The notes below the pieces were generated by a model. The model was not told the DNA's origin. It saw only the letters and a program-made list of their open reading frames with translations, and did not search any database. A stretch of DNA of 64,000 nucleotides. Source: Granulimonas faecalis (lineage in GTDB: Bacteria > Actinomycetota > Coriobacteriia > Coriobacteriales > Atopobiaceae). The translations under genes and the position numbers were made by a program. The DNA lies in contig NZ_BQKC01000001.1 in the NCBI RefSeq assembly GCF_022834715.1, positions 842,501 through 906,500 of the forward strand. Reading direction: 5' to 3'. This document shows, one piece after another, positions 1 through 64,000 of the stretch; the first letter of the stretch is position 1, and the number at the start of each line of letters is the position of its first letter.

Positions 1-600
1 TTCGCGGCCAAGCCCTACTCGCCCGAGTTCATCCGCGGCATCCGCGCCATCCCGTGCCCCTACCACGACTACTACTTCCACACCGCCGAGCAACTGGACG
101 AGTTCCGGACCGGCAACGTCCGCGGCGAGGTGGTGGGCCGCCTCGAGGAGACGCTCTTTGCGACCTACCGCGACGTGCGCCTCGACGTGAAGCCTCCCGA
201 GCTCGCCCAGCGCGGCGGGGCCCGCTACAGCGACGCCGCCTGCGACTTGCTCGCCTCCATCCACAGCGGCGCCGGCGACATCCAGTACGTGGACGTCCGC
301 AACCGCGGGTGCATCGCCGACCTGCCCTACGACAGCGCCGTGGAGGTGGCCTGCCGCATCACGGCCGACGGGGCCGAGCCCCTGGCAACCGGGCGCCTCA
401 ACCCTCGCATCGCCGGCCCGGTCCACATGATCAAGGGCTTCGAGCGCCTCGTCGTGGAGGCCGCCGTCACCGGCGACCGCGACCTCGCCGTGGCCGCCCT
501 CGCCCAGAACCCGCTCTGCCCCACGGAGTCGACGTCCGTCGCCGTCGTCGACGAGCTTCTCCGCGCCCACGGGGAGTACCTCCCGCAGTTCTCCCGGTAG
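1..600 (+). CDS. GH4 family 6-phospho-glucosidase, C-terminal part (5' truncated)
   Basis: The reading frame is open from base 1 to the stop at 598-600, so only about 199 C-terminal residues lie in the window. The text resembles the C-terminal half of NAD- and metal-dependent glycosidases of family GH4, with the typical end NPLCPTESTSVAVVDELLRAHGEYLPQF. These cytoplasmic enzymes hydrolyse 6-phospho-alpha- or beta-glucosides delivered by a PTS. The following lactose/cellobiose-type IIB and IIC genes make 6-phospho-beta-glucosidase the likeliest activity. The catalytic N-terminal Rossmann part and metal ligands lie upstream of the window, so alpha versus beta specificity cannot be read here. 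Confidence 0.85.
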   Translation, partial: FAAKPYSPEFIRGIRAIPCPYHDYYFHTAEQLDEFRTGNVRGEVVGRLEETLFATYRDVRLDVKPPELAQRGGARYSDAACDLLASIHSGAGDIQYVDVRNRGCIADLPYDSAVEVACRITADGAEPLATGRLNPRIAGPVHMIKGFERLVVEAAVTGDRDLAVAALAQNPLCPTESTSVAVVDELLRAHGEYLPQFSR

Positions 601-676
601 GGGAGGGCGCGCCCCGGCGTGAACCAACGGTCTGCCGCGGCCGGCCGATGAGAGGCCAGGGCCTTGGCCCACGACC

Positions 677-991
677 ATGAAAGGACCCGCCACGACCAAC
701 ATCCTCCTCGTGTGCTCCGCAGGCATGTCCACGAGCATGCTCGTGAAGAAGATGGAGCAGGAGGCGGAGAGGCGCGGCGTCGAGGCCCGCATCCGGGCCG
801 TCGCCGACGCCAAGGCCGCCGAGAACGTGGGCGAGGCCGACGTGATGCTGCTCGGCCCCCAGGCGCGCTTCATGCTCGACAAGATGCGCGTCCTTGCCGG
901 CGACACCCCGGTGGACGTCATCGACATGCGCACCTACGGCGCCATGAACGGCGCCGCCGTCCTCGACCAGGCCCTCGCCCTTATCGGCTAG
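677..991 (+). CDS. PTS system lactose/cellobiose-family IIB component
   Basis: 104 residues, the usual size of a free-standing IIB of the lactose/cellobiose family. The N-terminal beta strand leads into LLVCSAGMSTSMLVKKM, the phosphocysteine loop; the Cys accepts phosphate from IIA and passes it to the sugar bound by IIC. It sits 76 bp after the GH4 gene and 25 bp before the IIC gene, consistent with one operon. No IIA gene is seen in the window; it may lie upstream of base 1 or elsewhere. Confidence 0.93.
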   Translation: MKGPATTNILLVCSAGMSTSMLVKKMEQEAERRGVEARIRAVADAKAAENVGEADVMLLGPQARFMLDKMRVLAGDTPVDVIDMRTYGAMNGAAVLDQALALIG

Positions 992-1016
992 GCGACCGGA
1001 CCCAAGGAGGTATCCC

Positions 1017-2447
1017 ATGGCATCGCCCATGAAGGGGTTCATGAACTGGATGGGGACCAAGTTCATGCCCATCGCCACCCGCATCGGCAACCAGCGTCAC
1101 CTCGTGGCCATCCGCGACGGCTTCATCTCCATCATGCCCGTGACCATGGTGGGCTCCATCGCCGTTCTGCTCAACGTCTTCTTTCGCGACCTGCCCGCCA
1201 TGTGGTGGGGCGAGGGCAACGCCTTCACCGAGGCCTGTGCCCAGCTCATCTCCATTAACGGCTTCGTGTGGAATGGCTCGCTCGCCATTCTCGGCCTGTG
1301 CTTCACGTTCTCCCTCGGGTACCACCTCTCGCGGTCCTACGGGGTCAACGCCATCGCCGGCGGCGTCATAGCCCTGTCGGCAGTCGTGTGCACGATGAAC
1401 CTCGCGCCGGCCTTTTCCTACGTGCTGCCCGAGGTGGGCGCCGACGCCGTGCCCGCGCTGCAGGCAGCCGGCCTCGCCGTGACGGAGGCCGACGGCGCCG
1501 TGAGCCTGGCGGTCACCGGCGCAGGCATGATCTCCACGGAGCTTACGAGCGCCACGGGCCTGTTCACTTGCCTGATCTTTGGCATGGTGTCCACCATGAT
1601 CTATGTGGAGCTCACGCTCAAGAAGATCACCATCAAGCTCCCCGAGAACGTTCCGCCCGCCGTGTCCAACGCCTTCACGGCCATCATCCCCGGCTGCCTG
1701 GCCATCTACGTCTGCGCCATCGTCACCCAGGTGTGCGTGAACCTCACGGGCGAGTACCCCAACGCGCTCATCAGCGAGATGATCCAAAAGCCGCTTTTGG
1801 GCATGAGCCAGAGCTTCTTCGCCGTCGTCCTCACCAACTTCCTCATGCAGCTGTTCTGGTTCTTCGGCATCCACGGCTCCAACGTCATGGCGCCCATCAC
1901 CGAGGGCATCTACACCCCGGCCCTGCTCGAGAACCTCCAGGTGTGGAACGCCACCCACGACGTCTCCCAGATGCCCTACCTGTGGACCCGCGGCTCCTTT
2001 GACGCCTACACCATGATGGGCGGCTCCGGCATCACCCTCGGCCTGCTCATCGCTGTGTTCGCCTTCTCGCGCCGCGAGGACTCTCGCACCATCGCCAAGC
2101 TCTCTGCCCCCATGGGCGTCTTCAACATCAACGAGCCTGTGGTCTTTGGCATGCCCATCGTCTTGAACCCGCTCTACCTCATCCCCTGGCTGCTCGTGCC
2201 CGTGGTTGCCACGGTCGTGGCCTACCTCTTCACCGCTGCCGGCATCATTCCGCCCGTCTTCATCCAGGTGCCTTGGATCATGCCCGTGGGCCTCTATGCC
2301 TTCTTCGCCACGGGAGGAAACGTCATCGCAGGCCTTGTGGCCCTGCTCAACCTCGCCATCTCCTTTGCCATCTGGACGCCGTTCGTGCTCCTTGCCAACC
2401 GTGACGCCGCCGCCGAGGCCGCGGCGGAGGAGAAGTTCGACCAGTAG
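1017..2447 (+). CDS. PTS system lactose/cellobiose-family IIC permease
   Basis: 476-residue polytopic membrane protein, the expected size for the EIIC channel of the cellobiose/beta-glucoside PTS. It starts with an amphipathic stretch and FMPIATRIGNQRHLVAIRDG, typical of this family, and carries the later conserved segment FNINEPVVFGMPIVLNP that lines the sugar site. It imports and phosphorylates a disaccharide together with the upstream IIB; the GH4 enzyme then splits the product. The start is supported by AAGGAGG at 1003-1009. A 70-residue insert rich in Ala, Val and Asp (about residues 140-170) lies between two membrane segments. Confidence 0.93.
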   Translation: MASPMKGFMNWMGTKFMPIATRIGNQRHLVAIRDGFISIMPVTMVGSIAVLLNVFFRDLPAMWWGEGNAFTEACAQLISINGFVWNGSLAILGLCFTFSLGYHLSRSYGVNAIAGGVIALSAVVCTMNLAPAFSYVLPEVGADAVPALQAAGLAVTEADGAVSLAVTGAGMISTELTSATGLFTCLIFGMVSTMIYVELTLKKITIKLPENVPPAVSNAFTAIIPGCLAIYVCAIVTQVCVNLTGEYPNALISEMIQKPLLGMSQSFFAVVLTNFLMQLFWFFGIHGSNVMAPITEGIYTPALLENLQVWNATHDVSQMPYLWTRGSFDAYTMMGGSGITLGLLIAVFAFSRREDSRTIAKLSAPMGVFNINEPVVFGMPIVLNPLYLIPWLLVPVVATVVAYLFTAAGIIPPVFIQVPWIMPVGLYAFFATGGNVIAGLVALLNLAISFAIWTPFVLLANRDAAAEAAAEEKFDQ

Positions 2448-2490
2448 CGACGCACTGACACTGTGCGAAGCCGTATCAGCATTGTGTGAC

Positions 2491-2518
2491 GGGGCGGGCG
2501 CTCGCGGGTGCCCGCCCC
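2491..2518 (+). terminator. GC-rich stem-loop after the PTS IIC gene
   Basis: A 9-bp inverted repeat (GGGGCGGGC / GCCCGCCCC) lies 43 bp after the IIC stop and before the ribosome binding site of the next small gene. There is no U tract, so it may be a partial terminator or an RNA-stabilising hairpin inside the operon. Confidence 0.5.
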
Positions 2519-2535
2519 CTGAGAGAGGAGGCCCC

Positions 2536-2736
2536 ATGGGCAAGCGCTCGTGGTCTGCGTTCGTCGTGGTCGTCGGCATGCTCTTTGTGCTGGCCTCCGC
2601 CGCCTTCGCCCCTGCAGGCACGACCGATGCGCCCCTTTTGGTGGGCGGTCTTGTCGTGGCGGCCGCAGGCGCCGCTTTCATGGTCCGCGCCCCGCGCCGC
2701 CTTCGCGCCGGCTCTCGTTCTGGGAGGTCGGCATGA
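2536..2736 (+). CDS. Small two-helix membrane protein of the PTS operon
   Basis: 66 residues. It has two hydrophobic segments (about residues 8-25 and 33-50) and a basic tail rich in Arg. The start at 2536 is chosen because GAGAGGAGG lies just upstream; longer frames upstream run into the IIC gene and are shadows. Its stop overlaps the next start in an ATGA arrangement (2733-2736), implying translational coupling with the DUF3284 gene. I do not recognise a family. Its place suggests an accessory role in the beta-glucoside PTS operon, but this is inference only. Confidence 0.65.
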   Translation: MGKRSWSAFVVVVGMLFVLASAAFAPAGTTDAPLLVGGLVVAAAGAAFMVRAPRRLRAGSRSGRSA

Positions 2737-3164
2737 GGGTGCAGCGGGCGGTTGCCGCCTCTCCCGAGCGCGTCTTTGCGCTGATCGAGCGCTCCGTTGC
2801 CGCCGACATGGAGCAGGCGGGGCGTAAGCCGGGGCCTGCGGGCATCCGTCGGGGAACCGCCTACACCAAGTCCATGCGTACCAAGCTGGGCGCTTCGCGT
2901 TCGGTCAAGGTGCGGGTGGAGGCCTTTGACGCCCCGCACCTGTACGAGGCGTCCTTCACGAGCGCGGACGGCGTCAACCGGGTGCGCTACGAGGTGGAAT
3001 CCGCAGGAGGCGGCGCTCTGGTCTCCTACGAGGAGTCCTTTGAGGCCCCCACGAGGCTGGGCTCGCTCAACGGCCGCATTATGCAGCGCCTATACGCCCA
3101 CCGGGCCAAGCGACGCATGAACGCCCTGCTCGACGTTATGGAGGCCCAGCTGGCCGCCGAGTGA
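2733..3164 (+). CDS. DUF3284 family protein
   Basis: 143 residues, beginning MRVQRAVAASPERVFALIERSV, which is the usual opening of DUF3284 proteins (a START/SRPBCC-like fold by the look of the first helix-strand pattern). Family members of about 140 residues are commonly encoded beside lactose/cellobiose PTS genes, and here the gene overlaps the preceding membrane-protein gene by 4 bp. The function of the family is unknown; a ligand-binding or regulatory role for the PTS is a guess. The ATG at 2733 is preferred over upstream in-frame ATGs because of the coupling overlap and GGGAGG at 2722-2727. Confidence 0.82.
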   Translation: MRVQRAVAASPERVFALIERSVAADMEQAGRKPGPAGIRRGTAYTKSMRTKLGASRSVKVRVEAFDAPHLYEASFTSADGVNRVRYEVESAGGGALVSYEESFEAPTRLGSLNGRIMQRLYAHRAKRRMNALLDVMEAQLAAE

Positions 3165-3419
3165 AACCGACGCCTGAAAACAGAGAAGAGTAAACTTAAC
3201 GGCATCGGGACCCACCTTATCCTCGGCCTTTTTCTTAGACCTGTCGGTGTCCTGTGCCTCCTGGTTGCCCGAGACGCCCTCCAGGGCCCCTACCCGCTCC
3301 TCGAGGGCGGCCACACGGGCTTTGAGATCGGCTGTGTTTCCGGCGCCCGAGCACCCGGCAAGGACGATAAGGGCCGCGGCGGAAAGAGCCGTTAAAGCGG
3401 CCTTTGGCTTGCTCATCAT
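3090..3419 (-). pseudogene. Truncated lipoprotein with coiled coil (probable gene remnant)
   Basis: The N-terminus reads MMSKPKAALTALSAAALIV then LAGC, a clear type II signal peptide with lipobox (Cys about residue 24). A short heptad region follows (DLKARVAALEERVGALEG), then a charged linker. After about residue 75 the frame loses protein-like character and runs antisense into the end of the DUF3284 gene, stopping at 3090. Lipoproteins of coriobacteria with this opening usually continue much further, so I read this as the 5' remnant of a gene whose 3' part is lost. AAGGAAA upstream of the ATG on the minus strand supports the start. An intact short lipoprotein is the alternative. Confidence 0.5.
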
Positions 3420-3555
3420 AGTTTTCCTTATAACTGCCTGATATTTAACGGTCAAAGGAAACCAAAGGTTCGCATCGCAGCGCATCCAGCGTTGTCCGGG
3501 CGTTTGTTCTGAGAGGTGGCAGCAAGAGTGTCGCTGGTAGTCCCCAGCACAATAC

Positions 3556-3576
3556 TTTTCGCGGCGAAAATATACT
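3556..3576 (+). promoter_or_regulatory. Palindrome plus TATACT -10 box before the radical SAM cassette
   Basis: A perfect 7-1-7 palindrome TTTTCGCGGCGAAAA (3556-3570) directly abuts TATACT (3571-3576), a near-consensus -10 element on the plus strand. No good -35 box lies 16-18 bp upstream, which would fit an activator- or repressor-controlled promoter. The region 3420-3699 otherwise holds only the left 26-bp repeat and the ribosome binding site AAAAAGGGG (3683-3691). Confidence 0.4.
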
Positions 3577-3585
3577 CCCTGCGTG

Positions 3586-3611
3586 TGACAAAACAACCTG
3601 GTACCTTGTCA
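3586..3611 (+). repeat. 26-bp direct repeat, left copy
   Basis: Begins TGACAAAACAACC and ends TGGTACCTTGTCA. The same 26 bp occur at 6209-6234 with one mismatch (A/G at the eighth base). The ends are inverted (TGACAA / TTGTCA) and the core holds GGTACC. The two copies, in direct orientation, bracket the lower-GC radical SAM cassette. Confidence 0.85.
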
Positions 3612-3699
3612 CAGTCTGGTTCCGATACCACCGGCAATAAACAATAATCGTACGGTGTTGCGTCCATCGGCCTATCTTCTTCAAAAAGGGGTTGATGTC

Positions 3700-4515
3700 A
3701 TGAGCATTACGCCGAACGATGTCGTTGTCTGCAGCGAGATTGTGTACGACCGCGAAGAAAAGAGCGGATTTCACTCTCTGCTGTTTGCGGTAACCGGAAA
3801 CGAGCCCGTTATCGTCAACGAGAGCGCCTACAGGGTTCTTATGGAATGTCCCCGCGCCAGCAAGGTCTCTGCCATACAAAGCAATGTAAAGGCCGGTTAT
3901 GGCAACCAGGACAGTAGGAGTATTGAGCAAGATGTCTTGGACTGCCTCGACCAGATGACCGCAATGGGGGTGGTCCGCAAGGTCTTACCCGATGGTCCGG
4001 ACTTTGTCCATCTGACTGCAGACGACATTAGGGAGCTTCTGTCTTTCGATTGGGAGCGTTTCGACAAGGATGCTCCAAAGGATAACTTGCGCATTCGTTC
4101 CTGCAATTTTCCTGTATGCACGCTTTCAAGCCCCCTTGTGGCCCGGTCGATTCTATTTCGTGAGGACTTCGACTTTTTCCTGCTCAGGTCCGATATTGCG
4201 AGCAAAGTAGAGGGCTACGTTGTAACCAGGGCGACCGACGAGATTCTGAGCGGCTCAGTCGAGGTGCTGTGCTGCAACCTCCCTACCGGGGCCGTCGGCA
4301 AGGCCATTGAGACTGTTTTCTGCTTCTATGACAGATTCGCGAAGGTCCGAAGGCTCGTTGCCCTTTGCAGCTCAGAGGAACTCGATGGTTTGAGCCGGGT
4401 GGGCATGCCTTCCTCTGACTTGAAGATTTGCGGTGTGCTCGAGGTGCCCAACAATTGCGGCGATGGCGGCTCTTTGTTCTTGGTCGTCGCTTCTCGTCTT
4501 GAGAAGGCGTCATGA
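3700..4515 (+). CDS. PqqD-like/RRE-containing protein of a radical SAM cassette
   Basis: 271 residues. Residues about 5-96 look like a PqqD-type recognition element (RRE): beta strands near the start, then NESAYRVLMEC, and a helix-loop-helix with SIEQDVLDCLDQMTAMGVVRKV. RRE domains bind the leader of a precursor peptide and present it to a modifying enzyme. Residues 100-271 match nothing I recognise; this part has several Cys and no membrane segment. The start at 3700 follows AAAAAGGGG with 8-bp spacing; an in-frame ATG at 3655 lacks a site. The stop overlaps the radical SAM start in ATGA (4512-4515), so the two are probably coupled. Base composition is clearly less GC-rich than that of its surroundings, suggesting transfer. 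Confidence 0.7.
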   Translation: MSITPNDVVVCSEIVYDREEKSGFHSLLFAVTGNEPVIVNESAYRVLMECPRASKVSAIQSNVKAGYGNQDSRSIEQDVLDCLDQMTAMGVVRKVLPDGPDFVHLTADDIRELLSFDWERFDKDAPKDNLRIRSCNFPVCTLSSPLVARSILFREDFDFFLLRSDIASKVEGYVVTRATDEILSGSVEVLCCNLPTGAVGKAIETVFCFYDRFAKVRRLVALCSSEELDGLSRVGMPSSDLKICGVLEVPNNCGDGGSLFLVVASRLEKAS

Positions 4516-5543
4516 ACCCCTACGTCGGTGTGGTGTCGTTCCCCCATCACGTCGCCTTTGACATCACTAATCGGTGCAACCTCCGTTGCTTGCATTGCTA
4601 CAACAGTAGCGGCGAGAACTGTGTCATGAAAGACGAGATGGGAGACGGGGAGGTCTTAGACTTCGTTCGATCGGTTGCAGTCAAAAGGCCCTATAGCTTT
4701 TGCTTTTGCGGCGGAGAGCCGCTTCTCAGGGCCTCCCTTGTGATGGGGGCGCTTGAAGAGCTGCGGACAGGTAAAGTCAATGTCGGCCTTGTGACGAACG
4801 GGATGCTGCTTGATCGGGAGATAGCTAGCGATCTCGAGAAGTGCGGTCTTAGTGGCATTCAGATTAGCCTCGATGGCAACAAAGGAAGCCATAACAGGCT
4901 CCGGGGCAACAAGGGTGCTTATGATGGTGCAATTCGCGCTATAGACAATGTGCTTCGCCATACAGACCTTCATTTGCAGATTGCTTTCTCTCCGACATCC
5001 TTTAATATATGCAATGTCGTAGAAGAAATTAAATTAATTGAGCAGTTGCTCCACGACAGTGGCCGCCTCGAGCGCAATTGGGCCGATCGGGTCGAACTCA
5101 GGGTCCAGCCTATGATGTTGCTTGGACGGGCAAGATGCCACAGCGATATAGTTCCTGACGCCGATCAGTATGACAGCTTAGTACGGAAAATCAGAAGACT
5201 GCAGAAAGGCTCTTTCGGCTGTTCTGTCTCCTTGATATGGGGTGATCCCGTGGACCACTTGGTCCGGTATGCTGATTCAAAGCGCTTGTCAACTCATGTC
5301 GCTGTGCACGCAAACGGCGATATTGTCGTGTCGCCATATCTGAATATGGTTGTCGGCAACGTCAAGAGGCACAGTTTGGCAGAGTACTGGGCCTCTGGTC
5401 TCAACTCGGTCTGGTCTCTGCCTTTTATCAGGTCGCAATGCTCCCGTATCTTGTGCACTCGCGATATGGATGAGGTTTCAAAGATTGATGGTGACCTGAA
5501 TCAAGGCCATGGAACAGTGGTCGATCTTATTGATAAAAAGTAA
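4512..5543 (+). CDS. Radical SAM peptide-modifying enzyme (SPASM-like, degenerate)
   Basis: 343 residues. The [4Fe-4S]-AdoMet motif CNLRCLHC is at residues 22-29 (C22, C26, C29), followed by GGEPLL at 67-72 and the strand ISLDG near 118-122. Near residues 263-293 the text VHANGDIVVSPYLNMVVGN with SLAEYW has the layout of a SPASM domain (normally NG-x-CP and GN), but the canonical Cys before Pro is replaced by Ser. Other Cys occur late (CSRILC). With an RRE protein upstream and a short peptide gene downstream, a RiPP maturase is the most likely role. The reaction cannot be told from sequence. Codon use is A/T-richer than that of the neighbours. Confidence 0.85.
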   Translation: MNPYVGVVSFPHHVAFDITNRCNLRCLHCYNSSGENCVMKDEMGDGEVLDFVRSVAVKRPYSFCFCGGEPLLRASLVMGALEELRTGKVNVGLVTNGMLLDREIASDLEKCGLSGIQISLDGNKGSHNRLRGNKGAYDGAIRAIDNVLRHTDLHLQIAFSPTSFNICNVVEEIKLIEQLLHDSGRLERNWADRVELRVQPMMLLGRARCHSDIVPDADQYDSLVRKIRRLQKGSFGCSVSLIWGDPVDHLVRYADSKRLSTHVAVHANGDIVVSPYLNMVVGNVKRHSLAEYWASGLNSVWSLPFIRSQCSRILCTRDMDEVSKIDGDLNQGHGTVVDLIDKK

Positions 5544-5585
5544 AATAACTTGAATCAAGATAAAAGTGAACGAATGGAGAGAGCC

Positions 5586-5822
5586 ATGGGAGAAGAACGC
5601 TATGATCACGGAGTACTTGCGTCGTATCGTGCGCCGGCAATTGATTTCCTTGAGGGACCCAACGAGAGTGTTCGTCCTGGCGGAAGTATCGTCTACGATT
5701 ACGATTATGTGCTCGGTCAGAACATTTTGATTGGTGTTACGGCCGCTATTGCATTTCAGGTTGTTAGTCTTCCGGAAGCCATTCCGAGCGTCTTGCCCTC
5801 TTTGCCTGAGGCAAAGATATGA
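5586..5822 (+). CDS. 78-residue cysteine-free peptide, candidate RiPP precursor
   Basis: Start ATG 5586 is chosen because GGAGAGAG sits 4-5 bp upstream; ATG 5574 and TTG 5550 are in frame but poorer. The acidic N-terminal half (MGEERYDHGVLASYRAPAID) could be a leader. It is followed by a Tyr/Asp cluster YDYDY (about 37-41), a hydrophobic run LGQNILIGVTAAIAFQVV (43-60), and a tail in which SLPEA occurs twice (61-65 and 72-76). There is no Cys, so thioether chemistry is excluded. It lies 42 bp after the radical SAM gene and overlaps the next gene in ATGA. It could instead be a small membrane protein. Confidence 0.55.
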   Translation: MGEERYDHGVLASYRAPAIDFLEGPNESVRPGGSIVYDYDYVLGQNILIGVTAAIAFQVVSLPEAIPSVLPSLPEAKI

Positions 5823-6148
5823 ATGTAGATTTCCTTATCCCTACCATCGTTTCGTTCATGGGTTTGTCCCTGGCACTCGCGGTCGCGCTGATCGGAAACG
5901 AGGGCTCTGTTTACCCCCACCTCGTTGCCCAGATCCCCATTCCCCTGAGAGGGGCGTTTGTGAAGCGCTTAGGCCGTGGGTTCGCTGTGATATGTGGCGG
6001 CGCCTGCCTTCTCATGCTCGACCGGTTGTTTCCTGCGCTCGCCATCATCGAAATTCCCGCTCTTGTGGTGACGGTTGCCGGGGCCGCTCTCGTGCTCGTG
6101 ACGATGGCCGGGGTTGGCCTCGTCCCCCGAAGCCCGAAGGGCCGTTAG
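5819..6148 (+). CDS. Small membrane protein, last gene of the radical SAM cassette
   Basis: 109 residues with about three hydrophobic segments (roughly 5-25, 52-70 and 75-98) and a basic C-terminus. It starts inside the stop of the peptide gene (ATGA, 5819-5822), so it is probably translated by coupling. It has no family I know. Possible roles are export of, or immunity to, the product of the cassette, but nothing in the sequence proves this. GC content rises along this gene to chromosomal levels, so the boundary of the transferred segment may lie within or just after it. Confidence 0.6.
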   Translation: MNVDFLIPTIVSFMGLSLALAVALIGNEGSVYPHLVAQIPIPLRGAFVKRLGRGFAVICGGACLLMLDRLFPALAIIEIPALVVTVAGAALVLVTMAGVGLVPRSPKGR

Positions 6149-6170
6149 GCGCTCACTTCGAAATACTGCG

Positions 6171-6208
6171 CCTGAAAGCGGTTGAGGGCGCCCTCCACCG
6201 CTTTCAGG
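6171..6208 (+). terminator. Long palindrome between convergent genes
   Basis: Outer arms CCTGAAAGCGGT (6171-6182) and ACCGCTTTCAGG (6197-6208) are perfectly complementary over 12 bp. The loop holds another perfect palindrome, GAGGGCGCCCTC. The whole 38 bp is therefore an almost continuous hairpin on either strand. It lies between the convergent cassette and the lacI-type gene and would serve as a bidirectional terminator; it directly abuts the right 26-bp repeat. Confidence 0.7.
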
Positions 6209-6234
6209 TGACAAAGCAACCTGGTACCTTGTCA
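6209..6234 (+). repeat. 26-bp direct repeat, right copy
   Basis: Matches 3586-3611 at 25 of 26 positions and in the same orientation; the preceding G is also shared. Its last three bases are the stop codon of the minus-strand LacI-family gene. Sequence identity ends on both sides of the repeat. Confidence 0.85.
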
Positions 6235-7260
6235 GGCCTCCTCGGAGCGCCCCAGCAGGGCCGGGTCGATGCCCGTGAACGACGGCTGCCAGGTGATGAG
6301 GTCGGGGAAGGTCGTGACCTCGCCCGAGGCCGGAACGCCCGCCTCGACAAGCTCCAACAGGTGCGAGGCCGCGTAGGTCCCGATGGCGCCCGTGGGCGGG
6401 CAGATGGTGGTGATGCGGGGGTAGAACAGCGACGCCAGGTCGAAGTAGTCGTAGCTCGCGTAGTTGAGGTCCTCGCCGATCACGAGCCCGCGCTCGGCTA
6501 CGGCCTGGAGCGCCCCCTGGCCCATGCCGTAGTTGCAGCAGAACACGGTGTCGAGGCCGTGCCCCTCCACGAGGTCCACCAGGCCCGCGTACCCGCTCTC
6601 GCGCGAGTAGTCGCCCAGGTACACGGTGAGGCTCCCCTCCGGCAGCCCGGCCTCGGCCACGGCCTCTCGGACACCCTCGAGGCGCTCGGACGACACGTGC
6701 TCGTGCTGGGGGCCGGCGATGACGCCCAGGCGCTCGTGGCCGGCCCGCAGCATTTCGCGGGCCACCCGGCGCGCGCTGGCGCGGCTGTCGGCCACCACGG
6801 AGTCGACGCAGGGGGAGTCGTAGGGCGACGAGACCGAGATGACCGGGATGCCGGAGCGCTCCACGAGCCTGCCCGGCGACCAGGCAGCGTCGCCCTCGAA
6901 CAGGACGATGCCGTCCACCTGCCGGTCGAGGAGCAGCCCGAGCTTCTGCTCGAAGACGGCCGGGTCGTTGCGGAAGCCAGCCAGCAGGATGATGTAGTTG
7001 CCCAACTCCATCTCCCGCTCGATGGCGGCGATGGCGCTCGTGGCGAAGTGGTTGAGCATGTTGTTGACGAGGAGGCCCACGGAGCGGCTCTTGCGGCTCC
7101 GGAGACTGCCCGCCAGCAGGTTGCGGTGGTAGCCGAGCTCGGCCACGGCCGCGTCGATGCTCTCCTTGGTGGCGTCCTTGACCCTCGCGCCGTTGAGGTA
7201 GCGCGACACCGTGCCCGTCGAGACGCCCGCGAGGGCCGCGACCTGCTGGATGGTGGCCAT
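6232..7260 (-). CDS. LacI-family transcriptional regulator
   Basis: 342 residues, a normal LacI/GalR length. The N-terminal helix-turn-helix reads MATIQQVAALAGVSTGTVSRY, followed by the hinge region with LAGSLRSRKSRSVGLLV. The rest is a periplasmic-binding-protein-like effector domain (VDGIVLFEG, GHERLGVIAGP, and a final FTGIDPALLGR). The start at 7260 is set by the HTH and GGGAGGG upstream; longer frames add non-homologous residues. It may control the PTS/GH4 operon that ends 3 kb away, from which the radical SAM island now separates it, but the effector is unknown. Confidence 0.88.
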   Translation of the reverse strand: MATIQQVAALAGVSTGTVSRYLNGARVKDATKESIDAAVAELGYHRNLLAGSLRSRKSRSVGLLVNNMLNHFATSAIAAIEREMELGNYIILLAGFRNDPAVFEQKLGLLLDRQVDGIVLFEGDAAWSPGRLVERSGIPVISVSSPYDSPCVDSVVADSRASARRVAREMLRAGHERLGVIAGPQHEHVSSERLEGVREAVAEAGLPEGSLTVYLGDYSRESGYAGLVDLVEGHGLDTVFCCNYGMGQGALQAVAERGLVIGEDLNYASYDYFDLASLFYPRITTICPPTGAIGTYAASHLLELVEAGVPASGEVTTFPDLITWQPSFTGIDPALLGRSEEA

Positions 7261-7396
7261 GGGCCCTCCCTGTGAAATCGGTCCGGGTGCCCTGCAATCA
7301 TAGGACGGGGGAGGGCCCGCGGCGCCGGGGCGCGGCCGCCGGGCCCATGACGGGCCTGCGCACCGTGAATTCACCACAGGATTGTTGGTATGGGCC

Positions 7397-7426
7397 TTGA
7401 AAAGGTGAGGTGTGTCACGGTACCCT
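7397..7426 (+). promoter_or_regulatory. Candidate rpsA promoter and 5' leader
   Basis: TTGAAA (7397-7402) and TACCCT (7421-7426) are separated by 18 bp, giving a leader of about 145 nt before rpsA. The leader holds an imperfect inverted repeat around 7434-7457 (GTGTGGG / CCCGCACAC). The 316 bp between the lacI-type gene and rpsA (7261-7576) contain no convincing gene. Confidence 0.45.
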
Positions 7427-7576
7427 ATCCAACGTGTGGGTCGGACGCCCGCACACAGTATCTGTCGGCCCCCGAGCATGCGATTTCAGACGTCGAGCAA
7501 GGGTTTATCCAACCGGTCGCTCTGCAGGCGAAGCCCATGACCATCGGGGCCCCGTGTTTTTGAAAGGGGTCCACCT

Positions 7577-8761
7577 TTGAGTGAGATTCAGAACTCGTCC
7601 GTCTTCTCGTTCGACGACGTCAGCGATGAGGAGATGAACAACCTCATCGACGGCACCATCACCGACTTCGACGAGGGCGACCTTGTGACGGGCACCGTCG
7701 TCAAGATCGAGCGCGACGAGGTCCTGCTCGACATCGGCTTCAAGTCCGAGGGCGTCATCCCCGTCCGTGAGCTCTCCATCCGCAAGGACGCCAACCCCGA
7801 GGACATCGTCGCCATGGGCGAGACCATCGAGGCCCTGGTCCTTCAGAAGGAGGACAAGGACGGCCGTCTCATCCTCTCCAAGAAGCGCGCCGAGTACGAG
7901 CGTGCCTGGAACCGCGTGGAGGAGGACTTCAACAACGGCCAGAACGTCGAGGGCGAGGTCATCGAGGTCGTCAAGGGCGGCCTGATCCTGGACATCGGCC
8001 TCCGCGGCTTCCTGCCCGCCTCCCTCGTCGACCTCCGTCGCGTCAAGGACCTCAACGCCTACCTCGGCACCCGCATCGAGGCCCGCGTCATCGAGATGGA
8101 CCGCAACCGCAACAACGTGGTTCTGTCCCGTCGCGTCGTGCTCGAGGAGGCCCGCAAGGCCGAGCGTTCCGAGATCCTCTCCAAGCTCCAGGCCGGCATG
8201 CGCCTCAAGGGCGTCGTGTCCTCCATCGTCGACTTCGGCGCCTTCGTCGATCTCGGCGGCATCGACGGCCTCATCCACATCTCCGAGCTCTCCTGGAACC
8301 ACGTCAACCACCCCTCCGAGGTCGTCAAGGTCGGCCAGGAGGTCGAGGTGCAGGTTCTCGACGTCGACCTCAATCGCGAGCGCATCTCCCTCGGTCTCAA
8401 GCAGACCACCGAGGATCCCTGGCGCACCCTCGTCAAGAAGTACCCCGTGGGCGCCATCGTCGAGGGCCGCGTGACCAAGCTCGTGCCCTTCGGCGCCTTC
8501 GTCGACCTCGGCGACGGCATCGAGGGCCTGGTGCACATCTCCGAGATGGCGCGCCAGCACGTCGACACCCCCTCCCAGGTCACCAACGTCAACGAGACCG
8601 TGCAGGTCAAGGTCATGGAGATCGACCTCGACCGTCGTCGCATCTCCCTGTCCATGAAGGCCGCCGCCGAGACCCTCGGCTTCGAGGTCGAGGTCGCCCC
8701 GCTCGACAAGCCTGAGGACGAGGAGGTCGAGGCCGAGGTCGTGGAGGTCGACGAGGACTAA
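7577..8761 (+). CDS. rpsA: 30S ribosomal protein bS1
   Basis: 394 residues with four S1/OB-fold RNA-binding repeats, at about 34-104, 120-186, 207-277 and 292-363. The later ones show the classical FGAFVDLG and GLIHISE text. This is the short form usual in Gram-positives and actinobacteria, with an acidic Glu/Val-rich tail. It helps the 30S subunit bind mRNA. Translation seems to begin at TTG (7577), preceded by AAAGGGG; no ATG or GTG fits the conserved N-terminus. It stands alone, with the regulator divergent on the left and pcp on the right. Confidence 0.95.
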   Translation: MSEIQNSSVFSFDDVSDEEMNNLIDGTITDFDEGDLVTGTVVKIERDEVLLDIGFKSEGVIPVRELSIRKDANPEDIVAMGETIEALVLQKEDKDGRLILSKKRAEYERAWNRVEEDFNNGQNVEGEVIEVVKGGLILDIGLRGFLPASLVDLRRVKDLNAYLGTRIEARVIEMDRNRNNVVLSRRVVLEEARKAERSEILSKLQAGMRLKGVVSSIVDFGAFVDLGGIDGLIHISELSWNHVNHPSEVVKVGQEVEVQVLDVDLNRERISLGLKQTTEDPWRTLVKKYPVGAIVEGRVTKLVPFGAFVDLGDGIEGLVHISEMARQHVDTPSQVTNVNETVQVKVMEIDLDRRRISLSMKAAAETLGFEVEVAPLDKPEDEEVEAEVVEVDED

Positions 8762-8883
8762 CCCGTCGCTCCCCGAGCCCAGCTCCGAGCCTTTGCAGCG
8801 CGCCCCCGCCGTCCGGCCGGGGGCGCGCTTCCTTTGTGTCGCGCTATGCTGGGCCATGGAGGCAACAACGGAAGGGGAGGGCC

Positions 8884-9537
8884 ATGAGGGTGCTGGTGAC
8901 GGCGTTCGAGCCGTTCGGGGGCCAGGAGGACAACGCGTCGCGGCTGGCGGTGGGGGCGCTCCCCGCCACCGTGGCCGGCGTCCCTGTGGAGCGCGCCGTG
9001 CTGCCGTGCGTCTTCGGCGCCGCGGCTGAGGCCGCCCTCGCGGCCGTGGACTCCGTGCGCCCCGACGTCGTGCTGGCCTGCGGGGAGCACCGCGGCGCCG
9101 CCGGGATCGCCGTGGAGCGCGTGGCCCTCAACCTGGCCTCCACACCCCCCGACCGTCCCGACAACGGCGGGTCCGCGCCGGAGGAGCGCCCGCTCGTGCC
9201 CGGCGCCCCCGGGTCGCTTTGTGCCACGGTCCCCGTGGCCGACTGCGTGCGGGCGGCCCAGGCGGCCGGCGTCCCGGCGCACCTCTCCTGCTCGGCGGGG
9301 CTCTACGTCTGCAACTCGGTCATGTACGCGCTCCTCCTCCGGCAGCACGGGCCCCACGGACCCGGCACGGCGGCGCCCGCCATGGCCGGCTTCGTCCATG
9401 TGCCCGGCACCCCCGCCCAGGCGTCGCGAGGCATCCTCGCCGAGCCTCTTCCGTCCATGGACACGGCGCTCTCGGCAAGGGGCCTCGAGGCTGTCGTGGC
9501 GGCGTGCGTCGGAGTCCTCCGGCAGGGCCGCGCCTGA
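8884..9537 (+). CDS. pcp: Pyroglutamyl-peptidase I
   Basis: 217 residues, cysteine peptidase family C15, which removes N-terminal pyroglutamate from peptides in the cytoplasm. The opening MRVLVTAFEPFGG is diagnostic. The catalytic triad is visible: Glu in GIAVERVALN, Cys in SCSAGLYVCN and His in GFVHVPGTP. The start at 8884 has GGGGAGGG upstream; the ATG at 8836 does not. It lies 122 bp after rpsA and just ahead of the peptide transporter operon, matching a peptide-using lifestyle. Confidence 0.95.
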   Translation: MRVLVTAFEPFGGQEDNASRLAVGALPATVAGVPVERAVLPCVFGAAAEAALAAVDSVRPDVVLACGEHRGAAGIAVERVALNLASTPPDRPDNGGSAPEERPLVPGAPGSLCATVPVADCVRAAQAAGVPAHLSCSAGLYVCNSVMYALLLRQHGPHGPGTAAPAMAGFVHVPGTPAQASRGILAEPLPSMDTALSARGLEAVVAACVGVLRQGRA

Positions 9538-9738
9538 CGCACTGCCCATCCCGGTGCCCGAGCTCGGGTTATCGACGTTTTTCAATTCGTAAGGGCTGTA
9601 AAAGCTCTGTAAAGCGATGGAGTGCCAGGCATACCAATTCAGGCTGAATACAGCATAGTTCTCCCATACGCGCAGGCGCACCCAGGGCGCCGTCGTGCCT
9701 GGACGTCGCCTGCCTTCACACGAACAGAGGGGGACCCC

Positions 9739-11355
9739 ATGGTGTTCAACCGAATCTCGCGCCGCACCTTCGTCAGGGGCTCCGGTCTCGCCGCCCTTGC
9801 CGGTGCCGCCACGACCCTCGCCGGCTGCGGCGGGGCGCCCACCGCCGACGCCAATACCGAGAAGGTCCTGCGCTGGGCCCAGAGCAACGCCAAGCAGGGC
9901 ATGGACATGCAGAAGAACACCAACTCCGGCATGTCGTCGGTCTCCGACCCTGTGGTGGAGAGCCTCCTGCGCTTCACGGAGGACAACGAGCTCGTGCCCT
10001 GCCTGCTCACCGAGATTCCCACCGTGGGGGACGACGGCGTCACCTATCACTGCACCCTCAAGGAGGGCATCAAGTGCCATGACGGCTCTACCCTCACGGC
10101 CGAGGACGTCAAGTTCTCCTTCACGCGCATGTTCCTGCCCGAGACCGCGGGCCTCTCCACCTACATGTACGACATGATAGTGGGCGCCCAGGACGTCATT
10201 GCAGGCAAGACCACCGACCTCGCCGGCCTCATCGTGGAGGACGACACCCACTTCACCTTTACCCTGCAGTACCCCATGGCCGCCTTCGTCAAGAACCTCG
10301 GCATCAACTACGCCAACGTGTTCCCCCGCGGGGCCTGCGAGGAGGCCGGCGACAAGTGGGGCTACGAGCTCAACTACGTGGGCTCCGGCCCCTTCAAGCT
10401 CGTGGAGAACGACGACTCCACCTTCATGCGCTACGAGCGCTTCGAGGACTACCACGGCGACCCCGTGGCCCTCGACGGCCTCACGGTCACCTTCATCGAC
10501 GACGCCAACACCAAGCTCATGAGCTTCAAGAACGGCGACATCGACATGTGTGACCTGTCCAACGACCTGCTCAAGCAGTACAAGGACGACCCCGAGGTCG
10601 GCGAGCTCATCTCCTACAACACGCCGCTGGGCACCTGGTTCGTGAACCTCAACCTCAACACGCCTGCCCTCCAGGACGTCCGCGTGCGCCAGGCCCTCTC
10701 GCTCGCCATCGACCGCCAGGCCATTGTCGACACCGTGTTCTCCGGCGCGGGCGTGCCCGCCTCCGGCTTCCTCAACCCCGGCGTCCCCGGCTTCGATGCC
10801 AACGCCGAGGTCTTTGAGTACAACCCCGAGAAGGCAAAGCAGCTTCTGTCCGAGGCCGGCGCCGAGAACCTCTCCATCAAGTGCGTGGTGCGCACAAACC
10901 AGTACGAGACCGTTATGGTGGCCGTGCAGGACTACCTGAAGGCCGTGGGCGTGAACATGGACGTACAGACCGTGGACGCCGGCGTGTGGGCCACCGACTG
11001 GGCGGCAGGCGAGTACGAGGTCACGGCCCTGGCTTGGTATCCGCTCTACGCCGACGCCGACAACCAGATGTACACCTACTTCTACTCCGAGAACGCCAAG
11101 GGCAAGGGCAGCTTCTACAACAACGCCGAGTTCGACCGTCTCATGGACGAGGCCCGTCGCTCCGCCGACGAGGACCATCGCGCCGAGCTCTACCGCCAGG
11201 CCGACGACATCATGAGCCGCCAGGACTTCGCCTGCCTGCCGCTGTTCTACCCGCAGATCATGTTCTGCGCCCAGCCTTGGGTGAAGAATGCCAAGATCGG
11301 CAACTTGATCTACCACTTCCGTGACATCGATATCGACACCGAGGCGATGGGCTAA
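9739..11355 (+). CDS. oppA: Oligopeptide ABC transporter substrate-binding lipoprotein
   Basis: 538 residues, solute-binding protein family 5. The signal peptide combines a twin-arginine-like motif (SRRTFVRG) with a lipobox LAGC, so it is probably exported folded and lipid-anchored. The mature part has family-5 landmarks such as DGVTYHCTLKEGIKCHDG, LTAEDVKFSFTRM and VRVRQALSLAIDR. The start ATG 9739 follows GAGGGGGA. It is first in a five-gene transporter operon; a hairpin after it probably sets its higher expression. It shares many stretches with the orphan protein at 16683-18263. The substrate (peptides versus other) is inferred. Confidence 0.9.
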   Translation: MVFNRISRRTFVRGSGLAALAGAATTLAGCGGAPTADANTEKVLRWAQSNAKQGMDMQKNTNSGMSSVSDPVVESLLRFTEDNELVPCLLTEIPTVGDDGVTYHCTLKEGIKCHDGSTLTAEDVKFSFTRMFLPETAGLSTYMYDMIVGAQDVIAGKTTDLAGLIVEDDTHFTFTLQYPMAAFVKNLGINYANVFPRGACEEAGDKWGYELNYVGSGPFKLVENDDSTFMRYERFEDYHGDPVALDGLTVTFIDDANTKLMSFKNGDIDMCDLSNDLLKQYKDDPEVGELISYNTPLGTWFVNLNLNTPALQDVRVRQALSLAIDRQAIVDTVFSGAGVPASGFLNPGVPGFDANAEVFEYNPEKAKQLLSEAGAENLSIKCVVRTNQYETVMVAVQDYLKAVGVNMDVQTVDAGVWATDWAAGEYEVTALAWYPLYADADNQMYTYFYSENAKGKGSFYNNAEFDRLMDEARRSADEDHRAELYRQADDIMSRQDFACLPLFYPQIMFCAQPWVKNAKIGNLIYHFRDIDIDTEAMG

Positions 11356-11381
11356 ACTATTTCAGCACGCGCGTCTGTGCC

Positions 11382-11415
11382 GGGCCGGTTGCCGCATGGG
11401 TTCGGTAACCGGCCC
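11382..11415 (+). terminator. Intercistronic stem-loop after oppA
   Basis: GGGCCGGTTGCC (11382-11393) pairs with GGTAACCGGCCC (11404-11415), followed by TTCTTGT. It lies between the binding-protein gene and the first permease gene, the usual place for a partial terminator or 3' stabiliser that raises binding-protein yield. Confidence 0.65.
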
Positions 11416-11442
11416 TTCTTGTATCTGTGGGAGAGGAGCACC

Positions 11443-12378
11443 ATGAGGGACTTCCTCGTGAAGCGGCTGTTGCAGGCGGTGGGCATCATCCTCTGCATCT
11501 CGGCCATAACGTTCTTCATGCTCAACATCGTGCCCGGCGACCCGGTGCGCATCATGATGGGCGACATGGCCGACGAGGCCACCATCGAGACCGTGCGTCA
11601 CAACATGGGCCTCGACAAACCCGTGGCCGAGCAGTACGTCGACTGGCTCGCCGGCATGGTCACCGGCGACTTCGGCCAGTCCTACACCCAGCGCAAGGAC
11701 GTAACCCAGCTCATGGGCCAGGCCTTCTCGGTGACGGCGGCCCTTGCGGCCTCCGCCTACGTGTTCGCCCTCGTGCTGGGGGTCGTGGTCGGCGTCGTGG
11801 CCGCGGCCAAACGCGGCACGTGGGTGGACCAGACCCTCATGAGCCTCGCCATATTCGGCATATCGGCCCCGGTCTTCTGGGTGGCCATCATCCTGCAGAT
11901 CGTCTTCGCCCTCACGCTGCACTGGCTGCCGCTCTCGGGCATCAAGACGCCGGCGTACTTCGTCCTGCCCACCATCGCCCTGGGCGTACGCTATGCCGCC
12001 TCCATCGCGCGCGTCACCCGCACGTCCATGCTCGAGGTGCTCTCCCAGGACTACATGCGCACGGCCGAGGCCAAGGGCCTCAAGTACTGGGTCATCGTGG
12101 TGCGCCACGCGCTGCGCAACGCGCTCATCCCCATCATCACCATCGCCGGCACCCAGCTCGGCGACATCTTCACGGGCTCCATCCTCATCGAGAGCATCTT
12201 CTCAATGCCGGGCATGGGCAAGATGATGCTCGACGCCATCAACGCCCGTGACCTGCCGCTCATCCAGGGCGGCGTCATGTACATCGCCTTGATCTGCGTG
12301 GTCGTCTACTTCGTCGTCGACGTGCTCTACGCCGTGGTCGACCCGCGGATCCGCCTTGGAGAGGAAGGGGCCAACTGA
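11443..12378 (+). CDS. oppB: Peptide ABC transporter permease (OppB type)
   Basis: 311 residues with six predicted membrane helices, opening MRDFLVKRLLQAVGIIL, typical of OppB/DppB. The cytoplasmic EAA-like loop (YMRTAEAKGLKYWVIVVRHALRNALIPII) contacts the ATPases, and the C-terminus DVLYAVVDPRIR is classical. ATG 11443 has GAGAGGAG upstream. Its stop overlaps the next start in TGATG. Confidence 0.94.
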   Translation: MRDFLVKRLLQAVGIILCISAITFFMLNIVPGDPVRIMMGDMADEATIETVRHNMGLDKPVAEQYVDWLAGMVTGDFGQSYTQRKDVTQLMGQAFSVTAALAASAYVFALVLGVVVGVVAAAKRGTWVDQTLMSLAIFGISAPVFWVAIILQIVFALTLHWLPLSGIKTPAYFVLPTIALGVRYAASIARVTRTSMLEVLSQDYMRTAEAKGLKYWVIVVRHALRNALIPIITIAGTQLGDIFTGSILIESIFSMPGMGKMMLDAINARDLPLIQGGVMYIALICVVVYFVVDVLYAVVDPRIRLGEEGAN

Positions 12379-13487
12379 TGAGCGTCAAAGACCCCAGGAA
12401 GCTTCAGGAGGCCGTTGACCGCAAGGTCCTCCAGGACGAGGGCGTTGCGGTTCCCGACGACTCCTTCTCGGCCTACGATTCCGAGACCAACCCCGTGAAC
12501 GAGGAGACCTATCCCGAGATGCTCGTCGGCGCCAACCCCGACGCGGGGGAGGGCCCCCGGAGCCGCCGGGAGAGGGCCGAGGAGCTCGCGAGTGAGATCA
12601 GCCGCCAGAACCTCGCCGCCCAGGCGGCCGGCAAGAGGAAGGCGGCCCAGAGCTACTGGGCCGTCTCGTGGCAGATCTTCCGCAGGAACCGCCTGGGCAT
12701 GGCGTGCCTCGCCGTGGTGCTGTTCCTCGTGGCCGTCGCCGTGCTCGCGCCGGTGATCGCCCCCTACGACCCCGACGCCCAGAACCTGCGCGCCATGCTG
12801 CAGCCGCCCTCGGCCGAGCACTGGTTCGGCACCGACAACTACGGCCGCGACATCTTCTCGCGCGTGCTCTACGGCTGCCGGGTGTCGCTCTCGGTGGGCG
12901 TGGTGTCCCAGGCCATCGCCCTGGTCATCGGCTTCTTCGCCGGCGTGGCCGCGGGGTACTTCGGCGGCAAGGTCGACGCCGTGATCTCCTTCGTCATCCA
13001 GGTGTTCAGCAGCTTCCCGTTCCTGCTGTTCGCCATCGTGGTCATGTTCGTCATGGAGCCGGGCCTCGCCAACCTCTACGTGGCCCTGGGGCTCCTCGGC
13101 TGGACCTCCATGGCGCGCCTCGTGCGCGGCGACGTCAAGCGTCTCAAGGGCGCCGAGTACATCCAGGCCTGCACGCTCTCGGGCGGCAAGCCCATGCGCA
13201 TCATCCTGCGGCACCTGCTGCCCAACTGCGTGTCCACCATCATCGTCATGGCCACGCTTGGCATCCCGAGCGCCATCATGAGCGAGGCGTCCCTCTCGTT
13301 CCTCGGCCTGGGCGTCCAGCCGCCCATGGCCAGCTGGGGCCAGATGATCAGCGCCTCGCAGCCCTACATCCAGTCTTCCACGTACTTCTCGGTCATCCCG
13401 GGCATCGCCATCATCGTCACGGTCATGGCGTTCAACCTTCTGGGCGACGCCATGCGCGACGCCCTCGACCCCAAGATGCGCTCCTAA
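12378..13487 (+). CDS. oppC: Peptide ABC transporter permease (OppC type)
   Basis: 369 residues, longer than the usual 300 because of an N-terminal cytoplasmic extension of about 90 residues rich in Glu, Arg and Ala before the first membrane helix. The core has the OppC signature AEHWFGTDNYGRDIFSRVLYG and the EAA loop near GAEYIQACTLSGGKPMRIIL, and ends LGDAMRDALDPKMRS. It pairs with OppB to form the channel. The start overlaps the oppB stop (TGATG). Confidence 0.93.
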   Translation: MSVKDPRKLQEAVDRKVLQDEGVAVPDDSFSAYDSETNPVNEETYPEMLVGANPDAGEGPRSRRERAEELASEISRQNLAAQAAGKRKAAQSYWAVSWQIFRRNRLGMACLAVVLFLVAVAVLAPVIAPYDPDAQNLRAMLQPPSAEHWFGTDNYGRDIFSRVLYGCRVSLSVGVVSQAIALVIGFFAGVAAGYFGGKVDAVISFVIQVFSSFPFLLFAIVVMFVMEPGLANLYVALGLLGWTSMARLVRGDVKRLKGAEYIQACTLSGGKPMRIILRHLLPNCVSTIIVMATLGIPSAIMSEASLSFLGLGVQPPMASWGQMISASQPYIQSSTYFSVIPGIAIIVTVMAFNLLGDAMRDALDPKMRS

Positions 13488-13500
13488 GGAGGGAGGTCCC

Positions 13501-14532
13501 ATGGCATCGGACACCCAAGACAGGCAGGGCGGCCAGGGAGGGCCGCTGCTCGAGGTCGACGGCCTCTGCGTGACGCTGTTCACCGACGCCGGCGAGCTCA
13601 GGTGCATCCAGGACCTCTCCTTCTCCATGCGCCGGGGCGAGACCCTGGCCGTGGTGGGTGAGTCCGGCTGCGGCAAGTCTATGACGGCGCTGTCCATCAT
13701 GGACCTCATCCCCAAGCCACCGGCAAAGATCGTGGGCGGCCGCATCCTGTTCGAGGGCACCGACCTCGTGCAGCTCCCCGACGACCGGATGCGCGACTAC
13801 CGCGGCAACGAGATCTCCATGATCTTCCAGGAGCCCATGACGTCGCTCAACCCTGTCATGCTCTGCGGCAAGCAGATCGCCGAGGGGCTCCTCGTGCACA
13901 ACCCCGACATGGCCAAGGCCGAGGCCGACGCCAAGGCCCTCGACATGATCCGCTTTGTGGGCATCCCCGCCCCCGAGAAGGTCTTCAAGAGCTACCCGTT
14001 CGAGCTCTCTGGGGGCATGCGCCAGCGCATCATGATCGCCATGGCGCTGGCCTGCGAGCCCGCCATGCTCATCTGCGACGAGCCCACCACGGCCCTTGAC
14101 GTCACCATCCAGGCCCAGGTGCTCCAGCTCATCGACCGCATGCGCCAGGAGACCGGCACGGCCGTCATGCTCATCACCCACGACATGGGCGTCGTCTCCG
14201 AGATGGCCGACTGGGTGCTCGTCATGTACGCCGGCCGCCAGGTGGAGTACACCCGGGCCTCCGAGCTGTTTGCCCACCCGGCGCACCCCTACGCCCAGGG
14301 CCTCATCGACTCCATCCCCTCCATGGACGCCTCCGGCGAGCGCCTCTACGCCATCCCGGGCAACGTGCCCATGCTCAACGAGCTGCCCTCGGGCTGCCTG
14401 TTCAACCCGCGGTGCCCCTACGCCCGCGACATCTGCCGCCGCGAGGTCCCCGGCTTCACGCCGGTGGACGGCGACGAGGGCCACCGCGTGGCCTGCTGGA
14501 AGTACACCGACCGCTGGGAGGAGGGGCGATGA
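13501..14532 (+). CDS. oppD: Peptide ABC transporter ATPase (OppD type)
   Basis: 343 residues. Walker A GESGCGKS, Q-loop IFQEPMTSLNPVM, signature LSGGMRQR, Walker B LICDEPTTALD and the switch His in MLITHDMG are all intact. The C-terminal oligopeptide-transporter extension with Cys residues (GCLFNPRCPYARDIC) is the region that often binds an Fe-S cluster in this family. AAGGAGGGAGG precedes the start; its stop overlaps the next gene (ATGA at 14529). Confidence 0.95.
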   Translation: MASDTQDRQGGQGGPLLEVDGLCVTLFTDAGELRCIQDLSFSMRRGETLAVVGESGCGKSMTALSIMDLIPKPPAKIVGGRILFEGTDLVQLPDDRMRDYRGNEISMIFQEPMTSLNPVMLCGKQIAEGLLVHNPDMAKAEADAKALDMIRFVGIPAPEKVFKSYPFELSGGMRQRIMIAMALACEPAMLICDEPTTALDVTIQAQVLQLIDRMRQETGTAVMLITHDMGVVSEMADWVLVMYAGRQVEYTRASELFAHPAHPYAQGLIDSIPSMDASGERLYAIPGNVPMLNELPSGCLFNPRCPYARDICRREVPGFTPVDGDEGHRVACWKYTDRWEEGR

Positions 14533-15569
14533 CCGCCTTCACCGAGGAGGACCGCATCCTCGAGGTCCGCGACCTCGTCAAGCGCTACCCCATCAAGAAG
14601 GGCTTCTTCGGGACCTCCGACACGGTGGTGCACGCCCTCGAGGGCGTCTCGTTCGACGTGCACCGGGGCGAGACCTTCGCCATTGTGGGCGAGTCCGGCT
14701 GCGGCAAGTCCACCTGCGGCAAGTGCGTGCTCAGGCTCACGGACCCCACGTCCGGGTCCGTCAGGCTCGACGGGGTGGAGTTCACAGAGCTCTCCGGCGC
14801 CGAGCTCACCGAGGCCCGCAAGAAGCTCAAGCTTATCTTTCAGGACCCTTACAGCTCGCTCAACCCGCGCATGACGGTGGCCGACATCATCGCCGAGCCC
14901 ATCGACATCGCGAGGACCTACAAGACGAAGGCCGAGCGCGACGCCCGTGTGGACGAGATCATGGAGGCCGTGGGCCTGGACCTCTCGTACCGCACCCGCT
15001 ACCCGCACGAGTTCTCCGGCGGCCAGCGCCAGCGCATCGGCATCGCCCGCGCCATCGTCCTCGAACCCGAGATCGTGGTGTGCGACGAGCCTGTGAGCGC
15101 CTTGGACGTCTCGGTGCAGGCCAAGGTCATCAACCTCCTGGAGGACCTCCAGGAGCGCCTGGGCCTCGCCTACATCTTCATCAGCCACGACCTCTCCGTG
15201 GTCAAGCACATCGCCGACACGGTCATGGTCATGTACCTGGGCCACATGATGGAGAAGGCCTCCAAGGAGGCGCTGTTCGACGACCCGCTGCATCCCTACA
15301 CCCGGGCGCTCCTCGACGTGGTGCCCACCATCGCGGGCGGCCGCATCCAGGACAAGCGGATCCTGCAGGGCGACGTCCCAAGCCCCACGCACCCGCCCCA
15401 GGGCTGCTGCTTCCACACGCGATGCACCTCGTGTATGCGGGTGTGCGAGGACAGGGTCCCGGCGGATCTGGAGCCTAGGCCCGGCCACGTGGTGGCGTGC
15501 CACCTCTACGACGAGGGCCTCACGGCCGAGGAGCGCAAGCCGGCCGGCCTGAACCCGGCGGCCTGCTGA
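14529..15569 (+). CDS. oppF: Peptide ABC transporter ATPase (OppF type)
   Basis: 346 residues. Walker A GESGCGKS, Q-loop IFQDPYSSLNPRM, signature FSGGQRQR, Walker B VVCDEPVSALD. The C-terminal Cys-rich tail (GCCFHTRCTSCMRVC) matches OppF. The start at 14529 overlaps the oppD stop. With OppD it forms the asymmetric ATPase pair that powers import. The operon oppABCDF is complete and ends here. Confidence 0.95.
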   Translation: MTAFTEEDRILEVRDLVKRYPIKKGFFGTSDTVVHALEGVSFDVHRGETFAIVGESGCGKSTCGKCVLRLTDPTSGSVRLDGVEFTELSGAELTEARKKLKLIFQDPYSSLNPRMTVADIIAEPIDIARTYKTKAERDARVDEIMEAVGLDLSYRTRYPHEFSGGQRQRIGIARAIVLEPEIVVCDEPVSALDVSVQAKVINLLEDLQERLGLAYIFISHDLSVVKHIADTVMVMYLGHMMEKASKEALFDDPLHPYTRALLDVVPTIAGGRIQDKRILQGDVPSPTHPPQGCCFHTRCTSCMRVCEDRVPADLEPRPGHVVACHLYDEGLTAEERKPAGLNPAAC

Positions 15570-16005
15570 CCGTCGTCCCGTTGGTCGGGCACGGTCGCTG
15601 TCACGCCGCCGTGCCGACGCCTTGGACCTCCGTGCCCGGGGCGATATAGCATGACAAAGGGGGAGCCCCTCGCACCCGCTCGGCGCGAGGGGCTCCCCCT
15701 CGGGTCCGGAACGCGCATCTGAGACGACTCGCGGACCCCTCTGCACGCCCGTCGCCCTTTGCGACGGCGGATTCCGGTGACACCTGGGAGGATGACGTTT
15801 CTATGCCTCCACATCGGGCAGCGGGATTGCCGCCACGGGGCTCCTGTGGGGTCGTTGGCAGCGGTCCGTGCGGCTGCACCTTGTCTCTTTTTGGGCCATA
15901 CCGCCCTGTTCCGTGCGACGCCGGGCAGGGGAGGCTCCCTCCGCCCCCGAGCGCAGGTGTGTCAGAATGACTCGACGCCATGACCCTCGGTCGAAGGGAG
16001 CATCG
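15570..16005 (+). other. Intergenic region with promoter-like boxes and a strong hairpin
   Basis: The 436 bp between oppF and the next small gene hold no convincing gene. TTGGAC (15622-15627) and TATAGC (15645-15650) are spaced by 17 bp and point rightwards, towards the hairpin at 15659-15698. The remainder is unremarkable apart from AAGGGAG (about 15996-16002), the ribosome binding site of the next gene. Confidence 0.5.
15659..15698 (+). terminator. Strong hairpin downstream of oppF
   Basis: GGGGAGCCCCTCGC and GCGAGGGGCTCCCC form a stem of about 15 bp with a short loop. It is the likely end of the opp transcript, though the U tract is missing. A promoter-like pair lies just upstream, so it could also be the 5' hairpin of a short transcript. 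Confidence 0.6.
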
Positions 16006-16191
16006 ATGACGAGGTCCATGCGGATCACCCTGGCGTGCGTTGTCGCCGTCGTCCTCTACATAGTCCTGTCCATCGCCTTCGACGCGGTTCCTTCGGGCTT
16101 GCCCAAGTTTGGCCTCATCGCCTCGCGCATTGGCACCGCCGTTGCCGTGGCCGTCGCCATAGGCCGCGATCGCGAGGGCCGTCGCGAGTAG
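16006..16191 (+). CDS. Small hydrophobic protein of unknown function
   Basis: 61 residues with two probable membrane helices (about 7-25 and 37-54) and basic ends (MTRSMR, GRDREGRRE). The start is chosen for GAAGGGAG upstream with suitable spacing; the next Met (16018) is an alternative. The gene stands alone, convergent with the pyrophosphatase-like gene. No family recognised. Confidence 0.5.
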   Translation: MTRSMRITLACVVAVVLYIVLSIAFDAVPSGLPKFGLIASRIGTAVAVAVAIGRDREGRRE

Positions 16192-16206
16192 GCCCGGGGT
16201 CGCGGC

Positions 16207-16551
16207 TCAGCGGAGCAGTACTCCCCGAAAGAACCGCTCCTGGAATCGAATGCGCTCCATGATCTCCTCGTCCGAGAAGCTCGTGTCGCCCAGTGAGACG
16301 ACCCACTTGTCCTCATCGTCGTCGAGCCTGCGGTACACCGCTATGACGCGGCCCTCGAACTCCTCCACGGGGCCGTCGGCTCCGAGTAGGTACGCGTCCT
16401 GCTCCTCGCCGTCTTCTGCAAGCACTCCCTCGATATAGCCGTAGTTGACCGGATAGACCGTCTCCGGATGGCTCGGGTGACAGCTCCCGAGCGGTCGGTC
16501 GACCCTCCCGTGAACCGTTGTTCCGATAACGTCGGGGTAATCGGTCTTCAT
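16207..16551 (-). CDS. Small inorganic pyrophosphatase-like protein
   Basis: 114 residues. The text VYPVNYGYIEGVLAEDGEEQDAYLLG follows the family I soluble pyrophosphatase core (NYGYI and the metal-binding DGD-x-x-D signature), but here the middle Asp is Glu and the following positions are altered. It is much shorter than a full enzyme (about 170 residues). Such short homologues are widespread in Gram-positives and usually annotated as pyrophosphatase; true activity is uncertain. GAGGAG on the minus strand supports ATG 16551. It lies after the terminator of the binding-protein gene. Confidence 0.75.
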   Translation of the reverse strand: MKTDYPDVIGTTVHGRVDRPLGSCHPSHPETVYPVNYGYIEGVLAEDGEEQDAYLLGADGPVEEFEGRVIAVYRRLDDDEDKWVVSLGDTSFSDEEIMERIRFQERFFRGVLLR

Positions 16552-16565
16552 TCTGCGTCTCCTCA

Positions 16566-16603
16566 GAAAGGGGCGGTCCCTCAAGGCAAGGGCCGCCCCT
16601 TTC
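16566..16603 (-). terminator. Terminator of the orphan binding-protein gene
   Basis: GAAAGGGGCGGTCC and GGGCCGCCCCTTTC form a 14-bp stem with one wobble pair. It lies 80 bp after the minus-strand stop at 16683 and before the pyrophosphatase-like gene. Confidence 0.75.
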
Positions 16604-16682
16604 TCCAATGTGGGACAGAGGTGTCCGCGCAATGGGAAAGGTGCTCGGTGCCGTTCGGGCCGCCTTCGATGATGGGTGCGCC

Positions 16683-18263
16683 CTACGCGAGCTTGTTGGT
16701 GAACTTGAAGTCGTAGACCCGGTAGACGCCCGAGAAGTCGGCGTCCTTGAGGTAGGGGGTCTGGGGCCAGTCCACGGGGATGGTGCCGAAGTCAACGTTG
16801 ACGAGCTGGTTGTCGGCCTGCAGCGTGAGGTCGGTGCGCTGGCCCTCGTCCATGGTGGCCTCGGCCTTGTCCACGAGCCCGTCGAAGGTGGCCGAGTCGT
16901 AGAAGGAGCTCCTCTGGGAGGCCTTGGAGGCGTAGAAGAACGAGCGCATGTGCTCGGCGCCCACCCAGCAAAGCGTCGTCCAGGTGATGAGGGTGCAGGG
17001 GAGCGAGCCGGCGGCGCGCTGGTCGATCCACATGGCGTCGTCGATGACGTTGATGTTCGCGGTCACGCCGATCGCGCGCCAGTACTCTTGGAGCGCGGTG
17101 GCCACCTGCTCGTCGCGGGAGCGCACCGGGAAGTCGAAGGAGAGCCCGGTGGCGCCGGCGTCGGCGAGGAGCTGCTTGGCCTTGTCCACGTCGTGGGGGA
17201 GGGTCTCGAGGGTGTCGTCGTGGCCCTCCTCGCCCGGGGCGCAGAACTGCGTGCAGGGGGCCGAGGCACCCTGGAGCACGGTCTCGCAGAGCTCGTTGCG
17301 GTCGATGGCCAGCGACAGGGCCTGGCGCACGCGGGCGTCCTTGAAGGCGTCCTCGTGGAGGTTGAGGTTCACAAAGCGCGTGGAGGCCGGCGTGTAGTCG
17401 ACGATGGAGCCGGCCACGGCCTCGTCGTCAACGTACTGGTCGTAGAGGGTGGGGGCGAGGTTCACGAGGTCCAGCTGCCCCGCCTTGAAGTTCATGACCA
17501 GGGTGTTGGGGTCGTCCACGTACACGACGTCGATGCCGTCGACCTTGGCGGGGCCGTCGTGGTAGTCGGCGAAGGTCTCGAGGGTGAGGCCCGTGGCGCT
17601 CTCGGCCGTGAGCTTGAAGGGGCCGGTGCCCACGAAGTCCGTGCCGGTGCCCCACTTGTCGCCGGCGGCCTCGCAGGCCTTCCGGGGGTAGATGAGGGCG
17701 TAGAACTCGGTGAGCATGGGGAGGAAGACGGCCGTGACCTCGGAGAGCCGCATGGTGAAGTGGCGGTCGTCCTGCACGGTGAGGCCGGCGAGCTCGGTGG
17801 TCTTGCCCTCCATGACGTCCTTGGCGCCCACGATGGTGTCGTAGACGTTGGTGGAGGGGTTCTTGGTCTCGGGGAGGAACATGCGGGTGAAGGTGTACTT
17901 CACGTCGTCGGCCGTGAGGTTGCCGCCGTCGTGGGTGGGCAGCTTCTCCTTGAGCTCGAAGGTGTAGGTGAGGCCGTCGGCGGAGATGTCGGGCATCTTC
18001 GTGAGGAGCACGGGCTCCATGTCGAGGTTCTCGTTGAACCTGATGAGCGGCTCGCACACGGACTCGGCCACGCCGATCTCGTTGGAGGTGTTGGTCTGCA
18101 GGTCGAGGGAGGCCTTGGGGTTGGCGCAGCCGTAGCGCAGCACCTTGCCGCCGCCACCCTCGCCGCCGCAGCCCGCGAGGGTGGCGGCGGCACCGGTGAT
18201 GGAGGCGGCGGCGCCGAGGCGCATGAAGCCGCGGCGCGAGATCGGGTTGTGGGAGAAGGGCAT
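16683..18263 (-). CDS. Orphan family-5 peptide-binding lipoprotein
   Basis: 526 residues. It has a twin-arginine-like signal ISRRGFMRLG with lipobox LAGC, then a family-5 binding protein (DGLTYTFELKEKLPTHDG, LTADDVKYTFTRMFLPETK, VRQALSLAIDRNELCETV). It is a paralogue of the oppA product at 9739-11355: TADDVKYTFTRMFLPET versus TAEDVKFSFTRMFLPET, and both share VGAxDVxxGKTTxLAGL. No permease or ATPase genes adjoin it, so it may feed the OppBCDF complex 1 kb away. ATG 18263 follows GGAAGGAG on the minus strand. Confidence 0.88.
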   Translation of the reverse strand: MPFSHNPISRRGFMRLGAAASITGAAATLAGCGGEGGGGKVLRYGCANPKASLDLQTNTSNEIGVAESVCEPLIRFNENLDMEPVLLTKMPDISADGLTYTFELKEKLPTHDGGNLTADDVKYTFTRMFLPETKNPSTNVYDTIVGAKDVMEGKTTELAGLTVQDDRHFTMRLSEVTAVFLPMLTEFYALIYPRKACEAAGDKWGTGTDFVGTGPFKLTAESATGLTLETFADYHDGPAKVDGIDVVYVDDPNTLVMNFKAGQLDLVNLAPTLYDQYVDDEAVAGSIVDYTPASTRFVNLNLHEDAFKDARVRQALSLAIDRNELCETVLQGASAPCTQFCAPGEEGHDDTLETLPHDVDKAKQLLADAGATGLSFDFPVRSRDEQVATALQEYWRAIGVTANINVIDDAMWIDQRAAGSLPCTLITWTTLCWVGAEHMRSFFYASKASQRSSFYDSATFDGLVDKAEATMDEGQRTDLTLQADNQLVNVDFGTIPVDWPQTPYLKDADFSGVYRVYDFKFTNKLA

Positions 18264-18498
18264 CGTTTCTCCTTCCGGAGGCCGGCTGTGCCGGCATTGG
18301 GCGCCCTCTGGCGGGCGCGTCGGTCGTCTGTAAACCTACCAAAACGATGGGGGTCTCATACACGGGGCCGCGCGTCGCCTCGAGGGTGCCAGACCGGGCC
18401 CCTCCCGGGCGGTTGCGACTTGCCCCATGTTCTCGGCGGCAGATAGCTGAATGGGCGCTAAAATTACCGGTGTCACGACAGGGGTGAGAGGAGCGTCC

Positions 18499-19743
18499 TT
18501 GGGAGACATCGCAGAAAGGCTCGTGCGCTACTGCGCCATCGCGTCCCCGTCCAGCCCGGACGGTGCCGGGGCGGTGCCGTCGACGCCCTCCCAGCACGCC
18601 ATGGCCGCCCTCCTCGGTCGCGAGCTCGAGGAACTCGGTGCCGAGGACGTCTCCGTGGACGCCCATGCCTACGTGACGGCCCACTGGCCCGCCTCGCCGG
18701 GCTGCGAGGGGCTGCCCCGCCTGGGCCTCTGCGCGCATCTGGACACCGCGTGGCAGGCGGTCGGCGACCCGGTGCGCCCGCGGGTGGTGCGCTACGGCGG
18801 CGGCCCCCTCGTCATGGGCGAGGTGGATGGCGAGACGGTGGCCGTCACCCCCGAGGAGGAGCCCGTGCTGCTCGGCCTTGCGGGCACCGACGTCGTGGTG
18901 ACGGACGGCACCTCGCTCCTCGGCGGGGACGACAAGGCCGGCATAGCCGAGATCATGGCCTACCTCGAGCGCCTGGCGGCGGACCCCGCCATCCCGCACC
19001 CGCCCCTGGCCGTGGCCTTCGTGCCCGACGAGGAGGTCGGCCACGGCGCGTCCCTGCTCGACATCGACGCCTGGGGCGCCGCCTGGGCCTTCACGCTCGA
19101 CACCGGCCCCCTGGGCGAGGTCACCCTCGAGACCTTCAACGCCTGCGACGCCTTCGTGGAGGCCCGCGGGCGCGCCGTGCACACCGGGTGGGCCAAGGGG
19201 GTGCTCGTGAACGCCTGCGAGGCCCTCGCCGCCTTCCACGGGCTGCTGCCCGCCGCCGAGCGCCCGGAGCACACCGAGGGTCGCGAGGGGTTCTACCACC
19301 TCGTCTCCATGGAGGGGGAGTGCGAGCGTGCGCGCGCCCACTACATCGTGCGCGACCACGACCGCGCGGGGTTCGAGCGGCGCCGCGACGTCATGGCGGC
19401 CGCCTGCGACCACGTTAACCGCGCCATGGGGGCCGGGACGCTCTCCGTGTCGTTCAGGGACACCTACCGCAACATGGGGGAGGAGGTCGGCCGGCACCCC
19501 GAGCTCCTGGAGGCCGCCTTCGGCGCGTTCCGAGACGTCGGTGTGGAACCTTCCGCGGTGCCCATGCGCGGCGGCACCGACGGTGCGCAGCTCACCTTCC
19601 GAGGGCTGCCGTGTCCCAACCTGTCGGCCGGTTACCACCTCGCCCACAGCCGCCGCGAGTTCGTGCCGGTCCGCGAGATGGAGGTCATGGTGGACGTCCT
19701 CGAGCACCTCGGGCGTCGCCTCGGCTCCCCGCCCGGCGGGTGA
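18499..19743 (+). CDS. pepT: Peptidase T (tripeptide aminopeptidase)
   Basis: 414 residues from TTG 18499, close to the usual 408. Peptidase family M20B; it removes N-terminal residues from tripeptides in the cytoplasm. Two-zinc ligands are visible: His in LCAHLDT, Asp in LLGGDDKAGIAEIM, catalytic Glu pair in VPDEEVGHGA, Asp in FTLDTG and His in AGYHLAHSRREFV. TTG 18499 is preferred because GAGAGGAG lies 5 bp upstream and the protein then begins like other PepT; ATG 18451 is in frame but has no site. It is divergent from the orphan binding protein. Confidence 0.92.
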   Translation: MGDIAERLVRYCAIASPSSPDGAGAVPSTPSQHAMAALLGRELEELGAEDVSVDAHAYVTAHWPASPGCEGLPRLGLCAHLDTAWQAVGDPVRPRVVRYGGGPLVMGEVDGETVAVTPEEEPVLLGLAGTDVVVTDGTSLLGGDDKAGIAEIMAYLERLAADPAIPHPPLAVAFVPDEEVGHGASLLDIDAWGAAWAFTLDTGPLGEVTLETFNACDAFVEARGRAVHTGWAKGVLVNACEALAAFHGLLPAAERPEHTEGREGFYHLVSMEGECERARAHYIVRDHDRAGFERRRDVMAAACDHVNRAMGAGTLSVSFRDTYRNMGEEVGRHPELLEAAFGAFRDVGVEPSAVPMRGGTDGAQLTFRGLPCPNLSAGYHLAHSRREFVPVREMEVMVDVLEHLGRRLGSPPGG

Positions 19744-19802
19744 GGGCGCGACCGGCCGCACGTGACGGGTGAAGAGGGAAGAGACCATACTGGGGGGGAC
19801 CA

Positions 19803-20849
19803 ATGGAATTCACGGTGGACAAGGACTACCTGCTCGAGACCTTTGCGAGGCTCATCGGCTGCGACAGCCCCGTGGGCTACTACCGCGAGATGGAGCCGCT
19901 CATGACCTCCCTGGTCGCCGAGCTCGGCCACCACGCCTTCCGCGACCGCAAGCACACCGTCTACGTGCGCGTCCCGGGCCGTGACCGCTCGCGCACGGTC
20001 TGCCTGGGCGCGCACCTCGACACCATCGCCCTGGCCGTCTGCTCCGTCGAGGAGGACGGCACCCTGCGGGGGAGGCACCTGGGCGGCGTCAACTTCAGCT
20101 CCCTCGAGGGCGCGAGCTGCCGCGTCATCTGCCGAGACGGCACCAAGATCGACGCCGTGGTGGAGTTCGACCACCACTCGCCCCACGTGTGGGCCGACGC
20201 CAAGAAGGGCCGGGAGCGCGATGAGGAGAACATGCGCATCCACCTGCTCGAGGACGTCGCCTGCGCCGCGGACGCCCGCGCCCTCGGCGTGACCCCCGGC
20301 GCCGTGGTGGCCTTCGAGCCCGAGCTCGAGATCCACGACAACGGCTTCGTGCTCTCGCGCTTCGTCGACGACAAGGCCTGCGTGGCATCGCTGCTCGGCC
20401 TGCTCAAGTGGTTCGGCGACACGGGGAGCACGCCCAGCTGCGACATCCTGTTGGCCTTCCCGTTCTACGAGGAGGTGGGCTGGGGCGGCGCCTACCTGCC
20501 CGACGACATCGAGGCCTACGTGGCCCTCGACATCGCCCTCATGGGGCCCGAGTACCCCGGCACCGAGCACGACGTCGCCGTCATCGCCGACGACTACCAC
20601 GGGCCCTACGACTGGGACCTCACCAACGCCGTGGTGGAGGCCGGCCGCCGCGCGTTCGGGACGGCGCCGGAGCTCCAGAACGCCAAGCTCTACTCCACCG
20701 ACGCCATGGGGGCCTTCCTCACGGCCAACGACGTGGCGGCCTCGGCCTTCGGTCCGCTCACGCGCAACACCCACGGCCGCGAGCTCACCCACGTGGACGC
20801 CATGGTGAAGGTGCAGCAGCTGGCCGCCTCCTTCGTGATGCACTGCTAG
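19803..20849 (+). CDS. M42 family metallopeptidase (glutamyl aminopeptidase type)
   Basis: 348 residues. The M42/TET-type aminopeptidase layout is seen: LGAHLDT (His, Asp ligands), SRFVDDKACVASLLGLLKW (bridging Asp), FYEEVGWGGAYLP (catalytic and ligand Glu), VALDIALMGPEY (Asp) and NTHGRELTHVDAM (last His). It cleaves N-terminal residues from peptides and follows pepT by 59 bp, so the two may share a transcript. Substrate preference cannot be told. Confidence 0.9.
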   Translation: MEFTVDKDYLLETFARLIGCDSPVGYYREMEPLMTSLVAELGHHAFRDRKHTVYVRVPGRDRSRTVCLGAHLDTIALAVCSVEEDGTLRGRHLGGVNFSSLEGASCRVICRDGTKIDAVVEFDHHSPHVWADAKKGRERDEENMRIHLLEDVACAADARALGVTPGAVVAFEPELEIHDNGFVLSRFVDDKACVASLLGLLKWFGDTGSTPSCDILLAFPFYEEVGWGGAYLPDDIEAYVALDIALMGPEYPGTEHDVAVIADDYHGPYDWDLTNAVVEAGRRAFGTAPELQNAKLYSTDAMGAFLTANDVAASAFGPLTRNTHGRELTHVDAMVKVQQLAASFVMHC

Positions 20850-20880
20850 GCCCGGCCCCGGACGTCCCCGTCGCCCCTCC

Positions 20881-20914
20881 CGGCGCCCCCGGCCCCCGTC
20901 GGCCGGGGGCGCCG
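20881..20914 (+). terminator. Terminator after the M42 peptidase gene
   Basis: A perfect 14-bp inverted repeat, CGGCGCCCCCGGCC and GGCCGGGGGCGCCG, with a 6-base loop, 32 bp after the stop. The stretch 20915-21049 has a TAGGAT box near 20980 but no gene. Confidence 0.75.
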
Positions 20915-21049
20915 TTCCGCAGGGGACCCGAAGCCTCTGTGAGGGTGCCCGGGGCGCGTCGCGGGCGCGACGGCCGCGGGGTAGGATAGGGGACTGCGCA
21001 TACGACGCGGGCGGTCCCGGGCCGCCCGCCATCGACGGGAGGCGGCCCC

Positions 21050-21460
21050 ATGGCCAAGGGAGACTTCGACAGGCGGGTCCAGGAGTTCATGCGGGGGCGA
21101 AACGGCCCCGACGACATGACGCGGGTATGCACGTGGGTCGCCCTCGCCCTCATCGTCGTCTACCTGTTCGTGCCGGCGTGGTGGCTGTCCGTCGTGGCCC
21201 TCGCGCTCATCGTCTACGGGTGGTGGCGCATGCTGTCGCGCGACGTGGCCGCACGGGCCCGGGAGAACGAGCGCTTCATGGGCCGTCTCGGGCCCCTGCG
21301 CCCCTGGGTCTCGTCGCCCACGGGCACCCTGCGCGAGCGCCGCAGCCACAAGGTGCTCACCTGCCCCCGGTGCGGCCAGCGGCTGCGCGTGCCGCGCGGC
21401 AAGGGCAAGGTGCGGGTGCGCTGCCGTCGCTGCGGCACCACCTTCGAGGGCCGTTCCTGA
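21050..21460 (+). CDS. Membrane protein with C-terminal zinc ribbon
   Basis: 136 residues. Two hydrophobic helices (about 25-42 and 44-60) are followed by a basic cytoplasmic part and a zinc ribbon CPRCGQRLRVPRGKGKVRVRC with a second CRRC (an MJ0042-like arrangement, CxxC-x18-CxxC). No function is known. It lies 14 bp before coaE, so it probably belongs to the coaE-lytic transglycosylase-uvrB transcript. Confidence 0.75.
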   Translation: MAKGDFDRRVQEFMRGRNGPDDMTRVCTWVALALIVVYLFVPAWWLSVVALALIVYGWWRMLSRDVAARARENERFMGRLGPLRPWVSSPTGTLRERRSHKVLTCPRCGQRLRVPRGKGKVRVRCRRCGTTFEGRS

Positions 21461-21474
21461 GGGAGGGGGAGACC

Positions 21475-22149
21475 ATGAGGACCGTGTTCCTGGTGGGCGG
21501 CACCGCGTCGGGCAAGTCGTGCGTTGGCCGCGTGCTCGAGTCCCTGGGCGCCGAGCGCATCGACCTCGACGACGTCTCGCGAGAGGTGCTTGCCTCCGAC
21601 GATGCCTGCGTCGAGGAGCTCGTGGACGCCTTCGGCCCCGAGGTGGCCCTGGGCGGCGCGCTGTTCGACGAGGAGGGGGGTCGCTGGGTGCCCTGCGACG
21701 GCTCCTGGTCGGTGGACCGCGCCGCCCTCGCCCGGGCCGCCTTCGCGACGTCCGAGGGGGCGGCCCGGCTCGAGGCCGTGGAGCTGCCCTACATCCGCGA
21801 GCGGCTGGCCGACCGGCTCACGGCCGTCTCGTGCGCCTCGTCGCGCCCCGCCACCTGCGTGGTGGAGGTGCCGCTGCTCGACCGCGTGGAGGACCTCCTC
21901 CCCCTGGCCGACGACGTGGTGTGGGTACGTACGGGCAAGGACCGCCGCCGCGCGCTCGCCGAGGGTCGCGGCATGGACGGCGGGGACTTCGACGCCCGGG
22001 TGAAGGGCCAGCCCACCGACGCCTACCTCGAGGCCCGGGCCACGGCGGTCATCGACAACGACGGCGACCTCGCGACGCTCGAGCGCCGCGCTCGGGAGTG
22101 GTGGGACGCCAACGGCTTGGAGGGAGGAGGGGACCATGGCTGCAGCTGA
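21475..22149 (+). CDS. coaE: Dephospho-CoA kinase
   Basis: 224 residues. The N-terminus MRTVFLVGGTASGKS holds the P-loop; DLDDVSREVL follows, matching the usual D-x-D-x-x-x-R region, and VVEVPLLDRVEDLLPLADDVVWV matches the family's core (VPLLFE then the adenylate-binding part). It catalyses the last step of coenzyme A synthesis. It is somewhat divergent (no LRxxVF text), hence not full confidence. ATG 21475 has GGGAGGGGGAG upstream; the 3' end overlaps the next gene by 14 bp. Confidence 0.85.
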   Translation: MRTVFLVGGTASGKSCVGRVLESLGAERIDLDDVSREVLASDDACVEELVDAFGPEVALGGALFDEEGGRWVPCDGSWSVDRAALARAAFATSEGAARLEAVELPYIRERLADRLTAVSCASSRPATCVVEVPLLDRVEDLLPLADDVVWVRTGKDRRRALAEGRGMDGGDFDARVKGQPTDAYLEARATAVIDNDGDLATLERRAREWWDANGLEGGGDHGCS

Positions 22150-23317
22150 GGGCTGGACGCCCCGGCGGGACAACCCCTACGCGGGCCCCGGCGACGAGGG
22201 CCTGGACGATGCCGCCGGCGGCGCCGCCGTGCCCGACCCCGACGCCACCCGGCTGGTGTCGGGCGCCGACCCGGATGCCACCGTGCTCTCCGCCGCCCAG
22301 GCCACCGTGGCCGTGGACCCCGGCGCCACGGTCATGGCCCCGCCCGCGGACGATCTCGGCGCGACGTGCCTCGCGGCCGCGCCGGACACCGTGGCCGTGG
22401 CCGACCCCGGCGCTACCCGCGTCCAGGCCCCGGCTGCCGGCGGCGCCCCCGCCGTGGACCCGACGGTCTACTCCCGGGCGGCCGCCCTCGAGCGGTCCTT
22501 AGGCACGGACGGCCGCACCGAGGCCCGTCCGGCCGCCCGCCGCGCCGCCGCGCCGCCGGCCGACCTCCAGCGCGCCCGGGCCGCCCGCGAGCTCCTCGAC
22601 CGTCAGGGCGCCGCCTGGGACGACGGCGCCTGGGAGGGGCCGTCCCGCGGCAGGCGCCGCCGTGCCCCGTCCGGGGGAGCCGCGTCCAAGGCGTCCGCCT
22701 CCAAGGGGCCCCTCGGGCGCCGCCGCCTGCGGTTCTGGCGCTGGTTCCGCACCGTCCCCATCCTGCTCATGGTGCTCATGGGGGCGCTCTCCGTGGCCCT
22801 GGGGCTCCTGCCGGGCGCGGCGATCCGGCACTGGCTCTACCCGGTGCACTACGCCCAGGCCGTGCAGGACTCCGCCGAGCGCCACGGGGTGGACCCGTCC
22901 CTTGTGGCCGCGGTGATCAAGAGCGAGTCCAACTGGGTCTCCACGGCCCGGAGCGGCGCGGGTGCCGAGGGCCTCATGCAGCTCATGCCGGCCACGGCCC
23001 GGGAGCTCGCGGACCGCGGCATCGTCGACGGGAGCGTCTACGACCCCGACGACCTCTCCGACCCGGCCACCAACATCGAGTACGGCACGGCCTACCTCGC
23101 CACGCTGCTCGACTCCGCCGGCTCCACCGACAGGGCCGTGGCGGCCTACAACGCCGGCCCCGGCGCGGCGAGCGCCTGGGGCGGGGGCGACTCGGACTTC
23201 AGGGACGCCATCGAGTTCCCCGAGACCCGCCTCTACCTCGAGAAGGTCACGGAGGCCTACGAGCAGTACCGCGCACTCTACCCCGACGGCCTCGTCGACG
23301 ACGCCGTCACGCGATAA
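22136..23317 (+). CDS. Membrane-anchored lytic transglycosylase (SLT domain)
   Basis: 393 residues. The N-terminal 130 residues form a degenerate repeat region with [28 protein letters not shown] and [10 protein letters not shown] basic stretch and one membrane helix follow (about 204-225). The outside part is a Slt70/MltE-like domain: catalytic Glu in IKSESNWVS, then [10 protein letters not shown] and [10 protein letters not shown]. It would cut peptidoglycan glycan strands at the membrane surface. The cytoplasmic Thr-containing repeats resemble phospho-Thr/FHA target tails, which is speculation. The start overlaps coaE. Confidence 0.88.
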
Positions 23318-23330
23318 GGGAGGCAGCCAC

Positions 23331-25571
23331 ATGGACCAGGGAGACACCGGCCGCGGCCGCGTGGGCGCCGGGCTCGTCCGCTTCGGGCGGGAGGGCGGCA
23401 GCCCCGACTTCTCCGTGCAGATGCCCTACGAGCCTGCGGGCGACCAGCCCCAGGCCATCGAGAGGCTCGCCCGCGGCGTCGAGGAGGGCCTGCGCTACCA
23501 GACGCTCATGGGCGTGACCGGCTCCGGCAAGACCTACACCGTGGCCAAGACCATCGAGAAGGTCAACCGCCCGGCCCTCATCCTCGAGCCCAACAAGACG
23601 CTCGCCGCCCAGGTGGCCGCCGAGATGCGCGAGATGTTCCCCGACAACGCCGTCGTGTACTTCGTCTCGTACTACGACTACTACCAGCCCGAGGCCTATG
23701 TGCCCCAGAGCGACACCTACATCGAGAAGGACGCCTCCATCAACGAGGAGGTGGAGAAGCTCCGCCACCAGGCCACGGCCAACCTCCTGTCGCGCCGCGA
23801 CGTCATCGTGGTGGCGTCGGTCTCCTGCATCTACGGCATCGGCTCCCCCGACGACTACGCCGGCCTCGCCCCCAACGTGGACAAGGAGGCGCCTCTGGAG
23901 CGCGACGACTTCATCCGCAACCTCCTGGCCGTGCAGTACGACCGCAACGACCTCGACCTCCAGCGGGGCATGTTCCGCGTGCGCGGCGACTCCGTGGACG
24001 TCTTTCCGCCCTACGCCGAACACCCCCTCAAGGTGGAGTTCTTCGGCGACGAGGTGGAGCGCATCGCCGAGGTGGACGAGCTCACCGGCGAGGTCATCCG
24101 CGACTTCGACGCGGTGCCCATCTGGCCGGCCTCCCACTACGTCACGGAGCGCCCCAAGGTCAACCACGCCCTCAAGACCATCAACGACGAGCTCATCGCC
24201 CGCGTGGGCGAGCTCAAGGCCGCCGACAAGCTCCTCGAGGCCCAGCGCCTCTCGGAGCGCACGGCCTACGACCTCGAGATGCTCGAGACCATGGGGTTCT
24301 GCAACGGCATCGAGAACTACTCGCGCCACCTGGACGGCCGCAAGCCCGGCGAGCCGCCCTACACCCTCATCGACTACTTCCCGAGCGACATGGTGTGCAT
24401 CGTCGACGAGAGCCACGTCACGGTGCCGCAGGTGCGCGGCATGCACGAGGGCGACCGCTCCCGCAAGGTGACCCTCGTGGAGCACGGCTTCCGCCTGCCG
24501 TCGGCCCTCGACAACCGGCCCCTGCGCTTCGACGAGTTCGAGGCCCGTATCCCGCAGTTCATCTACGTCTCGGCGACGCCCGGCGACTACGAGTGCTCCG
24601 TGAGCCAGCAGGACGTGGAGATGATCATCCGCCCCACGGGCCTGCTCGACCCCTCCATCGACGTGCGCCCCGTGCGCGGCCAGATCGACGACCTCACGTC
24701 CGAGATCCGCGACCGCGTGACGCGTCACGAGCGCGTGCTCGTGACCACGCTCACCAAGCGCATGGCCGAGGACCTCACCGATCACCTGCTCGACCAGGGC
24801 ATCCGCGTCAACTACATGCACTCCGACACCGCCACGCTCGACCGCGTGGACATCGTGCGCGACCTGCGCCAGGGCAAGATCGACGTGCTCGTGGGCATCA
24901 ACCTGCTCCGCGAGGGCCTGGACATCCCCGAGGTGTCGCTCGTGGCCATCCTCGACGCCGACAAGGAGGGGTTCCTCCGCAACCGGCGCTCCCTCATCCA
25001 GACCATGGGCCGCGCGGCGCGCAACGCCGACGGCCAGGTGATCATGTACGCCGACACCGTCACCGACTCCATGCGCGAGGCCATCGACGAGACCAACCGC
25101 CGCCGCACCCTCCAGAAGGCCTACAACGAGGAGCACGGCATCGTGCCCAAGACGGTGCGCAAGGCCGTGAACGACATCTCGGGCTTCATCGAGGAGGCCG
25201 ACGCCTCCGTGGGCAGGCGCAGCCGCCGCCACGGCGGCGACGGCGACGAGCTGGGCCACGGCGAGTTCTACACGCCGGGCACGGCCCCGGGGGAGGGCAG
25301 GGCCGCCCAGGTGGCCGCCGAGCTGGCGGAGCTCCCGCGGGAGGAGGCCGAGGCGGTGCTGGCCTCCCTGGAGGAGGAGATGCGCGCGGCGAGCGACGCC
25401 ACGGACTTCGAGCGGGCCGCAGCCCTGCGCGACCAGGTGGTGGAGCTGCGCGCCGCCCTGGAGGGGACCTCCGAGGACGCCGTCATCGCGAGGCTGCGCT
25501 CCGGCGCCCGCAAGGGGTCGTCCCACGCGTCGCGCAAGCGCCTCGGGGGTCGGAGGAACCCCCGGCGCTAG
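23331..25571 (+). CDS. uvrB: UvrABC excinuclease subunit B
   Basis: 746 residues. Walker A GVTGSGKT is at 61-68, the damage-clamping beta-hairpin region [21 protein letters not shown] starts near residue 110, and helicase motifs VDESHV and GRAARN are present. A C-terminal UVR motif (about 680-712, [24 protein letters not shown]) binds UvrC. A linker of about 60 residues ([18 protein letters not shown]) is slightly long. It verifies DNA lesions delivered by UvrA, which is encoded at 32101. GGGAGG precedes ATG 23331. Confidence 0.97.
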
Positions 25572-25579
25572 GAAGGGGG

Positions 25580-25861
25580 CTAGCGGGAGATGGCCTTGAC
25601 GAGCTCCTCGAGCTCCTCCTCCTGGCCGATGCCGGTGAGGAAGGCCACGCCGTTGAAGACCGGGGTGGGGAAGCTCTCGTCGGTCTTGACCACCGAGATG
25701 TAGGCGTCGGCGCCGCGCAGCGCCTGGCGCAGGTTCTTGATCTCGACCGCCTGTACGTCGGCCTCGACGCCGCGGGCGTCCAGGAGGTGGCGCACCTTGC
25801 TCGCCACGGTCTGGGACGTCGCCACGCCGGAGCCGCACGCCACGATGATCTTTGCCGCCAT
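25580..25861 (-). CDS. Orphan PTS IIB component (galactitol/fructose-type)
   Basis: 93 residues. The phosphocysteine loop IIVACGSGVATSQTVASK and the following DVQAVEIKNLRQAL resemble GatB-type IIB proteins of the galactitol family. ATG 25861 is chosen because GGGAGGA lies on the minus strand just upstream. No IIA or IIC gene is adjacent; the neighbours are a dehydrogenase and uvrB. It may be a leftover of a PTS operon, or a free subunit that serves a permease elsewhere. Confidence 0.85.
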   Translation of the reverse strand: MAAKIIVACGSGVATSQTVASKVRHLLDARGVEADVQAVEIKNLRQALRGADAYISVVKTDESFPTPVFNGVAFLTGIGQEEELEELVKAISR

Positions 25862-25929
25862 GCTCGTTCCTCCCATGCCGCCGGCGCCGGGGTCACCAGC
25901 GCCGGCCGTCGTCTCTGTGTCGGGTTCTC

Positions 25930-25946
25930 GGCGCCCGCCGGGCGCC
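25930..25946 (-). terminator. Short GC hairpin between COG2509 gene and PTS IIB
   Basis: GGCGCCC and GGGCGCC with a 3-base loop, 23 bp past the minus-strand stop at 25969. It is weak, with no U tract. Confidence 0.35.
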
Positions 25947-25968
25947 GCCGTTGCGGGGGCCGGGCCCG

Positions 25969-27684
25969 TCAGGCGTTCCGGATGCGCCCCGCGACGGCCA
26001 TGGCGCAGCCCACGCCGTCGGCTGCCGCGCTCATTATGCCACCTGCGTAGCCGGCGCCCTCGCCCACGGGGAAGAGACCGGCCACCGAGACGCTCTCGTA
26101 TCCTTTGTCGCGCACCACGCGCACCGGCGACGAGGAACGCGTCTCCACGCCGGTGAGCACAGCCTCTGGGTCGGCGAAGCACCGCAGCTTGCCGGCCATG
26201 GCGGGGATGCCCGCCCTCATGGCCCCGAGCACCGTCTCGGGCAGGAGGCCGTCGAGCGACCCCCAGGTGACGCCGCGGGGATACGTGGGCGCCACGTGGC
26301 CCGGACCGGAGGAGGGGGTGCCGGCCAGGAAGTCACCCACGAGCTGCGCCGGCGCCCGGAACGCCCCGCCGCCGGCGGCGTAGGCCGTCTGCTCGCAGCG
26401 GCGCTGGAGGGCCACGCCCGCCAGCACGTCGTCGCCGGGGAGGTCGCCCGGGTTGACGTTCACGAGGATGCCGGAGTTGGCGTTGGCCCCGTCGCGTGCG
26501 GCCAGGCTCATGCCGTTGGTGACCACCCCGTGGGCCTCGCTCGCCGCGGCGACCACGTAGCCGCCGGGGCACATGCAGAACGAGTAGGCGGGGGCCGCGC
26601 CGCGCACGTGGGAGACGAGCTTGTAGGGGGCGGCCCCGAGCAGGGGGCTGCCGGCGGCCGGGCCGTACTGGCAGCGGTCGACGTCGGCCTGCAGGTGCTC
26701 GATGCGCGCCCCCATGGAGAACGTCTTGCGCTCCATGGCCACGTCGAGGTCCCGCAGCAGCTCGAAGACGTCGCGGGCAGAGTGGCCGCAGGCGAGCACC
26801 ACGCAGGAAGCGGCGAGGGTCTCGGCGCGTTCCGGCCCCGGCGCCCCCACGGGCGCGTCGGGCGAGGGGGCCGGCCGCCCCTCCCGCCAGGCCAGCTCCA
26901 CGCCGGTGACCCTGCGGCCGAGGCCGGAGCCCTCCACCCTGAGGCCCGTGAGGCGGCAGCGGTGGCGGACCTCGCCGCCCAGGCGCTCGACCTCCCGGGC
27001 GATGTGGGTCACCACGCGGGGGAGCACGTCGCTGCCCACGTGGGGCTTGGCCTCGAACAGGATGCGGGGACTCGCGCCGCCGGCCACGAGGGCCTCGAGG
27101 ATGGCGCGGTGGTAGGGGCTCCTCGTGCCCGTGGTGAGCTTGCCGTCGGAGAAGGTCCCGGCGCCGCCGAGGCCGAACTGTATGTTGGACTCGCAGTCGA
27201 GCTCGCCCGTGCGGTCGAACCGGTCGATGAGGGCGGTACGGCGCGCGGCGTCGTCGCCACGCTCCACGAGCACGGGGCAGAGACCCTGGCGGGCGAGGGC
27301 CCAGGCGCAGAAGAGGCCCGCGCAGCCGGCGCCCACCACCACGGGGCGCTCGCCGTCCGAGAGGGGGGCGCCGGAGACCAGCGGCACCGGGTTGCCGTCG
27401 GGCTCCACGACCTCCACCTTGGGCCCGCGGCCGCGGCGCCCGATGGAGGACAGGAGCGCCCGCTCGGAGTTGGTGCCGCCGCGCATGAAGCAGCGCACCG
27501 TGTAGACCACGGTGATGGGCCTGCCGCGGCGCGCGTCTATGGAGCGGCGGCGGATCTCGAGGGAGGCGATGGCGTCGGGCGCGACGTGGAGCCGTTTCTG
27601 GGCGGCCTTTCGGACCGCGGCCATCTCGTCACCGGCACGCTCGAGGTCGCGCAGCGGTACGGAGATGTTGGGGACTTCGATCAT
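25969..27684 (-). CDS. FAD-dependent dehydrogenase of the COG2509 type
   Basis: 571 residues. The first 100 residues form a small N-terminal domain (RKAAQKRLHVAPDAI, RRRSIDARRGRPITVVYTV) typical of this uncharacterised family. The dinucleotide motif VVVGAGCAGLFCAWALARQG follows, with acid VERGDD. The C-terminus GLFPVGEGAGYAGGIMSAAADG closes the FAD site. Substrate unknown. It lies 62 bp downstream of the HI0933-type flavoprotein gene on the same strand, giving a row mrp - HI0933 - COG2509. Confidence 0.9.
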   Translation of the reverse strand: MIEVPNISVPLRDLERAGDEMAAVRKAAQKRLHVAPDAIASLEIRRRSIDARRGRPITVVYTVRCFMRGGTNSERALLSSIGRRGRGPKVEVVEPDGNPVPLVSGAPLSDGERPVVVGAGCAGLFCAWALARQGLCPVLVERGDDAARRTALIDRFDRTGELDCESNIQFGLGGAGTFSDGKLTTGTRSPYHRAILEALVAGGASPRILFEAKPHVGSDVLPRVVTHIAREVERLGGEVRHRCRLTGLRVEGSGLGRRVTGVELAWREGRPAPSPDAPVGAPGPERAETLAASCVVLACGHSARDVFELLRDLDVAMERKTFSMGARIEHLQADVDRCQYGPAAGSPLLGAAPYKLVSHVRGAAPAYSFCMCPGGYVVAAASEAHGVVTNGMSLAARDGANANSGILVNVNPGDLPGDDVLAGVALQRRCEQTAYAAGGGAFRAPAQLVGDFLAGTPSSGPGHVAPTYPRGVTWGSLDGLLPETVLGAMRAGIPAMAGKLRCFADPEAVLTGVETRSSSPVRVVRDKGYESVSVAGLFPVGEGAGYAGGIMSAAADGVGCAMAVAGRIRNA

Positions 27685-27746
27685 GGGGCCTTCCCGGGCA
27701 GAGTGGTCGTTTCTCCCCTTGTTCCCATGTTTTCAGGGGAGTGGAT

Positions 27747-29012
27747 TCAGGGGAGCAGCAGGCTTGAGAGGGCGCATCGGCCGGCCCTCAGGCCGGAGAG
27801 CCACGCGAAGGCGAGGTTGTACCCGCCGCAGGGGCCGTCCACGTCCAGCGCCTCGCCGCAGACCGAGAGGCCTGGCACGGAGGGCACGGCCAGGGTGGAG
27901 CCGTCCACGGCCGAGGCGGCCACGCCGCCTCGGGTGACCTGCGCGGTCTCGGGGTGGGCGAGGCCCGTCACCGAGAAGGGCAGCGCCTTCACGAGGGACG
28001 CCATGGCCTCGGCCGGGTCGTGGGAGCCGGACGCCTCGCGGGCGAGCACCTCGGCCACGGCGGGGTCGATCAGGCCGTCGGCGCCATGGGGCCTGAAGCG
28101 GGGGCCCACGAGCGAGGCGACGTCGTCCAGGGAGGCCTCGGGGGCGAGGTCCACCTCCACGGCGTCCCCGGGCACGGCCTGGCGCGAGAGGTCGAGCGAC
28201 ACGATGCCCGAGAGCGCCCCGCTGCGGAACAGCACCTCTCCGCGCCCTTCCCAGACGGGCGACCCGCCGCGCAGGAGCCGCACGGCGCCGCGGGCGCGGC
28301 GGCCTTCCAGGGCGTCGGCGAACGAGGGCGCCACGGCCACGGGGCAGAGGACGGGGGAGGTGGGCGTCACGTCCACGCCGAGGGGCCGCAGGGCGTCCTG
28401 GGAGCCGCCGCCGGCGGCCCAGACGAGGCGCCGGCAAAAGAGCGTCCGCCGGCGCCAGCCGCCGGTGCCGCCGTCCTCGCGGAAGCGTTCCTCGTAACCC
28501 ACGCGGAACCCACCGTCCGCGGCCTCCACGGCGGTGACGGGGCGCATGGTCCCCACGACGGCGCCGGAGGCCGCCACGGCCTGCAGCAGGACCGACCTGA
28601 CGGAGCCGGCCGCGCGGCTGCGCGGGTAGATGCGGCCCTCCTCGTCGTCCCAAGCGAGGCCCAGGGCGCCGAAGAGGTCGAGGACGTCGCTCTCGGGGGT
28701 GGGGCCCATGGCGGCCCCTGCGAGGGCCGGGTCGTTGTAGCGCTCGGGGGAGAGGTCCGCGTTGGAGAGGTTGCACCGCCCGTTGCCCGTGGCAAGGATG
28801 GGCGCGCCGGCCCGCGGGCCGGCCTCGAGGCAGACGACCGACGCCGCGCCGGCCCCCTCGCGCGCGGCGGCGAGGGCGGCGCAGAGGCCGGAGGCGCCGG
28901 CCCCCACCACGCAGACGCCGCAGGAGTCGGGGACGGCCTGGGAGGCGGCCTCCCTGCGGGCCACGGCCCGGGCATGGAGGCGGCGCCCCTTGGGGGAGCC
29001 GGCGCGGGCCAC
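27747..29012 (-). CDS. HI0933/BaiN-like flavoprotein oxidoreductase
   Basis: 421 residues from GTG 29012. After a basic N-terminal tail the FAD motif reads VCVVGAGASGLCAALAAARE; the family landmark ATGNGRCNLSN and the end GEALDVDGPCGGYNLAFAWLSG are clear. Members are called HI0933-like, YhiN or BaiN; the last name comes from a proposed role in bile-acid 7-dehydroxylation, but most homologues have unknown substrates. GAGGAGG precedes the GTG on the minus strand, and the gene begins 1 bp after the mrp stop, so the two are coupled. Confidence 0.9.
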   Translation of the reverse strand: MARAGSPKGRRLHARAVARREAASQAVPDSCGVCVVGAGASGLCAALAAAREGAGAASVVCLEAGPRAGAPILATGNGRCNLSNADLSPERYNDPALAGAAMGPTPESDVLDLFGALGLAWDDEEGRIYPRSRAAGSVRSVLLQAVAASGAVVGTMRPVTAVEAADGGFRVGYEERFREDGGTGGWRRRTLFCRRLVWAAGGGSQDALRPLGVDVTPTSPVLCPVAVAPSFADALEGRRARGAVRLLRGGSPVWEGRGEVLFRSGALSGIVSLDLSRQAVPGDAVEVDLAPEASLDDVASLVGPRFRPHGADGLIDPAVAEVLAREASGSHDPAEAMASLVKALPFSVTGLAHPETAQVTRGGVAASAVDGSTLAVPSVPGLSVCGEALDVDGPCGGYNLAFAWLSGLRAGRCALSSLLLP

Positions 29013-29013
29013 C

Positions 29014-29946
29014 TCAGACCTCCTCGGGGGTCATGTCCACGGTCTCCTCGGCGGTCGGCTGGGGCACCGCGCCGTAGGCCGCCTCGTAGCGGGCGTCCAT
29101 GGCGGCGACGTCGGGCACGGGGGCCGGCTCGTTCCCCAGGGCGAGCACGCGGGCCACGGTCTTCGGCAGGAAGTCGGCGGGCAGGCACCTGGCGAGGTCG
29201 CCGGCGTCGCAGGCTGCCGCCAGGGCCGGGTCCTGGGGCAGGCGGTCGAGGGCGGCCACGCCGGCGAGCTCGCTGTCCCGCTCCAGGTGGGAGGGGCCGA
29301 ACACGTCGATGCGCTCGCCGCAGTGGGGGCAGGTGGCGTAGCCCATGTTCTCCACGAGGCCGAGGACGCCCACGCCCATCTTGGCGGCCATCTTGACGGC
29401 CTTGCCCACGATCATGGAGACGAGGTCCTGGGGCGTGGTGACGATGACGGTGCCGTCCACGGGGAGGGCCTGGTAGACCGTGAGGGCCACGTCGCCGGTC
29501 CCCGGGGGCATGTCCACCACGAGCACGTCGATGGGGCCCCAGGAGGTCTGGCTCCAGAACTGGCGGATGGCCCCGGCCAGCACCGGGCCGCGCCAGAGCA
29601 CGGGGTCGTTCTCGTGGGCCAGGAGCATGTTGGCGCTCATGACCTTGATGCCGAGGGGTCCCACGGCCGGCAGGAAGAGGTCGCCGATGGTGGTGGCGTG
29701 CCGGCCGCCCAGGCCGAGCATGCGGGGGACCGAGGGGCCGGTGATGTCGGCGTCAAGGATTCCCACCTTGAGGCCCCGGCGGGCGAGCTCCACGGCGAGG
29801 CTGCAGGAGACGAGGGACTTGCCCACGCCCCCCTTGCCGGAGACCACGCCCACCACGCACGCCACCTCCGAGAGGGGGTGCTGCTCGAACCTCTGGGGCG
29901 CGCCGCCGTCCCTGTCTGTGGAACCGTCCTTCTTGGAGCAGGCCAT
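29014..29946 (-). CDS. Mrp/NBP35 family ATP-binding iron-sulfur carrier
   Basis: 310 residues. The deviant Walker A VVSGKGGVGKS is near residue 34, with MPPGTGDVALTVYQ and VENMGYATCPHCGERIDVFG, whose CPHC pair binds a bridging [4Fe-4S] cluster in this family. It assembles or transfers Fe-S clusters in the cytoplasm. The N-terminal start MACSKKDG lacks the MIP18-like domain found in longer Mrp proteins. GAAGGAGGG supports ATG 29946. A C-terminal acidic tail of about 45 residues is extra. Confidence 0.93.
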   Translation of the reverse strand: MACSKKDGSTDRDGGAPQRFEQHPLSEVACVVGVVSGKGGVGKSLVSCSLAVELARRGLKVGILDADITGPSVPRMLGLGGRHATTIGDLFLPAVGPLGIKVMSANMLLAHENDPVLWRGPVLAGAIRQFWSQTSWGPIDVLVVDMPPGTGDVALTVYQALPVDGTVIVTTPQDLVSMIVGKAVKMAAKMGVGVLGLVENMGYATCPHCGERIDVFGPSHLERDSELAGVAALDRLPQDPALAAACDAGDLARCLPADFLPKTVARVLALGNEPAPVPDVAAMDARYEAAYGAVPQPTAEETVDMTPEEV

Positions 29947-30047
29947 GGGCCCTCCTTCACTGTCGCGGTGTGTTCACTCGGCCCATTCTACTTCCGTCCG
30001 GGGCCCCGCCCCTTCCGGCCCCGGCCGTCGGGCCCGAGAGGAAGAAG

Positions 30048-30077
30048 GCCCGGCACCCCGGGAGGGGGTGCCGGGCC
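30048..30077 (-). terminator. Terminator after the SDR gene
   Basis: GGCCCGGCACCCC (30048-30060) pairs perfectly with GGGGTGCCGGGCC (30065-30077) across a 4-base loop, 34 bp past the minus-strand stop at 30111. On the minus strand the hairpin is followed by TTCTTCCT, a modest U tract. Confidence 0.8.
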
Positions 30078-30110
30078 CGGGAGGGGCGCCGCCGCCCTCT
30101 TTGGGCAAGG

Positions 30111-30857
30111 TTAGAACAGGGCGCCGCCGTCCACGGAGACCACGGTCCCGGTGACGTAGGAGGCTCTGTCGCTCGCCAGGAAGCAGAAGACGTCCGCCAC
30201 CTCCTCCGGCGTGCCGGGGCGCCCCATGGCGATGCCCTGGGAGATGCGGGCCACCACCTCGTCGGGCAGGGCGGCCACCATGTCGGTGGCCGTGACCCCG
30301 GGCGCCACGGCGTTCACGCGGACCCCGGCGGGGGCGAGCTCCCGGGCGAGGGACTTGGTGAGGCCGTTGACGGCGAACTTCGAGGTGGGGTAGCCCACGC
30401 CGGACCTCTGGCCGTAGAGGGAGACCATGGAGCTCGTGTTGACGATGGAGCCGCCGCCCTGGGGCACCATGATGCGGGCCGCCGCCTGGCACCCGTTGAA
30501 CACGGCGGTCACGTTGAGGTCCATGGCCTTCTGGAACTCCTCGGGGGTGTAGTCGAGCAGGGGGGTGGACTGGGAGATGCCGGCGTTGTTGACCATGACG
30601 TCGAGCCGGCCCCACTCGGCCACCACCTCGTCGAGGGTCGACGCCACGGCTGCGGCGTCGGTGAGGTCGGGGGCCATGCCCATGACGGGGGCGTCCCCGG
30701 CCTCGGCGCGGAGGGTGGCGAGGGCGGCGTCGACGGTCTCCCGGCGCGAGCCCCAGAGGGCCACCTTGGCCCCCTCGGCGAGGAACGCCCTCACGCAGGC
30801 GAGGCCGATGCCGCGGGTGCCCCCGGTGACGACGCAGACCTTGTTCTCGAGAAGCAT
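30111..30857 (-). CDS. Short-chain dehydrogenase/reductase (FabG/BaiA-like)
   Basis: 248 residues, classical SDR. Cofactor motif TGGTRGIG is at 11-18, NNAG at 90-93, the catalytic Ser near 142-143, and YPTSK with Y156 and K160. Residue text such as GGTRGIGLA, APDLT, EWGRLDVMVNNAGI, NVTAVFNG and GVGYPTSK is closer to BaiA-type hydroxysteroid dehydrogenases than to housekeeping FabG as I recall them. Annotation pipelines would call it 3-oxoacyl-ACP reductase. Both readings remain open. It is a single-gene unit, divergent from the amino-acid-binding lipoprotein. Confidence 0.85.
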   Translation of the reverse strand: MLLENKVCVVTGGTRGIGLACVRAFLAEGAKVALWGSRRETVDAALATLRAEAGDAPVMGMAPDLTDAAAVASTLDEVVAEWGRLDVMVNNAGISQSTPLLDYTPEEFQKAMDLNVTAVFNGCQAAARIMVPQGGGSIVNTSSMVSLYGQRSGVGYPTSKFAVNGLTKSLARELAPAGVRVNAVAPGVTATDMVAALPDEVVARISQGIAMGRPGTPEEVADVFCFLASDRASYVTGTVVSVDGGALF

Positions 30858-31029
30858 GGGTCTTCCTTTCTCGTAGGGCCCCGCTCCGGGGCCATCGGTT
30901 GAAAGTATGACAAAACGCGGCCGCCCGCGCCGCGTCCTCCCCGCTCCGCCCGGTCGCAGGGGGCCGGCCGCGCTGTGCCTGTAAGTACCAATATCCGTGC
31001 TCCCAGAGGGAAAAAGGCAACCGGTGACG

Positions 31030-31058
31030 TTGACTTCGATTTCAAGGAGGTTTAGGCT
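31030..31058 (+). promoter_or_regulatory. Weak promoter candidate before the binding lipoprotein
   Basis: TTGACT (31030-31035) and TAGGCT (31053-31058) are spaced 17 bp apart, 59 bp before the start at 31117. AAGGAGG nearby (31044-31050) is not followed by a usable start codon. The 259-bp divergent region 30858-31116 holds no gene. Confidence 0.3.
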
Positions 31059-31116
31059 GCTTTTAAGGATAAATTAAGCGTCTGGCCCGGAGGCGGCGTT
31101 TGGAAGAGGGGGCTCG

Positions 31117-32028
31117 ATGACACAGACCGGTCGGCCCCTCGGCGGGCTGCCCCTTCTCGAGCGGCCCATGGGACGCCGCGCCTTCCTGCGCTCCTGCATC
31201 GTCGGCGCCGCCGCCCTCGTTGGCACGGCCTCCCTGGCCGGGTGCTCCGGCATCGAGGGGTTCCTCGAGCCCCCGGCGGTCTCCCAGGCCTCCTACCGCG
31301 TGGGCATCGACTGCGCCCACCCCGCCTACGAGATGCTGGTGGACCCCTCTGTGGACCGGTCCCTTCCCCTGGAGAACCGCGACTACAACGTCAGCGGCTT
31401 CGACGCCTTCTTCCTCAGCCGCGTCTCCGAGGGGCTCGGCTGCCGCCCCCGCATGGTCGACGTCGACCATGCCGATCTCGCCGACTACCTCAAGCGCGGC
31501 TACATCGACGTCGCCGTCTCCTCGGTGTTCAACGGGTCCCGCGACACCGGCATCACCTTCTCCGACCCCTACGCGGCGGTGGACCTCGCCGTGGTGTGCC
31601 GGGCCGACTCCCGCTTCGCCGGAGCCACCTCCCTTGAGGCCCTCGAGGGGGCCCGCATGGCCGCCCGCTCCGACACCGACCTCGACCGGGCCATATCCCA
31701 GGTCCCCGGCGCGGTCCACGTCCCTCCCTACGGGTCCCGCACCTACCCCTGCCTCAAGGTGGTCTCCGGCGAGATCGACGCCACCGTGGTCGACCGTCGG
31801 GGCTTCGAGCAGTGCGCCGGGGTCTTCCCCGAGCTTGTGGTGGCTCCCATCCCCCCTGCCCAGTGCCCCCGGGCCGACGAGGGGTCCCTGCGCATCGCCG
31901 TGCGCCACGACGACACCGCCTTCCTCGACAGCCTCAACCGGGTCATCGCCGGCATCACCGACGAGGATGCCTCCCAGATGTGGAGGGATGCTAAAGAGGT
32001 CTCGCCCCGCACCCTCCTCGAGGTCTGA
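31117..32028 (+). CDS. Amino-acid-type solute-binding lipoprotein (SBP family 3)
   Basis: 303 residues. The signal has GRRAFLRSCIVGAAALVG (twin-arginine-like) and lipobox LAGC. The mature protein has family-3 features: YRVGIDCAHPAYE, LADYLKRGYIDVAVSSVFN, GITFSDPYAAVDLAVVC and VVSGEIDATVVDRRG. It probably binds an amino acid or a related small solute. No permease gene lies beside it; uvrA follows 72 bp later. It could therefore be a sensor or a scattered subunit. GAAGAGGGGG lies upstream of ATG 31117. Confidence 0.85.
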   Translation: MTQTGRPLGGLPLLERPMGRRAFLRSCIVGAAALVGTASLAGCSGIEGFLEPPAVSQASYRVGIDCAHPAYEMLVDPSVDRSLPLENRDYNVSGFDAFFLSRVSEGLGCRPRMVDVDHADLADYLKRGYIDVAVSSVFNGSRDTGITFSDPYAAVDLAVVCRADSRFAGATSLEALEGARMAARSDTDLDRAISQVPGAVHVPPYGSRTYPCLKVVSGEIDATVVDRRGFEQCAGVFPELVVAPIPPAQCPRADEGSLRIAVRHDDTAFLDSLNRVIAGITDEDASQMWRDAKEVSPRTLLEV

Positions 32029-32100
32029 AACGTACAATTGTTCGGTTGAGCGCCATGGCGCCGTCATCGAACAGCTGCACGTGAGGGGGAGGTTCGCCCA

Positions 32101-34995
32101 GTGGCATCCAACGCGATCGTCATCCGCGGTGCTCGGGAGCACAACCTGAGAGACATCGACGTCACCATCCCGCGCAACGAGCTCGTGGTCATCACGGGCC
32201 TCTCCGGCTCGGGGAAGAGCTCCTTGGCCTTCGACACGATCTACGCCGAGGGCCAGCGGCGCTACGTGGAGAGCCTGTCCAGCTACGCCCGCATGTTCCT
32301 CGGACAGATGGACAAGCCCGACCTCGACTCCATCGACGGCCTGTCGCCGGCCGTCTCCATCGACCAGAAGACCACCTCCAAGAACCCCCGGTCCACCGTG
32401 GGCACGGTCACGGAGATCTACGACTACCTCAGGCTCCTGTTCGCCCGGGTGGGTACGGCCCACTGCCCGGAGTGCGGGCGCGTCATCGAGCGGCAGACCA
32501 CCGACCAGGTGGTGGACAAGGTCATCGAGGCGGCCGACGGCCGCCGGGCCTTCGTCCTTGCCCCCGTGGTCCTCGGCCGCAAGGGCGAGTTCGCCAAGCT
32601 CTTCGCCGACCTGCTCAAGGAGGGCTTCTCCCGGGTGCGCGTGGACGGCGAGGTCATGGAGCTCGAGGACGGCATCAAGCTCGACAAGAAGTACAAGCAC
32701 ACCGTCGAGGTGGTGGTCGACCGTGTGGTGGTGAGGCCCTCCTCGCGCAGCCGCATCGCCGAGGCCGTGGAGCAGGCCTGCCGCATCGCCTCCGACAAGG
32801 TGGGCGTCTACGTGCTCGCCCCCCGGGAGGCCGGCCCCGACGCCCAGGGGGAGCTGCTCCAGTACTCCCTGGCCCTCTCGTGCCCGGTCCACGGCCATTC
32901 CATCGACGACCTCCAGCCCCGGGATTTCTCGTTCAACGCCCCCTATGGCGCCTGCCCCGACTGCGACGGCCTGGGCATGCGCCGGGTTGTTGATGCCGAG
33001 GCCCTGGTGGAGAACCCCGACGCCGCCGTGGACGACGGGGTCTTCGGGAGCTTCTTCGGGCGCTCCAACTACTACCCCCAGATCTTCCGCGCCGTGGTGG
33101 TCCATTTCGGCGTGGACCCCGCCACCCCGTGGAAGGACCTCCCGGCCAAGGTGCGCCGGGCGCTGCTCGACGGCCTTGGGTCCACCAAGGTGCGGGTGGA
33201 CTACCATACCCGCGACGGCCGCGACACCCACTGGCTCACCACCTTCTCCGGCGTGCGGTCGGTGCTCTTCGAGAAGTACACCGACTCCTCCAACGACAAG
33301 GTGAAGGCGCGGCTCGAGAGGTACATCCGCGAGGAGCCCTGCTCCACCTGCGGGGGCGCCCGGCTCAAGCCCGAGTTCCTCGCCGTGACCGTGGGCGGGA
33401 AGTCCATCTGGGACGTCTGCTCAATGAGCTGCCGCGACTCCTTGGAGTTCTTCCGGAGCCTCCAGCTCGACGAGCGCCAGGAGTTCATCGGAGGCCGCGT
33501 GGTGCGCGAGATCGTGGAGCGCCTGCGGTTCCTGGTGGACGTGGGCCTCGACTACCTCACCCTGGCCCGGGCCAGCGCCACGCTGTCGGGCGGCGAGGCC
33601 CAGCGCATCCGGCTGGCGACTCAGATCGGCGCCGGTCTCATGGGCGTGCTCTACATCCTCGACGAGCCTTCCATCGGTCTCCACCAGCGCGACAACGACC
33701 GCCTCATCCACACCCTCGAGCGCCTGCGCGACCAGGGCAACACCGTCATCGTGGTGGAGCACGACGAGGACACCATCCGCGCGGCCGACTACGTGGTGGA
33801 CATGGGCCCCGGCGCCGGGGAGCTCGGCGGCGAGGTCGTGTGCGCCGGCACGCCGGCCGAGGTCATGGCCTGCCCCGACTCCCTCACGGGCGCCTACCTG
33901 TCGGGCCGCCGCATCATCGCGCTGCCCGAGGCCCGCCGCGACCCGGGTCGGGGCGCCCTCACCATCACGGGCGCCCGCCACAACAACCTCAAGGACGTCA
34001 CCTGCTCCGTGGAGTTCGGCACGCTCACCGTGGTCACGGGTGTCTCGGGCTCGGGCAAGTCATCCCTGGTCACCGACACCCTCGCCCCGGCCCTCACCAA
34101 CGCCGTGCACCGGTCCCAGCGCCCTGTGGGCGAGTACGGCACCCTCGAGGGCGTGGAGGCCATCGACAAGGTCATAGACATCGACCAGGCCCCCATCGGC
34201 CGCACACCCCGCTCCAACCCGGCCACCTACATCGGCCTCTGGGACGACCTCAGGGCCCTCTTCGCCTCCACGCCGGAGAGCCGCCTGCGCGGCTACTCGC
34301 CGGGGCGCTTCTCCTTCAACGTGCCCGGCGGCCGCTGCGAGGCGTGCAAGGGCGACGGGCAGATAAAGATCGAGATGAACTTCCTGCCCGACGTCTACGT
34401 GCCCTGCGAGGTCTGCCACGGCAAGCGCTACAACCGCGAGACCCTCGAGGTCACCTACCACGACAAGACCATCAGCGACGTCCTCGACATGTCGGTGACC
34501 GAGGCCCTGGCGTTCTTCGGCGCCATCCCGCAGGTCCGCAACAAGCTCCAGACCCTCTACGACGTGGGCCTGGGCTACGTGCGCCTGGGGCAGCCCGCCA
34601 CCACGCTGTCCGGCGGCGAGGCCCAGCGCGTCAAGCTCGCTAAGGAGCTCCACCGCCGCCAGACCGGCAAGACGTTCTACATCCTCGACGAGCCCACCAC
34701 GGGCCTCTCGTTCGAGGACGTCCGCCAGCTCCTCGACGTCCTGCAGCGCCTCGTGGACGCCGGCAACACGGTGCTGGTGATCGAGCACAACCTCGACGTC
34801 ATCAAGGTGGCCGACCGCATCATCGACCTCGGCCCCGATGGCGGGGACGGCGGCGGCACGGTCGTGGCCCAGGGCACCCCTGAGGAGGTCGCTCAGAACC
34901 CGGCGAGCGTCACCGGGCGCTTCCTCGCCCCCGTGCTCGAGCGGACCCGTCTCTTCGAGGCGGGGGAGGGCGCCTCGTTGGAGACGCCCCGTTAG
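32101..34995 (+). CDS. uvrA: UvrABC excinuclease subunit A
   Basis: 964 residues from GTG 32101. Two ABC modules: Walker A GLSGSGKS at about 33-40 and GVSGSGKS near 648. Signature LSGGEAQR occurs twice, and three zinc modules are present ([16 protein letters not shown] with [14 protein letters not shown] with CEVCHG). It finds bulky DNA lesions and loads UvrB. Length is standard plus a short acidic C-terminal tail. GAGGGGGAGG lies upstream of the GTG. Confidence 0.97.
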
Positions 34996-35043
34996 GGGTA
35001 CCCTCCGGAGTGCCTTGTGTGATCTCGGGGAGGGGGCGCCACC

Positions 35044-35553
35044 ATGGCACGGCGCGAGAAGGGGCCGACCAAGACCAACGCCATGCGCGAGCTGGACTCC
35101 GCGGGCATCGCCTACGAGGCCCGCGAGTACGAGCACGGCGTCGGCGTCCCCGGCAGGCACCTGGGCGACTCCGTGGCCGCGGCGTTGGGGGAGGACCCCG
35201 ACGCCTGTTTCAAGACGCTGGTCTGCGAGGAGCCGTCCGGCGGCCACGTGGTCTGCTGCGTGCCGGTGTCGTGCGAGGTGGACCTCAAGAAGGCCGCGGC
35301 GGCCGCGGGTGTCAAGCGCCTCGAGCTCGTGCCGGTGGCTTCCATCGAGCGCCTCACGGGCTATGTTCGTGGAGGGTGCTCCCCTGTGGGCATGAGGAGG
35401 CCGTTCCCCACTATCATCGATGAGGCGGCAACGCTCTTCGACTCCGTCGCGGTGTCGGGCGGCCGCCTGGGGCTGCAGCTCGTGCTCGACCCCACCGACC
35501 TCGTGGCCTTCACGGGGGCGCACCTGGCCGACATCACGCGTGAGGGGAACTGA
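35044..35553 (+). CDS. ybaK: Cys-tRNA(Pro)/Cys-tRNA(Cys) deacylase YbaK
   Basis: 169 residues, YbaK/EbsC-type editing domain. MARREKGPTKTNAMRELDSAGIAYEAREYEH is the usual N-terminus; the invariant Lys in CFKTLV and the GGCSPVGMRRPFPT loop form the active site. It hydrolyses mischarged Cys-tRNA(Pro) in trans. GGGGAGGGGGC precedes ATG 35044. It lies between uvrA and murJ with 48 bp and 1 bp spacing. Confidence 0.95.
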   Translation: MARREKGPTKTNAMRELDSAGIAYEAREYEHGVGVPGRHLGDSVAAALGEDPDACFKTLVCEEPSGGHVVCCVPVSCEVDLKKAAAAAGVKRLELVPVASIERLTGYVRGGCSPVGMRRPFPTIIDEAATLFDSVAVSGGRLGLQLVLDPTDLVAFTGAHLADITREGN

Positions 35554-35554
35554 G

Positions 35555-37711
35555 ATGGCGCAACGTCGCCCGAGGCACATGGCGGCCCCCGGCCCACGGC
35601 CCGAGAGGCGCGCCGACCCCGGCCCCGGGACCGACCCGGGCTCGACCATGATGTTCGTCGCGGCCTTGGAGGCATCGCGCAAGACCCAGGCGACCGCCCC
35701 CACGCCCGACCCCCGCGCCGAGCGCGCCGATCGCTCGCGCCGCATCGCCTCCGGCGTCCCCGACCCCCTCGAGGCCGACGCCTTCATCCCCGCGGCGCCA
35801 TCGGCGCCGGCGGCCTCGCCCTTCCTGCCTCAGCCCCACCGCCCCAAGGGGCCGGGCCACCTGCGGCGCACGGCGCCCGCCCCCGACACCACGGCCGCCT
35901 TTATGGAGGCCCTCGAGGAGGGCGGCCTCCACGGCAGGGCCTGCCGCCGTCATGGGCTGGCTCCCGGCGACACCGGCTCCGTGGACCTCACCCGGGATGC
36001 CGACGTCCTGGCCGGCGAGCCGCCCCTCGTGGGGGTGGAGCCGGGGGAGGTGCTGCCGGTGGCCTCCTTCGACGACGACCCGCTGGCCGCCGAGGCGGGG
36101 GAGGCCCGCGCCGCGGCGCGGGCCGACGTCGAGGCCTCCGTGGGCCGCAGCGCCGCCATGATGAGCCTGCTCGTCATCCTCAGCCGCATCACGGGGTTTC
36201 TCCGCACCTGGGGCCAGGGGGCCGCCATCGGCGGGGCCATGCTCGCCAGCTGCTACACCGTGGCCAACAACCTGCCAAACCAGCTCTACGAGCTTGTCAT
36301 GGGCGGCATGCTCGTCACCGCCTTCCTTCCGGTCTACCTCTCGGTCAAGGAGGAGGGGGGCCGCGAGCGGGCGAGCGCCTACACGTCCAACCTCGTGACC
36401 ATCGTGCTCGTGGTCATGGGGGCGGTGGCCCTGCTGGGTTTCGTGTTCGCGTCCCAGGTGGTGCTCACCCAGTCCTTCGGCGCCACCGAGGACTTCGACC
36501 ACGGACTCGCCATCTACTTCTTCCGCTTCTTCGTGGTGGAGGTCGTGCTCTACGGCCTCTCCTCGGTGTTCTCCGGGGTGCTCAACGCCGAGCGCGACTA
36601 CTTCTGGTCCACGGCGGCCCCGGTCTTCAACAACATCATCTGCACCGCGAGCTTCGCCGCGTACGCCCTGCTCGTGGGTACCGAGCCCGCGGCCGCCGTG
36701 CTGGCCCTGGCCGTGGGCAACCCCCTCGGCGTGGCGGTGCAGGTGCTCATGCAGATGCCCAGCCTGAGGCGCCACGGCATACGGCTGCGCCTCTCCGTCG
36801 ACCTGCACGACCCTGCCCTCAGGGAGACCCTCTCCATCGGCGTGCCCTCCCTCGTTGTCATGGTGGTGAGCTTCGCCACCGTCTCGGTGCAGACGAGCTG
36901 CGTGCTCTCCGCCACGTCGTCCGGCGCCGCCGTGGCCTACTACGCCAGGCTCTGGTACACGCTGCCCTACGCCATCCTGGCGGTGCCGGTCACCACGGCC
37001 ATGTTCACCGAGCTATCCCACGCCTATGCCGCCCGGGACATCCCCGGCTTCGTATCCGGCATCTCCTCGGGGTGCTCGCGCATCCTGTTCTTCCTCGTGC
37101 CCATGGCCGTCCTGCTTGTGGTGTTCTCGCCCCAGCTCTCCCAGCTCCTCAACGCCGGGTCGTTCACGGCCGAGGAGACGTCCATGATCGCCGGCTACCT
37201 CTCGGCCCTGGCCGTCTCGCTGCCATTCTACGGGGTCTGCACGTACCTGCAGAAGGTGTGCTCCTCCTGGCGCCGCATGCGCCTGTTCGCCGTGGCCAAC
37301 GTCGTGGCCGGCGTGGTCCAGGTGGTCTTCTGCCTCGCCCTCACCCCGGTCTGGGGCTACGTGGTGCCCGGCCTCTCGTCGCTCTTCTTCTTCGTCGCCG
37401 TCGACGTGGTCACCTTCGTCCAGCTGCGCCGAGAGCTCGGCCCCATCGGCTTCAAGGCCCTCCTCGCCTGCGCCGTGCGCTCCCTGGCCCTGGGCCTCGC
37501 CGGCGGCGCCGCGGGGGCCCTCCTGGTGTGGGCGCTCACCGGCCCCGCCGGCCTCGGAGGCCCGGGCCTCGCCAAGGGCCTCCTGGTCTGTGTGGCGGCG
37601 GGCCTGCCGGCCCTCGCGGTCACCTTCGGCGGTGCCATGGCGCTTCGCCTCCCCGAGGCGTCCTTCCTCCGGTCCATGGTGGGCAGGGTGGCCTCGCGCA
37701 GGGCTGCCTAG
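35555..37711 (+). CDS. murJ: Lipid II flippase MurJ with long N-terminal extension
   Basis: 718 residues. From about residue 200 (MMSLLVILSRITGFLRTWG) the protein is a MATE-like MurJ with some 14 membrane helices, including NLPNQLYELVMGGMLVTAFLPVY. It flips lipid II across the membrane for wall synthesis. The first 200 residues are Pro/Ala/Arg/Asp-rich and look disordered, unusual for bacterial MurJ outside actinobacteria. ATG 35555 begins 1 bp after the ybaK stop with GAGGGG upstream. A later start is possible, but no better ribosome binding site is seen. Confidence 0.9.
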   Translation: MAQRRPRHMAAPGPRPERRADPGPGTDPGSTMMFVAALEASRKTQATAPTPDPRAERADRSRRIASGVPDPLEADAFIPAAPSAPAASPFLPQPHRPKGPGHLRRTAPAPDTTAAFMEALEEGGLHGRACRRHGLAPGDTGSVDLTRDADVLAGEPPLVGVEPGEVLPVASFDDDPLAAEAGEARAAARADVEASVGRSAAMMSLLVILSRITGFLRTWGQGAAIGGAMLASCYTVANNLPNQLYELVMGGMLVTAFLPVYLSVKEEGGRERASAYTSNLVTIVLVVMGAVALLGFVFASQVVLTQSFGATEDFDHGLAIYFFRFFVVEVVLYGLSSVFSGVLNAERDYFWSTAAPVFNNIICTASFAAYALLVGTEPAAAVLALAVGNPLGVAVQVLMQMPSLRRHGIRLRLSVDLHDPALRETLSIGVPSLVVMVVSFATVSVQTSCVLSATSSGAAVAYYARLWYTLPYAILAVPVTTAMFTELSHAYAARDIPGFVSGISSGCSRILFFLVPMAVLLVVFSPQLSQLLNAGSFTAEETSMIAGYLSALAVSLPFYGVCTYLQKVCSSWRRMRLFAVANVVAGVVQVVFCLALTPVWGYVVPGLSSLFFFVAVDVVTFVQLRRELGPIGFKALLACAVRSLALGLAGGAAGALLVWALTGPAGLGGPGLAKGLLVCVAAGLPALAVTFGGAMALRLPEASFLRSMVGRVASRRAA

Positions 37712-37881
37712 GCCGTCGCGGCCCCCAAAGTGAAAACCTTGTTTCAGCTGGTTTTGCATTCTGCTAACGAGCCGACCGCTCATGGGCCGTTCGCTACCAT
37801 CTGTCCAAGGTATCAGCGCGTTCGCCGATGCGACGTGGTTCTCGACGTCGTCGGCTCTCGCACTACGCAAGGGGGATAGCC

Positions 37882-39117
37882 ATGAAGTTCTCCAACGTCT
37901 CGCGTCGTGGGTTCGTCCAGGCCATGGGTGTGGCCGGTGCCGCCGGCGCGGTGGCCCTCACCGGATGCGGCAACTCCGCCTCCGGAGGCGGGGCGGGCGC
38001 CGGCTCCGACGGCGGCAAGTTCAAGCTGGGCGGCATCGGCCCCGTTACCGGCCCCACCGCCATTTACGGCAACGCCTGCAAGAACGCGGCCCAGATCGCC
38101 GTTGACGAGATCGACGCCTCGGACTCCACGTTCAAGTTCGACTACCGCTTCGAGGACGACGAGAACAACGCCGAGAAGTCGGTCAACGCCTTCAACACCC
38201 TCAAGGACTGGGGCATGCAGATGCTCATGGGCACCACCACCACGGCCCCGTGCATCGCGGTGTCCAAGGAGGCCAACGCTGACAACATCTTCGAGCTGAC
38301 GCCCTCGGCCTCCTCCACCGACGTCATCGGCGGCCAGGAGGATGCGAGCGGCAACATCTCCGAGACGCGCAAGCCCAACGTCTTCCAGATGTGCTTCACC
38401 GACCCCAACCAGGGCGTCGCGTCGGCCAAGTACATCTCCGAGCAGAAGCTCGGCACCAAGGTGGGCATCATCTACGACAGCTCCGACGCCTATTCCACCG
38501 GCATCGACCAGAAGTTCCTCGCCGAGGCCAAGCAGGTGAGCCTCGAGGTGGTAGCCAACGAGGCCTTCACCGCCGACAGCGCCACCGACTTCTCCACGCA
38601 GCTCAACAACTGCAAGAATGCCGGCGCAGACATTCTCTTCCTCCCCATCTACTACACCCCGGCCTCCATCATCCTCAAGCAGGCCAACGACATGGGCTAC
38701 AAGCCCAAGTTCTTCGGTGTCGACGGCATGGACGGCATTTTGACCCTCGCGGGCTTCGACGAGTCCCTCGCCGAGGGCGTCATGCTGCTCACCCCCTTCA
38801 ACGCCGACGCCACCGACGAGAAGACCCAGGCCTTCGTGAAGTCGTACAAGGACAAGTTCGGTGAGATCCCCAACCAGTTCGCCGCCGACGCCTACGACTG
38901 CGTCTACGCCCTGCAGGCGGCCCTCGAAAAGGGCGGTTGCACGCCCGACATGAGCGCCTCCGACGTCTGCGACAAGCTCGTGGAGGTCTTTACCTCCGGC
39001 GACTTCACCTTCGACGGCCTTACCGGCGAGACCATGGCCTGGTCCGACACGGGCGAGGTCTCCAAGGAGCCCAAGGGCATGGTCATCCAGGGCGGCCAGT
39101 ACGTTGGCATGGAGTAG
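37882..39117 (+). CDS. livJ: Branched-chain amino-acid ABC transporter binding lipoprotein
   Basis: 411 residues. Signal SRRGFVQAMGVAGAAGAVALTGC (described in parts: SRRGF twin-arginine-like, LTGC lipobox), then a Gly/Ser linker and a family-1 periplasmic binding fold: FKLGGIGPVTGPTAIYG, NTLKDWGMQMLMGTTT, KVGIIYDSSDAYSTG and NQFAADAYDCVYAL. It is first of five liv genes. ATG 37882 follows AAGGGGGA. An intercistronic hairpin follows. The real ligand could be another amino acid or amide. Confidence 0.92.
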   Translation: MKFSNVSRRGFVQAMGVAGAAGAVALTGCGNSASGGGAGAGSDGGKFKLGGIGPVTGPTAIYGNACKNAAQIAVDEIDASDSTFKFDYRFEDDENNAEKSVNAFNTLKDWGMQMLMGTTTTAPCIAVSKEANADNIFELTPSASSTDVIGGQEDASGNISETRKPNVFQMCFTDPNQGVASAKYISEQKLGTKVGIIYDSSDAYSTGIDQKFLAEAKQVSLEVVANEAFTADSATDFSTQLNNCKNAGADILFLPIYYTPASIILKQANDMGYKPKFFGVDGMDGILTLAGFDESLAEGVMLLTPFNADATDEKTQAFVKSYKDKFGEIPNQFAADAYDCVYALQAALEKGGCTPDMSASDVCDKLVEVFTSGDFTFDGLTGETMAWSDTGEVSKEPKGMVIQGGQYVGME

Positions 39118-39161
39118 CACTGCCCAATGTAAGTGCTGCGTAACAAGAAAGCTGTGACACC

Positions 39162-39193
39162 GCGGGGGTCACCTATATTCAGGTGACCCCCGC
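39162..39193 (+). terminator. Intercistronic hairpin after livJ
   Basis: GCGGGGGTCACCT (39162-39174) and AGGTGACCCCCGC (39181-39193) are perfect 13-bp arms with a 6-base loop. It lies between the binding-protein gene and livH and probably lets only part of the transcripts continue. Confidence 0.75.
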
Positions 39194-39240
39194 ACCTAGG
39201 CGCGGGGAGCCTGTCAATCCCAACCAGGAGGGGAGGCGCT

Positions 39241-40125
39241 TTGGAGTTTTTGACCAACCTGATCAACGGCGTCAGCCTGGGCAGCGTGTACGCGATCATC
39301 GCCCTTGGCTACACTATGGTCTACGGCATCGCTAAAATGCTCAACTTCGCCCACGGCGACGTCATCATGGTGGGCGGCTACATCGCCTTCATCACGTTCA
39401 ACACCCTTGGGCTCAACCCGCTTCTCGCCGTGCTCGCCGCCGTGGTGGTCTGCACGCTTTTGGGCATGGGCATCGAGCGCGTGGCCTACAAGCCCTTGCG
39501 CCAGTCGCCGAGCCTCACGGTGCTCATCACGGCCATCGGCGTGTCGTACCTGCTGCAGAACCTAGCGCTGCTCATCTGGGGCTCCAACCCCCGCGTCTTC
39601 GCGTCCGTGGTGGCGGGCTGGCCGCAGGTCGTGCTCTTCGACGGGCAGCTGACCATCTCGGCCGAGACCATCGTCACCATTGCGTGCTCCGTGGTCATCA
39701 TGGTGGCCCTGGGCCTGTTCACCGCCAAGACCAAGATGGGCAAGGCCATGAGGGCCTGCTCCGAGGACCCCGGCGCGGCGCGGCTCATGGGCATCAACGT
39801 GGACAGCACCATCTCCACCACCTTTGCCATCGGCTCGGGGCTCGCCGCCGTGGCGGGCGTGCTGCTCTGCAGCTCCTACCCGGTGCTCCAGCCCACCACG
39901 GGTGCCATGCCCGGCATCAAGGCCTTCACGGCGGCCGTCTTCGGCGGCATCGGCTCCATCCCCGGCGCCGTGCTCGGCGGCCTGCTCTTGGGCATCATCG
40001 AGACCTTTGCCAAGGCCTATATCTCCACCCAGCTGTCAGACGCCGTGGTGTTTGCCGTGCTCATCATCGTCTTGCTGATCAAGCCCTCCGGCCTGCTCGG
40101 CAAGTACGTTCCCGAGAAGGTTTAG
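39241..40125 (+). CDS. livH: Branched-chain amino-acid ABC permease LivH
   Basis: 294 residues from TTG 39241, which follows GGAGGGGAGG. The opening EFLTNLINGVSLGSVYAIIALGYTMVYGI is classical LivH; about eight membrane helices, with the coupling helix in CSEDPGAARLMGINVD and the end FGGIGSIPGAVLGGLLLG. Confidence 0.95.
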   Translation: MEFLTNLINGVSLGSVYAIIALGYTMVYGIAKMLNFAHGDVIMVGGYIAFITFNTLGLNPLLAVLAAVVVCTLLGMGIERVAYKPLRQSPSLTVLITAIGVSYLLQNLALLIWGSNPRVFASVVAGWPQVVLFDGQLTISAETIVTIACSVVIMVALGLFTAKTKMGKAMRACSEDPGAARLMGINVDSTISTTFAIGSGLAAVAGVLLCSSYPVLQPTTGAMPGIKAFTAAVFGGIGSIPGAVLGGLLLGIIETFAKAYISTQLSDAVVFAVLIIVLLIKPSGLLGKYVPEKV

Positions 40126-40134
40126 GAGGAGGCC

Positions 40135-41263
40135 ATGGCATCTAAGACGACCGTTTCGGCCCAGGCCCCCACGTTCGCAGCGCGCCTCTCTGAGGCCGTA
40201 CGAGGGGCCTTCGGCACCTACGCCCTTGTGGTCATCGCCTTCCTGATCGTCCAGGGCCTGATTGCCACGGGCTCCATCACGAGCGCCCTCCAGGGCCAGC
40301 TCGTGCCCATCTGCGTCTACATCTGCGCCGCCGTGTCGCTCAACCTCGTGGTGGGTATCTCCGGCGAACTCTCCTTGGGCCATGCCGGCTTCATGAGCGT
40401 GGGCGCTTTCACCGGCGTCGTCATGGCCTCGCTTCTGGCCGACGTCATCCCCAACGATGCCCTGCGCCTTTTGGTGTCGGTTGCCACCGGCGGCTGCTTC
40501 GGCGCCCTTGCCGGCTTTTTGGTGGGCGTGCCCGTCATGCGCCTGTCCGGCGACTACCTCGCCATCGTGACCTTGGCGTTCGGCGAGATCATCAAGAACA
40601 TCGTCAACAACCTCTATGTGGGCCGCGATGCCGCGGGCCTCCACATGTCGCTCAGCTCGGTGGCCGACCTCGGCATGAACCACGGCGTCGTCATCATCAA
40701 CGGCCCCCAGGGAGCCGTGGGCATCGACAAGCTCTCCACGTTCGCAGCCGGCTTCGTCCTTATTCTCGTCACGCTCTTCGTGGTGCTCAACCTCGTGCGC
40801 AGCAGAAGCGGCCGCGCCATCATGGCCGTGCGCGACAACCGCATCGCGGCCGAGTCGGTGGGCATCAATATCACCAAGTACCGCCTTATGGCCTTCGTCG
40901 TGGCCGCTGCCTTGGCCGGTATGGCGGGCACGCTCTATGCCATGAACTTCTCAAGCGTCGTCGCCGGCCGCTTCGACTACAACACGTCCATCCTCATCCT
41001 GGTGTACGTGGTGCTCGGCGGCATCGGCAACGTCCGTGGCTCCATCATTGCCGCGGCCATTCTCACGATCCTGCCCGAGTTCCTGCGCTTTATGGCCGAC
41101 TACCGCATGCTCATCTACGCCGTCGTGCTCATCTGCGTGATGGTGCTGCCCAACATCCCTGCAGTACAGCGCGTGATGGAGGCGGTCAAGAGAAAGGTCC
41201 CGTGGCTCTCCGACAAGGACGCCATCGAGGACCCCGACATGGTCACGACGGGAGGCGACAGCC

Positions 41264-41271
<8 letters not shown>
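40135..41271 (+). CDS. livM: Branched-chain amino-acid ABC permease LivM
   Basis: 378 residues. Family features are VGISGELSLGHAGFMSVGAF, LSGDYLAIVTLAFGEI, the coupling segment AVRDNRIAAESVGINITKYR, and LGGIGNVRGSIIAAAIL. It forms the channel with LivH. The C-terminal 30 residues are charged and cytoplasmic. AGGAGG lies before ATG 40135; the end overlaps livG by 8 bp. Confidence 0.95.
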
Positions 41272-42223
<952 letters not shown>

Positions 42224-42227
42224 GGCC

Positions 42228-42935
42228 ATGGCGCTGCTCAAGGTTACCGACCTCAACGTGTACTACGGCAACATCCACGCCATCAAGGACGTCTCCTTCG
42301 AGGTCGAGGAGGGTGAGATCGTCACGCTCATCGGTGCCAACGGCGCTGGCAAGACCACCACGCTCAACACCGTGGCGGGCCTGCTCACCCCGCGCTCCGG
42401 TACCGTCGAGTTCAAAGGCGAGGAGCTCTCCCGCGTCCCGGCCCACCACACCGTGGGCCGCGGCATGGCCCTCTGCCCCGAGGGCAGGCGCGTGTTCCTC
42501 AACATGTCGGTGCGAGAGAACCTCGAGATGGGGGCCTTCACCCGCAGCGACTCCGAGGCCCGAGAGACCATCTCCACGGTCTTCGACCGCTTCCCGCGCC
42601 TCAAGGAGCGCGAGGGGCAGAGTGCGGGCACCCTTTCCGGCGGCGAGCAGCAGATGCTCGCCATGGGCCGGGCCATGATGAGCCGGCCCTCCCTGCTCAT
42701 GCTCGACGAGCCGTCCATGGGCCTCGCTCCCATTCTCGTGGACGAGATCTTCGACATCGTCAAAGAGCTCCACGAGGCGGGGACCACCGTCCTTCTGGTG
42801 GAGCAGAACGCCGCCAAGGCCCTCTCCATCGCCGACCGCGCCTACGTGCTCGAGACCGGCAGGGTGTCCATGGCCGGCGACGCCGCCGACCTCGCCCACG
42901 ACGACCGCGTGCGCAAGGCCTACCTGGGCGGCTGA
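42228..42935 (+). CDS. livF: Branched-chain amino-acid ABC ATPase LivF
   Basis: 235 residues. Walker A GANGAGKT, signature LSGGEQQM, Walker B LLMLDEPSMGL and the switch LLVEQNAAKAL are all LivF-typical. It starts 4 bp after livG, with GGAGG upstream, and closes the complete livJHMGF operon. Confidence 0.96.
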   Translation: MALLKVTDLNVYYGNIHAIKDVSFEVEEGEIVTLIGANGAGKTTTLNTVAGLLTPRSGTVEFKGEELSRVPAHHTVGRGMALCPEGRRVFLNMSVRENLEMGAFTRSDSEARETISTVFDRFPRLKEREGQSAGTLSGGEQQMLAMGRAMMSRPSLLMLDEPSMGLAPILVDEIFDIVKELHEAGTTVLLVEQNAAKALSIADRAYVLETGRVSMAGDAADLAHDDRVRKAYLGG

Positions 42936-42979
42936 GGCCGTTTCCGCCCGGTGCGGGGAGGGGCCGCCGTCCCTCCCCG

Positions 42980-43016
42980 TTGACTTTACTAGGGTAAAGT
43001 GCTTTACTCTGCTAAA
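42980..43016 (+). promoter_or_regulatory. his operon promoter overlapped by tandem palindromic operators
   Basis: TTGACT (42980-42985) and TTTACT (43003-43008) form a -35/-10 pair with a 17-bp spacer. Two 14-bp palindromes cover it: TTTACTAGGGTAAA (42985-42998) and TTTACTCTGCTAAA (43003-43016), centred 18 bp apart, so on nearly the same helix face. This is the layout of a repressor operator; a TrpR/YerC-type histidine regulator is a guess. Confidence 0.65.
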
Positions 43017-43048
43017 GCATCCGCGACCCCGTCCCCGAGGAGGCGCCG

Positions 43049-44680
43049 ATGATCCACGGCACCCCGCGCGGTTTCCGCGACATCCTGCCCGAGGAGGCCC
43101 TGGCCCGCGAGGCCCTGGCCGACACCGTGAGGCGCGTCTTCTCCGACCACGGCTACCTTCCCGTGGAGACGCCCCTGCTCGAGAGCCGCGAGGTCCTCGA
43201 GCGGGCCGGCCGCATCCGCGGCGTGCCGTTTCAGCTCATCGACGCCGACGACCGGCTCCTTATGCTGCGCCCCGACCTCACGCTGCCCATCGCCCGGCTC
43301 GTGGCCGGCCGGATGGGGGAGGGCGACCTCCCGGCGCGCCTGCGATACGCCGCCCCCGTGGTACGCGAGCAGCGCAGCCTTTCCGGCGAGGCGCGCCAGT
43401 TCACCCAGCTGGGCGTGGAGCTCGTGGGCGCCCCCGACGGCGAGGCCGAGGCGGAGGTCGTGGGCATCCTCATGGAGACCCTCGGGGCCGTGGGCCTCTC
43501 GGGTTGCACGGTCGTGTGCGGCTCGGTGCGCCCCCTTGCCGCGGCCATCGGGGCCGCCGGCGTCTCCCGCGCCGAGGCCGACAGGATCCTGGCCTTGGTG
43601 CACTCCTCCGACCTTGTGGGCCTCGACGCCTTCGTGGCCTCCCTGGACGTCCCCGGCCCCGCCGCCGCGGCGCTCCGCGGGCTGCCACGCTCCATGGGCG
43701 GGGTCGAGGCGCTCGACGCCGTGGACGCCCTGCTTGGCGCCGCCGGCGTGGCCGAGGCCGACCGCGGCACGGCGGAGCTCCGCGCCCTGGCCGGGGCCGT
43801 GGCGTCCGGGCCGGTGCCCCTGGCCTTTGACTTCTCCATCGCCAACTCGTTCGACTACTATACGGGCCTCGTGTTCAAGGCCTTCGCCCCCGGGTTCTCC
43901 TCGAGCGTGGCCTCCGGCGGCCGCTACGACGCCGTGCTGGCCAACCTGGACGTTCCGGCCGTGGGGGCCTGCGGCTTCGCCCTGTCCCTCGAGCGCCTCC
44001 AGGGCGCCCTCGACGTCCGCGACGGCGGGGGAGACGACCGTCCGCTGCGCGTCGCCGTGCCCAAGGGCTCGCTCTTCGGGCCCTGCGTGGACCTCCTCGA
44101 GGCCGCGGGCCTGCCCGTGGACGACCTGCGCGACCCCGGCCGGCGCCTCGTTGTGGCCGCCGGCGACGTGGAGTACGTGATCGTGCGCGCCACCGACGCC
44201 CCCGCCTTCGTGGCCTGGGGAGGCGCCGACTGCGGCGTGTGCGGCACCGACTCCCTGTTCGAGGCCGACCTCGACCTCGTGCAGCTGGAGGACCTGCGCT
44301 TCGGCGCCTGCCGCTTCGTCGTGGCCGAGCCCGCGGGCTCCGCGGGGGCCGCCGACGCCGCCTTCGCCCGGCGCGGCTCCTACCGGGTGGCCACCAAGTA
44401 CCCCCGCGTCACCCAGGCGTACTTCGACTCCGTCGGCTGCCCCGTGGACATCCTCGCGCTCCACGGCAACATCGAGCTCGGGCCCATCGTGGGCATGGCC
44501 GACCGCATCGTGGACATCACCGCCACCGGCACCACCCTGCGCGAGAACGACCTCGTGGTGGTGGCCGACGACGTCATGGACTGCTCGGCCCGCTTCTTCG
44601 CGGGGCCGGCGGCCTTCCGCAGCGACGCACGGATCAGGGCGCTCGGGGCTAGGCTCCGGGACGCCGTCGAGAAAGGCTGA
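43049..44680 (+). CDS. hisZG: HisZ-HisG fusion (ATP phosphoribosyltransferase with its regulatory subunit)
   Basis: 543 residues. Residues 1 to about 320 are a HisZ, a class II HisRS-like protein without tRNA charging: MIHGTPRGFRDILPEEALARE, LRPDLTLPIAR, FDYYTGLVFKAF and GGRYDAVL. After a short Asp/Gly linker, residues about 331-543 are a short-form HisG: RVAVPKGSLFGP, GADCGVCGTDSL, and the PRPP loop DITATGTTLREN. Short HisG needs HisZ for activity and histidine feedback, and the two are usually separate genes; here they are one chain with no stop or slip site in the linker. First gene of the his operon, GAGGAGG before ATG 43049. Confidence 0.93.
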   Translation: MIHGTPRGFRDILPEEALAREALADTVRRVFSDHGYLPVETPLLESREVLERAGRIRGVPFQLIDADDRLLMLRPDLTLPIARLVAGRMGEGDLPARLRYAAPVVREQRSLSGEARQFTQLGVELVGAPDGEAEAEVVGILMETLGAVGLSGCTVVCGSVRPLAAAIGAAGVSRAEADRILALVHSSDLVGLDAFVASLDVPGPAAAALRGLPRSMGGVEALDAVDALLGAAGVAEADRGTAELRALAGAVASGPVPLAFDFSIANSFDYYTGLVFKAFAPGFSSSVASGGRYDAVLANLDVPAVGACGFALSLERLQGALDVRDGGGDDRPLRVAVPKGSLFGPCVDLLEAAGLPVDDLRDPGRRLVVAAGDVEYVIVRATDAPAFVAWGGADCGVCGTDSLFEADLDLVQLEDLRFGACRFVVAEPAGSAGAADAAFARRGSYRVATKYPRVTQAYFDSVGCPVDILALHGNIELGPIVGMADRIVDITATGTTLRENDLVVVADDVMDCSARFFAGPAAFRSDARIRALGARLRDAVEKG

Positions 44681-44685
44681 CCCCC

Positions 44686-46086
44686 ATGAGAAGGATCACG
44701 CTCGAGGGTGGCGCCACCCTCACGAACGACGACCTGCGCCGCTCCGGGGCGCTGCCCGCCGACGCCGTGGCGGCCGCCGAGGCCATCGTCGACGCGGTGC
44801 GTACCGGTGGCGATGAGGCCGTGCGCGGCTTCTGCCTCGAGTTCGACGGTGCGGCCCCACGCTCCTTCCGCGTGCCCGACGACGTCGTGGCCGCCTCCCT
44901 CTCCCAGGTGGACCCGCGGTTCCTCGCCGCCCTCGAGAGGGCCCACGACCAGATCGAGGACTTCCACCGCCGCGAGGTGCGCCAGTCGTGGTTCACGACC
45001 AAGCCCGACGGGACCCTCCTGGGCGTCAAGGTGTCGCCTTTGGTCTCCGTCGGCATCTACGTGCCCGGCGGCCGCGCCCAGTACCCCTCCACCGTGCTCA
45101 TGAACGCCGTCCCCGCCAAGGTTGCGGGGGTGGGGAGGGTGGTCATGGTCACCCCGCCCCAGCGCGACGGCTCGCTCTCCGCCTACACCCTGGCGGCCGC
45201 GGTCGTGGCGGGCGTCGACGAGGTCTATGCCGTGGGCGGCGCCCAGGCCGTGGCCGCCCTCGCCTACGGCACCGAGACCATCCCCCGCGTCGACAAGGTC
45301 TGCGGCCCCGGCAACGCCTTCGTCGCCGCCGCCAAGCGCCGCGTCTCGGGCGACGTGGGCATCGACATGATCGCGGGCCCGTCGGAGGTGTGCGTGCTGG
45401 CCGACGACACGGCCAACCCCGCCGTGGTGGCCGCCGACCTCATGGCCCAGGCCGAGCACGACCCCTTGGCCGCGAGCTACCTCGTCACGACCTCCGCCGC
45501 CCTGGCCGACGCCGTGGAGGGCGCCCTCGACCTGCTCTGCGCCCAGTCGCCCCGCGCGGACGTCACCCGCGCCTCCCTCGACGGCCAGGGCGCCGTCGTG
45601 CTCTGCGACACGATGGACGCGGCCGTGGCGGCCGTGAACCGCATCGCCCCCGAGCACCTGGAGCTCTGCGTGGCCGACGCCGTCGCGCTCCTCGGCTCCA
45701 TCCGCAGCGCCGGCGCCATCTTCGCCGGCCACTGGAGCTCGGAGCCTCTGGGCGACTACGTGGCGGGTCCCAACCACACGCTGCCCACCGGGGGCACGGC
45801 CGCCTTCTCGAACCCGCTCTCCGTGGACGACTTCACCACCTCCTCGAGCGTGGTCTGCTACTCGCCGGCCGGCATGGAGGCCGACGCCGACGCCACCCAG
45901 ACCCTGGCCCAGGCCGAGGGCCTCTGGGCCCACGCGCTCTCCGTGGGCATGCGCCGCCGCCTGCGCGAGCGCGGCCCTGGGACCCCGTGGGAGGAGCTCT
46001 GCGAGGACGCCGCCGCGGCCGCCTGGCCCGAGACCCTCTCGGAGCCCGGCCGACCTGAGCTCGACTTCGAGACGGGCGGTGACTGA
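44686..46086 (+). CDS. hisD: Histidinol dehydrogenase
   Basis: 466 residues, a little longer than the usual 430. Motifs include [55 protein letters not shown] and a zinc and catalytic His region PEHLELC, ending with [11 protein letters not shown]. It carries out the last two oxidations from histidinol to histidine. It starts 5 bp after the fusion gene. The C-terminal 50 residues extend past the usual end. Confidence 0.96.
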
Positions 46087-46087
46087 C

Positions 46088-47182
46088 ATGGGCCTCTCCG
46101 AGCGGGCCCGCGCCCTCGTGCGCCCGGAGGTGGCGGACCTCGAGCCCTACGACCCCGGGTTCGTGGAGTGCCGGGTCAACCTCTCGGCCAACGAGAGCAC
46201 CTGGCCGCGCCCCCCGGCGCTCGAACGGGCCGTCCGCGAGGCCCTGGCGGCGACGCCCCTCAACCGCTACCCCGACCCCATGGCCAACGGCCTGCGCGAC
46301 GCCCTTGCGGCGTGGCACGGCGTCGACCGCTCCCAGGTGGTGGTAGGCAACGGCGGGGACGAGCTGATCTTCGACCTGCTTCTGGCCTTCGGGGGGGCCG
46401 GCCGCACCGTGCTGGATATGCCCCCCACCTTCTCGGTCTACGACATCTACGGAAGGCTCGTGGGCTCCACGGTCGTGGCCGTGCCGCGCGACCCCGAGAC
46501 GTTCGAACCCGCCTGGGACGAGGTCCTTGCCGCCGCGCGCACCGCGGACGTCGCCGTGCTGACCACGCCCAACAACCCCACGGGCAACACCGTGGCCCCG
46601 GACCGTGTGGAGGCCCTCTGCGAGGCCTGCCCCGGCGTCGTGCTGGTGGACGAGGCCTACGGCGAGTTCGCGCCGTCCATGGGGAGCGCGGCGGCGCTGC
46701 TCGACCGCCATCCCAACCTCTGCGTGCTCCACACGCTCTCCAAGGCCTTCGCCATGGCCGGCGCCCGCGTGGGCTACATCCTGGCCTCCCCGGAGCTTGT
46801 GGACGTCTTCGCCGCCGTGCGCCAGCCCTACACCGTGAACGTGCTGTCCCAGGCCGCCGCCACGGCTGTCGTGGAGGGGCGCGACCTCGCCCTGGCCGCG
46901 GTGGCCGACGTCGTGGCCGAGCGCACCCGCCTCACGGGGGGCCTGCGCGCCCTCGGCCTGCGCGTATGGGACTCCGAGGCCAATTTCGTGCTCGTGCGCG
47001 TGCCGGACGCCCATGCCGTGCGGCAGCGTCTCGCCCGGGACTTCTCCATCCTCGTGCGCGACCTCTCCTTTGCGCCGGGGCTCAGGGACTGCCTGCGCGT
47101 CACCGTTGGCACGCCCGAGGAGGACGACGCCGTCCTCGACGCCCTGCGCCGGATCCTCAGACCCGTCCCTTCCAGCTCCTAG
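46088..47182 (+). CDS. hisC: Histidinol-phosphate aminotransferase
   Basis: 364 residues, fold type I PLP enzyme. NLSANESTWPRP and NRYPDP at the start, GNGGDELIFDLL, TTPNNPTGN, VLVDEAYGEF, and the PLP Lys in TLSKAFAMAGARVGY. ATG 46088 is chosen because GGCGGTGA ends 5 bp upstream; GTG 46079 is in frame and would overlap hisD by 8 bp. It converts imidazole-acetol phosphate to histidinol phosphate. Confidence 0.95.
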   Translation: MGLSERARALVRPEVADLEPYDPGFVECRVNLSANESTWPRPPALERAVREALAATPLNRYPDPMANGLRDALAAWHGVDRSQVVVGNGGDELIFDLLLAFGGAGRTVLDMPPTFSVYDIYGRLVGSTVVAVPRDPETFEPAWDEVLAAARTADVAVLTTPNNPTGNTVAPDRVEALCEACPGVVLVDEAYGEFAPSMGSAAALLDRHPNLCVLHTLSKAFAMAGARVGYILASPELVDVFAAVRQPYTVNVLSQAAATAVVEGRDLALAAVADVVAERTRLTGGLRALGLRVWDSEANFVLVRVPDAHAVRQRLARDFSILVRDLSFAPGLRDCLRVTVGTPEEDDAVLDALRRILRPVPSSS

Positions 47183-47190
47183 GGGGAACC

Positions 47191-47775
47191 ATGAGACGAG
47201 CCACCGTCACCCGCACCACCGGCGAGACCGACATCGCCGTCACCCTCGACCTCGACGGCACCGGCGTCGTGGACGTCCGCACCGGGGTGGGCTTCTTCGA
47301 CCACATGCTCGACGCCTTCGGGCGCCACGGGCTCTTCGACCTCACGGTGCGCTGCGTGGGCGACCTCGACGTGGACGCCCACCACACCGTGGAGGACACC
47401 GGCATCGTGATCGGCGCGTGCATCCGCGAGGCGCTTGGCGACAAGGCCGGGGTCGCCCGGTTCTCCCAGTGCCTCGTGCCCATGGACGAGGCACTGGTCC
47501 TGGCCTGCGTGGACCTCTCGGGCCGCGGCGAGCTCTTCTGGGACGTCCCGATCCCCGTGCCCTCCATAGGCACCTTCGACTCGCAGCTGGCCCACGAGTT
47601 CTTCGCCGGCCTGGCCCGCGACGCCGGGGCCACGCTCCACATGCGCGAGCTTGCCGGCGAGAACGGCCACCACATCGTGGAGGCCGCCTTCAAGGCCGCC
47701 GGCCGGGCGCTGCGCTTTGCCTGCGGGCCCGACCCCCGCGTGACCGGGGTGCCCTCCACCAAGGGGACGCTCTGA
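47191..47775 (+). CDS. hisB: Imidazoleglycerol-phosphate dehydratase
   Basis: 194 residues, the monofunctional form without the phosphatase domain. Mn-binding His motifs FFDHML, DAHHTVEDTGI and GENGHHIVEAAFKA are all present. The missing phosphatase activity is supplied by the PHP-type enzyme encoded convergently at 50763-51572. AGGGGGA precedes ATG 47191. Confidence 0.97.
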   Translation: MRRATVTRTTGETDIAVTLDLDGTGVVDVRTGVGFFDHMLDAFGRHGLFDLTVRCVGDLDVDAHHTVEDTGIVIGACIREALGDKAGVARFSQCLVPMDEALVLACVDLSGRGELFWDVPIPVPSIGTFDSQLAHEFFAGLARDAGATLHMRELAGENGHHIVEAAFKAAGRALRFACGPDPRVTGVPSTKGTL

Positions 47776-48419
47776 TGGCCGTCTGCGTGCTCGACTACCA
47801 CAAGGGCAACCTCATGAGCGTGGCCCGCGCCCTCGACCGCTCCGGCGCCGACGTCGTGGTGAGCGACGACCCCGGGGTCGCGGCCGCCTCCGACGGCCTC
47901 GTCATCCCCGGCGTGGGTGCCTTCGCCGACGCCATGGGGTACATGGAGGCCTCCGGGCAGGCCGAGGCCGTGGCCCACGCCCGCGCCCGCGGCGTTCCCA
48001 TCCTCGGTATCTGCCTCGGCATGCAGCTGTTCTGCTCCCGCGGCCGCGAGGGCGGCGAGGGCTGGCGGCCGGGCCTGGGCTTCCTTCCCGGAGGGTGCAC
48101 GCGCTTGGAGTCCTCGCGCCTCAAGGTGCCCCACGTGGGGTGGGACGAGCTCGACCTCACGCCCCTCGGCCGCGCCTGCCCCCTGCTCGCCGGCGTGGGG
48201 GAGGGGTCGCACATGTACTTCACCCACTCGTACGCCCTGGACGACGGCTGCGACCCCGACGTGGTGTGCGCCAAGACCCACTACGCGCGTAGCTTCCCCT
48301 CGGTGGTCTGGAAGGGCAACGTCTTCGGCTGCCAGTTCCACCCCGAGAAGAGCTCCGGCGCCGGCCGTCCCATCCTCGAGAACTTCGTCGCCCTCGTGAA
48401 GGGGGGTCTGCCCCTATGA
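47775..48419 (+). CDS. hisH: Imidazole glycerol phosphate synthase, glutaminase subunit
   Basis: 214 residues, class I glutamine amidotransferase. The nucleophile Cys is in GICLGMQLF; the His/Glu pair is in FGCQFHPEKS. It makes ammonia that tunnels to HisF. The start overlaps the hisB stop (TGATG) and its own stop overlaps hisA (ATGA). Confidence 0.96.
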   Translation: MAVCVLDYHKGNLMSVARALDRSGADVVVSDDPGVAAASDGLVIPGVGAFADAMGYMEASGQAEAVAHARARGVPILGICLGMQLFCSRGREGGEGWRPGLGFLPGGCTRLESSRLKVPHVGWDELDLTPLGRACPLLAGVGEGSHMYFTHSYALDDGCDPDVVCAKTHYARSFPSVVWKGNVFGCQFHPEKSSGAGRPILENFVALVKGGLPL

Positions 48420-49156
48420 TCGTCTACCCCGCCATCGACCTCGTCGCGGGCGACGTGGTGCGCCTGCGCCAGGGCGTCCGCAGCGAGATGGACGTGTACT
48501 CCTCCGATCCCGTGGCCCAGGCCGAGGCCTTCGCCGCCGCGGGCGCCGGGTGGGTCCACATGGTGGACCTCTCCCGCGCCTTCGGCGAGGACGAGGCGGC
48601 CTGCGCCGCCAACATGGACGCCATTCGCGCCGTCTGCGAGCGGGTCCCTGTGCGCGTGGACGCCGGCGGCGGCGTGCGCGGCCTCGCCGACGTCGAGCGC
48701 CTCCTGGACGCTGGCGTCTCCCGCGTGTCCATCGGCACGCCGCTGGTGCGCGACCCGGGCTTCGCGGCCGAGGCCGTGGCGCGCTTCGGCGACGCCGTGG
48801 CGGCCGACGTCGCGGCCAAGGGCGGCGCCGTGCGCGTGGACGGCTGGCGCGACGAGGCCCCCGTGTCCCTGGAGACCCTCCTCGCCTCCGTGGTCGGGAT
48901 GGGCTTCTCGCACCTCGTGTACACCGACGTATCCCGCGACGGCATGCAGACGGGCGTGGACCCGGAGGCCTACCGCGCTGTCGCGGCCGCCTGCGGGTTT
49001 CCTGTCACGGCCTCGGGCGGCGTGACCACCGTGGAGGACGTCCGGAGGCTCGCGGCCCTCGGCGACGGCGTCGTCGAGGGGGTCGTCTGCGGGCGGGCCC
49101 TCTATGAGGGGACCCTCGACCTCGCCGAGGCGCTCGCCGCGGCGGGAGGGGAGTGA
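48416..49156 (+). CDS. hisA: ProFAR isomerase HisA
   Basis: 246 residues, TIM barrel. Catalytic Asp8 in [17 protein letters not shown] and the second Asp in [13 protein letters not shown]; phosphate-binding half-barrel repeats SGGVTT and DAGGGVRG. It opens the ribose ring of ProFAR. No sign of a PriA-like bifunctional role can be read from the sequence alone, and trp genes are not in the window. Overlaps hisH by 4 bp. Confidence 0.95.
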
Positions 49157-49158
49157 CC

Positions 49159-49923
49159 ATGCTCGCCAAACGCGTGATCCCGTGCCTCGACGTCAAGGAC
49201 GGCCGGGTGGTCAAGGGCGTGAACTTCGTGTCCCTGCGCGACGCCGGCGACCCGGTGGAGCTCGCCTCCGCCTACGACGCCGCGGGCGCCGACGAGGTCG
49301 TGTTCCTCGACATCTGCGCCACGAGCGACGACCGCGCCACCACCGTGGGCATGGCCTCCGACGCCAGCCGGCGCCTGGGCATCCCCTACACCGTGGGCGG
49401 CGGTTTTCGCGACCTCGCGGCCATGCGGGCCATGGTGGCCGCGGGCGCCGACAAGGTCTCGGTCAACTCGGCCGCCGTGCGCGACCCGTCGCTCATCTCG
49501 GCCGCCGCGGCGGCCTTCGGGAGCCAGGCCGTGGTGTGCGCTGTGGACGCCCGCGCCACGGGCCCCAACCGCTGGGAGGTCTACACCGCCGGCGGGCGCA
49601 CCGCCACGGGCATCGACGCCGTGGCCTGGTGCGAGGAGGCCGCCCGCCGTGGCGCCGGCGAGATCCTGCTCACCTCCATGGACCGGGACGGCACCAAGGA
49701 GGGCTTCGACCTCGCCCTCACCCGCGCCGTGGCCCGCGCCGTGCCCGTCCCCGTCATCGCCTCGGGCGGCGTGGGGAACCTCGAGCACTTCGCCGAGGGC
49801 GTCCTCGAGGGGGAGGCAGACGCCGTGCTCGCGGCGAGCGTCTTCCACTTCGGGACCTTCTCGGTGAGGCAGGTCAAGGAGTACATGGCGAGCCAGGGCA
49901 TCCCGGTGCGGCTGGACTTCTAG
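49159..49923 (+). CDS. hisF: Imidazole glycerol phosphate synthase, cyclase subunit
   Basis: 254 residues. [20 protein letters not shown] (first catalytic Asp), [10 protein letters not shown], and the second Asp in [12 protein letters not shown] are conserved. ATG 49159 gives the standard N-terminus, and GGGAGGGGAG is upstream; the in-frame GTG 49153 is rejected. It pairs with HisH. Confidence 0.97.
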
Positions 49924-49987
49924 GCCGCGGCCGCGCGTCGTGCGGCGCTATGCTTCTCGGAACGAACACGCGTAGGGGAGGAGACCC

Positions 49988-50374
49988 ATGGACCGTGCCC
50001 AGGGTGACGCCGACGGCGTCGTGGAGATAGACGAGGCCACCGTGCGCCTCGACGGGGACGGGCTCGTGCCCGCCGTCGTGCAGCAGGCCGGCACCGGAGA
50101 GGTGCTCATGGTGGCGTGGATGAACGAGCGCTCCCTCGAGCTCACCCGCGAGACGGGGACCACGTGGTTCTGGTCGCGCTCCCGCCGGGAGCTCTGGAAC
50201 AAGGGGGCCACGAGCGGCAACGTGCAGACCGTGCGGCGCATCCTGGTGGACTGCGACGGCGACACCCTCCTCGTGGAGGTGGACTCGCCCGGCCCCGCCT
50301 GCCACACCGGCAACCGCTCCTGCTTCTTCCGGCAGCTCTCGCCCACGGCCGCCGTCGACTTCGAGGAGGCCTAG
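49988..50374 (+). CDS. hisI: Phosphoribosyl-AMP cyclohydrolase
   Basis: 128 residues. [39 protein letters not shown], and the metal-binding Cys/Asp set VDCDGD and CHTGNRSCF are intact. Free-standing form, with HisE separate downstream. GGGGAGGAG precedes ATG 49988, 64 bp after hisF. Confidence 0.97.
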
Positions 50375-50376
50375 CC

Positions 50377-50694
50377 ATGGGGGAGAGGACCGCCAACGTG
50401 GAGCCGAGGCCCGTCGGGCCCGTGCTCGAGGAGCTCGCCGCCACCATCGCGGGGCGCTGGGACGCCGACCCCGAGGCCTCCTACACCGTGCGTCTGCTCA
50501 AGGGGCCCGAGGACCGCGTGCTCAAGAAGGTGTGCGAGGAGGCGGTGGAGGTGGCGCTGGCGTCCAAGGACGGCGACCACGACCACGTCCGCTACGAGGC
50601 GGCCGACCTCGTCTACCACCTCATGGTCTGCCTGGAGCGCCAGGGCGTCTCGCTCGAGGAGCTGGCGGGGGAGCTGGCGGCGCGCTTCAAATAG
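50377..50694 (+). CDS. hisE: Phosphoribosyl-ATP pyrophosphatase
   Basis: 105 residues. All-alpha MazG-like fold with KKVCEEAVEVALA and EAADLVYHLMVCLE carrying the Mg-binding acids. The start is set by GAGGAGG 7 bp upstream, overlapping the hisI stop. Last gene of the operon. Confidence 0.96.
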   Translation: MGERTANVEPRPVGPVLEELAATIAGRWDADPEASYTVRLLKGPEDRVLKKVCEEAVEVALASKDGDHDHVRYEAADLVYHLMVCLERQGVSLEELAGELAARFK

Positions 50695-50703
50695 CCGTCG
50701 CGC

Positions 50704-50714
50704 GGGGGGGGGGG
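50704..50714 (+). repeat. Homopolymer of 11 G after the his operon
   Basis: A run of eleven G between the hisE stop and the convergent phosphatase gene. It lies outside any coding region, so slippage would not change a protein. It may also be an assembly-sensitive spot. Confidence 0.8.
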
Positions 50715-50762
50715 CGTCCCTGCCGTTGTGGCGGGCTGTCACCCCATGGCGCCCCTGGGGCC

Positions 50763-51572
50763 CTACAGCGGGACGCTCCGCCAACCGTCCCTCCCCGGCA
50801 CCTCCTGGGCCCGCACACCGTGCCACCAGGCGTAGGCGTGGGCCCGTTCGAGGCCCCAGGCCACGTCCTCGGCCCGGTGGGCGTCGCTGCCAAAGGTCAT
50901 CGGCACCCCGGCGCGCACGAACGCGTCCAGCAGCGCCCCGCACGGGTAGAACGCGCCCACGCCCTTGCGCAGGCCCGCCGTGGAGACCTCGACGCGCCGC
51001 CCGGTGTCGTGGGCGCACTCGGCCATGGCCGAGAAGGTCGCCGAGAGGTCCATGGTGGGGGCTAGCCCCTCGTTCGAAAACCGGAACGGCAGGTCCGGGT
51101 GGGCCATGACGTCGAACCCCGCCGGGCTCTCGCACGCGGCGCACCAGGCGGCCGCGTAGCGGCGCCAGACCTCGTCGGGCCCCAGTTCCTCCCAGATGTG
51201 CAGGTCGTCCGGGTCGTCGATCCACGCGCCGCCCTCCTGGGGGCCTATCCAGTGCACCGAGCCCAGGAGCAGCGCCGCGCCGCGGGACCAGCGCGCCACG
51301 TTCCCCTCGCACCCCGGGTACCAGTCGCACTCGAAGCCCAGGAGCACCTCCACCGGGGAACCCTCCGCCGCCGCGGCGACCTCGACCGCGAGGGTGGGGA
51401 GGTCTGCCTCGGCCACGGAGCACCCGCATGCGGGGTCCATGGCCGCCGGCAGCGTGAGGTGGTCGGTCACGGCCAGGACGTCTACGCCCGCTGCCCGCGC
51501 CGCGGCAGCCATGGCGGCGGCGTCGCAGGTGCCGTCGGATCGACTTGTGTGCGTATGAAGGTCGGCGAGCAT
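50763..51572 (-). CDS. hisK: PHP-family histidinol-phosphatase
   Basis: 269 residues. Metal ligands DLHTHTSRSDG at the start, VTDHLTLP, FECDWYPG, LLLGSVHWIG, VMAHPDLP and FGSDAHRAEDV follow the HisJ/HisK pattern of the PHP superfamily. It would remove phosphate from histidinol phosphate, the step missing from the monofunctional HisB. It lies convergent to the his operon, so it is transcribed separately. Other PHP phosphatases act on different phosphoesters, but the setting makes histidinol phosphate the likely substrate. Confidence 0.85.
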   Translation of the reverse strand: MLADLHTHTSRSDGTCDAAAMAAAARAAGVDVLAVTDHLTLPAAMDPACGCSVAEADLPTLAVEVAAAAEGSPVEVLLGFECDWYPGCEGNVARWSRGAALLLGSVHWIGPQEGGAWIDDPDDLHIWEELGPDEVWRRYAAAWCAACESPAGFDVMAHPDLPFRFSNEGLAPTMDLSATFSAMAECAHDTGRRVEVSTAGLRKGVGAFYPCGALLDAFVRAGVPMTFGSDAHRAEDVAWGLERAHAYAWWHGVRAQEVPGRDGWRSVPL

Positions 51573-51597
51573 GGCCCCCCCGGTCCCGGAATCGGCA

Positions 51598-51636
51598 TTG
51601 ACAGGTCGTACTTCTTATGCATCTACATCGGTAGAT
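51598..51636 (+). promoter_or_regulatory. Promoter and dyad upstream of the sialic-acid operon
   Basis: A consensus -35 TTGACA (51598-51603) is followed after 18 bp by TCTACA (51622-51627). A perfect dyad ATCTACATCGGTAGAT (51621-51636) covers the -10 region, the classical place for a repressor. The 312 bp between 51573 and 51884 also contain AATAAT near 51789, a possible second -10, but no gene. Confidence 0.5.
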
Positions 51637-51884
51637 AGATTTCACCGCAAAAGCGGGGGACAGCCTCCCAACGGACAATACGATGCGTTTTCCTGCGCCC
51701 GGCATGTCCCCGTGGGCGAGTAGGCATGTTTTATTCCGCCTATGGCTTGGCAGGGCCTTCCCGGTCGTGAGGGGCCGTTCGCCGACAATAATATCAGCTG
51801 TAAGAGCGCGGAATCGCAGCCGACCTATCATGAAAACCGGCTTAAAAAGGGCGGGATACCGCCAGAGAAGACAGGAGATACGCA

Positions 51885-53489
51885 ATGTTTGACAAGGGCA
51901 TGTCGCGTCGCACCTTCCTCGGCCTCGGCGGCACCGCCGCGGTCGCCGCGGGCCTCGGCCTCGCCGGCTGCGGCGGCGGTGGCGACGACGCGTCGTCCGG
52001 CTCCGGCTCCGGCGGCGCCGACGCCACCCTGACCGCGGGCCTCGCCTACCAGAACCAGGGCAACCTCGACCCGCTGTCCACCTCCAGCGCCACCGGCATG
52101 GCCGCCAACTGGTGCGTGGCCGAGGGCTTCTTCGAGTTCGACTACGCCAAGATGGAGGCCTTCGCCGCCCTGGCCGCCTCCGAGGACATCGAGAAGGTCT
52201 CCGACACCGAGTACAAGGTGCAGTTCCGCGAGGGCGCCAAGTTCTCCGACGGCACCGCCGTCACCCCCGACGACGTCATCAAGTCCTGGCAGCGCGCCGC
52301 GGGCATCGACGAGGAGTACAAGGGCAACATCTACGAGCCCATGCTCACCTTCATCGACGCCGTCGAGGCCGACGGTGACACCGGCGTCACCTTCAAGCTC
52401 AAGAACGCCTTCGACCCCGAGATCATGAAGAAGCGCCTCTGCATCATCAAGATCTGCCCGGCCTCCATGTCCAAGGACGAGCTCACCAAGCTCCCCGTGG
52501 GCACCGGCCCCTGGAAGTACGACGAGTCCAACGAGCAGTCCATCAAGCTCTCCGTCAACGAGAACTACAACGGTCCCAAGCCGGCCAGCAACCCGGTGGA
52601 GTTCACCGTCCTCGTCGACAACGACCCGCGCGTCACGGCCATGACCGAGGGCACCACCATGGTCTGCGAGGCCGTCCCCGCCGAACAGATCGCCAACTTC
52701 GAGGGCCAGGGCATCACCGTCGACAAGGTCCAGGGCTTCAACCTGCCCTTCTTCATGTTCAACCTCAAGAAGAAGCCGTTCGACGACGTTCGCGTGCGCC
52801 AGGCCTTCTTCTACGCCGTCGACGTCGAGAAGATCATCGAGAACGCCCTCGACGGCCTCGCCCAGCCGGCCACCTGCTACCTGCCCGAGAACTTCCCCGG
52901 CTACCACAAGGCCTCCACGGTCTACACCTACGACGTCGACAAGGCCAAGAGCCTCCTCGAGGAGGCCGGCGCCACCGGCACCAAGCTGACCCTCCAGACC
53001 ACCGACACCGCCTGGATCAAGGAGATCGCCGCCTCGATCCAGCAGGACCTCATCGCCGCCGGCCTCGAGGTCGAGCTCAACTCCCAGAAGAGCTCCGACC
53101 TCTACGCCAACCAGGCCACGCCCGACGCCTCCGGCGTGTGCCCCTACGACGTGGTGCTCGCCTCCGGCGACCCCTCGGTCTTCGGCAACGACCCCGACCT
53201 GCTCATGAGCTGGTTCTACGGCGACGGCATCTGGACCCAGTCCCGCTACGGCTGGCAGGGCATGGAGAAGTGCACCGAGCTCCAGACCCTCATGGCCAAG
53301 GCCGTCACCGAGACCGGCGACGCCCAGCAGGACACCTGGAACCAGTGCTTCGACCTCCTGGCCGAGCAGGTGCCCCTGTACCCGCTGTTCCACCGCGTCA
53401 CCCCCACCGGCGTCTGGGCCGACAAGATCGACGGCTTCCAGGCCATCGGCTGCACGGGCATCGACCTCGTGGGCTGCAAGGCCAAGTAA
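51885..53489 (+). CDS. Family-5 solute-binding lipoprotein, probably for sialic acid
   Basis: 534 residues. Signal MSRRTFLGLGGTAAVAAG with LAGC lipobox, then a Gly/Ser linker. Family-5 features: YKVQFREGAKFSDG, VTPDDVIKSWQRA, VGTGPWKYDES and VRVRQAFFYAVD. It is less like the oppA product than the orphan at 16683 is. It is first in an operon with two permease parts, two ATPase parts and nan-type genes, so N-acetylneuraminate is the likely ligand; peptide is the alternative. CAGGAG precedes ATG 51885. Confidence 0.85.
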   Translation: MFDKGMSRRTFLGLGGTAAVAAGLGLAGCGGGGDDASSGSGSGGADATLTAGLAYQNQGNLDPLSTSSATGMAANWCVAEGFFEFDYAKMEAFAALAASEDIEKVSDTEYKVQFREGAKFSDGTAVTPDDVIKSWQRAAGIDEEYKGNIYEPMLTFIDAVEADGDTGVTFKLKNAFDPEIMKKRLCIIKICPASMSKDELTKLPVGTGPWKYDESNEQSIKLSVNENYNGPKPASNPVEFTVLVDNDPRVTAMTEGTTMVCEAVPAEQIANFEGQGITVDKVQGFNLPFFMFNLKKKPFDDVRVRQAFFYAVDVEKIIENALDGLAQPATCYLPENFPGYHKASTVYTYDVDKAKSLLEEAGATGTKLTLQTTDTAWIKEIAASIQQDLIAAGLEVELNSQKSSDLYANQATPDASGVCPYDVVLASGDPSVFGNDPDLLMSWFYGDGIWTQSRYGWQGMEKCTELQTLMAKAVTETGDAQQDTWNQCFDLLAEQVPLYPLFHRVTPTGVWADKIDGFQAIGCTGIDLVGCKAK

Positions 53490-53615
53490 GTTCCTTCAAG
53501 GTTCCAACCCCGGAGCGATCCGGGACGGGCGCGGGGAGGCACCGCACCATCGCCTTCCCGCGCCCCATTTGTGCACATAGGCAACCCGTTTCTATTGTGA
53601 AAGGAGAGACGCAAC

Positions 53616-54566
53616 GTGAACAACCTCATCCGGTTGATAGGACGAAGGCTCATCGCCCTGCCCATCATGGTCCTGGGCGTCACCTTCCTGGTGTTCTTCG
53701 TCATGTCGTTCTCCCCGATTGACCCGGCCTACGGTGCCCTCGGCGAGGGCGCCACCCAGGAGGCCGTCCAGATGTACCGCGAGAAGCACGGCCTCGACCA
53801 GCCGTGGATCGTGCAGTACGGAGACTTCCTCGGGGGCATGTTCCAGGGCAGCCTCGGCGAGTACGGCGTCAACAGCGCCTCCGTGGCCGACCGCGTGATG
53901 AAGGCCTTCCCGGTGACCATGCAGCTCACCTTCCTCGGCCTCATCATCGGCGTCATCGTCGCGTTCATCCTCGGTGTGGTTGCCGCCGTGTACCGGGACA
54001 AGTGGCCAGACCAGGTCATCCGAATACTGTCGATCGCCTGCATCGCCACGCCGTCCTTCTGGCTCGCCGTCCTGCTGATCCTGGTGTTCTCCTTCAACCT
54101 CAAGATCTTCCCGGCCTCCGGCGCCCTGCCGGCGTTCCTCACCGGCGGCTGGTGGATGCGCATGATCCTGCCCGCTTTGGCCCTCTCGGTGCCCCTCGCC
54201 GGCCAGCTCACCCGCGTCATCCGTACCTCCATGGCCGAGGAGCTCGACCGTGACTACGTGCGCACCGCCGTGGGCGCCGGTGTCCCCCGCAGCGAGGTCA
54301 TCGTCAAGAACGTGCTCCGCAACGCCATGATCACGCCGGTCACCGTTCTCGGCCTGCGCATCGGCTACCTCATGGGCGGCGCCGTGGTCATCGAGGTCAT
54401 CTTCAACCTCCCCGGCATGGGCATGGCCATCCTCGACGGCGTCACGTCCAACTACCCCACGCTCGTCCAGGGCGTCACCCTCGTGGTTGCCCTCGCGTTC
54501 ATCGTGATCAACATCGTGGTGGACATGCTCTATATCCTTATCAACCCCCGAATCAGGAGCGTGTAA
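53616..54566 (+). CDS. OppB-type permease of the putative sialic-acid transporter
   Basis: 316 residues from GTG 53616, with AAAGGAGAG upstream. The OppB opening LIRLIGRRLIALPIMVLGVTF, six membrane helices, the EAA loop ELDRDYVRTAVGAGVPRSEV and the end DMLYILINPRIR are present. It partners the fused permease-ATPase gene that starts 1 bp after its stop. Confidence 0.92.
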   Translation: MNNLIRLIGRRLIALPIMVLGVTFLVFFVMSFSPIDPAYGALGEGATQEAVQMYREKHGLDQPWIVQYGDFLGGMFQGSLGEYGVNSASVADRVMKAFPVTMQLTFLGLIIGVIVAFILGVVAAVYRDKWPDQVIRILSIACIATPSFWLAVLLILVFSFNLKIFPASGALPAFLTGGWWMRMILPALALSVPLAGQLTRVIRTSMAEELDRDYVRTAVGAGVPRSEVIVKNVLRNAMITPVTVLGLRIGYLMGGAVVIEVIFNLPGMGMAILDGVTSNYPTLVQGVTLVVALAFIVINIVVDMLYILINPRIRSV

Positions 54567-54567
54567 C

Positions 54568-56571
54568 GTGGCTGAGACCGTCAAGCGCCGCAGCGGCATC
54601 TCCCGCCGCTGGCACGCCATGAGCATCGGCTCCCGCATCTCCATCGTGGTGCTCGTCCTCGTGGCCCTCGTGGCTATCTGCGCCAACTTCCTGGCGCCCC
54701 ACAGCCCCTTCGAGATCTTCAAGTCCCGCCAGGCCCCCAACGGCGAGTTCCTCTTCGGCACCGACGAGAAGGGCCGCGACATCCTCTCCCGCATGATGTT
54801 CGGCGCCCGCTACTCCCTGGCCATCGGCTTCGGCGCCACCCTCCTCGCCCTCGTGGGCGGCTGCATCATCGGCTCCGTGGCCGCCGTGAGCCGCAAGTGG
54901 ATCTCCGAGGTCATCATGCGCATCATGGACGTGGTGATGAGCTTCCCCGGCATCGCCCTGGCCGCCGTCTTCGTGTCGGTCTTCGGCAACTCGGTACCCT
55001 CCATCGTGCTGGCCATCGGCTTCATCTACATCCCGCAGGTGACCCGTATCGTCCGCGCCAACGTGGTGGCCGAGTACGGTGAGGACTACGTCCGCGCCGT
55101 CGTGGTCTCGGGCGCAAAGGCCCCTTGGATCCTCGTCAAGCACGTCATGCGCAACTGCATCGCGCCCATCCTCGTGTACGTCATCGTGCTCGTGGCCGAC
55201 GCCATCATCCTCGAGGCCTCGCTGTCCTTCATCTCCGCCGGCATCCAGGAGCCCACGCCCACCTGGGGCAACATCCTGTCCGACGCCCGCTCCGGCGTCC
55301 TGGCCGGCCGCTGGTGGCAGGCGCTCTTCCCCGGCCTGGCCATCATGACCACGGTCCTCTGCCTCAACATCTTCTCCGAGGGCATCACCGACGCCATGGT
55401 GGCGGCGCCCAACGCCCCCATCGAGGACGACGGCAAGCACGCCCGCAAGCAGGACCGCCTCCTGTTCGACCCGGTCGAGGCCTACAAGCAGCAGGCCGCC
55501 TCCCTCGACAGGTCCCTCACGGCCCTCGCCGCCGTCGAGGCCAGGCGCGACGACCGCCACAAGCCCGACTACGACGTGCAGCCGGTGCTCGAGGTCAAGG
55601 ACCTCTGCATCAAGTTCCCGCGCCACGGCGACGTCAACGTGGTCGACCACGTGAACTACGCCGTGCGCCCCGGCCAGACCATGGGCCTCGTGGGCGAGTC
55701 CGGCTGCGGCAAGTCCATCACCGCCCTCACGATCATGGGCCTCATCGACTCCCGCGCCCAGATCTCCGGCGAGATCCTCTACCAGGGCAAGAACCTGCTC
55801 GAGATGGATGACGCCGAGCGCAACGCCCTCCGCGGCCACGACATCGCCATGATCTACCAGGACGCCCTCTCCGCCCTCAACCCGTCCATGCTCATCAAGA
55901 ACCAGATGAAGCAGCTCACGGACCGCGGCGGCACCCGCTCCGCCGAGGAGCTCCTCGAGCTCGTGGGCCTCGACCCGGCCCGCACCCTCGAGAGCTACCC
56001 CCACGAGCTCTCCGGCGGCCAGCGCCAGCGCGTCCTCATCGCCATGGCCCTCACCCGCGACCCCAAGGTGATCATCGCCGACGAGCCCACCACGGCCCTC
56101 GACGTCACCGTCCAGAAGCAGGTCATCAAGCTCCTCAACGACCTGCAGGCCAAGCTCGGCTTCGCCATGATCTTCGTGTCCCACGACCTCGCCCTCGTGG
56201 CCGAGGTGGCCAACTACATCACCGTCATGTACGCCGGCCAGGTCGTGGAGCAGGCGCCCACCATCGAGCTGCTCATGCACCCCACCCACGAGTACACCCG
56301 CGGCCTCCTCGGCGCCGTGCTCTCCATCGAGGGCGGCTCCGGCAGGCTCCACCAGGTGCCCGGCGTGGTCCCGAGCCCCAAGGACTTCAACGACGGCGAC
56401 CGCTTCGCGCCGCGCTCGAGCCACCCCACGGTGGGCCTCGACGTCCGCCCGGTCCTCAAGAAGATCCCCGGCACCGAGCACTACGTGGCCGAGCTCCCCG
56501 ACAAGGACCTCGCGGCCGCCGGCCTGACCTCCGTCGTCAACACCCCCAGCACCCCGAAGGGAGATGCATAA
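54568..56571 (+). CDS. OppC-OppD fusion: permease joined to ATPase
   Basis: 667 residues from GTG 54568. Residues 1 to about 275 are an OppC permease (EFLFGTDEKGRDILSRMMFGARYS, then GEDYVRAVVVSGAKAPWILV). A linker of about 65 residues (DDGKHARKQDRLLFDPVEAY) leads to an OppD ATPase from about 345: GESGCGKS, YQDALSALNPSM, LSGGQRQR, IIADEPTTALD. Such fusions are known in actinobacterial peptide-family importers, including the SiaEFGI sialic-acid transporter of corynebacteria. The fusion ties one half-channel to one nucleotide-binding domain. Confidence 0.93.
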   Translation: MAETVKRRSGISRRWHAMSIGSRISIVVLVLVALVAICANFLAPHSPFEIFKSRQAPNGEFLFGTDEKGRDILSRMMFGARYSLAIGFGATLLALVGGCIIGSVAAVSRKWISEVIMRIMDVVMSFPGIALAAVFVSVFGNSVPSIVLAIGFIYIPQVTRIVRANVVAEYGEDYVRAVVVSGAKAPWILVKHVMRNCIAPILVYVIVLVADAIILEASLSFISAGIQEPTPTWGNILSDARSGVLAGRWWQALFPGLAIMTTVLCLNIFSEGITDAMVAAPNAPIEDDGKHARKQDRLLFDPVEAYKQQAASLDRSLTALAAVEARRDDRHKPDYDVQPVLEVKDLCIKFPRHGDVNVVDHVNYAVRPGQTMGLVGESGCGKSITALTIMGLIDSRAQISGEILYQGKNLLEMDDAERNALRGHDIAMIYQDALSALNPSMLIKNQMKQLTDRGGTRSAEELLELVGLDPARTLESYPHELSGGQRQRVLIAMALTRDPKVIIADEPTTALDVTVQKQVIKLLNDLQAKLGFAMIFVSHDLALVAEVANYITVMYAGQVVEQAPTIELLMHPTHEYTRGLLGAVLSIEGGSGRLHQVPGVVPSPKDFNDGDRFAPRSSHPTVGLDVRPVLKKIPGTEHYVAELPDKDLAAAGLTSVVNTPSTPKGDA

Positions 56572-56575
56572 AGCC

Positions 56576-57433
56576 ATGAGCGAGACCCAGAACCCCGCCG
56601 TGAACGACGGCACCGTCGACGGCGTCACGCCCATCATCTTCCTCGATGATGTGAAGGTCACCTTCAAGACCCGCACCGGCTCCCTGCTCCACCCCAACCT
56701 CGTGCAAGCCGTCAAGGGCGTCACCATGCGCGTCATGCCCGGCAAGACCCTGGGCATCGTGGGCGAGTCCGGCTGTGGCAAGTCCACCACGGCCAACGTC
56801 ATGTGCGGCCTTCAGCCGCCCACCTCGGGCAAGGTCTTCTTCAAGGGCAAGGACGTGACCAAGCGCACCGCGGAGGACCGCAAGCACATCGGCTCCGTGC
56901 TCTCCGTGGTCTTCCAGGACCCCGCCACGGCCCTCAACGCCCGCATGAGCGTCCACGACCAGCTCCTCGACCCGATGCTCGTGCACAAGGTGGGCACCCC
57001 CGAGGAGCGCGAGGAGCGCATCCAGGAGCTCATCGGCCTCGTCGGCCTGCCTTCGAGCGCCCTCGACGCCCTGCCCGGCCAGCTCTCCGGCGGTCAGCGC
57101 CAGCGCGTGGCCATCGCCCGCGCCCTGTCCATCGGCCCCGACTGCATCATCGCCGACGAGCCCACGAGCGCCCTGGACGTCTCCGTGCGCGCCCAGATCC
57201 TCAACCTGCTCACCGACCTCAAGGAGCAGCTCGGCCTGGCCATGGTGTTCATCAGCCACGACATCCAGACCGTGCGCTACATCTCCGACGAGATCTGCGT
57301 CATGAACGGCGGCACCGTGGTGGAGCACGGCCCCGCCAAGCAGATCTTCGAGCACCCCCAGGACCCCTACACCAAGCTCCTGCTCGGCGCGGCCCCCTCG
57401 TTGCTCCACCCCAATCTTGGGAAAGCTTCCTGA
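56576..57433 (+). CDS. OppF-type ATPase of the putative sialic-acid transporter
   Basis: 285 residues. Walker A GESGCGKS, FQDPATALNARM, LSGGQRQR and IIADEPTSALD are intact. It lacks the long Cys-rich C-terminal tail of OppF at 14529. ATG 56576 is preferred because GAAGGGAG ends right at the alternative ATG 56564, too close to serve it. Second ATPase half of the importer. Confidence 0.92.
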   Translation: MSETQNPAVNDGTVDGVTPIIFLDDVKVTFKTRTGSLLHPNLVQAVKGVTMRVMPGKTLGIVGESGCGKSTTANVMCGLQPPTSGKVFFKGKDVTKRTAEDRKHIGSVLSVVFQDPATALNARMSVHDQLLDPMLVHKVGTPEEREERIQELIGLVGLPSSALDALPGQLSGGQRQRVAIARALSIGPDCIIADEPTSALDVSVRAQILNLLTDLKEQLGLAMVFISHDIQTVRYISDEICVMNGGTVVEHGPAKQIFEHPQDPYTKLLLGAAPSLLHPNLGKAS

Positions 57434-57452
57434 GGCAGGCCGATAGGCACCG

Positions 57453-57477
57453 AGGGCCCGGCGCACCGCCGGGCCCT
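57453..57477 (+). terminator. Stem-loop between transporter and catabolic genes
   Basis: AGGGCCCGGCG and CGCCGGGCCCT form a perfect 11-bp stem with a 3-base loop, 19 bp after the ATPase stop, followed by TCC only. It probably acts as a partial terminator within the operon. Confidence 0.6.
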
Positions 57478-57516
57478 TCCATAGACAGCCAGACCATGAA
57501 AGGACCCCTGTTTCCC

Positions 57517-58440
57517 ATGAGCTCAGACTTCAAGATCCGCGGCGTCGTCCCCCCCGTCGTCGTCCCCCAGCTCGACGACGGCTCCATCGACCACGAGGCC
57601 TTCGAGCGGCACCTCAACCGCATGATCGACGCCGGCATCGACGGCCTCTTCTTCCTGGGCTCGTCGGGGCAGGTCGCCTTCTTCGACGAGGAGACGCGCC
57701 TCGAGGTGGTGCGCGAGGGCATGCGCATCAACAACGGCCGCGTGCCCGTGATCGCCGGCTGCATCGACATGCAGACCGACGCCGTCATCGCCCACGCCCG
57801 CTCCATGGCCGAGCTCGGCGTCGACGCCATCGTGGCCACGGCCCCGTTCTACGCCATCCCGGGCCCCGGCGTGGTGGCCCGGCACTTCCGCGCCATCCAC
57901 GAGGCCGTCGACGTGCCGCTGTTCGCCTACGACATCCCCGTCTGCGTGCAGACGAAGCTCGACTGGCGCCTGCTCGCCGAGCTCGGCGCCGAGGGCACCC
58001 TCGCCGGCGTCAAGGACTCCTCGGGCGACGACGTCTCCTTCCGCTTCCTCATCCGCGAGAACGACCGCATCGGCCACCCGCTGACGCTGCTGACCGGCCA
58101 CGAGGTCGTGGTCGACGGCGCCTACCTCGGCGGCGCCGACGGCTCCGTGCCCGGCCTCGCCAACATCGCCCCCGAGCCCTATGTGGAGATGTGGCGTGCC
58201 GCCGAGGCCGGCGACTGGGCCCGCGTGCGCGAGCTGCAGGACTACCTCGCCGACCTCATGCTGATCACCCAGGTGACCACGGGCGTGGGCGGCTACGGCG
58301 CCGGCGTGGGCGCGTTCAAGACGGCCCTGCGCGAGATGGGCGTCTTCTCCAGCAACCGCATGCCCGAGCCCGTCGCCGAGCTCGAGGGCGAGAACGTCGA
58401 GGCCATCCGTCAGGTCCTGGCCACCTGCGACCTGCTCTAG
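57517..58440 (+). CDS. nanA: N-acetylneuraminate lyase-like aldolase (DHDPS family)
   Basis: 307 residues, DapA/NanA TIM barrel. GLFFLGSSGQVAFFDEETR is the family's glycine loop, APFYAIPGPG and FAYDIPV bring the catalytic Tyr, and the Schiff-base Lys is in LAGVKDSSGDD. Family members cleave sialic acid or other keto-acids, or make dihydrodipicolinate. The kinase and NanE genes that follow favour sialic-acid cleavage to ManNAc and pyruvate. ATG 57517 is used; ATG 57496 is in frame and possible. Confidence 0.82.
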   Translation: MSSDFKIRGVVPPVVVPQLDDGSIDHEAFERHLNRMIDAGIDGLFFLGSSGQVAFFDEETRLEVVREGMRINNGRVPVIAGCIDMQTDAVIAHARSMAELGVDAIVATAPFYAIPGPGVVARHFRAIHEAVDVPLFAYDIPVCVQTKLDWRLLAELGAEGTLAGVKDSSGDDVSFRFLIRENDRIGHPLTLLTGHEVVVDGAYLGGADGSVPGLANIAPEPYVEMWRAAEAGDWARVRELQDYLADLMLITQVTTGVGGYGAGVGAFKTALREMGVFSSNRMPEPVAELEGENVEAIRQVLATCDLL

Positions 58441-58461
58441 CCCGCAGAGAGGGGAGAGACC

Positions 58462-59424
58462 ATGGAGCCGACCACCGTCGTCGCCGTCGACATCGGCGGT
58501 ACCAAGATCGCATGCGGCCTCGTGACCTTCACGGGGGAGGGGGTGCCGGTCGTCGAGTCGGTCGAGCGCGTCCCGACCAACCCGCTGCGCGGGGGGAAGG
58601 CCGTGCTGGCCGACGTGATCGCGGCCGTCGAGGGCGCCGTCGCCCGCTCGCCGCGTCCCGTGGCAGGGGTCGGCATCTCCACCGGCGGCGTCGTCGACCC
58701 GCGCACGGGCGACATCACCTACGCCAACGAGATGATGCCCGGCTGGTCGGGCACCCCGCTCGGCACGGCCGTCGAGGAGGCCTGCGGCCTGCCCTGCAGG
58801 GTCCTGAACGACGTCCACGCCCACGCCCTCGGCGAGGCCCGCTGGGGCGGCGGCCGCGGCTACGAGTCCGTGCTCGTGGTGGCCGTGGGTACCGGCATCT
58901 CCGGCGCCATCGTGGACGGGGGCGTCCTGTCCCTGGGGGCCCACGACATGGCCGGCAACGTGGGCCACATGGCCTGCGAGGAGGCCGCCGGCATCGAGTG
59001 CACCTGCGGCGCCGTGGGGCACCTCGAGTCAGTGGCCGCCGGCCCGGCCATCGTGGGGGAGTACGTGCGCCTCTCCGGCGCCGACACCGACCCGGAGGGC
59101 AACCCCGTGGGGGGCGCCTACATCTCCCGGGCCGCCGAGGAGGGCGACGAGGCCGCCGTGGCGGCCGAGACCCGTAGCGGCCGCGCCCTGGGCGGCGTCC
59201 TCGCCTCGTCCGCCAACCTCATCGACCCCGAGGCAATCATCCTGTCGGGCTCCGTGGTCCAGTGCGGCCCCGTCTGGCACGACGCCCTCGCCTCCGGCTA
59301 TGCCGACCGCGCCATGGCCCCGGTCCGCGACCTCCCCGTCGAGCGGGGCCTCCTCGGCGACGACGCGCCGCTCATCGGCGCGGCCGAGCACTTCGTGAAG
59401 GACGGCTATGGCGACCTCTCCTAG
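58462..59424 (+). CDS. nanK: ROK-family kinase, probable ManNAc kinase
   Basis: 320 residues. ATP motif VAVDIGGTKIACG, catalytic Asp in VLNDVHAHALGEARWGGG, and VVAVGTGISGAIVDGG. The ROK zinc motif reads CTCGAVGHLES: the usual third Cys is His, which still can bind zinc. Between nanA-like and nanE genes it should phosphorylate ManNAc; glucose or GlcNAc kinase is the alternative. GAGGGGAGAG precedes ATG 58462. Confidence 0.85.
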   Translation: MEPTTVVAVDIGGTKIACGLVTFTGEGVPVVESVERVPTNPLRGGKAVLADVIAAVEGAVARSPRPVAGVGISTGGVVDPRTGDITYANEMMPGWSGTPLGTAVEEACGLPCRVLNDVHAHALGEARWGGGRGYESVLVVAVGTGISGAIVDGGVLSLGAHDMAGNVGHMACEEAAGIECTCGAVGHLESVAAGPAIVGEYVRLSGADTDPEGNPVGGAYISRAAEEGDEAAVAAETRSGRALGGVLASSANLIDPEAIILSGSVVQCGPVWHDALASGYADRAMAPVRDLPVERGLLGDDAPLIGAAEHFVKDGYGDLS

Positions 59425-59464
59425 CCGCGACCCCCGCCTGCGGCGGGAGAAAGGCAATCGTGCG

Positions 59465-60154
59465 ATGACAGCCCAAAACCTCATCGACTCGCTCCGCGGC
59501 GGCCTCGTCGCCTCGGTCCAGGCCTACCCCGGCGAGCCCATGCGCCACCCCGAGACCATGGCCCAGATCTCTCGGGCCTGCGAGCTTGGCGGCGCCTGCG
59601 CCATCCGCTGCCAGGGCCTCTCCGACATCTCCGCCATCAAGGGGCGTGTGGAGGTCCCGGTCATCGGCCTCTGGAAGGAGGGCCACGACGGCGTCTTCAT
59701 CACGCCCACCCTGCGCCACGCCCGGGCCTGCGCCATGGCCGGCGCCGACATCGTGGCCCTCGACGCCACCGACCGCCCGCGCCCCGACGGCCGCACCTTC
59801 GAGGAGACCGTCGCCGAGCTCAAGAAGGAGGAGGTCCTCGTGATGGCGGACTGCTCCTCCATCGAGGACGTGCGCCGTGGCTTCGCCGCCGGGTGCGACC
59901 TCTGCTCCACCACGCTCTCGCACCCCGGCGCCGCCATCGACCAGGCGGCCGGCCAGGGCCCCGACCTCGACCTCATCCGCCAGGCGGTGGCCGAGTTCCC
60001 GGGCCGCCCCGTGGTCTGCGAGGGGAGCGTCCACTGCCCGCAGGACGCCGCCGACGCCGTCGAGGCCGGCGCCTGGTGTGTGGTCGTGGGCACCGCCATC
60101 ACCCACCCCACGTCCATCACGAGCTGGTACGTGGACGCGGTGAACGGGTCGTAG
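59465..60154 (+). CDS. nanE: N-acetylmannosamine-6-phosphate 2-epimerase
   Basis: 229 residues, TIM barrel. RGGLVASVQAYPGEPMRHPE, GACAIRCQGLSDISAIK (with the family's conserved residues), VIGLWKEGHDGVFITPTL and DIVALDATDRPRPDG are diagnostic of NanE. It makes GlcNAc-6-phosphate from ManNAc-6-phosphate. nagA and nagB, needed to finish the route, are not in the window. ATG 59465 is preceded by GAGAAAGG. Confidence 0.95.
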   Translation: MTAQNLIDSLRGGLVASVQAYPGEPMRHPETMAQISRACELGGACAIRCQGLSDISAIKGRVEVPVIGLWKEGHDGVFITPTLRHARACAMAGADIVALDATDRPRPDGRTFEETVAELKKEEVLVMADCSSIEDVRRGFAAGCDLCSTTLSHPGAAIDQAAGQGPDLDLIRQAVAEFPGRPVVCEGSVHCPQDAADAVEAGAWCVVVGTAITHPTSITSWYVDAVNGS

Positions 60155-60179
60155 CCCAACGCCCCCGAGACGGCCATTT

Positions 60180-60260
60180 CCCAAGACCGCAACCGCCCGC
60201 CACGGTCTTGGGGAACAATCTGGAGGCGGTCGGTCCCCGAGACCGACTGCCTTTCATTTT
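60180..60260 (+). terminator. Double terminator of the sialic-acid operon
   Basis: First hairpin: CCCAAGACCG (60180-60189) with CGGTCTTGGG (60203-60212). Second: GGCGGTCGGTC (60225-60235) with GACCGACTGCC (60241-60251), followed by TTTCATTTT, a good rho-independent signal. The rest of 60261-60411 shows no gene. Confidence 0.85.
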
Positions 60261-60411
60261 GGTGCGAAGCCGTCGTCTCCTTGCGGTTTGGGGTCGTCAG
60301 GTCGTCCTGCGCCCGCCCATCCCGGTCGCCCGGGGAGAGCGGTGCACCGGGTACAGGGTCTTCATAGGGGCGGGGTAGAATCGCCCCGACTGCCGTCCGA
60401 TGGAGGTTCCT

Positions 60412-61596
60412 ATGGAAGACGAGGCCGTACGCCTCACCCACGGCCTTGCCGAGGCCACACGCACGAGTCCCGAGGATTGGTACCTTGTGTACAAGGCCCG
60501 CTACGCCATGGAAGTGGTCTTCGAGGCCCTGGCCGCGTCGGACCCTTCGGTGCGCTCGGTCGTCACGCAGCCTTTCACCTGTTGCACCGCCGTGGACCCC
60601 ATCCTCGTGGCCGGGCTCGTCCCGGTGTACGGCGACATCGATGCCGACACGGTGTCCCTCGACCCGGCCGTGCTGCCCCTCGGGGAGGGTGTCGGGGCCG
60701 TCGTGCTCCAGCACTCCTTCGGCATCATCGACGACGCCTCTTCGCGCGAGTTGGTCGAGAGGGCCCACGGGGTCGGGGCCCTCGTGCTCGAGGACAGCGC
60801 CCATTGCGCCACTCGCATGGCCCTCACCGACCAGGGTCGTCCCGTTGCCGACGTCTCGGTCCACTCGTTCGGTGCCGAGAAGATGCTGCGCACCTCGTTC
60901 GGGGGTGCCGTCTGGATCAACCCCCGTGGTCGCCGGCCCCAGGCCCTCTCCATCGCCCGCGAGCGCCTCGCCGCCCTCGAGCCAGTGTGCGGAGGCGTGG
61001 CCAGGGCCGCGCGCCTTTACCTCAACGAGAACCGTGTCCTCAACCGCCTGCCCCGCAAGGCCGCCGTTTTCCTGCGGCGCAGCCTGGTGGCGGCTAGGCT
61101 CCTCGAACCGGCCGTGGCCGACAAGGAGATGGCCGGGGGGCTTCTTCACGGCCCCATGGCGCCCGATCGATGGATCTGTGCCCAGGTGAACAACGAGCTC
61201 AAGCGGGCCCCGCAGAACATGGGATCGCGCCGGGAGGTGGTCTCGGCGTTCATCGAGGCCTTTGGCGGCTCGGTACCGTACCCGGCGGCCCAGGGCTCCG
61301 ACCCCGTCCAGCCCCTCCTGCGCTTCAGTGTGGTCGCACCCTCCACCGAGACGTCGCGCGAGGTGATCCGCAGGGTCAGGGAGCTGGGTTACCTCGCTGA
61401 GGACTGGTACCGTCCGTCACTCTACCCCGGTGTCGTCGACCCCGGAGCCTACGGTCTCCCCGCGGTCGGGACCCTGCCGGTCTGCGACCGGGTGACCGCG
61501 GGCATCGTCAACCTGCCCACCGAGGTCCCAATCGACGCGGTGGCACCCATGGCTGAGGCCGTCAAGCAGGTCCTCTGGACCCCATCGAACATGTAA
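60412..61596 (+). CDS. DegT/DnrJ/EryC1/StrS-type PLP enzyme
   Basis: 394 residues. The aminotransferase-like fold is marked by VTQPFTCCTAVDPIL, YGDIDADTVSLDP, LVLEDSAHCA (PLP-binding Asp128) and HSFGAEKMLRTSFGG (PLP Lys157). Enzymes of this group transaminate keto-sugars or related small molecules for wall or surface polymers. ATG 60412 follows GGAGGT with 5-bp spacing; ATG 60400 is part of that site. It lies 11 bp before an ATP-grasp gene. The substrate is unknown. Confidence 0.85.
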   Translation: MEDEAVRLTHGLAEATRTSPEDWYLVYKARYAMEVVFEALAASDPSVRSVVTQPFTCCTAVDPILVAGLVPVYGDIDADTVSLDPAVLPLGEGVGAVVLQHSFGIIDDASSRELVERAHGVGALVLEDSAHCATRMALTDQGRPVADVSVHSFGAEKMLRTSFGGAVWINPRGRRPQALSIARERLAALEPVCGGVARAARLYLNENRVLNRLPRKAAVFLRRSLVAARLLEPAVADKEMAGGLLHGPMAPDRWICAQVNNELKRAPQNMGSRREVVSAFIEAFGGSVPYPAAQGSDPVQPLLRFSVVAPSTETSREVIRRVRELGYLAEDWYRPSLYPGVVDPGAYGLPAVGTLPVCDRVTAGIVNLPTEVPIDAVAPMAEAVKQVLWTPSNM

Positions 61597-61607
61597 CGGA
61601 GGAAACG

Positions 61608-62858
61608 ATGCCCGCTGTCACCATCACCGACGAGAGCCAGGTCCCCGAGCTTCTGCAGCCCGTGTGCATCGGAGGCGACATTCTCGGCTACTCCTATGCG
61701 AGGTCCTTCCACCGCCGGTGGGGGGTCGACCCCGTTATCCTATCGGCCGTCGACGTCCAGGTGACCTCGTCGAGCCGCCTGTGCGACTACCGCGTCGTCC
61801 CCGACCTTGGGGAGCCCGGCCGGCTCCTCGAGGAGCTCCTTGCCCTGGGCAAGGGGCTCAAGGCCGCCGGCAAGCTCGGCATCGTGCTCGGTTCGGCGGA
61901 CTGGCACGCCAGGATCCTCTCTGAGCACGCCGAGGAGCTCTCCGAGTTCTACGCCGTGCCTTACCCGGACTTCCCCCTCCTCGACCGCATCACCGACAAG
62001 GGTGAGTTCTACCGCATCTGCGAGGAGCTCTCCATCCCGTACCCCAAGACCTGGACCGTCCTTGCCTCTGAGGGCGACCTGCCTGACGACCTGCCGTTCC
62101 CGCTTGTGGTCAAGCCGGCCAACTCGGCGGCCTACGACCTGCTCGAGTTCCCGGGCAAGGAGAAGGTCTACGCCGTCGACGATCGTCGCGGTCTCGACGA
62201 GGTCATGGGCTCCCTCGCCCGTTCCGGCTACTCCAAGGAGGTCGTGCTCCAGGACTTCGTGCCTGGAGGTGACTCGGCCCTGCGCTCGCTCACGGTCTTC
62301 ACCGACCGGCATGGCGAGGCCCGCGTGGTGTCCGGCGGCCGTGTGGTCATCCAGGACCACTCGCCCATCCTCATCGGCAACCCCTGCTGCATCATGGGGG
62401 AGCGGGTGGAACAGATAATCTCCGATGCCAAGCGCTTCCTCTCTCATGTGGGCTATCACGGCGTGGCCAACTTCGACATCAAGTTCGACGAGCGTGACGG
62501 CTCCTACCGCTTCTTCGAGGTCAACACGAGGCCCGGGCGCAACAGCTGGTACGTCACCTTGGGCGGCGTCGAGTTCACCGAGCCCATCGTCCGCGACTTC
62601 GTGCTCCACGACCCCATGGAGTACCGCGAGGCCTTCGACCCGTTCCTCTATACGGTGGTTCCCAGGAAGGTCGTGGCCGACCACGTCGCCGACGACGGGC
62701 TCAGGGCTCGCGCCCTCGAGATGTTCCGAAAAGGAAAGGCCGGCTATCCCTACGGCAATCCCGATGACACCCTCAAGCACCGGGTGCTCGCGCGCCTTCT
62801 GCTGTTCAACCAGGTGAGGAAGTTCAACATCCATCTCGGCAAGGGGACGAGGGTCTAG
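61608..62858 (+). CDS. ATP-grasp carboxylate-amine ligase, D-aspartate ligase-like
   Basis: 416 residues. The opening CIGGDILGYSYARSFHRRWG resembles the N-terminus of D-aspartate ligases (AslA type) that add D-Asp to peptidoglycan stems. FPLVVKPANSA, VLQDFVPGGDSALRS, and the metal site FFEVNTRPGRNSWY complete an ATP-grasp fold. It joins a carboxylate to an amine with ATP. The PLP-enzyme gene upstream and a wall hydrolase downstream suggest wall chemistry. Substrate is inference. CGGAGG upstream. Confidence 0.82.
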   Translation: MPAVTITDESQVPELLQPVCIGGDILGYSYARSFHRRWGVDPVILSAVDVQVTSSSRLCDYRVVPDLGEPGRLLEELLALGKGLKAAGKLGIVLGSADWHARILSEHAEELSEFYAVPYPDFPLLDRITDKGEFYRICEELSIPYPKTWTVLASEGDLPDDLPFPLVVKPANSAAYDLLEFPGKEKVYAVDDRRGLDEVMGSLARSGYSKEVVLQDFVPGGDSALRSLTVFTDRHGEARVVSGGRVVIQDHSPILIGNPCCIMGERVEQIISDAKRFLSHVGYHGVANFDIKFDERDGSYRFFEVNTRPGRNSWYVTLGGVEFTEPIVRDFVLHDPMEYREAFDPFLYTVVPRKVVADHVADDGLRARALEMFRKGKAGYPYGNPDDTLKHRVLARLLLFNQVRKFNIHLGKGTRV

Positions 62859-62888
62859 GGATGTGGAGGCCTCCCGCAGCTGAAAAAC

Positions 62889-62911
62889 CCTTCAGTTTGG
62901 CGCCCTGAAGG
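62889..62911 (+). terminator. Hairpin after the ATP-grasp gene
   Basis: CCTTCAG and CTGAAGG with a 9-base loop, 30 bp after the stop. TATGATAAG follows immediately (from about 62913) and is a probable -10 box of the next gene, so the dyad could also be an operator. Confidence 0.5.
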
Positions 62912-62992
62912 CCTATGATAAGATGCGACACTGGGTACGCAGCCTGACGAGGGACGCCTTGGCGCCCCATATCCATATCAAGGAGCGATTCC

Positions 62993-64000
62993 ATGAAACG
63001 AGCCCGTAGCGTTTGCGCCGCCATCGCCGCCACGGCCTTTGCCCTGACCGTCGTGGTGGCCGTGCCGTCCCCGGCCGTCGCCGAAACCTCCTCGGAGCTT
63101 CAGGCCCAGCTCGACAAGGCCAAGGCGACCCGCGACGACTACTACGCCCAGGCCGAGGCCGTCTCCGACCAGCTCAACGCCACCCGCGAGCAGCTCTCCG
63201 AGACCGAGTCCCAGATCGCGGACACCCAAAAGAACATCGACAAGGTCCAGGAGGACATCAAGGTCAAGGAGGCCGAGCTGGCCAGACGCCAGGCGCTCCT
63301 TGCCGAGAACGTCTCCGAGAACTACAAGTCCGGCGGCGTGTCGCTGCTCTCCCTGGTCCTCGAGGCCAACTCGTTTGACGATTTCGTGACCAGGGTCTAC
63401 TACGCTGACAAGATCAGCGAGACCCAGGCCTCCAACATCGAGGAGACCAACCGCCTGCGCACCGATCTCGCCGTGAAGAAGGGGGAGCTCGACAACGAGA
63501 AGGCCACCCTCGAGGACCAGAAGTCCCAGCAGGAGCAGCTGGTCTCCCAGCAGGAGGCCCAGCAGGCCGACCTCAAGAGCAAGGTCGACGAGGCCGACTC
63601 CTATGTCAACAGCCTCGATTCTCAGGTGAAGGAGGCCCTGGCCCAGGAGGCCGAGGCCGCCCGCCAGGCCGCCGAGCGCGAGGCGGCGGCCGCCGCTGCC
63701 GCCGCTGCCGCCAACTCCGGCAGCTACTACTCCGGTGGCGGCACCTCCGGTGGCGGCACCTCCGGCGGGGGAACCTCGGGCGGTTCCGTCTCTTCCGGCG
63801 GAAGCACCTCCGGCTCTGTCGGCGGGCTCACCTCTGCCCAGCGCAACACCATCCTCAGCGCCGCGTACTCCCTGGTCGGCAAGGTCAACTATGTCTGGGG
63901 CGGCGAGAATCCCTCCACCGGTCTCGACTGCTCCGGCTTCACCCGCTGGTGCTACGCCCAGGCCGGCATCAGCCTGCCCCACAGCTCCGCGTCCCAGCGC
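62993..64000 (+). CDS. Secreted coiled-coil NlpC/P60 peptidoglycan hydrolase (3' truncated)
   Basis: 336 residues are visible. Sec signal MKRARSVCAAIAATAFALTVV with cleavage near AVAE. A long coiled coil (about 30-235) is rich in Gln/Glu/Lys and reads like PcsB/RipA-type hydrolases. Then come an Ala tract and a Gly/Ser repeat linker (SGGGT units, about 240-275). The NlpC/P60 domain begins near 283: LVGKVNYVWGG, catalytic Cys in STGLDCSGFTRWCY, and LPHSSASQR at the window end; the catalytic His lies beyond. It cleaves stem peptides, probably in cell separation. AAGGAG precedes ATG 62993. Confidence 0.93.
   Translation, partial: MKRARSVCAAIAATAFALTVVVAVPSPAVAETSSELQAQLDKAKATRDDYYAQAEAVSDQLNATREQLSETESQIADTQKNIDKVQEDIKVKEAELARRQALLAENVSENYKSGGVSLLSLVLEANSFDDFVTRVYYADKISETQASNIEETNRLRTDLAVKKGELDNEKATLEDQKSQQEQLVSQQEAQQADLKSKVDEADSYVNSLDSQVKEALAQEAEAARQAAEREAAAAAAAAAANSGSYYSGGGTSGGGTSGGGTSGGSVSSGGSTSGSVGGLTSAQRNTILSAAYSLVGKVNYVWGGENPSTGLDCSGFTRWCYAQAGISLPHSSASQR

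Follow-up and report, generated by a model that had tools for sequence, protein, structure and literature searches.

Can one protein combine the sensor subunit with the catalytic subunit of the enzyme for the first step of histidine synthesis, and how would such a protein arise? The question is posed by an open reading frame in the 64,000-nucleotide stretch of the Granulimonas faecalis genome analysed here (the window), in which the first-pass annotation saw HisZ and a short-form HisG joined in a single chain by a short Asp/Gly linker. This gene, hisZG, indeed encodes one protein that joins the sensor (HisZ) and catalytic (HisG) subunits of ATP phosphoribosyltransferase (ATP-PRT). Its parts, all on the plus strand, are as follows.

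43037-43043, plus strand: Shine-Dalgarno-like GAGGAGG, read from the sequence
43049-44680, plus strand: hisZG fusion gene, 543 amino acids (open reading frame; Pfam and NCBIfam domains; full-length single-frame relatives)
43049-44011, plus strand: HisZ domain, residues 1-321, lacking the HisZ C-terminal domain (Pfam, VIA-align, C-terminal-domain profile)
44012-44044, plus strand: linker DVRDGGGDDRP, residues 322-332 (11 residues), read from the sequence, its length and sequence differing widely among relatives
44045-44677, plus strand: short-form HisG domain, residues 333-543, without HisG_C (Pfam, NCBIfam)

One reading frame and its operon

The frame starts with ATG and comprises 543 codons with no internal stop. 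Its length alone is little evidence because the DNA is GC-rich, as illustrated by an antisense frame of 486 amino acids that overlaps the gene; homology to two families within the same frame takes the fusion out of the realm of chance. In Pfam, tRNA-synt_His is matched at residues 8-317 (E 1.3e-65) and HisG (PF01634) at residues 380-537 (E 1.8e-41), and the NCBIfam profile TIGR00070 (hisG) is matched at residues 333-517, above its cut-off. The best profile for the HisZ half is TIGR00443 (hisZ; E 3.3e-70), with a score of 236.7 bits that falls under the curated cut-off of 271.65. The Pfam search does not report PF08029 (HisG_C) for HisZG, and the same library does report it for long-form HisG. 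In structural terms, the best fold match of the HisZ half is Bacillus HisZ (3od1; Z 37.0, 2.1 Å, 314 residues; VIA-align), and Lactococcus lactis HisZ aligns with Z 32.0 at 2.5 Å over 311 residues; no PDB chain that spans both domains is among the matches listed (Foldseek, VIA-align 2). Thus, the reading of the two domains as one chain holds, the Asp/Gly linker lies where the first-pass annotation had placed the junction, and the fixed 1:1 stoichiometry that it proposed follows from the single chain. Nor is there a separate hisG in the same strain: hisZG is the sole HisG gene in the G. faecalis genome (2.23 Mb, 96% complete).

The fused gene is the first of a complete operon, hisZG-D-C-B-H-A-F-I-E (43049-50694). 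The elements that precede and follow it are these.

42984-43017, plus strand: two tandem HisR-type operators, palindromes at 42984-42999 (CTTTACTAGGGTAAAG) and 43002-43017 (CTTTACTCTGCTAAAG)
44686-46086, plus strand: hisD (Pfam Histidinol_dh)
46079-47182, plus strand: hisC (Pfam Aminotran_1_2 and operon position)
47191-47775, plus strand: hisB (open reading frame, named from its translation and gene order, as in Collinsella)
47775-48419, plus strand: hisH (open reading frame, named from its translation)
48416-49156, plus strand: hisA (Pfam His_biosynth)
49153-49923, plus strand: hisF (open reading frame, named from its translation)
49988-50374, plus strand: hisI (open reading frame, named from its translation)
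50371-50694, plus strand: hisE (Pfam PRA-PH)
50763-51572, minus strand: PHP-domain protein, adjoining the hisE end of the operon on the opposite strand

No histidinol phosphatase is encoded within the operon, and the PHP-domain protein plausibly fills this role. Directly upstream, at 39241-42935, lies a cluster encoding a transporter of the branched-chain amino-acid ABC type, with two permeases and two ATPases as judged from the translations.

Both tandem palindromes before hisZG agree with the published HisR consensus, cacTTTAnnnnnnTAAAgtg (PMC9413887), and the number of operator matches expected in shuffles is 0. The pattern CTTTAN6TAAAG occurs at three sites in the whole genome, two before hisZG and one before an amino-acid ABC transporter. 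This third site (L166 about 1500-1516; genome C1:1654512-1654527) precedes genes for a solute-binding protein and a permease that are divergent from hisS and encode a putative histidine transporter; the targets named for HisR are the his operon and a histidine transporter (PMC9413887). In most relatives from the family of G. faecalis, sites of the same form lie close before the fused gene, and C1:1572749-1573003 encodes a member of the TrpR/HisR family. We infer that histidine represses the his operon through HisR. No RNA family was matched within 36000-54000.

Distribution, tail loss and the number of fusions

The fusion has spread through the lineage and is not a feature of a single strain. 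Of the 398 class genomes searched, more than 150 are listed with a single colinear match that spans all of HisZG without a stop, so that the survey of Coriobacteriia proposed in the first-pass annotation has turned up the same fusion many times over. Queries with the HisG half, combined with a second look at the open reading frames, allowed 105 loci to be classified, of which 63 proved fused and 42 separate. In the order of the host, fused genes characterize families f1 (that of G. faecalis), f2, f3 and f5, and separate genes families f4, f6 (all but one locus), f7, f9 and f10; in some genomes of the order HisG is missing altogether. Elsewhere in the class, the genes are fused in f11, f13 and f14 and separate in f12 and f15-f26 where these were sampled, as they are in the phylum outgroups. 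At the separate loci, hisZ lies directly 5' of hisG, often with a 4 nt overlap. A Collinsella aerofaciens record carries the fusion at coordinates identical to those matched in an f3 genome, which makes it very probable that f3 represents Coriobacteriaceae. A scan of the contigs of named relatives yielded only one fused match, and when 150 genomes from a second phylum, to which Giesbergeria belongs, were surveyed, the matches listed included no full-length fusion. An apparent in-frame TGA or fission in genomes G182 and G393 gave way, on re-reading, to stop-free fused frames of 555 and 565 amino acids.

Across the fused relatives, the linker spans 8-96 residues and is highly variable in sequence (an automatic cut gave 0 for two f14 proteins in which the shorter HisZ misplaced the linker). 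Because of this wide variation the join looks like a tether, as the sequences suggest; the claim that fusion constrains the geometry of the hetero-octamer is plausible, but weaker than originally put. Long linkers are found in L151 (313-2184; 96 residues) and L156 (301-2109; 71 residues), compared with the 11 residues in G. faecalis. Family f14 harbours shortened fusions of about 470 amino acids (L121 298-1710, L122 307-1683). Their HisZ half is missing the helical insertion found at residues ~157-247 of G. faecalis HisZG, which makes these proteins candidates for a minimal fused ATP-PRT.

The HisZ of class outgroups carries a tail of ~100 residues after the core, and in most separate-gene families of the host order the tail measures 43-97 residues, the exceptions being 23 and 4 residues in two f6 loci and 123 in one; the fused proteins have only the variable linker in its place. 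At E < 0.01, a profile built from the outgroup tails matches 19 of the 27 other HisZ tails from separate genes, but not one of the 63 fused junctions; the tail was thus lost before or at fusion. By the same token, a later split of the fused gene is an unlikely source of the separate state in the host order because the separate-gene families keep remnants of the C-terminal domain that are absent from the fused proteins. The graded series from full HisZ tail through eroded tail to fusion can be read as a natural record of two overlapping genes becoming one. The C-terminal domain is likewise absent from HisZ of L. lactis and T. maritima (PMC10795190), so it is not a defining feature of HisZ.

How many times, then, did the genes fuse? 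A tree of 65 rows that includes both domains requires four changes for the fused state, three of which are forced by well supported branches. A single clade for the main fusions of the host order (f1, f2, f3 and f5) is not rejected (p = 0.31). Rejection is obtained for a single origin of all class fusions except L100, the f6 fusion (AU test, p = 0.01), and for one clade of the host-order fusions together with L100 (p = 0.007), these two p values being somewhat optimistic given that the groups were named after the first tree had been seen. A single ancestral fusion in the class, followed by splitting, is rejected both by the AU test and by the C-terminal-domain remnants in separate-gene families. 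The fusion arose more than once. In addition, three genomes of the host order contain a divergent HisZ/HisG lineage (L111, L112 and L113; HisZ ~24% and HisG 37-41% identical), possibly acquired from Bacillota. Its genes are separate in two genomes and have fused independently in one (L113, in an f2 genome; HisZ 24%, HisG 37% identity). Monoglobus pectinilyticus (Clostridia) encodes a fusion of 556 amino acids with both Pfam domains and ~32% identity to G. faecalis HisZG, which groups in the tree with Bacillota sequences, a rough placement with long branches; it is probably an independent fusion. It is tempting to propose that in overlapping hisZ-hisG pairs the disappearance of the C-terminal domain from HisZ made fusion possible on repeated occasions, several of them in Coriobacteriia and a further one in Clostridia. 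The product would be a self-stoichiometric ATP-PRT of four identical chains, with allostery perhaps within the chain. We hold this broader scenario tentatively, at slightly worse than even odds.

A probable tethered holoenzyme and its alternatives

Allostery between subunits has a model in ATP-PRT, where the influence of HisZ reaches the active site of HisG over a distance of about 20 Å. A natural single-chain ATP-PRT would ease the study of tethered, strictly 1:1 allostery. By all the sequence evidence HisZG appears to be functional, and we consider it likely (with a probability of about 0.85) that it is a covalently joined, working, histidine-inhibited short-form ATP-PRT that arose from adjoining hisZ and hisG genes. 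The HisG half would make phosphoribosyl-ATP from ATP and PRPP, and the HisZ half, a paralogue of HisRS devoid of synthetase function, would activate it and relay inhibition by histidine; four chains would probably form an assembly equivalent to the HisZ4-HisG4 octamer, in which the linker acts as a tether and fixes the 1:1 stoichiometry. In the known holoenzyme, HisZ and HisG are present in equal numbers (PMC9734150). The fusion itself would have occurred where hisZ lay directly 5' of hisG, overlapping it or abutting on it, the C-terminal domain of HisZ being lost beforehand or in the same event. The frame, its two domains, the lack of a second HisG, the spread among relatives, the loss of the tail, the repeated origin and the operon with its operators are seen directly; that the fused protein is catalytically active and inhibited by histidine, that HisR represses its gene, and how the chains assemble, we infer.

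The conservation of residues is largely, but not entirely, that expected from the first-pass annotation, according to which all key motifs are kept. Over 50 fused proteins, the PRPP loop DITATGTTL (489-497) is invariant or nearly so, and Arg365, the equivalent of Arg56 of Psychrobacter HisG, is invariant; at the position of Psychrobacter Arg32 HisZG has Ser341, the Arg of the KGR motif being absent (the correspondence was set by the motifs KGR and SRK; for the roles of the two arginines, see PMC9734150). Ser or Ala predominates here throughout the host order and class, whether the proteins are fused or not, so that an Arg at this position is not family-defining, and its loss through fusion is rejected.

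The four-chain octamer is challenged, with perhaps a modest chance of success, by an alternative in which the fused chain works in another assembly, for instance a dimer, with the HisZ-HisG contact within one chain. AlphaFold2, run on the fused alignment, does position both domains confidently within a monomer (pLDDT 93.3, pTM 0.90), although a monomer pTM says nothing on the octamer contact; against this alternative, known HisZ proteins without the C-terminal domain still assemble as octamers (PMC9734150, PMC10795190), and loss of the domain is compatible with an octamer because it is absent from L. lactis and T. maritima HisZ. It is improbable that the HisZ half has become a mere scaffold or activator that no longer senses histidine: HisZ does evolve faster than HisG among relatives (in f2, 37-41% identity to G. 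faecalis HisZG for HisZ and 56-65% for HisG), but the HisRS-type ligand-site motifs Gln120, YYTG (270-273) and GGRYD (290-294) are kept and nearly invariant in the fused proteins. Even less credible is the production of two proteins from the fused gene, through an internal start at the junction or cleavage of the linker. A GGGGGAG stretch is present in the linker DNA just 5' of the HisG part, but a junction start codon with a strict Shine-Dalgarno sequence is found in only 3 of the 63 fused genes, compared with 20 of the 42 separate ones and with 7 of 63 in a control stretch inside hisZ; signals that are not kept argue against a free HisG product, the internal start is rejected for want of enrichment, and there is no common linker sequence for a protease to recognize. 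A sequencing or assembly error that hides a stop or frameshift between two genes can be dismissed, even though a single indel could fuse the genes of class outgroups that overlap by 4 nt, given that the junction is open, with different linkers, in the more than 150 independent genomes, in some of them within one contig. The same applies to a working histidyl-tRNA synthetase fused to HisG: the HisZ half shares fold and profile family with HisRS, but it lacks the anticodon-binding domain and has Asn266 in place of the Arg of the RGLDYY motif of HisS, and the only further HisRS-like gene in the genome is a true, complete hisS.

Comparison with known systems

HisZG represents a neat variation on an established enzyme rather than a new one, and the fusion has already been mentioned in passing and is present in databases. 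One sentence in a 2022 paper, with Fani et al. 2007 among its citations, states that hisZ and hisG are fused in some genomes (PMC9413887), although the word hisZ is absent from the text of Fani et al. (PMC1963479); we found no literature on the distribution, origin or biochemistry of the fusion in a search of mainly open-access papers. The fusion accounts, too, for the uneven naming in databases, where such a protein is called hisG in one genome and hisZ in another, as a result of which an organism can appear to lack one subunit. Both C. aerofaciens WP_320677953.1 (named hisG; same order) and M. pectinilyticus WP_320690599.1 (named hisZ) resemble HisZG in domain order, short linker and absence of the HisZ C-terminal domain. 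As a separate observation, three class relatives (L174, L175 and L176, in genomes G063, G079 and G093) have a long-form HisG with HisG_C plus a short-form HisG and HisZ, in each case both systems in one genome, whereas the two are commonly assumed to be mutually exclusive (PMC8305728).

The long-form HisGL of the E. coli type is like HisZG in combining catalysis and histidine control in one chain, but its regulatory part is the HisG_C domain of ~75 residues, which HisZG lacks, and not HisZ. Neighbouring his genes are fused in hisIE, hisNB and HIS7 as well (Fani et al. 2007, PMC1963479); unlike these, HisZG joins a regulatory and a catalytic subunit. The closest comparison is with the short-form HisZ-HisGS enzymes of L. 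lactis (1Z7M/1Z7N), Psychrobacter arcticus (5M8H) and Acinetobacter baumannii (8OY0), with which HisZG shares both subunits, their folds, the 1:1 ratio and the ligand-site and PRPP-loop motifs and, with L. lactis HisZ in particular, the absence of the C-terminal domain. It differs from them in the Ser at the HisG Arg32 position and in that HisZ and HisG come in one frame, not as separate polypeptides, which makes it a variant and not a standard short-form holoenzyme.
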